From Thunnus maccoyii (taxonomy: Eukaryota; Chordata; Actinopteri; Scombriformes; Scombridae), in contig NC_056550.1 of the NCBI RefSeq assembly GCF_910596095.1, positions 28,297,699 to 28,361,698 of the forward strand: DNA of 64,000 bases, given 5' to 3'. Position numbers and translations under genes: made by a program. Position 1 is the stretch's first letter. Each line of letters opens with the position of its first letter. This document shows, one piece after another, positions 1 to 64,000 of this stretch. The notes beneath the pieces are model-generated. The model was not told the origin of the DNA, ran no database searches, and was given only the letters and a program-made list of their open reading frames with translations.

Positions 1-136
1 AGCGTTTGGTTGTGATAAAAGACCCTCTAATGAGTCAGATGTTGTTGTCAGATTTGTTTTAATGGTTTTAGGCCTGTTTTTCGTTAGCAGAAAGTAGCAC
101 CAGCATTAGCATTATCACTGTTATCCATAAGTTATA

Positions 137-355
137 AATGCACCGTGCTGATCAAGCTAGCAGCTAGTACTATGGTCAGCTCCACACTTTTGCCCATATA
201 TGGTCACTTCTGGCTCCAAAAATCACACATGGCGATGGTCAAATCCAAGATGGAAATGGTCAAATTGCTAATCTTGAGGCTTCATCACAAACCAATGGGT
301 GACGTCATGGTGACTACGTCCATATTTTTTTACAGTCTATGGTCACAACAGTCTG
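137..355 (-). repeat. Dispersed teleost repeat (GACGTCACC / CGCCATCTTGGA type)
   Basis: This matches, in reverse orientation, repeats at about 38278-38490 and 50567-50745. Shared landmarks are the GACGTCACCA-TTGGTTT box, a CGCCATCTTGGA box, AGAAGTGACCATAT and a GCTAGCAGCTAG box. The three copies share their order of boxes. I do not know the class; no clear ends were found. Confidence 0.7.
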
Positions 356-1154
356 TTTGCCTAGCTTTGTTTCATTTGAAATGACGCATACAGGAATAGA
401 GACTAATATGTAATTGTTCAATAACTCAGTGTGTTGTGTTTAAAAATAAAAATATCAGATTGTGATGGACACTACCTAGACATAATTCACCACAGACTGT
501 TATATTGTTATATTCACTACAGACTGTGATGTTGTGTTATAGGGGCTAGTGCCCTTCAAAGTCACCCTCCACTCAAAAATCTGTTTTTCTTCTTGTGCCC
601 ACAGTTGAATGTTTGAGCTTCACTGTGCAGAATTATGTATGTGCGGAGTTGCACAGCAGCATTGTTTTTACATTCATCTTCTGAAAGTGGAAAGTTTCTC
701 TGAGCTCATTGAAAATCCAATTTTAAGTGGTGGGCCCACAAACATGATTTGTGATATCATAAGCCAATCCTGGTCCAATATTCCCCTTACACAAATGTGA
801 TGTGGAGACTTGAAGCCTTAGGTGGACATACACTGAAAATTGACTTAAAAGTGAAGAACATCTTCTGTGAAGTAGTAAAACTTTTGAAATAAAATATATT
901 TGCATATTTATACACTCTTGAATTTGTAATGAGGGAGAAGGAATAGAGTAGTAGTAGTATGTCTTAATACATGTCTGGAGGGGATCTTTAAGAGTTGGTC
1001 ACAGAGATGATGCATGTTACTGTGACACGATTTAGATGCATCTGTTTTGTCAGTGCAGATGTGAAGTCGACAATAAACGACAACGATATTATTGCAATTA
1101 TTATTACTAGTCATATCTCTATTATTATTATCATTGCTATTGTTATTATTGTTG

Positions 1155-1437
1155 TTATTATGCTTCTCTGTGTCTCTCTCTCCCCTCTTCCCTTCCCTCC
1201 TTTTTCTCTCAACTCAGCCGGTCAAGGCAGATGGCTGCCAACCCAGAGCCCAGTTCTGCTTGAGGTTTCTTCCCATTAAAGGGGAGTTTTTTCTTGCTGC
1301 TGTCACCAAGTGCTTGCTCATGGGGGAGTTGTTGGGTCTCTGTAAATTAAAGAGTATGGTCACCACCTGCTCTATGTGAAAAGTACCCAGAGATAACTTT
1401 TGTTATGATTGGCACTATATAAATATAATTGAATTGA
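1155..1437 (+). mobile_element. 3' tail of a CR1/L2-clade LINE (5'-truncated)
   Basis: The stretch is clearly related to the 3' untranslated tail of the longer LINE at about 10200-10485. It shares the pyrimidine-rich tract, the AAAGGGGAGTTTTT and CAAGTGCTTGCTCATGGGG boxes, and the terminal GCACTATATAAATA signal. It ends in ATTGAATTGAA, matching the short terminal repeats typical of this clade. No reverse transcriptase part is present, so it is a dead-on-arrival insertion. Confidence 0.8.
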
Positions 1438-1759
1438 AAACAACATACATTTGTACTGTCAAGAGAAGTAAGGTCTTTTCTGTCCCAGCAACTCCTACAT
1501 GATCATAAAAAAATGTGTTGTGTTTATTACTTTTACAAATAAAAATATGTGATAAAAAACAAACACATCTAAGCTAACAAATTTCAAATCACATTTTTCA
1601 CCGAGATGACCAGTCAATTTGAGTAATGTCATTGTGTGTTTTACACTATGATGCAGTTTTACGTCATCACACAATTACATCACAATGTTATTTAGCAACT
1701 CTTAGTAACAAATCAGCCTGCATGTAGAAACTTCCCCTGAAAATTAGTTGGCAACACTG

Positions 1760-1905
1760 CATGTATAGGAATACAGAAGTTCTACGGTTGAGAAAAAAAA
1801 GTGCCCAAAGAAAGGGCTGTCTGACAGCAAGGTAAAGCAGTGAAAATATTCTAAATATAGCATACACTTAAACTAATATTGATTTTTTTAGGTGGACCTA
1901 TTTTT
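1760..1905 (+). repeat. Dispersed repeat, copy 1
   Basis: This is about 80-90 percent alike by eye to 3012-3146. Shared words are AGTTCTACGGTTGA, AGGGCTGTCTGA, GTAAAGCAGTGAAAATATT and ATTGATTTTTTTAGGTGG. The element type is unknown. Confidence 0.65.
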
Positions 1906-2564
1906 AGGTGGTTATATACATTTTGCTGCTGGCCCCATCCACAGCACTGGTTAGCTTCTGTTCTCCAAACTGAGAGTGTGCCAACCCAAATCTACTGCAG
2001 GTAATACACTGACTGTGGATAAGTACCTCATACAATCCCGCTTCAAAAAATCCAAACTATCCCTTTAAATACAACCATGTGTGTTTTCTAGCCATCACAA
2101 AGATAAACTTTGACTCTGGTTTAAATCCAACAGACTTCAGATGAACATCTGTGTCATTCTTAACTGTGACTTCTCTCTATTTTGAGCTCACTAGTGTGCC
2201 ACATTACATCACTGTGAGGACACAGAAACCGGGAAAAGACAAAAGGAAACTTTGTTTCAAATTTCATATTTTTCTGACACAGTTTAATCAACTAAACAAT
2301 TAATCATTAATCCGAAAAATAATTGGCAGATTGATTGATAATGACAGTAATTATTATTTGCAGTCCTAATATTAATTCATATTAACACTCACCCTGCCTC
2401 AGATTTGCTGATTTCCTGCTTCTGCTCTGTCAACTTTAAAATGGAGTCTGAAGAACAGACTGAATATTTTTCCTTTACTTCCTCCATGTTTACTCCTCCC
2501 CCCTTCTTCTTTACTGTGTGTGCACGTGTGTGCATGTGTGTATGCACGTGTATGTATCGGGTAT

Positions 2565-2736
2565 TCCTCAGGTTGTGGGGACTCATCTCCTTTTTGGGGA
2601 CAAAAAGCAAGTCCCCGTAATGTAAATCATTAAATTAAGGGTGAAGCCTTAGTATAGACTTAGAGTAAGGTTAGTCTCCAAGAAATGAATGTAAGTCAAT
2701 GTTAAGTCCTCTGTAGTGATGGAAACATTACTCTGG

Positions 2737-2804
<68 letters not shown>
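2565..2804 (+). repeat. Teleost repeat followed by a (GT)n microsatellite
   Basis: A GGTTGTGGGGACTCATC...GGGGACAAAAAGCAAGTCCCC segment, a common dispersed fish repeat, leads into a pure GT dinucleotide tract at about 2739-2804. Confidence 0.75.
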
Positions 2805-2805
<1 letters not shown>

Positions 2806-3011
2806 AGCTGCTCCAAACAGAAACGTTTTGCTAGTCATCATTTCAAGTCACTCTGAGCACCGAGCTTTCAAGAATCAGTTATAGCTTAAAGTGCGAGCAG
2901 TGAATTTAATTTAAGAGCTTTCTAAAAAGAGTGTTTGTTCACTGTTATGTACAAACACAGACACAAAGACTTCCTCATTGTATTAAATTCATTGTATTTC
3001 ATTGTATTTTC

Positions 3012-3146
3012 CATGCATAGGAATACACAAGTTCTACGGTTGATAAAATGTAGTGCCAAAAGGAAGGGCTGTCTGATGGCAGGGTAAAGCAGTGAAAATA
3101 TTATATAGTGTGCACTTAAACTGATATTGATTTTTTTAGGTGGCTA
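3012..3146 (+). repeat. Dispersed repeat, copy 2
   Basis: Direct-orientation partner of 1760-1905, separated by about 1.1 kb. Both end at the same TTTTTTTAGGTGG word, so the unit border is probably there. Confidence 0.65.
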
Positions 3147-6100
3147 AAATGGTTTTACTGAAATTGTGTTTTGAGTAGCACCACCTCTGCAGTTGGTGTG
3201 CGGTTGGACTTAGGTCATGGTTAGGTGTAGCAGAGATAGCTGGATGGGGTTAAGGTAAGCTTGGGGTCAGGTTAAGCACCTCAGAGGACAACTGGTTAAG
3301 GTTAGGGATAAGGCTGGATGCAGTTCAAGGTAAGGGGAAACACATGTTGATGGGGAAACAGACTTTGACACAACACCAGGGCTGCGTTTCATTAGTAGTT
3401 CCACTTCCCCTCATTCACTTCCCCTCAGCCCCTGGTATGTTGTAACAGGGTCCGTTGCATGGAGGCCACAGAGAGCAGAGAGAAAGTGGGTGAGGGAGGA
3501 ACAGGTGATGTAAATGGAATGACATGCCCTTGTAGTCAGTAGTCTCAACCTAATGAGGAGCTCCATCTCTTCTTCTAACCCTTAAATACCAAAGAGTAAC
3601 ATGGATAGTTCTAAATGCAAATAATGGGAAATTGTACCATTCTAGTGAAGTAATTTCATAAAGCAAATTCCATGGCAGGACAAAAATTGAATTTCAACAT
3701 GATTACTCTGATTATCTGGATATTGTCACTTACACTTGTAGATTCTTTGCTCAGACATTCTTTCTGTTTGTTCCAATCACAAACATCTGCTTTTTATTTA
3801 ATTTTATTTATTTATTTATTCTAAAACTGAATAATAATAAACATCAGTAGACATATATGCCAAGGGTTAAGGGGTAAAAACATTATATAATGACAGAAGA
3901 ACAAGAAAAAGAAAAAAAGGTTCTGCAGTTCAGACAATTATACAATTTACGTATATTAAGTTTTCAAAGCTTTGGGGTTTGTATAGTGCTGAATATTTTG
4001 TAGGTATAGTTGCATTTCATCTATACAACTTTAAAATAAAGGTTTTCTATTATAAAATGTACTTTTGTGAATGTGAAATTTTGCTAAGATGATAAAAAGA
4101 TTTATAATATAATACTATATTTACATGTTACAACAAATATATTGGGGAAATTCTTTCCAACAAATAACAGTATAAGGACAGCAAACATCTGTTTTAAATA
4201 CTGTAAATCAGCAGCTCGTTGGTGTCATAGCAAAAATGACGAGAAACTGCAATGCACAGTGGGTGATCTAGAGTGCTGAGTGACCATCATTGATGACTCG
4301 CTCCCTCAGCCCTTGAAGGGTCGATCTCATGAAGATAGCTGGATTTTTCAGAGAAGTGGAACGACTCTTATCATAGCAGCGTGGATTCCCCGGAGGGCAA
4401 GTGCTGAGGTGAAGTCAACAAAGGCATGCTGAACAACATATGGAATGCAGCTATAGAGATTTCTGTCCATGAATCTATGTCATCTTAACCTTTTCTTACT
4501 TTTAAATTTAAAGTTATTCCCTGTGTCTATAAAAGCAGTATTCCTGTAACTTCTGGGGAATTATCTATTGTTTCTGATCTGGAATCTGTATGTTGTTCAG
4601 GAGTGGAGTTACATCACCTTTGTCAGCATCTCCTCCTGATCCTGCCAACTCTCTGGTTAGTCAGATTTGTTGTTCTGGTACCAGTTTAAAGTAACACACA
4701 AAACAAGTAGTACATCTGGGAGCAGAGTTGTACTGTATACTGTATATCTACTCAAGCAGAAGCTTTAAAAACAATGTAAAAGGTTAAAGTGTCTTGCTCA
4801 AGGTCACTTCAATAAAAAGAAAAAAGTTGAAAAAAGCCTTAAATTTCTACAAATTTTAATACATTTTTGAGTTAGATCATTTAATGTAATGACTTAAATT
4901 TTGCCTTTGAGTTTTCTAGCTTTGAATTTTCACCTCTGCTAATTCACTGCCAACTTCAAAGTAACTAAAATCTATATATTATACCACAATTTTCCAGTTC
5001 ATTAGTAGTGTTGTTCCACCAGACAACAGTTTTTAAACTTGCAACTTATTTTCCACATGCAGAACAACTGATGGACAAACAGGATAGTCCAAATTCCTTT
5101 CTCTTTTCAGCAACTTTCTGACACTGTACAAGCGCATTCCTCCACTCGTGTCTTGACGTTAGCATCAAGAGATTCTTCAGGCTTTGTTGTAAATAAAATA
5201 ATGGAAACTGCATTAAAGTGCCAAGTCTCAGCTTTGAGTAGGTTTACATCAATATAGAAAGAACTGTGTGGGAGATACAGTATAGCCCCTTTAACACAAA
5301 TAGTGTCAGCCATCAAAAATACATATATCCAGCAAACCTTGCATAAGATAAATAAGTAAATGTATTTATGGTACAAAAAGTGAGCACAATCAGGGTTCAG
5401 AGACAGTCAGGATGTTCAAAGACAAAGACGTGGTCAGCGGCACTTTAATGAACTTCACACTTTCACACTTTACAGTTTTCTGTATGTAGAAACTGTATGA
5501 TAGCACTTTGGAGGCAGACAGGCAGTCACACTCTCCTTTTTTTATTTTATTCCAACTGCACAGAAACAGAAATATTGCATATGTAAACATCAGCAGAACA
5601 GTTTGTTTCTATTTCTAGTGGACATCGTGCAAAAAGCAGAAACAGAATTCTTTGGCTGTCAGGTTACAAGACTAAACAAACTGTCGACTTGTTTGTAGGC
5701 ACATTTTCATCATTTGCAGCACAGATTGTTTCAGTTTTTCACAAAAAGAGATAAAACACATCTTCATTGCTGGTCGTCTGTCCAAAAGTAAATCTCAGAA
5801 TCTCATTTCCTCTAAAGAGATAAAGTGCAGGTTAAACTCGCAAACATCTGGACGTCAGTGAAAACAAGATCTACAGATGATTAAACTGAAAACTGAAGAG
5901 ATTAAGGTGCTTTTTGTCAGTTTAGTTGATTGAGTTTGTCAGTGGATCAAGAGTCAGAGTTTAAATCTGTAAAGTATCACAGAGCTTCCACATGTAGGTC
6001 ATCACAGTAATGAAGACAAGAAGGACGTAAAAGACTTAAGAGCTCTATGGGATTAAATAAGGGTCTTTAAGATGTTGAGTTTGTGAAATGATCATTTTAA

Positions 6101-6508
6101 AACATGCAACTGTTTCTTCAGTGTCACACAAAACGTGGGAACTTTGAGCACTTTGAGAGTTGACCACAGTTTTCTGCTGCTACTACACATATTCACAAAA
6201 AGACAGACTTTGCACACAAATATTACTCATAATTTTTATATTTAAGTACAATGCAAATGTGTTCTACACATTCACACACTTACACTTCTCTCTCTTAGAG
6301 TTTCTTCATAGATTTTTATACAACTTTAGACTTTGAAATTATTTCAGAAACTCAAAATCTTATCAACCCTTCTTTCTCATATTGACCATAATTGTAAGTT
6401 AGTGTCAATACTGTGATTAATAAAGTTTTATATCTGTCATACAAGAGAAATGACTGTTGTGGTGTTGGAGGAAATTGCCCAATAATGACGATGATGTACA
6501 TTTAGTGC

Positions 6509-6780
6509 AGGGCTGCAACTTACGATTATTTTCATCATTGATTAATCGATCAGTACAGTTATAGTAGTTAGTATGAAATGTCAGAAAATGTTGAAAAAAG
6601 TTGATAACCCAAAATAGTTGATTTCCCAAAGCCCAAGATAACGTCCTCAAATGTCTTGTTTTGTCCACAACTCAAAAATATTCACTTTACTATCATAGAA
6701 GACCAAAGAAATCAGAAAATATTCACATTTGAGAAACTGGAATCAGAACTTTAGTACTTTTCCTTAAAAAAAATTGTGAA
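6509..6780 (+). repeat. ATTAATCGATTA-type dispersed repeat
   Basis: The copy starts with GGGCTGCAACTTACGATTATTTTCA-like sequence, contains GATTAATCGATCAG, and continues through GAAAATATTCACATTTGAGAAACTGGAATCAGA. The same order of words recurs at about 17634-17830, 19388-19700, 28399-28680, 28730-28985, 29318-29590 and 46719-46940. It is a very common non-coding repeat of teleost genomes; I cannot assign its class. Confidence 0.75.
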
Positions 6781-6997
6781 TTGTAAAAAGCAGCTTTAAT
6801 TTTGTGTCTTCAGCTGTTTGTTTTTTGAAGTAGAGAAGTAAATTCTTGGGTTTGTGCCATTCTCAGCATGAAAACAGTAATTTTAAAGATTTGATCCGAA
6901 AAAGTGGTGATAAGTGATCTTGAACTGATCATCTGTTGAGGTTTACTTTTGGACATTTTTTCCCTTCTGTTCCTCTTCCTACTCTTACTCCCCTTTC

Positions 6998-9900
6998 TCA
7001 TTGGCCCTGGCCCTGGCCCTGGCCCTGGCCCGGCAGTGCCCCCAGCAGGCCGTTGGCTGTAGTGAACAGGTTGATGGGTGATGATCCATCTGTGATGAGG
7101 GTGGACTTCAGCCCCAGAGCCTGCAGCATTTTAACCTGGAGGAGGAGAGACATCAGTTAGACTGAAGAGTGATTACATAAACAATTTTGAGGTATTTGTA
7201 CTTTACTTGAGTATTTCCACTCCACTACATTTGCAATAATCAAAGATATGTATGGAGAAATGGAGTAATTTTATATTTGAGAAGCTGAAACCAGAAATTT
7301 TTTTGTATTTTTGCTTGATAAATGAGTTAAACTATTACTCTTATTATCAAAATGGTTACTAATTAGTTTTTAGCTCCATTTCAGGGAACTTTTCACAACT
7401 TTGTCATTTTAAAAACTACTGAAAAATAAATCAAATAGATGGATGTAACAGTCACTAGTGACGGGTTCGAGCAAAATTTTAAAAATTGTATATATATTCT
7501 TGAACACTACTGTCCTGCCTCAGATTTTGTAATTTAAGTTTAAATGAATATGTGTGAAACTAAAACTTCACCACCAGGTAAGAGCAGAGACCAAGAACTT
7601 AAATCCGAATCCTGTCTGTGTTTAAATAAAGTTATTTTTGTGTTTTTTTCTCCTTAGCAACAGTACAGTACCTGCAGCTCAGGCCCAGCTCTGGCCATCT
7701 CCTTCAGTGTGTCGCTGCCCAAACTCTCCACCAGCTGACTGAAGCGTTGACTCTCGATCTGAGCCAGACGCTCCTGCTTCTCCACCTCCAGACGGTCCAT
7801 CTCCTTCTTGTAGCCCAGTTCCTGCTCACGAGCCTTCGACAGCCGCTGAAGCTCTGCCTCCTGCACACACACACACACACACGCACACACATTTGTTTAC
7901 AATATTAGTTTTTGTGAAATTAGTTCAGAAATAGTGAGTGTGGTAAAATAACACACTTTACCTGTGAAAAAAAGTTTGTTCATATGTAGAAAAGAAATGT
8001 AGTTGAAATGTAGTCTGGCAAGATAGTCTTAAAACATATAGGAAGGCCCTCTGTAATGCCAGAGCCGCCTATTACTCAGCATTAATAGAAGAGAATAAAA
8101 ACTGCCCTAGGTTCCTTTTCAGCACTTTGGCCAGGCTGACAAAGAGTCATAACTCTACTGATCCATGTATTCCTATAGCTCTCAGTAGTAACGACTTTAT
8201 GAGCTTCTTTAATGATAAAATTCTAACTATTAGAGACAAAATTAACCACCTCCTGCCCTCAACAGGCACCGTTCTCTCCCCAAACACAGGAACCTTGGTA
8301 ACGGCAGTAAATCCTGACATATATTTGGACTGTTTTTCTCCAGTAGACTTGTCTGAACTGACTTCAATGATTTGTTCAGCTAAACCATCAACCTGTCTCT
8401 TAGATCCCATCCCAACTAGGCTGCTTAAGGAAGCCTTACCCTTAGTGAGCCCTTCTTTACTAGATATGATCAATCTGTCTTTAGTAACAGGCTATGTACC
8501 ACAGTCCTTTAAAGTAGCTGTAATTAAACCTCTTCTTAAGAAGCCTACTCTTGATTCAGGTGTTTTAGCCAATTATAGACCTATATCTAATCTTCCATTT
8601 CTATCCAAGATCCTTGAGAAAGCAGTCTCTAATCAGTTATGTGACTTTCTACATAACAATAGTTTATTTGAGGATTTTCAGTCAGGATTTAGAGCGCATC
8701 ATAGCACAGAAACAGCACTGGTGAAAGTCACAAATGACCTCCTAACTGCATCAGACAAAGGATTTGTCTCTATACTTGTCCTGTTAGATCTTAGTGCTGC
8801 ATTTGACACAATTGACCATCAAATCCTTTTGCAGAGACTGGAACATTTAATTGGCATTAAAGGAACTGCATTAACCTGGTTTAAGTCCTATTTATCAGAC
8901 CGATTTCAGTTTGTACATGTGAATGATGAATCCTCCGTGAAGGCAAAAGTTAGACACGGAGTTCCACAAGGTTCTGTACTTGGACCAATTCTATTCACCT
9001 TATATATGCTTCCTTTAGGTAATATTATTAGGAAACACTCCATAAATTTTCATTGTTACGCAGACGATACCCAATTATATTTATCAATGAAGCCAGATGA
9101 ACCCAATCAGTTAAACAAACTCCAAACATGCCTTAACGACATAAAGACCTGGATGACCTGCAATTTTCTACTACTAAATTCAGATAAAACTGAAGTTATT
9201 GTGCTTGGCCCTAAACACCTTAGAAACACATTATCTAATGATAAAGCTATTCTGGATGGCATTACCCTGGCCTCCAGCACCACCGTAAGGAATCTGGGAG
9301 TTATCTTTGATCAGGATATGTCCTTTAACTCCCACATAAATCAAATTTCAAGGACTGCCTTTTTTCACTTACGTAATATCACAAAAATCAGGCACATCCT
9401 GTCCCTAAAAGATGCAGAAAAACTAGTTCACGCATTTGTTACTTCTAGGCTGGATTATTGCAATTCCTTATTATCAGGCTGCCCTAACAAGTCTCTAAAG
9501 ACTCTCCAGCTGGTCCAGAACGCAGCTGCACGTGTATTGACTAAAACTAGAAAAAGAGACCACATTTCTCCCATTTTAGCTTCACTACATTGGCTTCCTG
9601 TAAAATCTAGAATAGAATTTAAAATCCTTCTCCTAACTTACAAAGCCCTTAATGGTCAGGCACCATCATATCTTGAAGAGCTCATAATACCGTATTATCC
9701 CACTAGAACACTGCGCTCCCAGTATGCAGGCTTACTGGTGGTCCCTACAATCTGTAAAAGTAGAATGGGAGGCAGAGCCTTCAGCTATCAGGCTCCTCTT
9801 CTATGGAACCATCTACCGGATTCAGTCCGGGGTGCAGACACCCTCTCTATGTTTAAGAGTAGACTTAAAACTTTCCTTTTTGATAAAGCTTATAGTTAGG

Positions 9901-10452
9901 GCCGACCAGGCTCGCCTTGGATCAGCCCTTAGTTATGCTGCTATAGGCCTAGACTACTGGGGGACTTCCCATGATGCACTGAGCTCCTCTCTCCTCCTCC
10001 TCCTTTCCATCTGTATGCATTCATGTAACAGCAATGCATGTCACTAACTTTGCTTCTTCCCCGGAGTTTTTTGTGCTTTCTCATCTCACAGAAAAACCTG
10101 ACTCCCGGGCCGAACCTTCGCGGTCCTTCACAGTCCTGATGGCATCCTTCCCTGGCTGTTGCTGCTTGTGCTTGTTGTTGTTTGTTGTTGTCATTGTTTT
10201 TCTTCTGTCCCCCCTCCCCCTTTCCCTCTCTCTTTCTCTCTCTCAACCCAACCGGTCAAAGCAGATGGCCGCCCACCAAGAGCCGGGGTCTGCTTGAGGT
10301 TTCTACCCGTTAAAGGGGAGTTTTTCCTTACCGCTGTCGCCAAGTGCTTGCTCATGGGGGAATTGTTGGGTCTCTGTAAATTAAAGAGTACGGTCTTGAC
10401 CTGCTCTATGTGAAAAGTGCCTTGAGATGACTTCTGTTGTGATATGGCGCTA

Positions 10453-10484
<32 letters not shown>

Positions 10485-13400
10485 AAAACGTCAACAGTGA
10501 GGTCATATGTCAGCACTCGAAGATCCTCTCTGTGCTTCACACATTTACCGTAGACCTCCGTTGTTGGCCAAAAACTATTAAAAACACGTCAGTGAGCCAC
10601 ATCGCTGCACTGGGTGACATGATCCTTCATCATGAAGAGTTTGGTCATGTTAGTTTATTTAGAAACGGCTCCAAAGACTAATAACAGCATCATGTTTTCA
10701 GTCTCCGGAGAGTAGTTCTATGTAGGGAGACTGAGCATGTGCAGGAACACTGTTCTGTTTACAGATTCACTAGCTTGTTGTGCTTCATATCACAACCTCT
10801 GGACTTTGTACTACATTACACATTTCTCAAAGAACTTCAGTACATAGTCTTAACTTTGTTCATAATGAAGGAACCCAGTCACCCAGTGCAAAAAATAAAT
10901 CTGTCAGATCTCTTCTACACATTCACAAACTTGAGTTTTTTAATCACAGGATTACAAAGCATGATTTACAACTAAAAATTAGGAAATAGACCATAATTTA
11001 ATTCTTGACTGTGTAACCCAACCTCAGTATCTGTGGTCTATAGAAATACTTGACACACGGATACTGTTATTTAAACTGTTTTGGCTCATTTCCACAGAGG
11101 TAACTGATGAACAGAAACAGGAAGTCAGGACGTACCGCCTCGATCCTCTGAGCCTCAGCTTTCAGTTTGGCCTCGTTGACCGCCGCTTCGCCCTGAATTC
11201 GAGCCGCCTCTGCCCGTGACTGAGCCTCAGCCTTCGCAGCTCCTGTGCTCTCCACTGCAGCACTAAAACACACAGGCAGATTTAACATGGCTGATTAACC
11301 TCCTATGAAGCCACTTTACATGGTCAGTGGTGGAAGAAGTATTCAGATCCTTTACTTTAGTAAAAATACTAATACAGCAATGTAAAAAAACTCCATTACA
11401 AGTAAAAGTCCTGCATGACAACTCCTACTACAGTAAAAGTACATAAGTATTATGAGCTTGATGTAGTTAAAGTATTGCAGTAAAAGTAGTGGTTTGGTCC
11501 CTCTGACTGATATATTATTATATATGACATCATTAGATTATTAATAGTGAAGCATCAGTGTTAGAGCAGCATGTTACTGTTGTAGCTGCTGGAGGTGGAG
11601 CTAGTTTCAACTACTTTATATACAGTTAGCTAGTTTAGTCCAGTGGTTCCCAACCTAGGGGTCAGGCCCCTCCAAAGGGTCAGAAGATAAATCTGAGGGG
11701 TGGTGAGATGATTAATGGGAGAGGAAAGAAGAAAAAACAAAGTTCTGATACACAAATCTGTTTCCAGTTTTTGGACTTTTTCTCTAATCTTTGATTTTTG
11801 CTGAAATATTGGATCATTTGAACATTTATTGAAATGAAAGCATGTGAGAAGTTTAGAGGGAAAAATCACTATTTGGTGGAGCTGTTAACAACTCATAGAC
11901 ATGTGAAATGTGACCCCGACTACACACTGCTTTTTGTAAGACGTCAAAAGCCAAAAAGGTTGGAAACCACTGGTTTCATCTTTAACAATGTGTTGTATTT
12001 TAAAAGCTTGTTATATTGTCCATTGTGTCAAATCTTCATCTGAAAAAGTAACTAAAGCTGTCAAATAAATGTAGTGGAGTAGAAAGTACAATATTTCCCT
12101 CTGAAATGTAGTGGAGTGGAAGTAGAAAGTAGCATCACATGGAAATACTCAAGTAAAGTAAAAGTACCTCAAAATTGTACTGAAGTACAGTACTGAGTAA
12201 ATGTAAATGTACTTAGTTACTTTCCACCACTGTTCATAGTAGTACTCTAAAGCTGAAATGATTGGATGATTTATCGTTCAAGCAAATCTTAAACACAAAA
12301 ATGACAAAAATTCCCTGATAGCAGCTTCTCAAATGTTATAGTTACTCTAACACATCCTACTGGTGCGTCTCCGGTAAAACCAGTAAACCTGGTGAGCCTG
12401 TGTTCACCTGAGGGCCTCCAGTTCTAGCAGCTCCTTCCTGGCTCTCTCAGCCTCGGCCTGGTCGGTGATCCTCTGCCTCTCCAGCTTCCCCCGAGCCTCC
12501 TGCTCCAGACGCTCCGCCTCGTGCCTGCAAACACAAAGAAGAACCTCATTACAATATCTTTAGAAACACACTACACGTTTGCTTGCTCAAGTAACCATTT
12601 GTTCAGGAACAACTGTGTTTGAATAGGGTCATTAAAGTCAGAATTGAACAGTTGAAAATATTCTTTATTCATATTATTTAACTTCAGAAATGCACTTACC
12701 AACACCTGTAAAACTCACTAATTAACATCTATCTGTTATACAACATGTTTAATAAAAATGATTCTGACTCCTGTATCCTCCATGTGTGATAACTGTTTAA
12801 TACGATTTTACCTCATGCCTCTTGAAATTCTCAAAAAATGTTTAAATGCTTTAAAAGCCATGCCTGTTTATGGTAGATTTTATAGTTCCCGGCAGACAGA
12901 CAAGATACTACATGATAAACAATTTAAAATCATAAAGAAACAAGCTGACAATACTAGCCAAGCAGGGAGAGACTGCTATCCACCTTCCAGTAACTCAAAG
13001 TGTGTCTGGGTTACATGTTGTTTACTGAAAAAGTGTAAAAATAGAAATTCAAAAAAGGAGACATTGTGGTTGTGGCAAGAGTTAGCATTGGAGGTTGGAC
13101 TAACAACTGCTGGGCGCAGTGACTGCACGCAGCATCTCAGAAGTTGGCTGCTAGGTCCCATTAGCCAGTTGGCTGGGCTAAACATGTCCTGAACCCATCT
13201 CTGTAAAGGACATTAAGATCAATTTTCTCATCAACTCTAAAGAAGATGGCTAACAAGAGGTTTTCCCAAAATGTTTAATTGTGCCTTCAAGGGCTTGCAG
13301 ATACCATCAATGGTAACTATGACAGCCAGGTTCTTTATGGGAGTAAAAAAGAAAAATTGATTCTTTCTGTTTTTATATTGATGGTTATCTGATGACCCTT

Positions 13401-16400
13401 TGCTGCCTGCAGAAATCACAGACATTAACAGTACAGTAAGCCCAGGTGTATGTAATTGTGTGTTTCAGACCGTGCGGCGGCCTCTTGGGAGTTGGTGGTG
13501 ATCTCAATGGCCAGCTGGACGCTCTTCTGCAGGGCGTCTCGTGTCCTCTGATCGACGGGCTCCACAGACTGGATGTCCACACTGCTGATCATCAGGTTGT
13601 TCTGGTTGAAGCGCAGGCTGGGACGAACCGCCAGCTTCTCATCGAAGCCAAACACAGCCGAGCAGATGATGCGGTTGGAGTTCTGCGGACAAAAAAAACG
13701 TTATGAGCATAAAAATACAGTCACTTTTCACTTCAGTCTAATGGTTAAAACAAGATAGACGGAGTCCTTGATGAACAACAAATAGTGAAATATGAACCTT
13801 GTGGAAATCATCAAACTGCACAGAGGCGACGGCTCCTCTGACCCGGGAGGCGATGGCTTTACAGGCGTCTCCCACAAAGTCAGGAACTGAAAACAGAGCT
13901 GCTGCCACAGCAGGGTCTGCTGGAGACTTCACATCAAAGTGCCTGACAGGAGATAAAGAGGGATCATGTTCAACATTCACATATCGCAAACTACTGTAAA
14001 TGTAAAGGAGCTGACAGAGCAGACTGTCAGCTCAGTGAGGCTCTCTGCTTTTTGGCAAATACTCTACTCATCAGATGTGACTCAAGGTGTCCTGTGGGGT
14101 TTTTCTTGTAAACAAACAGAATTATGTCTACATTCAGTGTTTCTCACCAAAACGTGTTGAAACGTTGCAAAACTGTGCATTGTTTACATCTGTGTTTATT
14201 TTACACATTTTATACACATTTTTGTAAAAAATACAGCATAAAATCTTTCATAAACTGCAGCAGCACACATGTGGTCTAGATGATGAAATGTCTCTATGGT
14301 TCTGTGTATATTTGACAAACAAAAAGACCTCTGAAGATCCGTATTTCTGAACACAACACTGCTATACGGACTCAGAATACGGAATATGCTGTAGCACGAT
14401 ATTGCACTTAGGCTACCCTTGGCTCTGCAGCCTCATTAAATTTCTGGTGAACTCACTGCGTCGCAGAGAGGCATATTGGGTTTGTATCCTCAGTGCAGTT
14501 GAACCCTTCAGCATCAATGAAGAGCCGAATTTGCCATGCTTCCTCTTATTTATATGTTTGCTGAGGTCATGTGCCTTTTGTGTTTGATTCTAAGTCAAAG
14601 ATATGTGTATTCTTGTTATTCTGCCTTGATTTTAATTTTTGGGTGTGGCACCTGGATATTAGCTCTGGAAATCACCGCCCCTAAATCTATTATCAAATAG
14701 GGTTGAATACTTGTTCCACCTTCTGCCCAATGACAAATGAACACCTGTCCTTGGTTGACTATACCATAACGTTGGTCTGTTTAATATTAAAGACTGCAAA
14801 TCATTCAGTGTGTTCAAGTCTTTTTTCATCTAAAACAGGGACTCACTTGTAAAAGGATTGTTCCATAGCGCTTCTAGCACCATAGAGGTCGTTAACTTTT
14901 AACACAGACCACTTTTTTTCGGTTGTTTTTGTAAATTAAAGCTATTTCTGCAGCAAAAGTGAAATAACTTTCAGTATCTCTGTTGATATCAAGTTATGGG
15001 ACTGTGGAAGATTTGAAACACCTAATTAAGACAAATTAAACAAAGAAATAAAGTCAAATAAATACACATGAGTATACAGTACCAGTTTGGACACACCTTC
15101 TTTCCATTCACTTCAATGAAAAAGTGGGTCCAAACTTTTGACTGTTACTGTATGTGCTTAATGTTTATGTACTGTATGCATTTACTGTAGCATAATTAAA
15201 TGAAAAACATTTTTAAAAAGGAGTATTTAGATTCTTGTCTTCGATAACTAAAGTTGATTTTTTTTCATTTTGGCATGAACAATGTGTTTCCATCTCTAAA
15301 AAGAAAAGTCAGTCAGTCAGTCAGACAGTAATTATTGCAGCAACAACTACGTTGCTTGCTTGTTATTCAAATAATATAACAATAAGAAACTATTGATGAA
15401 TTAATCTTAAGTCTCTGCACTGCAGTGATAACACCCCAACCTCTCCGGTTCTTATTAATATCATCTTTTCAGTCTGTACTGTATGATCATAGAGAACAAA
15501 GAATTACATTTCAAAGGACCTTGAACCCGATAATCAAATAATACTGATACTCTTGTTATTAGTATGAAATTATTATTGAAGTAAACTAAACATTTTTAAT
15601 CCAGTTTAATATATGTTGAATTCAACATATTTATTCCAATAATTTCCAAGTTGCTGTGATGTATATATATAGCTGTTATTTGACTTTTTTAAGCATCTGA
15701 GGGAGAACAGACAAAGAAAAGTCTCTGTCGTGTGTCTAGTTTTACAGAGTGAGCTTGGACTGAGAAGAGGAAGAAGAGGTTCAGATGACAGGATGATGAG
15801 AATCAGACAGATTAAAAGGACATTTTTCACCACGTCAGCTGGTGGACCTCAGTTTGTGTTTGGTTACCAGTTGTAGGAGAGCTGCAGCTGCAGTCGAGCG
15901 TGATCGGCCGTCTCAATGGTGATGATGTCAGTGAAGAAGTCGGGCCCCAGCAGGAGGCAGACGGCCTTGATGACGTTGGCCCTCTTGGGTTTGTCCCCAG
16001 ACAGCGACAGCACAGTGAACTGCTCGTCGGGCCCCAACATCACCATCTCTGGTCCAAACACCACCCTGAAGACAAGACCACAACACCGCCACATTAGCTC
16101 GTTGTTTTACCTCCACTTGCCTCCATCAGGACAGGAAACCCGAGTCCTACCTGGCTTTCTTCTCTCTGTAGTCATACACCTGGACAGCAGCGTTGTGGGG
16201 GACCCTATAGCACACCACCTTGGTCTTGTCCCTCGGCCTGTTCTCACTGGTTGTGGTCCGGTCCGAGCGGTCAGCCAGCGGGTCCCGAGGAGAAGCCAGC
16301 AACGCCTCGACGTTAGCAGGAAGCTCCTTCTGCCACAGCTCCTCATCCTGAGTCAGCATGTAGGTGTGACCGATCACTGCACGCACCTGAGAGGCAGGAA

Positions 16401-19400
16401 GTGACACAACATTTATTTATTTTGAATCACAACACCTTGTGTTTGGTGTGTGATCAATTTCAGACAACAAAAAGAAAATTTGATTTATGGTAAAAATTGT
16501 GTAGCTAATAACTACAACTTAAATGTTGATTTTACTTTCAAGATAACAAAACACATTTCTTTTCAAAGTAATTCATCATCATTAATACAAGCTCTGATCT
16601 AGAACATAGGAGATAGCAGTTGGTTGGTGAGTGTTTTTGAAACTTTATTTTTTTTAAATTTTATGTTATTCAAAGGTTGCAGTCAAGTTGATTCATCTCA
16701 GTTACTATTATTCTTGAGAAAGTTAACTGATATTTGTTACTAGAATAAGCAGAGCTGTTGTTATTGGTGGTGGTTTGCAGTCTAAAACCAGTGGTATGGT
16801 CCTTTAAAGAGATTTTAATGACACTGTTTAAAAGGAAGGTGAGGCGTATCTCTTGTACCTTTCCAGTTTTGATGTCCCGCACGTAGATTCCCTCGTTCTC
16901 GTCAAGTGGGATGGCCTGACGTCTCAGCATCACCTCCACCGTCGCAGGGGGGACATACTCGATGGGCCCCCGCAGCATCCAGCGGTCTCCGGGGCGACGG
17001 AGGACGCCGTTCCTCCGCGATCGCTTGGCCCTCTCCTGCAGTTCCTCCTCCTCCTCTGCCTCCTCTTCTTCCTCACGCTGGCATAGAGAACGAGGGAGAG
17101 AGAGGAGGAGGATGGAGAGAAGGGTTAACGAGGTGATGCATTGGAGTGGTGGGGGTGGAGAAGAAGAGGGGATGGGAGAGAGGCACTGAGAGCAAAATAA
17201 ACACAGGAAATGTAAAAGGAAATTGTAAAAGGAGGATGAGGAGAACATAAAGGGTTGTGTGATAATGAACGATCATGGCATCAGGGGAGGACGGGGAGAG
17301 TGAGGAGTTGTTCAGAGGAAAAAAGGGAGAGAAGAAGAAGAGAGTCGCGGTAGAATGGGTTAGCCAGTTAGGAAGGGAAGATGGTGCAGTGAAGGACAGA
17401 TACACATCTGACTAGCATATTGATAAAGACTTGATAAGAAGTAGGTTAAACACTAAACTCTCACTAAACTCCACTTCCTTTCACAGGAAAAATAACTTCA
17501 AGTTTTATACAAGCAAAGACGTCTCCAAACCTCTTTAATGCTGCCGGCTGAATCTCAAACTGAAGTCCAACCTTGAAATACTATTTTACAAATGAAACTT
17601 TGTCTAGTTAATGCACAAACCGCTGTCTATACTAGAGCTGCAAATATTAGTCAATTAATTGATTAGGTGATCAACAGAAAATTAATTGTTTTGTGTCATT
17701 TTTAAGAAAAAATGTCAACATTCTCTGGTTCCAGCTTCTTAAATGCAGATATTTTCTGGTTTATTTAGTACTCTATGACAGTAAACTGCATATCTTTGGG
17801 TTGTGGACTGTTGGTCGGGACAAAAAAACTTTTTAGGTTGCACAAAAGTTACTGTATGTTTACATGGACACCTGAACACACCAATCAGTGCTGCTGGGTG
17901 TGGTCTGACATGCAAAAGACTTTAAACTTTCAACCAGAGTGAGAGCAGAGACACACCTTTGACTTTTCACTTCATACCAAGCGTCAAAGACCTGTAGGAA
18001 GTTGCAGGTTGTCATTGATCCCGACACACCTGAGTATAAATATGAAGTTTGCTTTTGCAATCACTTTTCTGAGATAAACCGATTGCACAAGATCCACAGA
18101 GAGCAAGTACAGGACGTCTGAGTCAGTACAAAGTTATGTCAGCACCTCCCTTCATTCCTTTACATTCCCAACAACTCCCTCACAGAGGGAAGAGGAACAT
18201 TTCAGACTCAGAGAGACAGCAGATCAGAGTGTCAGAAAACAGAAACAAAATACATTTGAGCTGCAATGATTAGTCGACTGACAGATAATTTTTTCAATCA
18301 AAAATGTCAAATATTTACTGGTTCATAGAATCAGACCTAATTTTTGATACTATTTAAAATCTGCATTTTTAACAATAACCACTCAATGTCTTTACATCCA
18401 GTAATTATCTCTTTATATAGTAGTTTTCATTGTTAGCAGCAGGGTCCACCATTCCTTCACTGCATTCAGATTTAAACACGAGGGATTGACAGGAAATTAT
18501 GCAGTGTATAATCCAGTGTTACGGTTTGTAATCTGTCTGTTCACTCTCCTGTAGTTGTATCAAAGCTGTGTTAGCTTCCTGCTAATGCTAACCCAACATG
18601 GTTTTAGCCTCCTTACACTGGCTCCCAGTATATTATATCATATCACTTACTTTTAAGGCCTCTCCTTCCTGTTATATCTCTGACCTCAGCGGCCCATAAG
18701 AGAGCTCTGATTTTATTATTTTTATTTTATTTGAATTGACTTTTTAATTTCACTTTTTTCTTCATTCTTCATCTTCATTTATTTTATCTAACAACAATGG
18801 AATTTATTTTATGTTTTTTTTAATGTAAATTTATTGATTTTATTTTGCTGCCTCGTGTGACATTTCTTCTACTTGTGTTAAACACAAAAGATGAAACTTT
18901 GATGGAGCTGACGGTTCTGAGTAATGTCACTAATTACTTTTACTGTTGAGTAATTAGTAACATGATTACTTTTCAAAAGCACTAATGTATAAGTGATTGC
19001 ATTTTCCAACTAACTTGCCTGACACTGCTGATGTCTTTATTAAAACAACCCGAGCTGTTAGACACACCAGCTGCTCTTCTGTTGTTGCAGGAGTAAACCA
19101 CACCTGCTGTTACCACGGCAACCACAGGTGTTGCCAGATCAGGCAGACCTGATATCTTAAGGAGTAAAACTTGAATGTTTAGATTCTCTCTCTCTCTCTC
19201 CTCACCTCCTCAGTGTCGTTGAACGCCTCCACAGCTCTCAGCACCAGACCTTCCTCCTCCGACAGCACATACACGTCCTGGATGCCGCGTTCAAGATGCT
19301 CACCTGGCTGCAGGAAAAATGAACGCTCACCCTGACAGAGAGAAAGAAGACATCAGCAAAAAAAAAATTAGTTATTAAGTAGTTATTAGTAGAGCCTCAA

Positions 19401-22400
19401 TGATCAGAAGAAAATTACTCAGCAATAATTTTTTTTATTTCATTTCGAATAATAGTTTTAGTCATTTTTTTAAGCAAATATGCTAAAATTTGCTGGATTT
19501 AGCTTCTCAAATGTTATAATTTTAATCCTTTTCTTTGTCATATATTATAATAAACTGAATAACTTTGGGTTGGATTTGGATTGTTTGGACAACATTAGAC
19601 ATTTAAAGATGAAACTTTTGACTCAGATAATTATAACAGGTATTTTCACTATTTTCTGACGTTTTAAGGACAAAACAATTGATCGAGAAAATAATCTGCT
19701 AGCTTTAAAACTAGCTTTAAATTCCACTACGAAACACTATCTGACCTTAAAACTAGTAAAAAAGACAGATTTAAACCTGTTAAGCTTCATATAAGCAGTA
19801 AATGGTCAGAAATTGAAGTTAAAGATGCTCAAAAAAATAAGTTTAATCTATCTTAGTTATCTTTACTTTCAGTGTTTCTCACCAAAACTCTTTGTGTGTT
19901 TCCTCCAGTTCCAAAGAATCTATTGAAGGTATTTTTTTTACTTATTTTTATTTTATTTATTTGTTTACATCCATGTTTACCTTCCAGTCTTTTTCACTGC
20001 ATATAAAAAACTGCTCAGAGATCAGAAACTCATAATGCTAGAGAAACTGTTAGCACTTAAAATCTTCATTTAAGATATAAGATATAGAAAGTAGTCTATC
20101 TTAAAATAAGGCAAAATCTTGTCTTTAATTAAGCAGTTTGGGAATTATTTATTAACAAAAACATTTGTTAATTAAGTTAAATTCAGACCTGGCGGTCGAT
20201 CTCCTCACCTTCACCACCCTCTTCTGGCCCAGCTGAGGTTTCCCATCAGGTCCGACCGGGTCAAGGATCACACAGTACTGTCGGCTGCTCAGAGTGGTTA
20301 CATCCACCACGCCCACCACCTCTTCGGCCACAGAGGGGATATGAGCCTCCCGGTCCGCCATGGTGACGAGCCACTCCTCCCCTGTACGCCGGTCCCGCCC
20401 GGTGGCGTCTTTAAACGGCCGCAGAGCACGAACGTGGAGCGCTTTCTGATGGCACACAGAGAGTTTCACTAAAAGAATTCTGTAAGACTGTAAGAAGGAT
20501 GTTCTCTTTTGTTTTTGTGGCTCTGAATCAAAGAAGGAACCCACAATCTGACCAGTCTGTGTTACACAAGTCAATTAATCGATTACCAAATTTATTTGCA
20601 CATATGTATTTAAAAAGACAGTAAGAACTTTAAAAAAAAAAAAAAAGTTTGAAAATTGTGCAGGAGAGGTTGGAAACCAAAATGGCTTATGAAAATAGCT
20701 CTCCTACATAACTGGAAGTGGCTGTTGGCACAGATTCCTCTGTATCAATAGTCTGTTTATTGTTGGTATGGAATTAATACACATGCACATTGGTATTGAT
20801 TGCGCAAGATCACATGATCATCATGAATTCAAATTGTTTCAAGATGGAGGAACTTTTTTGCTTGCAGGTGATGCACAAATCCTTCCTGTGGTTTGGGTTA
20901 AAATGGTTAGATTTAGGCACAAAAACCACTTGACAGTCAAAATGTCCAGTTAGTGGTCTACAAGACCACGGTGTTTTTGTCGAAGTCTGTTCCCACCTCA
21001 AATAGTGTCCCCCTCCAGTTGAAATTGTGTTTATGTACCAAAGAACAAACTACTATCGGCACAGAAAACCAGTCCAGACCAACAGCCTGTGGACTACTGG
21101 CATGGAATCCTGTTTTGTGTCAATAGTCCGTAAATTATTGCACCAGCTCCGTAGCCGGAGCCGGTGCCCATAGAAAGACCTTTTTAATTAAAAAATATAT
21201 GTACACAGTATACTGAACTAGACTTTTATTCCATACTGAATAATTCAGCAGTACAGCAAATTAAAATTTCTGTGAACTGGAGATGAAAGACTTGCACTTG
21301 AGTGGCAGGACATTAAAATTCATTAAAGCAAAATTGAGCTGAACTACTGCTGAAAAGTTAGTTTCATTTGATCATTGGTTATAATGTTAAACATGGTGAA
21401 TCAACTTAAATAAAGAACCAAACTCAAAATGAAGTGAAGTCCACAGCTGTTTCTTCTTTTCAGCAGTAAAATTGGTTTTAAGTCTGATTCTCCACACGCT
21501 TACACCTCTTGATCATTTTAGAGTTAACTGAACTGAATCAGGACTGATCCTTGTTTTAATGTGACCAAGCAGTTAGGCTTAAAACAAAGTTTATTCTTTA
21601 CAGTTGTATGAAAAACCAACCAAACACAACCAAAAATAACATATTTAAACTTTCATTATGAGAGATCTCACTGAATTTGACAGATGCTTTGATTCACCAC
21701 TTGGACTATTTAAAAGATACACATTTGGTGTGATTGTGCTGTTGTAATGTGCATACTAAGCCTTTATAGACCAGAAAAACTTGCTTTTTGACTTGCAAGT
21801 CACGTCTCAAAGACTTTAGACTTGACTTGATCCAAAAGATTTAAAAACAGCTGAGAATAATAATAAAATCCCACCACACAGACAGAGAGGCAGTGAAGAA
21901 TGAAGGAGTCAGTCACCTTGTCAGTCAGGATGAACGCATTAACAATGTCGATGACCTCCTCATGGGCACCTGGAAGGTACGCTCCCACCTTACTGACCAG
22001 CCACTCCTCACCTGCACATACACACAGTTGGTGTCACTGTCAGCTTTGAAAGTTAAAACCAGTTTTTATGGCAGTGTGATTTTACTTAAAATGAAAATCT
22101 GTAATTTAACAGATGATTAAAAACAGTATTTTTGGCAGTAAAAGTAATGTTACCATTACAAAAGTAATGTTAGCATTAAAAAGAGTAATGTTGGCATTTA
22201 AAATTTTACGTTGGCATTAAAGAAGTTATGTTAGCAATTAAAAAGAGTAATGTTTGCATTGAAAAAGTTACGTAAGCATTAAAAAAAAAAGTACCATTGG
22301 AATTTAAAGTTATGTTAGCATAAAAAAAGTTATGTTAACATAGGTCTGTAGCCCACTCCTTATCTCTGCTCCAGGCTACATTAGCCACTGCTAGAATAAC

Positions 22401-25400
22401 AGACGGTTGAGTGAATCATGTTGCCTTGTGGGTAACATAGGCGCCAAATTTTGACAAGGAAGAAGAATGTTTGGAATAAAAAAAGAGAATATCTCTAGTT
22501 TTGCTGCATTGATTTTCATCTTTTTTTCTGAAACTGTCCATCAGGAGTCTGATGAGACTCGTTTAAATAACAAACGCGAGCAGAAGCCATTAATGCAAAT
22601 GTGCAGAGCCTGCAAGCTTCAGTATGTCGGGTCCTTCCTGTGTGTGTGTGTGTGTGTGTGTGAGACCTGTGACTCGGCGGACGCCTCCTCGGTCCACTCC
22701 TTCCTTGCGAGCTCTCAGTCGGATGGCCTGGTTCTCTCTGATGACCGTGGCTTTGGTGGTCTCCAGAACCGCCACCTCCTTCCTCGGGATGTAGGTTCCT
22801 GCCACAACATCAAAAAATATTACTAGTCTGAAATATATCAGAATAACTTGTATCAAACACATAGATGATCCTGAATACCTGCACTGAAATACTGAAAAGA
22901 CACTTTTGCCCCATCAGATTAATTCGGACCATGAATGGACACTAAGATAAGAATGTTGTATATGTCACTATTATGTGTTTCTGTGTAACACATATTTGAT
23001 ATCGTGTTCTGTAGTTTAGGATCGTGTTTGGTATGTGATTTGTAGCAGTGATTTGTGTAAATTTACATAACACCTGGAAGTATTTAATTATATGCGGTAT
23101 TATTGTGTGTCATATATCCAACGTGGGATGAACTATTTCAATAATATGACATGAAAATTAAAAATAAATCTTTAATACATTTAGAAATTTGCAAAAATGA
23201 GAGAAACTTACAACAAAATTGGGGAAAAAATGAAATTTATACCAAATTATAAACCTGACTCCTTTAAGTAAGTGAAAAGCACAAGAAATAATTTAACTAG
23301 AGTGCTAACAATGCAAATATATCTGTAAAATAATCCTTTTTATCAAATTTTGTCTTTTGTGAACAATCACACTATAAGACACTATAAAAAATGTCAAAAA
23401 CAAGCTGCAATTTCTAAAATACAGAGCTATTTATCTGCCAAACATATTTGGGTCAAGGCTAAGTATGTAGGAAAAATATTAATATTTATTGTGATATTTA
23501 ATATTTAAGTACGAGAAACAGTCTGTAAACAATTTCTCACCTGCTTAAAATAAATAAGACACGAACATGTTGTTTTACCTAAAAGTAGAGAGTTTTCTAT
23601 GAGAATCAAGACGTGAACTGAATACTTAGAATATGTTAAACGCAGTGTTGTTGGTAACGAGTACTCAGATTACTTTTTTGTTGTAACCAGTAACGTAATG
23701 TGTTAGTTTTGCAATTCAAGTAAATAGTTATCTAGTTAGGTTTTCAAATAAGCAATCAGTTACTGTTAAAATATTACTGTATTTCCCTGTTTCTTTTGTC
23801 GCCACAAAAAACAATAAAAGAGGATCCCTGACGCATTGGCACTGTTTCTTTTCTCATTATGCACCTTTTCCTGCTTCTTGGCAGGTAGCTGCATGCTAGT
23901 GGAAGGTATCCAACCTTACCAGTACCCCACCAGCACCCTATTAATTTTATGTTAACTTGTAATCAAACATTATCATTAATAAAGAGCTGTAAAGGGGTGC
24001 CTGTTATTCCTGTTATTAGCCTGCAGAGTTACAGATACATTCAAAGGTAGGCGTACATTAGGCTGCACGCCTTCTGGACAATATAACCAACATGTGCAAC
24101 GAATCACAAAGGGGTTCTCATTTATGGATTATGAGTTATTTTTCTCAATAGGTAACGCTGTAACGTAACAAGTTACTTTTTAACGGCAGTAATGTTGTAA
24201 TGTAACAAGTTACTCACTTACTTAAAAGTAATGTTACCCCAACACTGGTGACACATTTGTAATATTTATATTAGAGCACAGATTTGACAGATGAATATCT
24301 AGAGTATCTAGAGTCTGATAATAACGTACCCGGCCCTTCGAACAGCCACTCGTCTCCAGCCACTCTCTTCTCTCCTCCCTCCTCCTCAAAGTCCAGCAGC
24401 GCCTGCAGACGCAGCGCCGTGTCCGGATACACGATCTGCAGTGGTGTCACATCCTGATGGACACATACACATACACAAACGTGTCAGACATGACCACCAT
24501 AATGGAAGGAAATTCTCCTCTGACATTCAGGGAAGATTCCAACATTAAACTGTTAAGATTGTGTGTTTCAGTTTGTAAATCAGACAGGAGGGTAGACCAT
24601 GTGGGGAATTTGGGACAATTAATAAAAATAAATTTAAAGTGACAGGTCCCACTTTTTCCTGTCTTTAAAACATGAATTGATTTTTCTGCTAAATAAGGAT
24701 ACCAATTAACATAAAGCCTCTCTACAATTAACAACTTTAATTCTTTACCCATGATAAAACCATGCTCTAGGTTTTTTTCCTTTTCTAAATATCTGCCTTT
24801 TTCTACGTTTAAATTTAGCATTAGCATTGTTCTCAGGGTGAAACCTGTGAAACACAGAACACACACACAGACTTATAAATAAATACATAATAAAACACAT
24901 AAAAACCAGACTGAATTTCATTAGTTGTGCAGGTATTTTCTCATAAACCAAAGTATTGACCAGACGATGGCGCTAGATGAAAAGTCAGAGGATCACCAGA
25001 GTTTCTCACAGACCTGCTGGATCTGCTCTCCAGGGTACAGTGGGAACGGATCCTGGGTCAGACGGATCTCCAGGTCGGCATGGCGGAGTTTGGCCTGACC
25101 GGATTGGTCAAAGAGGACCTGGCCGTTGTCATCGCGGGCCACAGGGTTGGCGACCACGCAGTAGTGACGCGGTGGCACCATGATCATACGCTCCGGAGAG
25201 AAGAGCACTCTGGGAAAGAAACAAGTGAAACAGGATGAGGCAAGCACCCAGGAGCAGGACCGGGTTCTGAAGCCGGTTTGACGTAGTGGCCAAACCGTAA
25301 CCATCACGTGATGCACACTGGCCCATAAAAGAATTCTGCCCATAGATTTACATTGTGAAAGAGACATTTGTAAATCAGAGGATAACATTTTTTGAGCATC

Positions 25401-27427
25401 ACAACCCCTTCAAAATGATGTGTTTTACTATCAGAATTTGATCCATTCAGTCCAGTAACATTTGGAAAGTCTAGAAGAGCTGTGTGATTGAATTATTTTA
25501 ATCCCATTCAAGTTAGCAGCTGGCTCGGCTGCGGAAGTATCTGGCCCGCGTGCTCAATGGGCCACACGATCCTGGAAGATCCGGAATATTTACCCAGAGG
25601 TCGAACTTTTTTGGCTTCATGGGCCACTGAGCAACTTTCACAGGAATGAACGGAGCCCCACCTCCAATGTAAGTCCAGTTCTCTTTATACATCCATGGCA
25701 TGAGGTCAAAATGATCACTCTGAAAGCCACCAAACTTGTTTAATTGTGTTGTTTGGCTAACTTACTGAATTTTTCAATTGAAAGAATCTGCCAATCATAA
25801 TTTTTTTCATCACATTTGATCATTTATCAAATGATTAATAGATAGATAAATGGATAGATCCCATATTTATGGGCTTAGCATGTTTGTTGTTAGCGCAATT
25901 TGTTAGCATGTTAACTGTAGTGTTTGTTAACATACCAACATGGTAACACCTTTTGTTAGCATGCTAACAGTAACTTGCCAGGCTTACAATGTTACAACAG
26001 CTTAAAGTTAGTAATACCATGATAACTGTAAGGAGAAACTAACTCCTGTCGCGCTTCCCTCAAGTAAAACTTGATTTTCTTTTCTTAGAGCCTAATCAGT
26101 ATCAACTTGGAATTTTATAAATGTTGCCCTCTGGAGGCATGTTCGATCTTGTCATTAAAACAGGTTAGACCTTTTTTTAAAAATCATTAAAAAACTATTT
26201 ATCAATAATCAACTATTATTTTTATTCAATCAATTAATTAATTTTAATTAATCAATTGATTATTTTTATTTATTTAATTAATTAATTAAGTTTCTGTTCA
26301 AAGGACCAGCGTATAGGTTTTAGTGGCATCTAGCAGTGAGATTGCAGATTGCAACCAACTGAATACCCCTCCCCTTCCAAGCAGGTAGGAGAACCTACAG
26401 CGGCCATGAAACTCACAAAAAACATGAAGGGCCTTCTCTACAAACCAGCGTTTGGTTTGTCCATTCTGGGCTACTGTAGAAACATGGCGGTGCAACATGG
26501 CGGGGTATAGAAAGAATCAGTGAACACAGTAAGTGTGTGGGCAATAAAGTCAATCAGTATCTCCACAGTAGTACTGTCCTGCTAAGATAAAGGCTTTTCA
26601 ACACAAAAGTGTGTGTGTGTGTGTGTGTGTGTGTAGTCAGGGAGATAACAGAGTGTCCCTGCTCACAATGATAACACACTGATCCAATACAAAAACAGAG
26701 GGATGACAGAGTTTCCTTTAGACAAACGCAGGTGATCAGCAGGATTAAAGCTTAATCTGCACATTTTCTTTGCATGTGTCAATGATGAAATGCCATCGGT
26801 TTGTATGTCAGTGGTATTATACATGTTCCAGGACAGACTAGCAGCATTTCTTTTTGTATTCTTTGTTCAGGGACCACAAATGAAAAACAGCCTCTTCACT
26901 AACTTTGGAGCATTTACAGTAATGTTTATTAATGTGCACTGTGTCTGTTAAATAAGTTCTGTAAGGCTGTAGTAAGCAGTGTTTTGAGCTATATGATAAG
27001 CACGCTGACTCACTGTCACACTTTCATGGTTTTCAGGGACACTTGAACAGAACAGAGCCATCATTAATGTTATTAGTAACACTACTATGACAAGTCAAAA
27101 TGTCTGCTGTGAAAAACATCTACTTTCAAACGAGTGCTGTTAGCCACAAGATAACCTGAGAGTAGCTGTACTCGTCAACAACAAATGATGTTAAGAAGCA
27201 GTATCTGGTTAATTGAACCACAGCTGAATCTCAGGTTGATTCTTTCTGTTCTTTCTGCCCTCTGACCTTTCATTGTCCTGGCGGATGTAGGTGAGCGGTC
27301 CGATCTCCACGCGGGCGATATTGGTGTTCTGGTCCAGCACATGGATGTAGTGGTGAGGCGGGATCCGGATGATGGACGCGTCCACCAGCCCCTCAGTATC
27401 CCTGTGGGTTCCTCCCTTCTTAGACAT
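6998..27427 (-). CDS. mvp: Major vault protein (copy A, complete)
   Basis: MVP is the main shell protein of the cytoplasmic vault ribonucleoprotein particle. Coding exons (minus): 27427-27267, 25209-25014, 24453-24330, 22798-22667, 22011-21917, 20445-20209, 19331-19206, 17077-16859, 16386-16151, 16065-15868, 13942-13798, 13682-13471, 12524-12408, 11262-11136, 7860-7672, 7135-6998. All have GT-AG borders and matching phases; the sum is 2652 nt, 883 aa plus stop, close to human MVP (893 aa from memory). N-terminal MVP repeats fill about residues 1-500 ([45 protein letters not shown]). The shoulder ([36 protein letters not shown]) and the alanine/glutamate-rich cap helix (about 640-835) follow. 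The start fits the first ATG of the exon, followed by a lysine-rich leader before the first repeat. Oddities: an acidic run at residues 358-369 and a Gly-Gln repeat C-terminus. Confidence 0.96.
7003..7028 (-). repeat. GGCCAG hexamer repeat encoding the Gly-Gln tail of MVP
   Basis: The last codons before the mvp stop are five Gly-Gln pairs, encoded by four near-perfect GGCCAG units plus flanks. The tract ends directly at the TGA (6998-7000), so unit number changes would lengthen the tail without breaking the frame. Confidence 0.85.
7861..7892 (-). repeat. Dinucleotide tract forming the 3' splice site of mvp exon 15
   Basis: On the mvp strand the intron ends in (GT)n-GCAG, so a dinucleotide microsatellite replaces the usual polypyrimidine tract just before the exon starting at 7860. 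Confidence 0.7.
8010..10485 (+). mobile_element. CR1/L2-clade LINE, 5'-truncated, with intact reverse transcriptase frame
   Basis: The insertion sits antisense in mvp intron 14. A frame that is open from about 8010 to the stop at 9897-9899 encodes the pre-RT linker ([21 protein letters not shown]), the RT fingers and palm, and the C-terminal segment. The catalytic YADD is at residues 311-314 counted from 8127. The 3' tail carries the AAAGGGGAGTTTTT box, ends in TATATAAATAAAGATTGATT and then a GATT microsatellite, as typical for this clade. The endonuclease domain is missing, so it cannot move on its own. Confidence 0.9.
8127..9899 (+). CDS. LINE ORF2 fragment: reverse transcriptase
   Basis: This is a 590-codon open frame with no internal stop. 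Recognisable parts are [17 protein letters not shown] (fingers), [17 protein letters not shown] (motif A region with the first catalytic aspartate), [13 protein letters not shown] (motif B), YADDTQLY (motif C) and a downstream [12 protein letters not shown] / LHWLPV segment typical of L2-like elements. There is no host promoter or ATG at its start: the frame extends upstream to about 8010 where the copy is truncated, so it is a retroelement remnant and not a host gene. The uninterrupted frame suggests recent insertion. Confidence 0.9.
11325..12232 (+). mobile_element. Non-autonomous hAT-like element in mvp intron 13
   Basis: The element begins CAGTGGTGGAA and ends TTCCACCACTG, perfect inverted termini. 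It is flanked by imperfect 8-bp duplications (TACATGGT / TTCATAGT), the size made by hAT transposases. It carries AAGTACATTTAC and AGTGGAGTAGAAAGTA words found in related fragments near 7190, 31180, 39738 and 58330. No transposase is present. A second element lies inside it (11641-11972). Confidence 0.85.
11641..11972 (+). mobile_element. Second hAT-like element nested inside 11325-12232
   Basis: It runs from CAGTGGTTCCCAACCT to AGGTTGGAAACCACTG, inverted termini of a widespread hAT-derived repeat. The near-perfect 8-bp flanks are GTTTAGTC and GTTTCATC. The same inner element with the same flanks, reversed, occurs at 39984-40315. Confidence 0.85.
15075..15152 (+). mobile_element. Short Tc1/mariner-like palindromic repeat
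   Basis: This piece of about 78 bp starts TACAGTACCAGTTTGGACAC and ends GTCCAAACTTTTGACTGTTA-CTGTA. The inverted ends resemble the common teleost CAGTACCAGTCAAAAGTTTG family. It lies in mvp intron 10. Confidence 0.65.
17634..17830 (+). repeat. ATTAATCGATTA-type dispersed repeat
   Basis: Copy in mvp intron 7; it shares AGCTGCAAATATTAGTCAATTAATTGATTA-like start words and the TGGTTCCAGCTTCTTAAATG segment with the other copies. Confidence 0.65.
19388..19700 (+). repeat. ATTAATCGATTA-type dispersed repeat
   Basis: Divergent copy in mvp intron 6, recognised by the CTCAATGATCAGAAG start, TTAGCTTCTCAAATGTTATAA, ACTGAATAACTTTGGG and a terminal CAATTGATCGAGAAAATAAT. Confidence 0.6.
22140..22340 (+). 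repeat. Degenerate tandem repeat of GTTAGCATTAAAAAGAGTAAT
   Basis: Roughly ten imperfect copies of a 20-24 bp unit lie in mvp intron 4. Homologous arrays are found in the same position, 5' of the ISG12 exons on the transcript, at about 36895-37090 (fusion B) and 48030-48200 (fusion C). Homology between mvp and the fusion genes appears to end at or near this array. Confidence 0.75.
22637..22662 (-). repeat. CA repeat at the 5' splice site of mvp exon 4
   Basis: On the mvp strand the intron begins GTCT and is followed at once by a CA dinucleotide tract. The fusion genes have the same arrangement at 37429-37446 and 48557-48632. Confidence 0.8.
23643..24247 (+). mobile_element. Non-autonomous DNA element with CAGTGTTG / CAACACTG ends
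   Basis: It lies in mvp intron 3. It begins CAGTGTTGTTGGTAACG and ends GTTACCCCAACACTG, giving imperfect inverted termini. Inside are repeated GTAACGTAA and CAAGTTACT words typical of a common teleost hAT-type repeat. No coding capacity and no clear target duplication were seen. A related fragment lies near 18905-19030. Confidence 0.7.
26296..26505 (+). repeat. Dispersed teleost repeat fragment (TTTAGTGGCATCTAGC type)
   Basis: In mvp intron 1. It carries GTGGCATCTAGCAGTGAG, GATTGCAACCAACTGAATAC and GAAACATGGCGGTGCAACAT, a word order that I recognise from a very common fish repeat. Copy number elsewhere cannot be shown from this window. Confidence 0.55.
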
Positions 27428-28398
27428 GATCTAAACAAAATACTGCAGAGAGAGGAGAGAGTCTGTCAGTAACGTTACAAACCAGACTGTATCGTCAATT
27501 TATCTGTTTTAAAGATATTACAGAATTTTATATGGGACTTTTTTTGCAAAAATGCTTTTTAAAGTTGATGTGAAGCTTATATTCAGCTTCAGCAGTCTGA
27601 GTTAGTCATATCAAGTGGATATCTGACACATTTACTGTCTTTTTAGCGTCAAATTCCCTCTTTGTGTTTCCTCAGACAGTGTTTCCCTGTTGAGCTGCAG
27701 GTGGAAGTATAGTAACAAAAAGAGGAACTTTGGCACTAAAAAGACTGTAACGTTGAAAGATATCTACTTGATTTGACTCATTTGGACGCTGAAGCTTCAT
27801 ATTAGCTTCAGATAAACTTTTAAATACATTTTTGCACAGAAGGAGGACTGTGGATTTTGTCCTCCATCACTTCCATTGTAAGGTCATTATGAAGGGATCT
27901 TTTAATGGTCAGTATGAACAGGAGGAATGATTACAGCAAGAAAAACAGGTTTCAATGTTCACTTGGGCTCCTGACTGTTGTTTTAGGACACACTTGAAAA
28001 ATTGTGAACCCATCCCAGTATGAACAGCAACTTCATTGTGCACTCAACATGCATGTGACATTGGAGGACGATGAATGACTTTTCTGGAGATAAAAAGCTC
28101 ATTTTAGTGAATGCACGTCTGTAGAGACAAACAGCAGGTGCTGCGCCTCAGGTATGCACACAGACACACCTGCTACACAAAGTGCAAAGTCTGTACAATG
28201 ATGAGTTTAACTCTCAAGCTCTCACACATACTGCACATTCAACAGAGCTTTAACAGGTGCTTCTGTCTTCTGATGAATTATCCTGCCGATAATATTTGCA
28301 TTCACATAAATGAACGTCAACAATGTGTCCATTTGAAACATACAATGAACACTGAGGAGAGAGTGGTGAAGGCCGAAATGTTAGAGAAAGGTTGCCGG

Positions 28399-29590
28399 TT
28401 TGAGCTGCAACGATTAATCAGTTAGTTGATCAACAGAAAGTAAATCAGCAACAAAAAAAACAAACTTTTGATGTTTCCAGCTCCTTAAAAGTGAGAATTT
28501 GCTGCTTTTCTTTGTCCTAGATCACAGCAAATATTATATTTTGGGGGTTTGGACTGTTGGTCAAACAAAACAAGACATCTGAAGAAGTCACCATGGGTTC
28601 TAAGATATTGTGATGCATTTTCTGAGGTTTTACAAACCAAACAATTAATCAATAATGAAGGTTAGTTGCAGCCCTATCAATCCCTGGGCTGGGAGGATAA
28701 CACGTGTTACAACTAATGAGGTGCTATAACTGAAACTAACAGTTATTTTCTTTTTACAATCAATTAATTAAGGGTCTAAAAAAAAACTATAGTCTTCAAA
28801 TGTCTTTTTTTGTACATCAAACAGTCCAAAAAACAAAAATATTCAGTTTGTATGATGTAAAAACAGAGAAAAGCAGCAAATCTTCATTTTGAAAGGAAGG
28901 AAAACAGCATGTTTAGAGTTTTTCTTTGACCATTTTCTGCCGGTAGACTAATCAATTAATTGAATCATCCTTTTATCCCTATATTTAAACACTTTTTTAA
29001 AAAAAAAAGAACTAAATAAAGTATTGCTGTCAGTCAGTGCAACATCCCTGAATACAACCTGTGAGGAGAAAGAAACAATCTACTAACTGCAAACATGAAC
29101 TGAACTTGCACAACTGTTCCAAATCATCTGTTTTCCAGTTTTAGACCATATTTTAATCCTTTTGTCAGAAATAAATTTTCATTAACGAACTGCATTGTAT
29201 CATTAAAACATCACTGTTGAATCATGATACTGCACTATTATTTGTTTTCTGTTTGTTATTTTGCCTCAGTGAGTAAGAAATTAATGAGATGTTCCAGCAA
29301 GAACAGAAGTAATCTGCTGATTATTTAATCGATTAGTTGTTTGTCTATAAAATGGTGACAGACAATGGTGAAAAATGTTGATCACTGTTTCCCAAAACCA
29401 ACAATGACATCCTCAAATCGAGTCCATGACTCGAAAGATATTCAGTTTACTGTCATAGAGACTAAATAAACCAGAAAATATTCACATTTAAGAAACTGGA
29501 ATCAGAGAATTTGGACTAATCAAAATAATTGGCAATTAATTTAATAGTGGACAATTAATCAATTAATCGACTTATTACTTCAGCTCTTAT
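28399..29590 (+). repeat. Cluster of three ATTAATCGATTA-type repeats
   Basis: Copies at about 28399-28680, 28730-28985 and 29318-29590 lie in the long untranslated-leader intron of mvp. The second is inverted relative to the first. Shared words are CAATTAATC, AGAAACTGGAATCAGAGAA and GAAAATATTCACATTT. An imperfect ATT/TTG trinucleotide array follows at 29699-29773. Confidence 0.65.
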
Positions 29591-30730
29591 TATCAGTATA
29601 AGTATAAGTAGTATAATAAGTAATAGTATGTAATAAAAGTAAAGATGTTAATTCAGTTTTCTTATGAGAGTAAGGAGTGAAGGAAATAAGGGTTAAAAGA
29701 AATTAATAATAATAATTATTATTATTGTTGTTATTGTTATTATTATTATTATCATTGTTGTTATTGTTATTTTTCCTAAAAGTCACATGACTTTAATTAT
29801 TATTTATAGCTGCTTATGTTGTTAAATTCCTGTGTGATGGTTCTGGAAACTCCTCTACACTGAGATTGTGTTTCAGCTGAGAGGTTAAATTATTCATCAC
29901 TTGTGATCCTGAGTCATATTTCCCACTCATGAGAGAGATTAATGGATAAAAACACAACACAGAGAAGGAAAATGTGGCACAGACATGAAGTAGGAAATGC
30001 AAAGATAAGAAGGGAGGCTCCTCTTTATGCTTCTTCTCTGTAGAAACTGTAATGTTATTGGGGACAAAGTACATCAGCTCTGGCTGGACGGGTTTTCACT
30101 GCAGGCCTGACGGTGAAATTCATCTGCTCTAACTTCCCATTTTCAATATATACATTTTAGTCAAGTCATACACATAGGCCTAAAGGGTGGCATCCGCTTT
30201 ACCGATGTAAATATTTTGTTTACAGCAGGAAGTAACTTCCTGGTGATGCACCTCTACGCCCTGATAAATTGCGCACAGAATAAAGAGAGCGTACCCAACT
30301 CCCATTTCAAAAACTCTAAATTTAATGTCAACTTCCTTGTTAGGCAGTACACACATGATCAGTTTAATTAAGGCATTTTAGGTATTGATATAATGTTCTT
30401 TTGAATACGGCTTGCATTCATACATACAAAGTAGCCCATGTTTCAAATTAGGGTTAATTATAACTTTAAAAATGTCTCTTCTCCACTGTCCACTGATGTT
30501 AACGTCATATCAATGGAAGAAGGCTGGACACAGTTGTTAAAGAGACATTTTAATAAGTACAGAGCTTCTCTGTGTGTCAGACGCACGCCGATTTGAAGAA
30601 ATGCTCCTATTCATTCAGAAAACATCTTCAGATGGTTTATATCATGCGTGAATCTTCAGAGATAAGTAAGTAACTTTTAAACTTCGAGGTTTTGGAGCGG
30701 AGTTCTGTGAGGAAGCTCCCGGATCTTACC

Positions 30731-30920
30731 TCAGCAGCGGTGTGCGGGGAAGAAGGCAGCTCGGACGGATCCTGGCTGGTTACACTGGTGGATGTTCAAG
30801 TTGTGTAAAAGCCAGGACCACTGTACATTCAGCTGCAGTGGTTTTGTGGGGCGTCACTGCTCTGTTGTGATCCCGGAAAAGGGATCATTGGTCACGTGGT
30901 TTACAGGTTGCAGAGCTGCG
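30731..30920 (-). promoter_or_regulatory. Untranslated first exon and promoter region of mvp (copy A)
   Basis: A consensus donor (GCTGAG/GTAAGA) ends the leader exon at 30730 on the minus strand, and its bases are alike to the leader exons of both fusion genes (42754 and 54304). The splice acceptor is at 27443-27444, leaving a 15-nt leader piece before the ATG at 27427. Upstream I see a CCAAT-type box (CCAATGATC on the minus strand) and a CCGGGATC / TTCCGGGA Ets-like word. I see no TATA box and no interferon response element. Confidence 0.6.
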
Positions 30921-31004
30921 TCAGAGTCACTATGGATCCATAAGTGACAAAAAAAAAACCCACAGGTGGTGACAGAAGGCATGTTATTCGTCGTTGTTTT
31001 TTTT

Positions 31005-31040
<36 letters not shown>

Positions 31041-31793
31041 TACGCAAAATGCGTCAGTGATGACGTAAAAACAACGTTTTTGACGCGATGAACCATAAAC
31101 ACTGGTTTCACATCTCAAGTCTTAATTGCTTCCATGTTTCCCTCACTGGCGTCCTTTCTTCAGATTTCGATGTTTACAAGCAGTGGTGGAAAGTAACTAA
31201 GTACATTTACTCAAGTACTGTACTGAAGTACAATTTTGAAGTACTTTACTTATAATTTAACTTTAGAAGAACAACTTGATTTCTTTCTGTTGAGAATACT
31301 GTAAACCTGTAATTAAAACCCTTCTGTAAAATAAACTAATGCTCAAAACTCTTATCTTAATGTATTTGTGATTTATAACCACAGATATCCAGCAGGGGGC
31401 GATGTGACAGTATGTGTGGTTGTATGCTCTTCATCTGACAGCTCTGTGTGTAGGACAACTGTTTGATATACCAAAGACCCATAAATCAAAGCTGGTCTTG
31501 ACTCATTCTAGGACATTTACAGCATTTTACATTAAGGAAAGTGGAAAACATTAATAATGCTTGGAATTTGTTTGTTTGTTGTTGTTGTTGTTGTTGTTGT
31601 ACTCTAAGAGAATGCTGTTAAAGGAAAAGATTAAACAGCAGAAAAAGGCAAGTGGACTAAACATTACAGCATCACAGGCTTGTCAGTAGAATACAACTTT
31701 ACATGGAATTTACTTACAACCTTCAACTTGATTACATTTATGAAAAGAAAATTTGTTACGATATTTTTCAAAAAACCTAACCAAGGAAGGTTA

Positions 31794-31849
<56 letters not shown>

Positions 31850-32039
31850 CATTTAAAGGACTAAACCTTCAGTTTAGTCTTGTTTAGTTATATTTAGAGA
31901 CTTTGATCAGAGTCACTACATGTCATATATTGTTATTTTTAGGACAAGCTGGTCTACTCAGAAATACCATCAGATTCCTTTCTATGGCCTCATAAAAGCC
32001 ACATGTTTGTCAAAGATACTATTAAGCCTCCCCAAATAG
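30921..32039. other. Intergenic, simple repeats only
   Basis: It contains a (TTG)n tract at about 31003-31040, a partial hAT-type fragment (AGTGGTGGAAAGTAACTAAG) at 31180-31260, a second short (TTG)n near 31577-31601 and a (CAT)n tract at 31796-31848. I see no gene. Confidence 0.7.
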
Positions 32040-32290
32040 TTAGGCAGAACCGATTCCCATTTCCATGTTCTTTTTTAATTCTGTGTAATTCTGATCCAAG
32101 GGGAGGTGGAGCACTAAAGAACATGTGTTGGCTTTTGGCAATCTTGCCAGTCCATCATCTGGATGGAAAAATTCCAGCATTGGCTGGATCCTAAACCCCG
32201 TTCCCGGGTGACAAATATGAGCACTTGCTTGAGGGTGATGGGATCGGCGAGTCCACCTGTACATAAATTGACAAAGAAACATAAAATATT
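32040..32290 (-). pseudogene. HECT-domain C-terminal fragment, frameshifted
   Basis: One minus-strand frame reads MLEFFHPDDGLARLPKANTC followed by SLVLHLPLDQNYTELKKNME, which resembles the C-terminal lobe of HECT E3 ligases: the LPKANTC word holds the catalytic cysteine environment. Just upstream on the transcript another frame reads VLIFVTRERGL, matching the preceding FVTG-like strand, so a frameshift lies near 32210. No other exons, start or promoter are seen. It is probably a stray copy of one of the multicopy fish HECT genes, or part of a mobile element. Family call is by motif only. Confidence 0.5.
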
Positions 32291-32550
32291 GCAATATGAC
32301 TTACAAAACCGTATGGATCATAGCCGGGAGTAGGTTGTATAAAATAGAGAATCAAAACAGATTTACCCAGTAAATGTGTTTTGGAGAAACACCGAAACAT
32401 TATCTCTGTTTCCCTCAGATTTCAGTTTAATGCCTGTGAGTTCTGTTTCATTAAGTTATCTACCTCATATAATTGTTACAATTTGGCAAAAGTGAATGTA
32501 TTATTCTTTTTGAATTATTCCTTAATGATTTTTAGATTATTCTTTTTAGA

Positions 32551-33101
32551 TTATTTCTTCAATCCCACTATTCCTCCAGTGCTGCCCGTAGCTGCAGTGG
32601 CGGTCCTGAGCCCAGTTATACCTGCAGTCAGATAACACTGCCAGCAGCTCATCAATGGATTTTAATCGAGCAATCAAAGCCTTGTTCTCAATGTTACATT
32701 ATTGTTTCTTTCAGTTCCAGGCTGATCAGACACAAGGATTTTGTGTAATTATTCCACTTCAGAAATGATATGATATGATCATCATTTCATCAATGATTAT
32801 GGCTTTAACCTGCTGACTGCAAAATAGCCACTAGACTTCCCGCTGCCACTCCTCCTCCGTTAGTAATTGCAGCACTGGACATCATGCCTGCAGCGATGGA
32901 GCCTCCTGCTATTCCAGCTGAGGTGAAACCTATGGCCCCCAGAATAAGAGGGGCCACAACCAGCGAACCTCTTGGAAAACACAGTCAAGAAAACTTTGGA
33001 AAAAATGGTTCATAATATTTTAGCATGACTTTGTGAGTTAAATTTTAAGGTGATTCATAAATACTTTCCCAACATCTTACCTGAACCTGCTGCAAATGTC
33101 A
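32551..33101 (-). CDS. IFI27/ISG12-like gene, 3' exons only (copy D)
   Basis: Three exons with good splice sites and compatible phases match the ISG12 half of the fusion genes: 33101-33081 (21 nt), 32968-32810 (159 nt) and 32621-32551 (71 nt, TAA stop). They read VTFAAG, then [18 protein letters not shown]...[18 protein letters not shown], then a shortened glycine/threonine tail ending in GGIVGLKK. No stop interrupts them. I found no starting exon between 33102 and fusion B, and no MVP exons belong to it, so it is either a truncated relic or a gene with an unrecognised first exon. Compared with B and C the tail is 19-20 residues shorter and lacks the basic end. Confidence 0.6.
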
Positions 33102-35122
33102 CTGAAACACAATATTATAACAAAAATTGATATCTAATAACAGCTCAGCTGGCCAATAATAAAAGACATTTTCTGTCATAACTATCATCATTAAATGGTA
33201 ATTATGAAAAACAAGTGTATCTATTAAGAGACTGTATCAGTATTGTCAAAGGAACAGTTATACTTAGAGACGTGGTTGTGGGGGTTAAGTAGCCTCTAAT
33301 TTCTCAAGAAACAAAATAACAGATGGCATCACAGGGTCATTCTCTCTATTAATGTAACCCAAATAAACACTAGTAATTAACATTTCTGAGACAGTAAGTC
33401 GTCACTGTAACTGGAACATGAGAGGAAAAACAAAAGACAAATACTAAAGAGTTGCTACACCTGTTCCAAGTAATTGTACTAAAGTACAATATCACCTATT
33501 TATACTTAAGAGATAATATGTGTTATTCCAGCATACGGGACCTGTAGCGACTTTAAAATGTCTTCACCATTCATGTCCATGTCTACCAACAGTTAAAGAT
33601 AGAATCAGATCTAAAAATTTGACCCAAGATTTGAGTCAAAGTGTATCTAACGTGCAAATATATAATTCCTTTAAGTCCCCATCTTCTCATTTACAGTAAA
33701 TCTGTGAAACCACCTTGATGCAATACTGAACTTTTACCAGTGGAGGGTGATATTTCACACAGCACACAGTTCAGAGTCCCTCCTTGTTCTATTGAGGTGA
33801 AAATGAAGGGTTATCTTCAGTTTAAAGTTAGACATCTTGTAAAAAAAAAAAAACAGCGATTTCTCCACTTTTTTGATTTGTGATCCCTTACAAAAAAGCA
33901 GCAGCCCCTTGTCAGGTTTCAGATATCTAATAAGAGTTTGTAGCAGTTCCATCAATGAGACATCTTCCCTCTAAACTTTTCAGTTTCATTTAAATAATTG
34001 TTTGATGCATAAAGTGGTAGAATTATCCAATACACACCACATGGGCCATCAGTCCACAACTGAAAATGACAATCTAACATCATTTTTAGTGTCGATCCTC
34101 TCATCACAGTTCAGTTCCTGATCTAAATATTTGAATTTAATAAATCTAAAATATCTTGTAATATTTTATAGTTCATGACTCAGCAGTTCCCCCTCAGCTC
34201 AACAGACCATTTTAACATTTTTCAGTTTATTGAAATCATCTCATTTAACTAATGTACTTCTGGTAATGATGATTTGTTATGACCATTTTTAATTATGAAG
34301 CCTAACCAGGGACAGAGGTTGCCAATTAGCCTCGGCTAGAAATCCTATAAGCAACACATCTGTATCATGTTATTGTAACCTGTTACAGTGTTTTTTTTGC
34401 ATTATCCTGACAAATACACTAATAAAATAAACAAAATTTAAAAAAATGTTTTTGTTTAATGCCCACAACTTTACTGTGGCCACAATATCAATTAATTACA
34501 CTTTAATTAAAAAAAAAAAAAATACAACATTTGAGGTTTTGTTTTGTTTTGTTTTAATTAAAATTGGACAATTTGATTAGGCAGGAAAATGTTTTGCACA
34601 ACCTGTCACATCAGGTCTGAAGTTTTTCTTGCGTTACAGCAGCTCCATTTGCAACTTCACAGACAAATTAAGACAAGAAACAAAGATATATACATTTAAT
34701 ATATTTAAAATAACATTACAATCACAGAAGACAATATTCAAGGCCTTTCAACATATATTTGATCTGGGATTAAGCTCCATATTTAATTTTAGGATTGATT
34801 GGTGAATAAAAGAGTGCTTCAGTCTGATCTTATTAAATCGTGGAACCCAGTATCTCCAATTTGATTTTCACAATTTGTTTTCACTGTTCAAGATATGGTT
34901 GTGGTTAGAGAAAATGTTGTTGACCAGTCTTAATATGTTATTATACATGTTATATGTTATGTTATATTCACTCAGCCCTTTCTGATCAGTGGTGGACATT
35001 ATAAGGAATGGAAATATTTACTGAAAAAGCTATATATAAATATAGTTCATGGTGGCGTTGGCTCACAGAACATCTGATGTGGTGCATATTTAAACACAGG
35101 ATCCAGGAAACCGTTCCAACAA

Positions 35123-35128
35123 TTTATT
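35123..35128 (-). terminator. Putative polyadenylation signal of fusion B
   Basis: AATAAA on the minus strand, about 160 nt beyond the stop codon, lying in the loop of a short palindrome (CCAACAAT/ATTGTTGG). Confidence 0.45.
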
Positions 35129-35286
35129 GTTGGTCAAGAGTGGATTGAAATGGTTAGCAGTTGGATGATTTTTTCTATACAAAGGAATATTAAAAAAAAA
35201 ACCTGAGGGGCGGAGCCATATGATCTTGTGGGAGTGGTTTAGTCAGGAGTGGCATGTCGCGTGCAAGTCTAAACAATTTGAATTAA

Positions 35287-38200
35287 TCATTTTTTCTGAT
35301 TTTCCTTTCTGAAGAGTCCAGTCATCCATCCCAGTGTTGCTCCAGCTGCTCCTCCAACTGCTGCTCCAGCACTGCCCACAGCTGCAGAGGCAGCTCCCGA
35401 CAGACCGACCGCACCTGCAGCAAGACGTCACACGTTAGATTCCCAGCAGAGCATCAGTGGACTTTATCAAGCTGTCTAACTGCAGAGAAGCTGAGAAAGC
35501 CTTCTTCTCAAACCACTATTGTCATTGCAGCATATACTTTAAAGTACTTGTGAAAATGTGATATTATTGTTGTTTCAGCTGCAGGTTTTCCAGACACTAT
35601 TTATAGGAGTTTATGTTCTTCCAATCCTCTTGCACATGCAAATATAACAGTTATCACTACAATAACATATCAAGACATGTAACCTGCTGACTGAAAAACA
35701 GCCACCAGACTTCCTGCTGCTACTCCTGCTCAGTTTGCAACTGCAGCAGCCGACATCATTTTAGCAGCGACGGATCAAAGCCTTGTTCTCAATGTTACAT
35801 TATTGTTTCTGTCAGTTCCAGGTTGATCAGACACAAAGATTATGTGTCATTGTTTAATAATAATCATTTCATCCAAGATTATGGCTTTTACCTGCTGACT
35901 GCAAAATAGCCACCAGACTTCCCGCTGCCACTCCTCCTCCGTTAGCAATTGCAGCACTGGACATCATGCCTGCAGCGATGGAGCCTCCTGCTATTCCAGC
36001 TGAGGTGAAACCTATGGCCCCCAGAACAAGAGGGGCCGCGGCAACAGCTCCCACTGCAGATGGACAAGAACAGTGTTTTTCATGACAATGTACTGAAATA
36101 CTTTACACAATCCACATTAAAGTGTGTCAAAAGTTAGTTGAAAAAGTCTTACCTGCACCTGCTACCACGCCAACAACTGTTCCTGAAACACACAATAGAA
36201 AAAACTGCTTGGTGCGTATTTCAATAGGATTGGATGTGATCCTCACAAAGATAGAACTCCTTCACACACACACACACACACACACAAACACTAACATACA
36301 GATCTAAAATTCACTAGCCACCTATTGAGATACGTTTACTGTGTATGTGTGTGTGTGTTGACTGTGAATTTAACCGTTGAATTAGACAGTCACTAACAGG
36401 TTGCTATGGTATCAGCGCCCCCCTGTGGCAGATACTGACACACTTGTCTGTGATTAACATCCACATTCATATCACTTGGAATGTTTCAGCCAAAATGCCA
36501 AAATTAGTCACCAAACAACTTCTTATAACTCAAAAATTAAAATTTTAAAATTATATAACAAATAAATATAAATAAATTTAAATATCAACATCATCTCTAT
36601 TTTTGGTAATGAGATCAGAGCTCATGACATGTGAGTCAGTGGGACTTTTATTCACAGCTCTCCACCCTTTTAGGGGATGTACTCAATGTCTAATTTGTAT
36701 AATGTGTTGAAGATTTTTTTATAAAATTTGAAGGCCTGGACGTACACTCTTTGTCTGCGCAATATAGACCCATTATAAAATCTGTCCAAAGATTTCATGA
36801 AACATAACCTGTGATTCTGTAAAAACCGTACAAGATGTCAAAAAGCTAAACAGAAGTTTAATAGCTGAAAGTCTTGTGATCTGTTCAAAGCCTAAATTAC
36901 GTTAGCATTAAAAAGAGTAATGTTAGCATTAAAATGTTAGCATTAAAAAAAGTTACATTAGAATTTAAAAAGTAATGCTAGCATTAAAACGAGTAATGTT
37001 AGAATTAAAAAGAGTAATGTTAGCGTTAAAAAAGTACCAATTGAATTTAAAAAGTTATGTTTGCATTAAAAAATTTAAAAAATTACGTTAGCATAGCTCT
37101 GTAGCCCGCTCCTCATCTCTGCTTGAAGCTAACAGCTCCATGCTACATTAGCCAATGCTAGCACAAAAAACTTTTAACAAGGGAGAAGAATGTGTTGAAT
37201 AAAAGAAGATATCTTTGGTTCTGCTGCATCAATTTTCACTCTTTTTTCAAAAACTGTCCATCATGAGTCTGATGATGTTACTCTTTTAAATAACAAACAT
37301 GAGCAGAAGTCTTTAATGCAAATGTGCAGAGCCTGCAAGCTTCAGTCCGCCAGGTTCTTCCTCATAAAATATTTAAAACATTTTGATTTGCAAATGTTTT
37401 ATAATCAAGGACCTGCATGCAACAGGTCTTGTGTGTGTGTGTGTGTTACCTGCGACTTTAAGGGCGGTTCCATTGTCTCCTCCTTCATTTCCATCGTCTC
37501 CTCCTTCATTGCGAACCTCGATGGTCTCCAGAACCATCACCTCGTTCCGCGGGATGTAGAGTCCTGCCACAACATCAAAAAAATGTTATGAGTCTGAAAT
37601 ATATCAGACTAAAGGCCTTTAACACACCGGGAGTGAGATGAATAAACAACACGAAAATGCAAAATACTCGCCTGTGAATAGTTCACATCAAATTAATTGC
37701 TCCATCAGATTAATTCAGACGATGAAAGGACACTAAGAAAACGGTTGTATAGGTCACTTTTATGATGTTTTTCTGTGTAAAACTTTAGTTTAGGATCATG
37801 TTCAGTGATTTGTGGCAGTGATTTGTTTTAATTTACATAACTGCAGAAAGTATTTTAATAATATGTGGTGTTATTGTGTGTCACATAATCCAACGTGGGA
37901 TGAACTATTTGAATAATATGCAATGAAACTTAAGAATAAATCTTTAATACATGTAGAAATTTGCAAAAATGAGAAAATGAAAACTGAAAAAAATTCACAC
38001 TTATATGTTACATTGTTACGTTTGTAATGATGTAGTAAGGTAATTATGTTTATAAGGTCTAATATTTATATTAGAGCACAGATTTGACAGATGAAGAATA
38101 TCTAGAGTCTGATAATAACGTACCAGGCCCTTTGAACAGCCACTCGTCTCCAGCCGCTCTCCTCTCTCCTCCCTCCTCCTCGAAGTCCTGCAGCGCCCGC

Positions 38201-40968
38201 AGACGCAGCGCCATGTCCGGTTCCACAATCTGCAGCGGCGTCACATCCTGATGGATACATACACACATATCAGACACATAGACTGTAAAATAACTGTGAC
38301 GTCACCAATTGGTTTATGGACTCCAGTTATGAAGCCTCGAGTTCTGTATTTTGACTGTCGCCATCTTGGATTTGACCGTCGCCATCTTGGATCTTTGGAG
38401 CCAGAAGTGACCATATTTGGACGAAAGAGTGGAGCTGACCCTAACGTTAGCTGCTAGCTTGGTTAGCATGGTGCATTTACAGTCTACGGTTAACTGTCAT
38501 TATGCTAATTTAGCTAGCGAAAAACAGGCTTAAAACATTAAAACAAAATGTGCTTACTCTGTGAATCTGGGGTTATGCTAAGGTTACGTTACTTAACCAA
38601 CATTGTCGCCGTGGTAGCAACTTGTTAATCTTTAAAACATGAGGAGATTTTTCTGCTAAATAAAGATGCACAATAACAAAACGCCTCTCTACAATTGAAA
38701 ACTAATTCTTTACCCATGATAAAACCATGTTCTAGTTTCTTTCCTTTATTAAATATTTGCTTTTTTCTCTGTTTAAATTTAGCATTGCATTGTTCCCAAG
38801 CGGAAACCTGTGAAACACAGAACACACAGACTTATGGAGAAAAACATAATAAAAACCAGACTGTGAATGTCATTAGTTTTGCAGATAGTCGCTCATAAAC
38901 AAAGAAGTTCCAGTCTCAAAGAAAAAACTCAATTCCCGCATCGATTTATTAAAAAAAGTCGACTTTAACAAAAGTGATGCAGCTGATAAGCGTGCAAGAA
39001 TTGACTTTTCTTTAGAACTGGAACTTCGGGGGATTTGATTGAACATCATAAGAGACAAAACAAGTGGTGTACATGTTGTCTTCTACTCAGCTAGATGAAC
39101 AGTCAGAGGATCACCAGAGTTTCTCACAGACCTCCTGGATCTCCTCTCCGGGGTACAGCGGGAACGGATCCTGGGACAGACGGATCCCCAGGTCGCCATG
39201 GCGGCGTATGGCCTGACCGGACTGGTCGAAAAGGACCTGGCCGTTATCATCGCGGGCCACAGGGTTGGCGATCACGCAGTAGTGATGCGGTGGCACCGTG
39301 ATCATTTGCTTCGGAGAGAAGAGCACTCTGGGAAAGATACAAGTGAAACAGGATGAGGTCACAACAATCACTCTGAAAGTTACCAAACTAGTTTTATTAT
39401 GTTGTTTCACCAAATAGTGATTTTTCCCTCTAAACTTCTCACCTGGTTTCATTTCAATAAATGTATTTCTGTACTTCAGTACAGTTTTGAGGTACTTGTA
39501 CTTTACTTGAGTGTTTCCATGTGATGCTACTTTATACTTCCACTCCACTTGTAGTTTATAGATAAAGAACGTCTCCCAACAGCGGCAAATACATACAAAA
39601 AACACTTACAACTACTGTTACTGTCTACAGCAGGAAAGAGGAAATATTCAACACCTTTGGACAGGAAACTGAACACTTTTTAATACTTGTAGACACCCTG
39701 AAATATATGCTGGAGGTCAGATTTCGACGTTTATAAGCAGTGGTGGAAAGTAACTAAGTACATTTACTTAAGTACTGTACTAAAGTACAATTTTGAGGTA
39801 CTTGTACTTGTTCTTAACTTGAATATTTCCATGTGATGCTACTTTCTACATTTCAGAGGGAAATATTGTACTTTCTACTCCACTACATTTATTTGACAGC
39901 TTTAGTTACTTTTCAGTTGAAGATTTGAAACAATGGATAATATAACAAGCTTTTAAAATACAACACATTGTTAAAGATGAAACCAGTGGTTTCCAACCTT
40001 TTTGGCTTTTGACGTCTTACAAAAAGCAGTGTGTAGTCGGGGTCACATTTCACATGTCTATGAGTTGTTAACAGCTCCACCAAATAGTGATTTTTCCCTC
40101 TAAACTTCTCACATGCTTTCATTTCAATAAATGTTCAAATGATCCAATATTTCAGCAAAAATCAAAGATTAGAGAAAAAGTCCAAAAACTGAAAACAGAT
40201 TTGTGTATCAGAACTTTGTTTTTTCTTCTTTCCTCTCCCATTAATCATCTCACCACCCCTCAGATTTATCTGCTGACCCTTTGGAGGGGCCCGACCCCTA
40301 GGTTGGGAACCACTGGACTAAACTAGCTAACTGTATATAAAGTAGTGTAAACTAGCTCCACCTCCAGCAGCTACAACAGTAACATGCTGCTCTAACACTG
40401 ATGCTTCACTATTAATAATCTAATGATGTCATATATAATAATATATCAGTCAGAGGGACCAAACCACTACTTTTACTGCAATACTTTAACTACATCAAGC
40501 TCATAATACTTATGTACTTTTACTGCAATACTTTAACTACATCAAGCTCATAATACTTATGTACTTTTACTGCAATACTTTAACTACATCAAGCTCATAA
40601 TACTTATGTACTTTTACTGCAATACTTTAACTACATCAAGCTCATAATGTACTTTTAGTTAGTGGGATTTTTCATGCAGGACATTTAATGGAGTATTTTC
40701 TACATTACTGTACTGAAACTAGTACTGGTAGCCACAAGTTAACCTGAGAGTAGCTGTACTCGTCAACAACAAATGATGTTAAGAAGCAGTATCTGGTTAA
40801 TTGAACCACAGCTGAATCTCAGGTTGATTCTTTCTGTTCTGTTCTGCCCTCTGACCTTTCATTGTCCTGGAGGATGTAGGTGAGCGGTCCGATCTCCACG
40901 TGGGCGATGTTGGTGTTCTGGTCCAGCACATGGATGTAGTGGTGAGGCGGGATCTGGATGATGGACAT
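35287..40968 (-). CDS. MVP N-terminal repeats fused to ISG12/IFI27 domain (fusion B)
   Basis: Exons (minus): 40968-40856, 39327-39132, 38247-38124, 37563-37450, 36182-36153, 36053-35892, 35414-35287; 867 nt, 288 aa. All introns are GT-AG and phases agree. Residues 1-145 are clear MVP repeats ([43 protein letters not shown]). Residues 146-182 are a degenerate fourth repeat, beginning YIPRNEV and ending in a Gly/Asp/Asn-rich run. Residues 183-288 are a full ISG12 domain ([38 protein letters not shown]), a glycine/alanine-rich set of putative membrane helices, and a basic tail (FRKENQKK). ISG12 proteins are interferon-induced mitochondrial/ER membrane proteins. The gene lies downstream of an ISRE-TATA promoter. 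Alternative: two separate genes; but the ISG12 exons show no ATG or promoter of their own. Confidence 0.8.
35684..35777 (-). pseudogene. Decayed ISG12 exon inside the last intron of fusion B
   Basis: The minus strand reads like the second ISG12 exon ([12 protein letters not shown], then [16 protein letters not shown]) but has a TGA where NGGG should continue and lacks the 5' part. A copy with the same stop lies at 47101-47194. It is a relic of an older ISG12 tandem copy. Confidence 0.75.
36895..37090 (+). repeat. Degenerate GTTAGCATTAAAAAGAGTAAT array (fusion B)
   Basis: This is the counterpart of the array in mvp intron 4 (22140-22340). It lies between the last MVP-derived exon and the first ISG12 exon, next to where homology with mvp stops. 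Confidence 0.75.
38278..38490 (+). repeat. Dispersed teleost repeat (GACGTCACC / CGCCATCTTGGA type)
   Basis: In intron 2 of fusion B; the related copy in fusion C (50567-50745) lacks one of two CGCCATCTTGG boxes. It is absent from the equivalent mvp intron, so it entered after the mvp-fusion split and before B and C separated. Confidence 0.7.
39738..40695 (-). mobile_element. Composite hAT-like element in intron 1 of fusion B
   Basis: This is an inverted copy of the nested element in mvp intron 13. The outer terminus CAGTGGTGGAAAG is at 39738, the inner element runs 39984-40315 with 8-bp flanks GATGAAAC and GACTAAAC, and the far outer end is lost near 40695. Fusion C has only its distal part (about 52260-52800). 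Confidence 0.8.
40469..40650 (+). repeat. 47-bp tandem repeat, about four units
   Basis: Units start at 40469, 40516, 40563 and 40610 with ACTTTTACTGCAATACTTTA; the last is cut short. The equivalent place in fusion C has two units (52649 and 52696), and the element in mvp has one. It is part of the composite hAT-like element. Confidence 0.9.
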
Positions 40969-41457
40969 CTTAGACACGATCTAAACAAAATACTGCAGAG
41001 AGAGGAGAGAGTCTGTCAGTGACGTTACAAACCAGACTGTGTCGTGAATCTATCTATTTTAAAGATATTACAGAATTTTAAATAGGACATTTTTTGCATT
41101 TTTTTGTGCAAATATGGATTTAAAAAATTTGATGTGAAGCTTCTATTCAGCTTCAGCAGTCTGAGTTAGTCATATCAAGTGGATATCTGACACATTTACA
41201 GTCTTTTTAGCATCAAATTCCCTCTTTGTGTTTCCTCGGACAGTGTTTCCCTGTTGAGCTGCAGGTGGAAGTATAGTAACAAAAAGAGGAACTGATTTGA
41301 CTCATTTGGACGCTGAAGCTTCATATTAGCTTCAGATAAACTTTTAAAAACTTTGTGGATTTTGTCCCCCATAACTTCCGTTGTAAGTTCATTATGAAGG
41401 GATCTTCTAATGGTCAGTATGAACAGCAGGAATGATTTAAGCAAGAAAAACAGGTTT

Positions 41458-41620
41458 CTATGAGCCTCATTCACAAACAGTGCGTACGCACAAATCTGTG
41501 CTTAAACCGTGCATACAAATGTTTTAAGCACAAATCCAGGATTCATCAACATGTTCTTACCTGAATTTGTTCTTACTCTGTGAGCAAATTTAGAACTGCC
41601 TTAGACCATACGTACAAATC
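41458..41620 (+). repeat. Dispersed repeat (GCCTCATTCACAAACAGTGCGTACG type)
   Basis: In the leader intron of fusion B, with the same insertion in fusion C at about 53408-53570. The matching site in mvp (near 27955) lacks it. The sequence resembles a common teleost TIR element; only one end is clear. Confidence 0.6.
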
Positions 41621-42754
41621 ATAAACATCCCACGGTCTTAAAAACTGATATAATCAATATTTATTCAATGTAGACAGTATATTAGAACCAAAATTGTTTA
41701 AGAAATTATTGGGCCTAAATATGCAAAAAAACTTGCCAGGGTAATCTGAAAAGTTGCTAAATCTAGCAACAAAATTGCCAAATTGGCATCAGTGAGTATG
41801 ATACAACACATGTAAGATGCCTCAGACTGCAAGGTTAGTTACACGTCCAGTAACCCAGATTATTTTCTGTAGATACAAATTACAGATGTCCACTAAACGC
41901 CTCACATACAGACCAGCGGTACACGGAACAATGTACCAATGTTCCCTAAACGCCTCATATGCAGGCAACTGGTTGCGTTTCTCTACTCAAACCATCCATG
42001 CCTCAAACCAGTTAATTTTGCTATATTCTTCATTACAGCAGCTAATTACCTTCTGTACATTTAAACTTACAATAGTTCTGCTTTATCACTCCTAGCTCTC
42101 TTCTTCTATTTCTCTTTCTCGTTAATCCAACAGTTGTTTACACGCTTTTCAGATCTGCTAGTTACTTAGCTTAGCATTTAGCGACAGCTTCTCTCTCCTC
42201 AGTTTAATTATATTGAACAGTTATGAAGATTTGTTATATTTCTATAGAGAAACATTATATCGAGATAATTAGTTATCTTTATATCGCCCAGTATGACTGG
42301 TTAATGTTCCGCGACGTGGAGTTTTATATGACGCAATATGTGACCGCGTTCGAGTAATAAATGAAACAAGACAAATACCAGCATTGTTTATGTTTGTTGG
42401 CTCGAAACTTCTGTTATGAACTGGTCTGACTGGCTACGGTGGCTAGGCTAACAACAGCTGTTAGCCATACTAGCTGTGAGTCTGACAGTCGTCCTTCACT
42501 CTCCAGCGGTACCTGCCGTCAGGAAACGTTATGTGTCTCACTAACACACCTAATAATTACTACTGTGTGTCTCGAAACAGTTGTTAAAGTTGACACTTTG
42601 ACAAGTTAGAGCTCCTCCGTGTGTCAAACGCACGCCGACTTAAAGAAAGGTTCGTCATCACTCAGAAAACATCTTCAGTTGCTTCATATCATGCGTGAGT
42701 CTTCAGCGATAAGTTAGAAACTTTTACACTTAGAGATTTCTCCCGGGTCTTACC

Positions 42755-42790
42755 TCAGCTGCGGTGTGCTCGGACGGATCCTGACTGCAG
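42755..42790 (-). other. Untranslated first exon of fusion B
   Basis: It ends at a consensus donor (CAGCTGAG/GTAAGACCC) whose exon side ends at 42754, and splices to the acceptor before 40992, leaving a 24-nt leader piece before the ATG. The upper limit is set by the TATA box at 42805-42812 and is approximate. Confidence 0.6.
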
Positions 42791-42804
42791 ACTGAACTGC
42801 TGCG

Positions 42805-42850
42805 TTTTTATAGACAGTCTGACGCCACTGCACGAAGGGAAAACGAAACT
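42805..42850 (-). promoter_or_regulatory. ISRE and TATA box of fusion B
   Basis: On the minus strand, AGTTTCGTTTTCCC at 42850-42837 is a perfect interferon-stimulated response element (AGTTTCNNTTTCNY). It is followed about 25 bp later by TATAAAAA at 42812-42805 and then the leader exon. Spacing fits a classic interferon-stimulated gene core promoter bound by ISGF3/IRF factors. Confidence 0.85.
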
Positions 42851-42925
42851 AAAGGAGTATTACTACACCAGACGGGATCGCATCATAGACTGAAGCATAT
42901 TCCCATAGGAATATGTACATTTTCG

Positions 42926-45149
42926 GTTTCGTATAAATATGTTTAAAGGAAAAAGTCTTGTTATATCCGGTTTACTGCAGGATAAATAAATAATGAAAGG
43001 ATAGTAAACCGGCAGGGAGATGGTTTTAATCAGGGATTTCATTAAACGATGATTCACTAAACGAAATTCTTATTAAACAATTCAAGGTGTGATCCAAACC
43101 ACAATCTCTTTACTGATATATCTGGACCTATTTGTCACCATAGTGATAACAGAGGAGAGATTGAGGAGGGAGTTTTTAGGGAGGTTTAGTTTTTACATCT
43201 ACTAAAATCTGACTCCCCTCTTACATCACATTATATTATTATATTTATACACTGGATACTCTCACACCAAGGGGTCTGAATGAGGACTTTATTATCAGAC
43301 CATTCCTATGATTGATTGATTATTTATTATTACCACGTTCTCTTCAGGTATTAATTCATTCCTGTGCTGTTTATTTATATCTGCATTACTTTATGTATGA
43401 CATGGTTATCTCCTGTACTATTTTCCATAAACATCTGAGGGTTGGATATTGTAGACTCCCATCTTTTAGAATACAGAGGCGCCTCTATTTAAATCTAGAG
43501 TACGACAGCTACTGGCCTGATATTTTTCTATTGTGATCTGAGAGTCCTTTATATATTTCTATCACTGGCGCCAAAATACAGGGGACAGCAAGACTTTTTG
43601 TCCCCCCACTCTTGGTGTTATGGTGATAAAGTGGTAATGTCCAACCCAGATATTGAGAGCGATACAGTCTAAGTCTACTCTAAGATGTTGGATCTTTAAA
43701 TCCAATCATAATCAGAACACAGGAGACTGTGAGTAGCCTATGATGTCTGCCAGTTCAGACTAGTTTAAATAATCTGACCACCAAATACAACATGGGGCCT
43801 CGTATGAATCTGTACATATGTGGCAGGTGGCACCGAGTGAAAAAGGGGGAGGTAGACCAATTATTGAGGTTTGGCAGATATAAGGCTACCTGAAGGAGGA
43901 ACAGAGGGTTTTTGCAACTGTTGGTTCAGGATTGAGGCAGGTGCACACCTCGACCCATGCTGGCATGCTGGAACGACGGGTAGGCTTAATGCTGTTTATG
44001 TATAGTGTGTTATACTGCCAGGTTGGAATGTGTGTGTGTGTGACATTTATTATTTTTGTGTACTTCAGACCCGCTTCCCTGCTGGGTTGAAGGTGGCTGG
44101 TAGTTGGTATGAAAATAAATTGATGTACCAGGTATTTTAAAGTTCAGTCATGTAGTTTTTAACATTTAATCAGTATGTAATTTAATATTTGTGCAATAAA
44201 GTGTTTTTAATATTGGTTAAAAAAATCGCATCAGTGGTCCATCAGCTGCTCTTGCAGTGGGATTATTTGTATGATTTGTTTGTTTGTTTGTTTGTTTTCT
44301 TTTCTGTCGTCTGTCCTGGCAAGTGAGCAAAAAGATATGGGTATTGCCCTTGGGGCGGATTAGTTTTCTTTTTTCTTATTTTTGTTTGTTAATTTAATGT
44401 CAGTCTGCCTGCTGTCCCCACCACTTACTAATGTACTCAGGTACCAGTCAGCCAGTCAGGGCAGGCTAAAGGTGAGTCGTGGTTGTTAGTCGTTATCAGT
44501 GAAGATAATCATGTGTACCAACTTTGGAGTGCGTTAACTCACCTGGTGTGTTGGACTGATTACATTGTTTACAGTGTGATCTGGTGTGTCTTAGTGAAAC
44601 TCAGCCCCTGCCCTGTTAGTGTTAGCTGGGAAGTTAACTGTGAGGAGGTTAAGGGTGACGAATGTAAATTCTCAATCTGACTTTCTGTAATAAAAAATAT
44701 TTATACTTTATTCCCTTTATTGTCATTTCTTATGAGAGTGACTTGCAGTGGGTCTTACACATATAAAATACTTACCAGTTCTTACTGGTAATTTAACGTA
44801 GGTACAGTGGGAAGAAAATGAGAAACAAGGCAGTAACAATTTGGGATTTCAAGTGTAACTTCTTTGTATGAATCTGTACATATCTATTATGGAGGACCAC
44901 AAGGGTCATGGAAATAGTAATAAAGCATTTCATTAATTAATAACTAATTGTACAATTAAAAAGACTAATTATAAAAAGAATTTACAAATTAAATAATTAT
45001 CCATCAATTAATTGTTGAAATTAAAAAGTGATTTACAAAAACAACTTCAAAATAGTCAATAAAAACATCATTTGAAAATACATGAATGAATTCCTTCAAT
45101 CCATCTCGACATGCAACAACGTCTCATATTTCCAGTCTTCGTAGACAAA
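42926..45149. other. Spacer between duplication units, no gene recognised
   Basis: This 2.2 kb has no match elsewhere in the window and no convincing coding frame. A 17-bp direct repeat (TATGAATCTGTACATAT) brackets 43803-44883, a stretch with an AATAAAAAATATT word near 44688, which might be an unclassified insertion. Confidence 0.55.
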
Positions 45150-46356
45150 GATGATTTGAGTCAAAGTGTATCTAACTTGCAAATATATCATTCTTTAAAT
45201 CCCCATCCTCTCATTTACAGTAAATCTGTGAAACCAACTTGATGCAATACTGAACTTTTACCAGTGGAGGGTGATATTTCACACAGCACACAGTTGAGAG
45301 TCCCTGCTTGTTCTATTGAGGTGAAAATGAAGGGTTATCTTCAGTTTCAAGTTAGCCATCTTGTAAAAACCAGCGGTTTCCACACTTTTTTGATTTGTGA
45401 TCCCTTACAAAAAAGAAGCAAGCGGTGGTAGAATTATCCAATACCCACCACATGGGCCATCAGTCCAACACTGAAAATGACAATCTAACATAATTTTTAG
45501 TGTTGATCCTCTCATCACAGTTCAGTTCCTGATCTAAATATTTGAATTTAATAAATCTAAAATATCTTGTTATATTTTATAGTTCATGACTCAGCAGTTC
45601 CCCCTCAGCTCAACAGACCATTTTAACATTTTTCAGTTTATTGAAATCATCTCATTTAACTGATGTACTTCTGGTAATGATGATTTGTTATGACCATTTT
45701 TAATTATGAAGCCTAACCAGGGACAGCGGTTGCCAATTAGCCTCGGCTAGAAATCCTATAAGCAACACATCTGTATCATGTTATTGTAACCTGTTACAGT
45801 GTTTTTTTGCATTATCCTGACAAATACACTAATAAAATAAGATAAAAATGAAAAAAAAAATGTTTTGGTTTAATGCCCACAACTTTACTGTGGCCACAAA
45901 GTGAATTAATTATAATTTAACTTAAAAAAAAAAAAAAGTAAACAACATTTGAGGTTTTGTTTTGTTTTAATTAAAATTGGACAATTTGATTTGGCAGGAA
46001 AATGTTTTGCATAACCTGTCACATCACGTCTTAAATTTTTTCTAGCATTACAGCAGCTCCATTTGCAACTTCACAGAAAAGACAAATTAAGACAAGAAAC
46101 AAAGATATATACATTTAACATAATAATCACAAAAGGACAATATTCAGGGCCCTCCAATTTTAGGATTGAAGGCTGTACAAAAGTGCGCTTCAGTCTGATC
46201 TTATTAAATCATGGAACCCAGTATCTCCAGTTTGATGGTCACAATTTGTTTTCACTGTTCAAGACATGGTTGTGGTCAGAGACAATGTTGTTGACTTGAG
46301 ACTTGTGATTTAACATTTACACACGACACACTGAACCTTTCACAGGTTGTAAAAAA

Positions 46357-46362
46357 TTTATT
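46357..46362 (-). terminator. Putative polyadenylation signal of fusion C
   Basis: AATAAA on the minus strand about 85 nt beyond the stop codon. It is not at the same position as the candidate in fusion B. Confidence 0.45.
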
Positions 46363-46446
46363 GCACAAACATCCAAACTTTAATACAAAAAATGCTGTTT
46401 AGTAAATAAACTGCTGTTTGTCGAGAGTCTAAACAATTTTAATTGA

Positions 46447-48557
46447 TCATTTTCTTTTCTGTTTTTCCTTTCCGAAGACTTTAGTCATCCATCCCACTGT
46501 TGCTCCAGTTGCTCCTCCAACTGCTGCTCCAGCGCCACCCACAGCTGCAGAGGCAGCTCCCGACAGACCGACCACACCTGCAGCAAGACGTCACACGTTA
46601 GATTCCCAGCAGAGCATCAGTGGACTTTATCAAGCTGTCGCACTACAGAGAAGCTGAGAAAGCCTTCTTCTCAAGCCACTATTGTCATTGCAGCATATAC
46701 AGAAGTAACACTAAATTACTGCAACTAACGACTATTTTCATTTTCAATTAATCAATTCATTGTTTAGTCTATAAAATGCCAGAAAATGGTGAAAAATGTC
46801 AATCACACGCCCAAGATGCAACCTACAGTGTCTTGTTCTGTCCAAACCCCAAAGATATTCAGTTTATTATCATAGAAGACTAAAGAAACCAGAAAATATT
46901 CACATTTGAGGAGCTGGAACCACACTTTTTGCTGAATACTGCACGAATTATCCATCTAAACTTCTTGTGACAATGTGATATTATTGTTGTTTCAGCTGCA
47001 GGTTTTCCAGACACTATTTATAGGAGTTTATGTTCTTCCAATCCTCTTGCACATGCAAATATAACAGTTATCACTACAATAACATATCAAGACATGTAAC
47101 CTGCTGACTGAAAAACAGCCACCAGACTTCCTGCTGCTACTCCTGCTCAGTTTGCAACTGCAGCAGCCGACATCATTTTAGCAGCGACGGATCAAAGCCT
47201 TGTTCTCAATGTTACATTATTGGATTTATTCTTTCAGTTCCAGGTTGATCAGACACAAAGATTATGTGTCATTGTTTAATAATAATCATTTCATCCAAGA
47301 TTATGGCTTTTACCTGCTGACTGCAAAATAGCCACCAGACTTCCCGCTGCCACTCCTCCTCCGTTAGCAATTGCAGCACTGGACATCATGCCTGCAGCGA
47401 TGGAGCCTCCTGCTATTCCAGCTGAGGTGAAACCTATGGCCCCCAGAACAAGAGGGGCCGTGACAACAGCTCCCACTGCAGATGGACAAGAACAGTGTTT
47501 TTCATGACAATGTACTGAAATACTTTACACAATCTACATTAAAGTGTGTCAAAAGTTAGTTGAAAAAGTCTTACCTGCACCTGCTACCACGCCAACAACT
47601 GTTCCTGAAACACACAATAGAAAATGCTGCTTGGTTCATATATATGAATCTATATAATCAACATCATCTCTTTTTTTGGCAATGGGATCAGAGCTCAGAT
47701 AACATGAAAGTCAGTGGGACTTTTATTCAGCACTCCCCACCCTTTTAGGGGATGTACTCAAAAACTGTGAGTCCTTTTTCAATGGAAGTAACACTGGATA
47801 AGAGAGGAATTTGTCTGTGTAATGTCTAATTTGTATAATGTGTTGAAGATTTTTTTATAAAATTTGAAGGCCTGGACGTACACTCTTTGTCTGCGCAATA
47901 TAGACCCATTATAAAATCTGTCCAAAGATTTCATGAAACATAACCTGTGATTCTGTAAAAACCGTACAAGATGTCAAAAAGCTAAATAGAAGTTTAATAG
48001 CTGAAAGTCTTGTGATCTGTTCAAAGCCTAAATTACGTTAGCATTAAAAAGAGTAATGTTAGCATTAAAAAAGTATGACTAGAATTTAAAAAGCAATGTT
48101 AGCATTAAAATGTTATGTTAGCATAAAAAAGTTACATTAGCATAAAAAAAAGTACCAACTGAATTTTAAAAGTTGTTTGCACTAAAAAAAAAAAAAAAAA
48201 ATTACGTTAGCATAGCTCTGTAGCCTGCTCCTCAACTCTGCTTGAAGCTAACAGCTCCATGCTACATTAGCCACTGCTAGCATAAAACACTTAACAAGGG
48301 AGAAGAATGTGTGGAATTAAAAAAAAAAAAAAAAAAGACATCTTTGGTTCTGCTGCATCAATTTTCACTCTTTTTTCAAAAACTGTCCATCATGAGTCTG
48401 ATGATGTTACTCTTTTAAATAACAAACATGAGCAGAAGTCTTTAATGCAAATGTGCAGAGCCTGCAAGCTTCAGTCCGCCAGGTTCTTCCTCATAAAATA
48501 TTTAAAACATTTTGATTTGCAAATGTTTCATAATCAAGGACCTGCATGCAACTGGTC

Positions 48558-48634
<77 letters not shown>

Positions 48635-51600
48635 CTGCGATTCTGAGTGCGGTTCCTTGGTCTACTCCTCCCTTGTGAACCTTAATGGTCTTTGTGGTTC
48701 CTGCCACAACATCAAAAAACATTATGAGTCTGTAATATATCAGACTAAAGGCTTTTAACACACCAGGGGCGAGATGAATAAACGTCATACAGCCGGATTT
48801 TCAACACCCCACATGGGCCTTCGCAATAAACAGCTGTCTGTGTAGATTACACTTCGTGATTGGTTGATGCTTTTATTCGCTGTGTGAAAACTCCAAAAAA
48901 TTTACCTTGCTCTGGCAAAAAAATTACGTCTTTTTCGCTGCGTGATATTTGCGTTCCGTGTGAAAGAACTCATGACATATACAACAATTCGAAAAATGTT
49001 TATAGTTCTGCTGCATCAATTTTCACCCTTTTTTCAAAAACGGTCCATCACGAGTCTGATCTTACAGAAGGGAAATTACAAATTCTGTGGAGACTCTTTT
49101 AAATAACAAACACCAGCTTAAGCCATTAATGCAAATGTGCAGAGCCTGCAAGCTTCAGTTCTTCCTCATAAAATATTTAAAACATTTTGATTTGTAAATG
49201 CTTTATAATCAAGGACCTGCATGCAACAGGTCTTGTGTATGTTTTACCTGCGATTTTGACGGCGGCGCCATTCTTGCCTCCACCCTTGCAAACCTTGATG
49301 GTCTTTGGAACAGTCACCTCCTTCCTCAGGGTGTGGGTTCCTGCCACAACATCAAAAAACGCTATGAGTCTGAAATATATCAGACTAAAAGCCTTTAACA
49401 CACCAGGGGCGAGATGAATAAATGACATGAAAATGCAAAATACTCGCCTGTGAATAGTTCCCATCAAAACTATTCACACTGTCAGCAATACGAATTTGTG
49501 ACAGAAACACAGAAACACAACTTTGCAAAAGAATTTGCAACAGCGCATTCTGCTGTCAGTCAGCCTGGTGAAGGCAGTTTGTCCTCTCAGCTAACCAGGA
49601 GCTGCTGCTGACAGACAGCTGCTTCTGTAGAAAGACACTGAATCAATATGTTGATTCAGAGGCTTTATTTCACCGCCCACCATAGTGAGTGAGCCTACCT
49701 GTCTGCCTGCAGTGAAACAGACAAGCTAACAGACAGACTGGAAGCTGATCAATCAATGTAGACACGGTAAATAATTTTAAAAAAAAAAAAAACATACAGC
49801 GGGATTTTCAACACCCCATGTGGGCCTTCGCAATAAACAGCTGTCTGTGTAGATTACACTTCGTGATTGGTTGATGCTTTTATTCACTGTGTGAAAACTC
49901 AGAAAAATTTACCTCGCTCTGGCAAAAAAACTACGTGTTATTTGTGTTCTGTGTGAAAGTGCTCATGATATAAACAACAATTCAAAAAAACAACAACAAA
50001 AAAAAAAAAAACGCCCCCGGTGTGTAAAGGCCTTAACTTGCTCAAAAACTCAAAAACTTGCCATGAAATACTGAAAAGACACTTTTGCGCCATCAGATTC
50101 TTTCAGACCATGAAAGGACACAAAGAAAACGGTCGTATAGGTCACTTCTATGATGTTTTTCTGTGTAAAACATGTTTGATTTTGTCTTCTTTAGTTTAGG
50201 ATCATTTTCAGTATGTGATTTAATTTACATAACTGCAGAAAGTATTTTAATTATATGTGGTATTATTGTGTGTCATATAATCTAACATGGGGTGAACTAT
50301 TATGTTATGTTGTTACATTTGTAATAATGTAGTAGTGGTAATTACGTTTGTAGTATTTATATTAGAGCACAGATTTGACAGATGAAGAGTATCTAGAGTC
50401 TGATAAAGACGTACCCGGCCCTTCGAACAGCCACTCGTCTTCAGCCACTCTCTTCTGTCTTTCCTCCGCCTTGAAGTCCTCCAGCTCCGTGTCGAGTTCC
50501 ACGATCTGCAGCGGCGTCACATCCTGATGGACACATACATATACACACACCTATCAGACACAGACTGTAAAAGAAACGTGACGTCACCAATTGGTTTGTG
50601 GACTCCTTTTATGAAACCTCGAGTTCTGTATTTTGACTGTCGCCATCTTGGAATTTTGGAGCCAGAAGTGACCATATTGGGACTAAATAGTGGAGCTGAC
50701 CCTAACGTTAGCTGCTAGCTTGGTTAGCATGGTGCATTTACAGTCTATGGTTAACTGTCATTATGCTAATTTAGCTAGCGAAAAACAGGCTTAAAACATT
50801 AAAACAAAATGTGCTTACCGGAAAAATTGAACTACTGAACTAATTCAACCAAACACTGAACAACACAAATTTTACAATTAACTTTCATGAACTGAACTGA
50901 AATAGCAGCAGCTACACCTATACTCTGTGAATCTGAGGTTATGCTAAGGTTAAGTTACTTAACCAACATTGTCGCCATGGTAGCATCTTGTTAATCACAA
51001 TGTAGCCACACCCTAAAGCATACACTGCTTTTGTCATTTATTTCACTCTAAATGGGACCATAATTTGCAAAAAGAACATCATGCTGCACTGAAGAAGACT
51101 TGAAACTAGTGACTGAGACCATAAACTCATTAGGAAACAGTTTACTGAGGTAACAATCCAAATAAAGTGAGAAGTAGGCTCATTTTCTCAGACTTCTTTT
51201 TGCAGCCAGTGGAGTCGCCCCCTGCTGGCCATTAGAAAGAACGCAGGTTTGAGGCACTTCTGCATTGGGGACCAGGAGCTTCCCGCTTAGTCAGACATGT
51301 GTCAGACATGACCACGATAACACAGAAGAAAGTTCTCCACTGACATTCAGAGAATACTCCAACATCAAACTGTAAAGATGGTGCCTTTCAGTCTGACAAT
51401 CAGACAGGAGTGTAGATCGTGTGGTGAAATTGGGACAATTAATGAAAATAAATTCAAAGAGACAGCTCCCTGTTTTTCCTCTCTTTAAAACATGAGATTT
51501 TTCTGCTAAATAAAGATGCACAATAACAAAACGCCTCTCTACAATTGAAAACTAATTCTTTACCCATGATAAAACCATGTTCTAGTTTCTTTCCTTTATT

Positions 51601-53053
51601 AAATATTTGCTTTTTTCTCTGTTTAAATTTAGCATTGCATTGTTCCCAAGCGGAAACCTGTGAAACACAGAACACACAGACTTATGGATAAAAACATAAT
51701 AAAAACCAGACTGTGAATGTCATTAGTTTTGCAGATAGTCGCTCATAAACAAAGAAGTTCCAGTCTCAAAGAAAAAACTCAATTCCTGCATCGATTTATT
51801 AAAAAAAGTCAACTTTAACAAAAGTGATGCAGCTGATAAGCGTGCAAGAATTGACTTTTCTTTACAACTGGAACTTCGGGGGATTTGATTGAACATCATA
51901 AAAGACAAAACAAGTGGTGTACATGTTGTCTTCTACTCAGCTAGATGAACAGTCAGAGGATCACCAGAGTTTCTCACAGACCTCCTGGATCTCCTCTCCG
52001 GGGTACAGCGGGAACGGATCCTGGGACAGACGGATCCCCAGGTCGCCATGGCGGCGTATGGCCTGACCGGATTGGTCGAAGAGGACCTGGCCGTTATCAT
52101 CGCGGGCCACAGGGTTGGCGATCACGCAGTAGTGATGCGGTGGCACCGTGATCATTCGCTTCGGAGACAAGAGCACTCTGGGAAAGATACAAGTGAAACA
52201 GGATGAGGTCACAACAATCACTCTGAAAGTTACCAAACTAGTTTTATTATGTTGTTTCACCAAATAGTGATTTTTCCCTCTAAACTTCTCACATGCTTTC
52301 ATTTCAATAAATGTTCAAATGATCCAATATTTCAGCAAAAATCAAAGATTAGAGAAAAAGTCCAAAAACTGAAAACAGATTTGTGTATCAGAACTTTGTT
52401 TTTTCTTCTTTCCTCTCCCATTTATCATCTCACCACCCCTCAGATTTATCTGCTGACCCTTTGGAGGGGCCCGACCCCTAGGTTGGGAACCACTGGACTA
52501 AACTAGCTAACTGTATATAAAGTAGTGTAAACTAGCTCCACCTCCAGCAGCTACAACAGTAACATGCTGCTCTAACACTGATGCTTCACTATTAATAATC
52601 TAATGATGTCATATATAATAATATATCAGTCAGAGGGACCAAACCACTACTTTTACTGCAATACTTTAACTACATCAAGCTCATAATACTTATGTACTTT
52701 TACTGCAATACTTTAACTACATCAAGCTCATAATGTACTTTTAGTTAGTGGGATTTTTCATGCAGGACATTTAATGGACTATTTTCTACATTGCTGTACT
52801 GAAACTAGTACTGGTAGCCACAAGTTAACCTGAGAGTAGCTGTACTCGTCAACAACAAATGATGTTAAGAAGCAGTATCTGGTTAATTGAACCACAGCTG
52901 AATCTCAGGTTGATTCTTTCTGTTTTTTCTGCCCTCTGACCTTTCATTGTCCTGGAGGATGTAGGTGAGTGGTCCGATCTCCACGCGGGTGACGTTGGTG
53001 TTCTGGTCCAGCACATGGATGTAGTGGTGAGGCGGGATCTGGATGATGGACAT
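46447..53053 (-). CDS. MVP N-terminal repeats fused to ISG12/IFI27 domain (fusion C)
   Basis: Exons (minus): 53053-52941, 52177-51982, 50523-50415, 49340-49248, 48700-48635, 47604-47575, 47475-47314, 46577-46447; 900 nt, 299 aa, all phases compatible. It is the tandem partner of fusion B. MVP repeats occupy residues 1-139 ([43 protein letters not shown]), a lysine-rich degenerate fourth repeat follows, and the ISG12 domain ends with a more basic tail (FGKEKQKRK) than in B. Differences from B: a 15-nt in-frame deletion in exon 3, and two alternative copies of exon 4 (49340-49248 and 48700-48635), both phase 1-1, so either or both may be spliced in; using one gives 277 or 268 aa. The promoter has the same ISRE and TATA as B. 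Confidence 0.78.
46719..46940 (+). repeat. ATTAATCGATTA-type dispersed repeat
   Basis: Insertion in the last intron of fusion C that is absent from the same intron of fusion B, so it entered after the B/C duplication. Landmarks are TGCAACTAACGACTATTTTC and GAAAATATTCACATTTGAGG. Confidence 0.75.
47101..47194 (-). pseudogene. Decayed ISG12 exon inside the last intron of fusion C
   Basis: This is the same relic as 35684-35777 with the same in-frame TGA, which shows that decay predates the B/C duplication. Confidence 0.75.
48030..48200 (+). repeat. Degenerate GTTAGCATTAAAAAGAGTAAT array (fusion C)
   Basis: Counterpart of the arrays in mvp and fusion B; it lies between exon 4b and the first ISG12 exon. 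Confidence 0.7.
48557..48632 (-). repeat. Expanded CA repeat at the 5' splice site of exon 4b
   Basis: A dinucleotide tract of about 76 bp begins right after the donor GTAA. The same place has about 18 bp in fusion B and about 25 bp in mvp. Confidence 0.9.
49387..50032 (+). mobile_element. Non-autonomous TIR element in fusion C
   Basis: It begins AAGCCTTTAACACACCAGGG and ends CGCCCCCGGTGTGTAAAGGC, imperfect inverted termini of about 20 bp. Inside is a CATACAGCGGGATTTTCAAC segment also found at about 48785-48960 next to exon 4b, so a partial second copy starts near 48750. Fusion B has only the left terminus (about 37611). Confidence 0.65.
50567..50745 (+). repeat. Dispersed teleost repeat (GACGTCACC / CGCCATCTTGGA type)
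   Basis: In intron 2 of fusion C, at the same place as 38278-38490 in fusion B. Confidence 0.7.
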
Positions 53054-54304
53054 CTTAGACACGATCTAAACAAAATACTGCAGAGAGAGGAGAGAGTCTG
53101 TCAGTGATGTTACAAACCAGACTGTGTCGTGAATCTATCTATTTTAAAGATATTACAGAATTTTGTATAGGACATTTTTTGTGCAAAAGTGCATTTAAAA
53201 AAGTTGATGTGAAGCTTCTATTCAGCTTCAGCAGTCTGAGTTAGTCATATCAAGTGGATATCTGACACATTTACAGTCTTTTTAGCATCAAATTAAAAAC
53301 TTTGTGGATTTTCTCCCACCCCCTTCATTGTAAGTTCATTATGAAGGGATCTTCTGATGGTCAGTATGAACAGGAGGAATGATTACAGCAAGAAAAACAG
53401 GTTTCTATGAGCCTCATTCACAAACAGTGCGTACACACAAATGTATGCTTAAACTGTGCATACGAATATTTTAAGCACAAATCCAGGATTCATCAACATG
53501 TTCTTACCTGAATTTGTTCTTACTCTGTGAGCAAATTTAGAACTGCCTTAGACCATACGTACAAATCATAAACATCCCACGGTCTTAAAAACTGATATAA
53601 TCAATATTTATTCAATGTAGACAGTATATTAGAACCAAAATTGTTTAAAAAATGATTGGGCCTAAATATGCAAAAAAAAACCCAAACTTGCCAGGGTAAT
53701 CTGAAAAGTTCCTAAATTAATATGTGTATGTAATATGGCTCAGATTGCAAAATTAGTGACACGTTCAGTGACCCAGGTTATTTTCTGTAGCTACAGATTA
53801 CAAACGAACAATTAAATCGAGATAATTACTTTTATGGTTTTATCGCCCAGTATGCCTGATTAAAGTTCCGCGACGTTGAGTTTTACATGACGCAAAATGT
53901 GACCGCGTTCAAGTAATAAATGAAATCGAAGAAAAATACCAGCATTGTTAATGTTTGTTGGCTCGAAACTTCTGTTATGAACTGGTCTGACTGGCTACGG
54001 TGGCTAGGCTAACAATAGCTGTTATATTAGTTATATTAGCTGTGAGTCTGACAGTCGCCCTTCACTCTCCAGCGGTACCTGCCGTCAGGAAACGTTATGT
54101 GTCTAACTAACACACCTAATAATAACTACTGTATGTGTCTCCAAACAGTTGTTAAAGGACAGAGCTCCTCCGTGTGTCAGACGCATGCCGACTTAAAGAA
54201 AGGTTCGTCATCACTCAGAAAACATCTTCAGTTGCTTCATATCATGCGTGAGTCTTCAGCGATAAGTAAGAAACTAAACTTAAAGAGTTCTCCCGGGTCT
54301 TACC

Positions 54305-54345
54305 TCAGCTGCGGTGTGCGGGAGGCTGACAGCTCGGACGGATCC
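54305..54345 (-). other. Untranslated first exon of fusion C
   Basis: It ends at the donor CAGCTGAG/GTAAGACCC (exon side 54304). It shares the CGGACGGATCC and GCACACCGC words with the leader exon of mvp, which shows common descent of the 5' ends. The upper limit is inferred from the TATA box. Confidence 0.6.
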
Positions 54346-54368
54346 TGACTGGAGACTGAACCGCCGCG

Positions 54369-54430
54369 TATTTATAGACTGCAGGACAAACACACAGTCT
54401 GACGCAGCTACACGAAGGGAAAACGAAACT
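54369..54430 (-). promoter_or_regulatory. ISRE and TATA box of fusion C
   Basis: AGTTTCGTTTTCCC at 54430-54417 on the minus strand is a perfect interferon-stimulated response element. TATAAATA follows at 54376-54369, about 40 bp downstream. The ISRE matches fusion B base for base. Confidence 0.85.
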
Positions 54431-54502
54431 TTAAGAGCATTGCGACACCAGAAGGGATTGCATCATAAACTGAAGCATATTCCCATAGGAACATGAACAT
54501 GT

Positions 54503-57500
54503 TGGGTTTTTTTTTTTTTTTTGGTTTTGACCTGATAACGATCCAACTGGAAGTGAAATGTTTGTGGTGTGGAGTGCTGCAAGTGATGTAATATAATATA
54601 TCATATAATGACATTTTCTATTTCAATAAAAAAAAATCCCCAGAAAACTAGAAAAACAAGTTTCTGTTACAAACAAGCAGGTAGTGATGGCGGAAATTTC
54701 AATTTCTAGTGAACGCATCATAAAATCACTAGCACAAATCAATAAAAGCATGACTTACACCTAATTTTATCCGGCACGGAAATGTCAGTCATTCATTGAT
54801 GACAAAAAGCGAGATAACTCTTCTTTTACCAAAAGTTTTTCATTTAATTATGACAAAGTAAATACATATATTAAAAAGGACATACACATATATACCAACG
54901 TGTTTTGTATTTCACTTATTTTCTTTTTTTAAACTCTTCAACAGATGTGAGCGCGAGGAACACGGAGGGATTTTCCTGAGAAAGAAAGAAAAATCCAAAA
55001 AACAGACGTTTCATTCATACAGAGGTCACATGATCACTGGGGGTTAACAGTCATGTTAGCGCAGAGCTATGGCATGCTAAATATGGAAACTTTATCCATA
55101 CACTGCAGGCTGGACACATAAAAGAAACAACATTTTATAAGCATCTTGGACAACAACAAGGACAAGATTTATTTTACAGGTCCTTTAAATTTGTCGTAAT
55201 TTTCTGGAGTAATTTGCAGGCAACACAACCCCTGTAAAATACAGCTATGTTGTAAAAATCATTTCACATTATTATTAAAGAAAGACTTTTGTCATTATGG
55301 AATTAAACAGTAAAATCTAATTTCACTGTATTTCAGGATCTTGTAAAAAAATACAGCCATTTTGTAGAATCACCATCATTTGACTTTATTTTCAAAAAGA
55401 AAGACTTCATCACTTTTGTGGAATTAAATAATTTACTTAATATTATAATATATATATAATATATATTATTTTATTTTATACTTTGTATCAAGTTGCACCA
55501 ACCTTTTTGTAAAATGTCCTAAAAATTACCCATTAAATACCTGCAAATTACTCCTACTTACTAACACTACCATGTAAAAATACATTAATGTTGTATGATA
55601 ACTGGCATTGGCCCTATTTGTCACAAAAAGTCTTGCTTTTTTTGTATTACGAAATTTGAATGTAAAATTAATTTCTTGGTGTGTTTTTACTTACAAAACC
55701 TTTTTTAAAAAAACCCCAAAAACAGTCATGCTGTACTTATAACAAGCATCAACTTTAAAAAACAGACATTAACTTATCGAGTGTTTAGTGTCGAAAATGT
55801 ATCAACACTCAACAATATTCTTCAAAAATGTGAAATGTGTGTAAAACAACGTGAAACTTTATCACAGATTGTATGTATATAAATATATATATTCTTACAG
55901 TATATTTAATGGTTAATTTTTAGGCATTTTACAGAAAAGTCAGTGCAGTTTGAGACAAATTGCAAGAAAAAATAGAAAAAATGTTAAGTTGGTTTAGTGT
56001 CGATTCATTTAATTTGGGTTTGTATATAGTTGTTAATTTGCAAAAATTACACTCTTAACAATTCTTTAAATGACAGGATACTTAGTTTTCAGTGTGTAGT
56101 TTTGTGTTTAAAATGGTATATTATCATATTAGAATCAACAGTTACAGCAGCTACTTTTTAGAAAATTGAAAAAGTGTAATATGCTAATATATGGTTTGAC
56201 ACAAAATTACATTGAAAACTGTTTTCTATCAGTTAATTGTCAAAAGACTAATTTATTAAGAATCTTTGCAAATGAACAACTACGAACCCAAAAATCGACT
56301 ACTCACTAAATCGTCACTAAGTCGACTAAACACTTTTTTCTTATACTTTTTACCAAATTGCGCCACCTTTTCTGTAAAATGTCCTAAAATTTCCTGTTAA
56401 ATACCTGCAAATTGCTCAGAAAATTTCCTGGGCTTTTACTGTAAAATTAAAGGACCTGTAAAGTTTTCTTTTTTAAAGGAAATGTTTGTGAAAATATGTG
56501 AGGAAAATCTGTACAAAGACCTTTGGTTGAATATCTGCTCCTGTATATAGCTCTAGTGTACAATATACATATTTAGATAACTCTAATTTAAATACTAATT
56601 TGGCTAAAATGAATATAAAAAATAGTATGTATGTTACTGACATGAAATGAGCTGAACATGCATCTCTTCCCTTTATATAAACAACAGGATTTTACAGGTT
56701 TACTGCAGCTTCATTAACACACACGTGTATTTGTAGAAAAGGTCAGTTTTAAGCACACAAACATACTTTAGTGGCACCTAGCTGAGCCGAGGACAATCTA
56801 AACACAGTTAACATCACTTGGTATAAAATAGATTTTTTTTTTTAAATATTAAAAAGGATAAAATTTGAAATGGTCAGACATGACAGATAGAGAACCGAAG
56901 TCAGAAAAGCCCATTCAAAACTACATTAATCAAATAAATGCCAAAAAAATCTGCCTTACAACGCACCCTTACTCAACTGTGTGTCATGTGGTTCACTCCA
57001 TATATAGATAAAAATGGTGCACTTTTAGAAAGGATGTAAGATAATTGTTTAATTCATATTTTTGTTTAATCCGCTCCGTTTTGGAGCAGAAACGCCTAAT
57101 ATGACATACCCACCCACCTTGCCGACAACCTGATGTCAGCTCATCGCACACGCCAATAAATGAGTGTATAAACGATGGATTTGAGAAGTTGACATTTGGA
57201 GTAAAGGAGAAAAAGAAGTGAAATCCTGCTACTGTAGTTTGTTTACGTAGCCTCCGGAGCCAGAGGAAGCTTCCTGAAGCTGACCAATCAGAACAGAGTG
57301 GGCTCATCAGGAGGCGGGGCCTTAAAGAGACAGGAGCTAAAACGGCCTGTTTCAGACAGAGGCTGAACTGAGGGGCTGCATAAAGGACCAGTAGAAGATA
57401 AATAAGGAGTTTTTAACTGTAAATCATGCAAAAATATTCCAGTAGAGCCCCAGAATATAAATATACACCTGGAAATGTGCAGAATATGTGTACTTTAAGT

Positions 57501-58197
57501 TAGTTGCATGTATTCTTAATAAGTTGCTGATTAAAAAAATGTGTTTAAATAAATAATGTTAATCTAAATAAGTGATGATGGCAAACACATTCAACCTACT
57601 GCCTGTTAACCATCAACATCTCTGAGATTAATGCTGTTTTTTCATTGCTGAGAGATTATTTATCATGGTTTGGGGTATTCATATCGACCTCTGTAGTAGA
57701 TGCTCATTTATATTAAAACATGGATGTTAAACCCCTTAATCACGCTTCACTTTTTCAGACAGTAAGTGACATCCAGACTTCGGCTCTCTAAAATGTCAAA
57801 CAGACAGAACTTCATAGACAAATATTAGTATTTAAGAATAATCAATAATACTCAGGAGTTTTTCCTCACAGTGGACCGCTGCTCCGACTCTGTCTCTGTT
57901 TGGTTCATGTTTAATAAGACAACATAAAGATTAAAAAGATCCATCCGTACAGAAATCAGATTTCAATTGTTTCAGTTAGAAACATGAGTGCAGGATTCAG
58001 TTTTTCTGGTGGAGGAAGCACAGTGAGGATTAAGTGCTGGTGTTTGACTTTAGCTCCTCTGACTGTCTCCATTGTGCAGTTCAGAGGGAGAATCGGAAAA
58101 TCACTCCATCAATCCTTCTCTGTTCCATCTTTTCCTCTTTCTGAGTTTCACTTCCTGAGCTTGAGGGTGCATGTTTTGTGGATTTCATACGAAATCT
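54503..58197. other. Intergenic region, A/T-rich, no gene recognised
   Basis: No coding exon or RNA gene was recognised. The part next to 58198 probably includes the caskin 3' untranslated region. Simple AT tracts lie near 55440-55475 and a dispersed repeat at about 57100-57490. Confidence 0.6.
57100..57490 (+). repeat. Dispersed teleost repeat (ACCAATCAGAACAGAGTGGG type)
   Basis: It contains CTGACCAATCAGAACAGAGT, GGCGGGGCCTTAAAGAGACA, CAGACAGAGGCTGAACTGAG and TAAATCATGCAAAAATATTC. I recognise this order as a very common short repeat of spiny-rayed fish. It is a single copy here, so the call rests on memory. Confidence 0.55.
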
Positions 58198-61100
58198 TCA
58201 GTCCAACATGGCGTCCAGCTGGTCGGCCAGGTCATCAAACATGTTGCCGATGTCATCCAGAATGTTCCCTGCTGACTTCACTGTGTTCGCTCTGCTGGTG
58301 TGGAAACAAGAAACGAGACTCAGTTAATATCAGTAGTGGAAAGTCATTAACTACATTTACTCAAGTACTGTACTTAAGTACAACTGTGAGGTACTTGTAC
58401 TTTACTTGAGTATTTCCATGTGATGCTACTTTATACTTCCACTCCACTACATTTCAGAGGGAAATATTGTACTTTCTACTCCACAATATTTATTTGACAG
58501 CTTTAGTTACTTTTCAGATAAAAATCAAATGTAAGACGTAAGTAAGTAAGAATTTCTTACCTATCTGAGTCCTCTAGGTTCAGTTTCCTCTCAACGGCGA
58601 TTAGAGCTGCTTCCAGAGACGTGCTGGTCTGATCCAGTCTCTGCTGGACCACCTCCGTCCCGCAGGACAGCTCGGGGACGAGGCCCGGACCCACCACGCA
58701 CACCTGAGGCTTTGCTGCTGTCAGTGAGGGGCTCTGAGGGGCCGGGGACAGGGAAGGAGCCGGGGCCAGAGCTGGAGCCGAGACCAGGGGCCCATGGGCT
58801 GGAGCCGGGGCCGGGACCAGGGGCCCGTGGGCTGGCGCCGGGGATGGGACCAGGGGCCCGTGGGCTGGCGCTGGAGGCAGGACCAGGGGCCCATGGGCTG
58901 GTGCTGGGGCTGGGACCAGGGGCACGTGGGCTGGCGCCGGGGCTGGGACCAGGGGCACGTTGACTGGCGCCGGGGCTGGGACCAGGGGCATGTGGGCTGG
59001 CGCCGGGGCTGGGACCAGGGGCCCGTGGGCTGGCACCAGGGGCCCATGGGCTGGAGTTGGGGCTGGGACCAGGGGGACATGAGCAGGAGAGGACGGAGAG
59101 GTGAAGGCCACGCTCTGAACCACGCTGACGGTCACAGCTGGAGAGGAGGGTCCAGCTGCTGAAGAAACAGAAACAACAGCAGGTTAAATACCAACAAGTT
59201 CCAAATCAACAGCAACAAGTCACAAGTCAAGAATAACACGTCCTTAGTCAATTCCTGTCAAGAACAAATCAACAGACAAGAGTAAAAAGTGTCAACTCAA
59301 GACCAACAAGTCCCAAGTCAAGACTGACAAGTCTCAAGTCAAAGGTGACAAAGTCTAAAATAGTTAAATTCATGACTTGGGTCTGACTCGAATCCAAGTT
59401 ATGTGACTAAGGAGACACAAATTCTGATTTGTCACTTCTTGTCTGTAAGATTTCTTAGCAGTGTTCATACCTGACATAAAATTACCTTGTGCTGCTAGCA
59501 GACTATGGCGGACAGGTTTTGGGGCAACTGCAGGAGGTTTTGGGGAGAGTGGAGGTTTGATGGGGGACCCTGTAGCTGGACTGGCTGGCCTCTCCACACT
59601 GGCCTCACTGATCCTCAGACTGACCTCCTCCTGGCTCTGGGACGGAGGCCTGCTGCTGTCTGACTCCGAGCCTGCCTCTCTGCTGGGGGAGCTTCCACCC
59701 TGCTCCTTGTCTTTGGGTTTGTGTCGGCGCTTTACTGTGTCTGACTCCTTCAGGTTAAACTCGGGCACCTCTAGGTTTTTGCCTGCTGGTTTCTCTGGTG
59801 GCTCCAGCACAGCTTCAGCCCTGGGCGGCCCCGGAGCTTTGGGCCTCTGTTTGATAGTCAGGTTGCCTTCCTCAGCGAAGGGGATGCACTCGCTGGAGCT
59901 GTTCTGAGGAGATGAAGATGCTTCCAGTCCGTGACTTTTAGATTCTTCTTCCTCTGAGTCTGACTTCACCCCTCGGTCTGGCTCGGTGCTGCTGGTCTGG
60001 ACACACTCGCTCTGCACCCTCCTCCTCACCCCTGGAGTCTCTCTGGACTCGGGGGGAGGCAGTTCTTGCTCAGTGAGGTCTAGTTTAAGTCCTGGGTGGT
60101 TCGTCACCTCTGTGCTGCCCTCCAGGGTGGCTGTGATGCTCCTCACGCTCCCTGGACTGTCGGTCACCACCCCACCAGCAGAGGATGTCGTGCTGCTGTC
60201 GCTCAGCTCCCCACTGGTGGTGCTGCTCACTGAGCTCAGTCTCTTGGGAGGGGGAGGAGGTGGACCTTTTTTTCGGGCGCGCACTGCAAATGACTGACTG
60301 CGCCCTACATTGCCGTTCTTCTCTGGACTCGACTGTAATCGAGCCAGCTGGCTGCGGCCGGGTTTGCGGGTTAAGGTGGCATATGATGGCAAGTTTCCAG
60401 TAGGAAGAGTAGGTTCCTCGTCTTCATCATCGGGCTCTCCGTCTGAGAGAGCATAGCGGGTCAGGCTATGAGTGCGCTTCTTGGGATGCGTCAGAGTCTG
60501 GGTGTAATCCTCAGGTCTGGTAGATGGGTTCAGGTCTGTGGAGCCACACTGAGAATGCAGGTAGCTGAAACCTTTCAGTGCCGGGGAGCCGTGAGGAGAG
60601 GATCCACATGAGCCAGACAGTTTGGGTTTCGCTGGGATGGCTGGGTACTTGAACACAGTGGCTGTACCCAGAGGCACCTGCTTGGGCAGCAGCTGTTGCT
60701 GCAGGGGCCTCTGGTCCCAGCCCTCAGGGAGGTTCCTCTCCTTGGCAGGACTGCCATCCAGGCTCTCCTGGGACCAGCTGTGGGGGTTGATTGAAGCTGT
60801 GGGAGGCTCCTGGGAGCGGCCAGAGCCTCTGGACCTGTTGTCAATGCTCTCCTGGCTCTGTGACATCCCCACAGCATTCTTGATGGCCAAGCCTTCTTCA
60901 CAGCCTCCATAGTGGCTGGACATGGCCGTCTGCAGCTCTGCGCTCAGCTCGCTGTCCTGGAAGGTCAGCATCTTTGGGGTGTGAGGCGAAGAGCATTCAC
61001 CTCCAGCATCGGGCGGCTCAATGGTGACCAGATGGAGGGCTCCAGGGGCTTTGCGTCGCAGCGTGCCTTGGCCTGATTCAGCCTGAAGGATTGCCCTCTG

Positions 61101-63323
61101 GATGTCACACAGCTTCTTCACTGCCAGCATCAGCTTCTTCTGGTGGCCTGGAGGGGAGAAGTTTACCATCAAAACAAAGCAAAACAACACTTGTACAGTC
61201 ACACTGAAGAGCATATAACATCTCCTCACCCAGCTTGGTGATGCCGATCTCCTGCAGATCCTCCCATGTGAGGTCTCTGACTATGCTGATCGAGTCGTAG
61301 CCGTTTTCAGAGAGTTTCTTGTGGTACTGTGGGAGGCCGATGGCACTGAGCCACTCACCCAGATCAGACTGTGAGAAAAGAAACATCAGTCAGATCAAAG
61401 TCAGTGATTGGAAGTCAGTGTATTCACCAGGTCTGCAGCAGCAGCTCTGGTATAAAACAGTTCCTCACTGGGATGTACTCCGGCAGCCACTCAGGGATGT
61501 TCAGGTTGTTGATCTCGATGGAGATTTTCTTGCGGTGGCCTGGTTTGGTCACTCCGATGGCTGTCAGATCCTGCAGATACAACAAGACACAAGACATGAG
61601 TTACTCTACTATAAGTTTTACACAGCGGTTTCCATTGAGATAAATTAAACAAATGAAGCTGCTGTCACCAAAAAACAGACAGTTCCAGATAGCAGGTCTA
61701 ATGCTGTTAATTATGTGTTAATTATAAAAATACAAATCATCAGACTGTGTTTGTTCACCTCAGGAGTCATCCTGCTGATGGTCGGGACATCATAACCAGC
61801 ACTGATAAAGTTTCCAGTGTACTGCTCCAGCTGGAACTCGCTCAGCCACTGATAGATGGCTTCTGCATCCTACAACACACACAAGTACAAAGGGTGAATA
61901 TAATACACACCTCAATGACGTACTGCAGAACTCTGAAGTGTTCATTTCCTATTACTTTCTGTTAAGGCTGGGCATTTTAATCTAAAATTTAAAACTTGAT
62001 AAATGGTGACATTTATCTTTATAACGATGAAATCGTTATAAAATTTATATCAAATTTATTATAAAGAATTCAAAATACACTTTTAAGGGCAAATGATGTT
62101 GAATTTACATTTTAGGAGATTGAAACTCCAATCATACAAATATGAGTGACATTTCGTCAGAATCAGTCATAAGCTTATCACAAGTTAGCGTGGAAAACTC
62201 AACTGGAAGGCTGAAGCTTTTAGTCTGACGTTGTGACCTTACAGTACCCTCACACTTTTGCTTACTTTCTTTAATATGTACGTATACATTGCAATACAGC
62301 TTTCAACAAAGGATATTTATAAACCAAGTCATAATACATTATAGAAATGCAAATAAGTACAAATAAATAAATAAAATAAAAATACAATTATAAAATAAAA
62401 ATGCATGATAGAAAAACAAAACTTAGTAAATTGAAATCAGAACATTGGGGTGCACATTAAACCTGCTTTAACTGAGTTTTTGTAGTGAAAACAACACTGA
62501 TGTATCATCAGCTTTTAAGTTGACATGTTGAACTTGTTAGCAAACAGTTGCTTCTTTCCACATCCAGCAGTTACGGAGCAACATTATCATTCATGTGGAG
62601 TCGTGTTTCTGTCCACCTGGTGAATGTAAGTCCAATATTCACTCTCCTTTAGCTGTTTTTGCTCTCTACCAACTCCTGAGGGAAATATCTGACTTTTTAG
62701 CAGAGATAATGGGATTTATAGGATACCTGCCCAGAATACTTTATTGCAAAGCTTAAAGAACTGCTGAAAACACATGCCTGACTTATAACGAACATGTTCT
62801 TCATCCACTTTAATAGAACATCTACATAAATAAAGGATTGACAAGGCAACAGTTTGAAGACAGCACCTCTGTGTGGATCTTTACCTTCCCCTCCAGCAGC
62901 TGCTGAGGACGGACAAACTGCTGAGAGAAACTCTGCTCTGCAGGCCTCTGCACCGTCACCGTCTGCCTCCGAGGAGTCCCACCTGCAGTGACATCACAGG
63001 AGGTCACACAGAGGTCAACGGGTGCACTGAACTCAGTTTGTAACCATGTCCTTGAAATATCGGCATCTTGGTAATTTCTATACTGTATATGTAACATGTG
63101 GTAACATTTAGGGAAGGACAAATGGGATGGAAGGAATTTGCTACATTTTGCTTAATATATGTTGAAAATATTTGATCAAAAAGGTGTTTGGTGTTTGGGA
63201 GTCTAATATAAGGGGGGAAATGTTATAAAAACATGTTTGATAAAGGAAATTAAAAGTACCTGCAGGATGGTCTGGCTGTTTGCTGAGGTCTGAGTGTCCA
63301 GAATCAACAGCAGAGGGCACCGG
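58198..63323 (-). CDS. caskin2: CASKIN-family synaptic scaffold protein, 3' half (caskin2-like)
   Basis: Exons (minus): 63323-63260, 62982-62885, 61869-61759, 61570-61469, 61368-61230, 61147-59471, 59158-58561, 58291-58198. Phases agree and give 960 codons before TGA. Two SAM domains come first: [15 protein letters not shown]...[13 protein letters not shown], then [17 protein letters not shown]...[15 protein letters not shown] long disordered proline/serine region follows ([40 protein letters not shown]), then an 11-residue Pro-Ala repeat, and the conserved C-terminus [20 protein letters not shown]. Ankyrin repeats and SH3 are expected beyond 64000. Words such as ERNLPEG, QSQESI..RSRGSG and LTFQ.SELS point, from memory, to CASKIN2 more than CASKIN1. 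CASKINs are multidomain scaffolds; their SAM pair can polymerise. Confidence 0.88.
58330..58520 (+). mobile_element. hAT-like repeat fragment in the last caskin intron
   Basis: AGTAGTGGAAAGTCATTAAC, then ACATTTACTCAAGTACTGTA and ATTTCAGAGGGAAATATTGT. These are words of the CAGTGGTGG family seen in mvp and fusion B. The fragment has one end only. Confidence 0.7.
58770..59070 (-). repeat. 33-bp coding minisatellite in caskin ([11 protein letters not shown] repeat)
   Basis: About nine units of 33 bp encode [11 protein letters not shown] variants with His-Gly, His-Val or His-Met after Ala. Flanking sequence is unique. The unit is a multiple of three, so expansion keeps the frame. Confidence 0.9.
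59159..59420 (+). repeat. Imperfect CAAGTCAAGA-type repeats in a caskin intron
   Basis: Words such as ACAAGTCCCAAGTCAAGACT and GACAAGTCTCAAGTCAAAGG recur about every 25-30 bp between the exons at 59158 and 59471. Confidence 0.55.
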
Positions 63324-64000
63324 CTGCACATAAAAATAACTGTTCATTAGTAATATTTTACTGAAGAGCAGAGAACTGATCAGAAGTCAGAATGTAGAAT
63401 AAGACATCAGCACTACATGATGAACTGAAGTGACGATGCTAACAGCTGCTATTCAACATCTTCAGTTTGTGACTTTGACTCAGAGAGACCTAAAAATCTG
63501 GATTTATTCTTGGCAGGAAACAATATTTTACACAAAGATTAAGTAACTCTAAATCTGAAATCCTGTAAAATACAGAAACAGATTCAGACATACTTTTGTG
63601 CAGGGCAAGATGAAAAGATGCCTGCCCACATGTAAATCAGCAGTAAAGTTCATGTTTATGTGTTGCCTACATGCAGCAAAAGCTGTCATTTGCATTTCTC
63701 CATTGTGGAGTTCTGCACGTCAACAGATTGTGATCTAATATTGCCTGGTTGGTTTTTAAGGATCTGTTTATTTTGACAAAGCAAACACAGAAAAACATTT
63801 TGAGCTGTTCACTAGTTTGGAGCAAAATATGCATGTAATTTTTATGGGAATTATAAATATGTGAAAAATTCAGATGACTCCTAGTTGTTTGGAGCAAAAC
63901 ACAAAGATGTCTGAAAAAACTAAAGACATAACAATTCATTCTCTGATAATCTGCTTAGAAAAAACCTAACTACTAACTACAATAAGCATTCAGCTAAGAG
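63324..64000. other. Caskin intron running to the window edge
   Basis: No exon was recognised. An open frame at the far end has no caskin-like residues. The upstream caskin exons lie outside the window. Confidence 0.6.

What the first reader, a model, noticed from the sequence alone, without database searches (positions are those of the whole stretch)
35287..40968. Chimeric gene: N-terminal vault repeats joined to an ISG12 membrane domain
Four exons unmistakably derived from mvp are followed, on the same strand and in compatible phase, by three exons of an ISG12/IFI27 gene, ending in a proper stop. The joined frame is 288 codons without interruption. I know of no described protein with MVP repeats plus an ISG12 domain. 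A vault-wall segment tied to an interferon-induced membrane protein would be a new type of immune effector; it could insert in vault waists or display vault repeats on mitochondria or ER. The function is inference.
Basis: partly seen in the sequence, partly recalled or inferred. Interest (0 to 1): 0.95.

Follow-up and report, generated by a model that had tools for sequence, protein, structure and literature searches.

The report
Fish vault–ISG12 fusion gene, two copies
A fish chromosome carries two tandem genes in which the start of the vault-shell protein is joined to an interferon-induced membrane protein; the joined reading frame and an interferon-type promoter motif are kept in both copies, but no transcript has yet been seen.

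Summary
On the minus strand, four mvp-derived exons and three ISG12/IFI27 exons join in phase into a 288-codon frame in which Pfam finds Vault_2, Vault and Ifi-6-16. The only mvp shoulder domain found in the genome belongs to an mvp gene just downstream. The ISG12 part matches a cluster on another chromosome: the 30-nt exon 2 and 162-nt exon 3 have the same lengths and phases, and that gene's first exon (ATGGCTACTC) is not in the window. So mvp exons 1-4 stand in place of the ISG12 promoter and start. The only two strict ISRE matches in the window sit at the two chimera promoters. Net coding length differences are multiples of three, and frame retention is unlikely under neutrality (P about 0.002-0.008). 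Amino-acid constraint on the vault part is weak. Best reading: an interferon-inducible fusion gene pair making a membrane-anchored vault N-terminus. Whether the vault part binds vaults, MVP partners such as TBK1, or nothing is inference. Transcripts were not available.

The parts
40856..40968 (-). Copy A exon 1 (mvp-derived, start ATG)
   Evidence: MVP match
39132..39327 (-). Copy A exon 2 (mvp-derived, Pfam Vault_2)
38124..38247 (-). Copy A exon 3 (mvp-derived, Pfam Vault)
37450..37563 (-). Copy A exon 4 (mvp exon 4 with a 39-nt gap and a 21-nt extra stretch; Gly/Asp-rich linker)
36153..36182 (-). Copy A exon 5 = ISG12 exon 2 (30 nt, phase 1-1)
35892..36053 (-). Copy A exon 6 = ISG12 exon 3 (162 nt, hydrophobic core)
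35287..35414 (-). Copy A exon 7 = ISG12 last exon, stop at 35287
42754..42785 (-). Copy A 5'UTR exon, 3' part (start not defined; donor after 42754), homologous to mvp UTR exon
   Evidence: limits read by eye
42837..42850 (-). ISRE-like AGTTTCGTTTTCCC of copy A, followed by TATAAAAA at about 42812-42805
52941..53053 (-). Copy B exon 1 (mvp-derived)
51982..52177 (-). Copy B exon 2 (mvp-derived)
50415..50523 (-). Copy B exon 3 (mvp-derived, 15 nt shorter, in frame)
49248..49340 (-). Copy B exon 4a
48635..48700 (-). Copy B exon 4b (in-frame duplicate of exon 4)
47575..47604 (-). Copy B exon 5 (ISG12 exon 2)
47314..47475 (-). Copy B exon 6 (ISG12 exon 3)
46447..46577 (-). Copy B exon 7 and stop
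54304..54345 (-). Copy B 5'UTR exon, 3' part (start not defined)
   Evidence: limits read by eye
54417..54430 (-). ISRE-like AGTTTCGTTTTCCC of copy B, followed by TATAAATA at about 54376-54369
7657..30772 (-). Parent mvp (UTR exon about 30772-30730, ATG 27427, repeat and shoulder exons to about 13.4 kb, C-terminal exons near 11.3 and 7.7 kb by eye only); a full gene model was not assembled
32551..33101 (-). Third ISG12 copy C without mvp exons (33101-33081, 32968-32810, 32621-32551 by eye); related to C16 copy G2

Best explanation
A segment of an ISG12 (IFI27-like) cluster, cut off in front of exon 2 of its first gene, came to lie behind a partial tandem copy of mvp that ends in intron 4. The mvp exon-4 donor and the ISG12 exon-2 acceptor are both phase 1, so splicing can join them. 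The mvp part thus supplies the start codon and first exons, in place of the ISG12 first exon. The unit was then duplicated (inferred), giving copies A and B. Both stand behind an ISRE/TATA promoter, so they are expected to be interferon-inducible. The predicted products (288 and 299 aa) carry about three vault repeats, a Gly-rich linker, and a C-terminal ISG12 membrane domain. Shown: exon order, frame, parents, second copy, ISRE motifs, frame retention. Inferred: transcription, inducibility, membrane site (mitochondria or ER, as for ISG12 proteins). Inferred with low confidence (about 0.3): the R1 face, whose half-vault contact residues are kept while the lateral contact Arg9 and the cap-helix are missing, docks on MVP or half-vaults or on MVP-bound partners such as TBK1 and ties them to the membrane.
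For: Both domains in one open frame, repeated in a second copy with 14 of 14 splice sites GT or AG. ISG12 exon lengths and phases match canonical gene G1 on contig C16, whose first exon ATGGCTACTC is not in the window within 3 mismatches. 8 of 10 alignment blocks between window 36194-32698 and C16 19472500-19469065 are in the same order; the other 2 are cross-matches of the core exon between paralogues. The 3 shoulder matches found in the genome are exons of one mvp, and the 3 Vault_2 matches are A, B and that mvp (the tool calls its counts lower bounds). The 2 strict ISRE matches in 64 kb are at the chimera promoters (0.2 expected, 0 of 100 shuffles reach 2); the promoter stretch has 2 matches in the genome, A and B. 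Frame retention: joint neutral P 0.002-0.005 (A to B) and 0.005-0.008 (mvp to A, exons 1-4). The 5 net length differences inside coding exons are 3n, against 17 of 65 intron gaps. ISG core exon A vs G1 dN/dS 0.40. Waist contacts I7, N22, I36, Q38, D39, N40, R42 kept, R9 changed to Q in both copies.
Against: No transcript, protein or second species was available. The vault part shows weak amino-acid constraint: dN/dS 0.56 (A-mvp), 0.73 (B-mvp), 0.88 (A-B) over exons 1-3, and the A-mvp values are close to what an unconstrained A branch would give. The ISG part between A and B has 12 nonsynonymous to 2 synonymous differences, and exon 5 against G1 exon 2 gives 1.06 on 10 codons. A differs at 15 and B at 21 (gaps counted) of 114 positions that two mammalian MVP chains and this fish's MVP share. 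Copy B's Vault match is partial (29.9 bits against a cut-off of 27). The looser motif GAAANNGAAA occurs 14 times in the window, so ISRE-like motifs alone are weak evidence. Kept waist residues may reflect recency or gene conversion. The donor of exon 2 is weak (6 of 9), though mvp has the same bases there. A 4-of-9 donor for an ISG12 start in intron 4 is not excluded.
Confidence: 0.62

Rival explanations
1. Recent decaying duplicates: the frame is open only because too little time has passed, and neither copy makes a protein.
For: dN/dS of the vault part is near what neutral drift of the copy would give. 19 of 36 A-mvp differences in exons 1-3 touch CpG sites, several of them Arg losses. Tracts of 0.2-2% divergence lie next to tracts of 7-8%, which suggests gene conversion that could keep exons alike. 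Copy B has only a partial Vault match.
Against: Joint neutral probability of frame retention 0.002-0.008. In-frame net length differences in coding exons against 17 of 65 in introns. ISREs in both promoters. Relic exon-6 copies with a stop lie in both introns while an intact exon 6 is present.
Confidence: 0.22
2. The gene is real but the vault part is a passive leader: mvp supplied a promoter and start codon, and the product works as an ordinary ISG12 membrane protein. (A rival on mechanism only; it overlaps the best explanation's gene claim.)
For: Constraint is stronger in the ISG core exon (dN/dS 0.40 against G1) than in the vault exons (0.56-0.88). The ISG part has no good start of its own. 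Arg9 and other conserved residues are lost.
Against: A passive leader need not keep 183-193 codons open through four or five exons; Vault_2 still scores 9e-24 in both copies.
Confidence: 0.3
3. Two separate transcription units: a truncated mvp ending in intron 4 and an ISG12 gene with its own promoter.
For: AATAAA/ATTAAA motifs occur in intron 4 of both copies; ISG12 genes are normally separate; a poor in-phase start (ATGG|gtctat, 4 of 9) exists in intron 4 of both.
Against: No GAAANNGAAA motif in intron 4 of either copy; no first exon with ATG and a phase-1 donor of 7 of 9 or better; canonical first exon not found; the first Met of the ISG part lies inside the hydrophobic core.
Confidence: 0.08
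4. Assembly artefact.
For: Tandem repeats are prone to misassembly; the assembly could not be checked with reads.
Against: Two copies with the same exon junction, differing by 7-8% in the more diverged introns and by several in-frame length changes.
Confidence: 0.03

Closest known systems
ISG12/FAM14 family (IFI27, IFI27L1, IFI27L2; Pfam PF06140)
   Same: C-terminal 106 residues: near full-length Pfam match, match to IFI27L1 structure 2loq, same lengths and phases of exons 2 and 3 as a canonical copy in this genome.
   Different: The canonical copy G1 starts with a coding exon of 10 nt (MAT+R...); here a 182-192 residue vault part stands in its place.
Major vault protein (MVP)
   Same: Exons 1-4 and the aligned introns are copies of the neighbouring mvp; match to MVP residues about 7-168.
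   Different: No further repeats, shoulder, cap-helix or cap-ring, so it should not build a half-vault alone (inference); ISRE and TATA not seen at the mvp UTR exon.
Chimeric genes made by partial duplication and exon joining (jingwei-type; recalled)
   Same: Two identified parents, phase-matched junction in introns, new promoter-gene combination.
   Different: Parents are a vault shell protein and an interferon-induced membrane protein, and the chimera is itself present twice.
Fish IFI27L2A clusters (European sea bass VNN-resistance QTL, PMC11899128, abstract and passages seen)
   Same: Tandem interferon-induced ISG12 genes, proposed there as the cause of virus resistance.
   Different: That cluster is flanked by galectin-8 and cytosolic 5'-nucleotidase 1A; 'vault' and 'mvp' occur 0 times in the main text.

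Membership tests
ISG12/FAM14 | Ifi-6-16 domain over its whole length | tested here: met
   PF06140 4.2e-25 (A) and 5.3e-25 (B), profile 2-83 of 84
ISG12/FAM14 | Gene structure of canonical copy G1: 30-nt exon 2 and 162-nt exon 3, phase 1-1 | tested here: met
ISG12/FAM14 | Small single-domain protein with own first exon | tested here: not met
   G1's first exon not in the window within 3 mismatches; 182-192 residues precede the domain
ISG12/FAM14 | Interferon induction | not testable with these tools
   ISRE motif present; no expression data
MVP / vault shell protein | Vault repeats | tested here: met
   Vault_2 and Vault in A and B, B's Vault partial
MVP / vault shell protein | Shoulder and cap-helix for particle assembly | tested here: not met
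   PF11978 has 3 matches in the genome, all at exons of the parent mvp; the chimeric frames have none
MVP / vault shell protein | R1 half-vault contact residues | tested here: met
   I7, N22, I36, Q38, D39, N40, R42 kept (position 6, Phe in human, is Ser, as in this fish's mvp); read
Chimeric gene | Two identified parents and one open frame | tested here: met
Chimeric gene | Fused transcript | not testable with these tools

The most novel reading that the evidence does not exclude
A young, interferon-inducible gene pair makes membrane-anchored vault-waist domains that capture MVP, half-vaults or MVP-bound TBK1 at mitochondria or ER during infection. The linker and third vault repeat change fast because they are under diversifying selection. 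As far as I know, this would be the first protein to tie vaults to a membrane and an immune pathway by gene fusion.
Probability: 0.17. Interest if true: 0.88.

Novelty: new variant of a known kind. Interest (0 to 1): 0.68.

Why it matters
What vaults do is still unclear (start of abstract of PMC13347060). A natural fusion of the vault's waist domain to an interferon-induced membrane domain would show what selection found useful to join to it, and gives a direct test of a vault-immunity link. Zebrafish MVP is reported to recruit and degrade TBK1 (passage and reference title in PMC7644919). ISG12-type genes are the proposed cause of a major virus-resistance QTL in sea bass (PMC11899128), and mvp is among 36 genes in a robustness QTL of Asian seabass (PMC10413685). 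It is also a clear case of how a new gene can arise, with both parents and a second copy in hand.

Tried and rejected
Tried without gain: relatives in prokaryote genome contigs, viral contigs and phage records (0 confirmed); Rfam and tRNA scans of the window (0 matches). Papers: 10 searches used. The term pairs 'major vault protein' + ISG12 (1 paper), + IFI27 (7), 'vault' + 'Ifi-6-16' (0), and two of caskin2/mvp/'interferon alpha-inducible protein 27' (6) showed nothing on a fusion in the listings; one search listed 15 of 24 papers and one search listed 20 of 22.

Considered and rejected: that the exon-4 linker is foreign DNA (it aligns to mvp exon 4); that ISG12 has a good start of its own; that fast exons prove positive selection. 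Exon 4 alone is clearly faster than its introns (25 of 93 against 28 of 345 sites, P 7e-6), but exon 3 (P 0.06), exon 7 (P 0.14) and the two together (P 0.07) are not significant, exon 4 is hard to align and its dS is raised too, and 19 of 36 A-mvp differences in exons 1-3 touch CpG. Order of events (ISG12 arrival against mvp duplication) could not be settled: blocks against C16 differ at 13-23% of sites, intron blocks between A and mvp at 2-18%.

Full report
What is there. The finding's seven exons are where stated, on the minus strand. The 12 splice sites are GT or AG, the introns have phases 2, 0, 1, 1, 1, 1, and the joined frame is 288 codons with a proper stop. Residues 2-160 match an MVP chain; E is 6.7e-91 for the whole query. 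Pfam finds Vault_2, Vault and Ifi-6-16, each above its cut-off, in the one frame. The C-terminal part matches the IFI27L1 structure 2loq at 5e-16.

A second copy. Copy B has the same exon order at 53053-46447. Exon 4 is present twice (4a 93 nt, 4b 66 nt, both in frame), 14 of 14 splice sites are GT or AG, and the frame is 299 codons. Pfam again finds the three families, though its Vault match is partial and just above cut-off (29.9 against 27 bits). The start codon is the same in both: the base triplet of the mvp ATG reads GTG, a 39-nt stretch of mvp is absent, and an ATG nine bases on opens the frame. Whether mvp gained or the chimeras lost that stretch is not known.

The parents. The window lies at 28.30-28.36 Mb on contig C18 of a 782-Mb, 54-contig genome. 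An mvp gene runs downstream on the same strand: UTR exon near 30772-30730, ATG at 27427, repeat and shoulder exons down to about 13.4 kb, and exons that look like the C-terminal part near 11.3 and 7.7 kb, these two by eye only, without a Pfam match. It is the only mvp found: the 3 shoulder matches in the genome are its exons, and the 3 Vault_2 matches are A, B and mvp (counts are lower bounds by the tool's own note). Ifi-6-16 has 9 matches in the genome: 4 on C16 near 19.44-19.47 Mb and 5 in this window (A, B, C and two exon-6 relics with stops).

The junction. Homology of A to mvp runs through exon 4 and on through intron 4 to about 36894. Homology to the C16 gene G1 starts at 36194, a dozen bases before the exon-5 acceptor. 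G1 has a first coding exon ATGGCTACTC|gtaag, then a 30-nt exon and a 162-nt exon, joined in phase 1, like exons 5 and 6 here. That first exon is not in the window within 3 mismatches. From 36194 to 32698 the window follows C16 19472500-19469065: 8 of 10 alignment blocks are in order, through the 5' flank and body of a second gene (C, like G2), and the other 2 are cross-matches of the core exon. So a two-gene piece like that of the ISG12 cluster, lacking its leading exon, stands behind mvp exons 1-4. What fills 36894-36219 was not identified.

Could ISG12 start alone? Between exon 4 and exon 5, no ATG opens a phase-1 exon of up to 300 nt with a donor matching 7 of 9 in either copy. At 5 of 9 or more, A has 7 candidate rows and B has 2; one is shared (36773 in A, 47909 in B), and its last base joined to exon 5 reads TGA (by eye). 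The same ATG with a 4-of-9 donor right behind it would be in phase; that is poor but cannot be excluded. Unspliced reading from upstream meets stops, with no Met between the last stop and exon 5.

Promoter. The consensus AGTTTCNNTTTCNY (recalled ISRE) occurs twice in 64 kb, at 42850-42837 and 54430-54417. These are the two chimera promoters, 24 and 40 bases before a TATA box (by eye). 0.2 matches are expected and 0 of 100 shuffles reach two. The looser GAAANNGAAA occurs 14 times in the window, so only the strict motif and its place carry weight. The UTR exon is homologous to that of mvp, but no GAAANNGAAA lies within some 3 kb either side of the mvp UTR exon, and no TATA box is seen in front of it. 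The promoter stretch has two matches in the genome, A and B.

Is the frame kept by selection? In introns, 17 of 65 gaps are multiples of three (A-mvp 6 of 32, A-B 11 of 33; B-mvp, not in that sum, 3 of 13). In coding exons the net length differences are: 15 nt in exon 3; 39, 21 and 27 nt in exon 4; 3 nt in exon 7; besides the 66-nt duplicate exon and the 39 nt beside the start. Chance of five of five is 0.001 at the intron rate and 0.004 at one third. With observed substitutions and local frameshift rates, the joint neutral chance that frame and splice sites survive is 0.002 on the A-B path (0.005 with intron-rate substitutions), and 0.005-0.008 from mvp to A over exons 1-4, without a splice term. 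These tests overlap and rest on the same alignments, so they are indications, not proof.

Against this, amino acids of the vault part are weakly constrained: dN/dS 0.56 (A-mvp), 0.73 (B-mvp), 0.88 (A-B) over exons 1-3. The A-mvp values (dS 0.135, dN 0.075) are close to what a free A branch beside a constrained mvp would give. The ISG core exon is more constrained against G1 (0.40), but exon 5 is not (1.06 on 10 codons), the core exon of A against C gives 0.80, and the ISG part between A and B shows 12 nonsynonymous to 2 synonymous differences. Exon 4 changes faster than its introns, though alignment and CpG effects prevent a firm claim of positive selection. A has changed 15, and B 21 (gaps counted), of 114 positions shared by two mammalian MVP chains and this fish's MVP.

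How it may work. The product would carry about the first three vault repeats (assignment inferred from residues 7-164), a Gly-rich linker and the hydrophobic ISG12 domain. In human vaults the two halves meet through F6, I7, I36, N22, Q38, N40 and the D39-R42 salt bridge, while neighbours in one half touch through R9:Q21 in R1 and chiefly in the helix-cap (PMC13347060, passages). Copies A and B keep that first set except F6, which is Ser as in this fish's mvp, and have Gln in place of R9. A protein that keeps the half-to-half face but has lost a lateral contact and the cap-helix could sit on an open half-vault without joining the wall. That is a hypothesis: most of exon 1 is simply little changed, and the R9 change is a CpG transition. 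Zebrafish MVP is reported to recruit and degrade TBK1 (passage and reference title in PMC7644919), and human IFI27 is described as located at the mitochondrial membrane (PMC12204625, passages). A membrane-bound piece of MVP could therefore alter TBK1 control. The plain rival is that mvp gave only promoter and start codon.

Context. mvp and caskin2 are also on one scaffold in Asian seabass, among 36 genes of a robustness QTL (PMC10413685, section 7). Here a caskin gene lies at 59.4-61.6 kb (Caskin-2 scores slightly above Caskin-1), beyond copy B, so the chimeras lie between mvp and caskin. The sea bass VNN papers (PMC11899128, PMC10161657, passages) treat an ISG12 cluster with other neighbours and do not mention mvp in the main text.

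Verdict. Whether it is expressed and what it does remain to be tested.

Noticed in passing
35774-35682 and 47191-47099 (minus): A second, broken copy of the ISG12 core exon with an in-frame stop lies in the intron after exon 6 in both A and B. The A relic aligns to C16 gene G1, while the working exon 6 also aligns to G2 and is close to C, as if the broken exon had been replaced by a neighbour's.
   Followed up: partly
33101-32551 (minus): Third ISG12 copy (C) with an open frame over three exons, a short C-terminus and no first exon found by a donor scan at 7 of 9.
   Followed up: partly
27427-27377 (minus): The mvp of this fish begins with about 17 extra residues ([17 protein letters not shown]) that the two chimeras lack.
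   Followed up: no
11431-12238, 40525-39732, 52705-52258, 58352-58519; similar text upstream of G1 in L017: A dispersed repeat, 95-99% alike between 11.4 kb and the chimera copies, sits in intron 1 of both chimeras.
   Followed up: no
8007-9896 (plus): 630-codon open frame with a reverse transcriptase domain (RVT_1 8.7e-38), between the last recognised exons of mvp.
   Followed up: no
53294-51482 against 41219-38629, and 47641-46957 against 36219-35540: Tracts of 0.2-2% divergence between A and B next to tracts of 7-8%, which suggests gene conversion covering exons 1-2 and 5-6.
   Followed up: partly
G000 C16:19444577-19444741: A fourth, divergent ISG12 copy on the opposite strand of the C16 cluster; a strict ISRE match lies some 800 bases before it at 19443786.
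   Followed up: no
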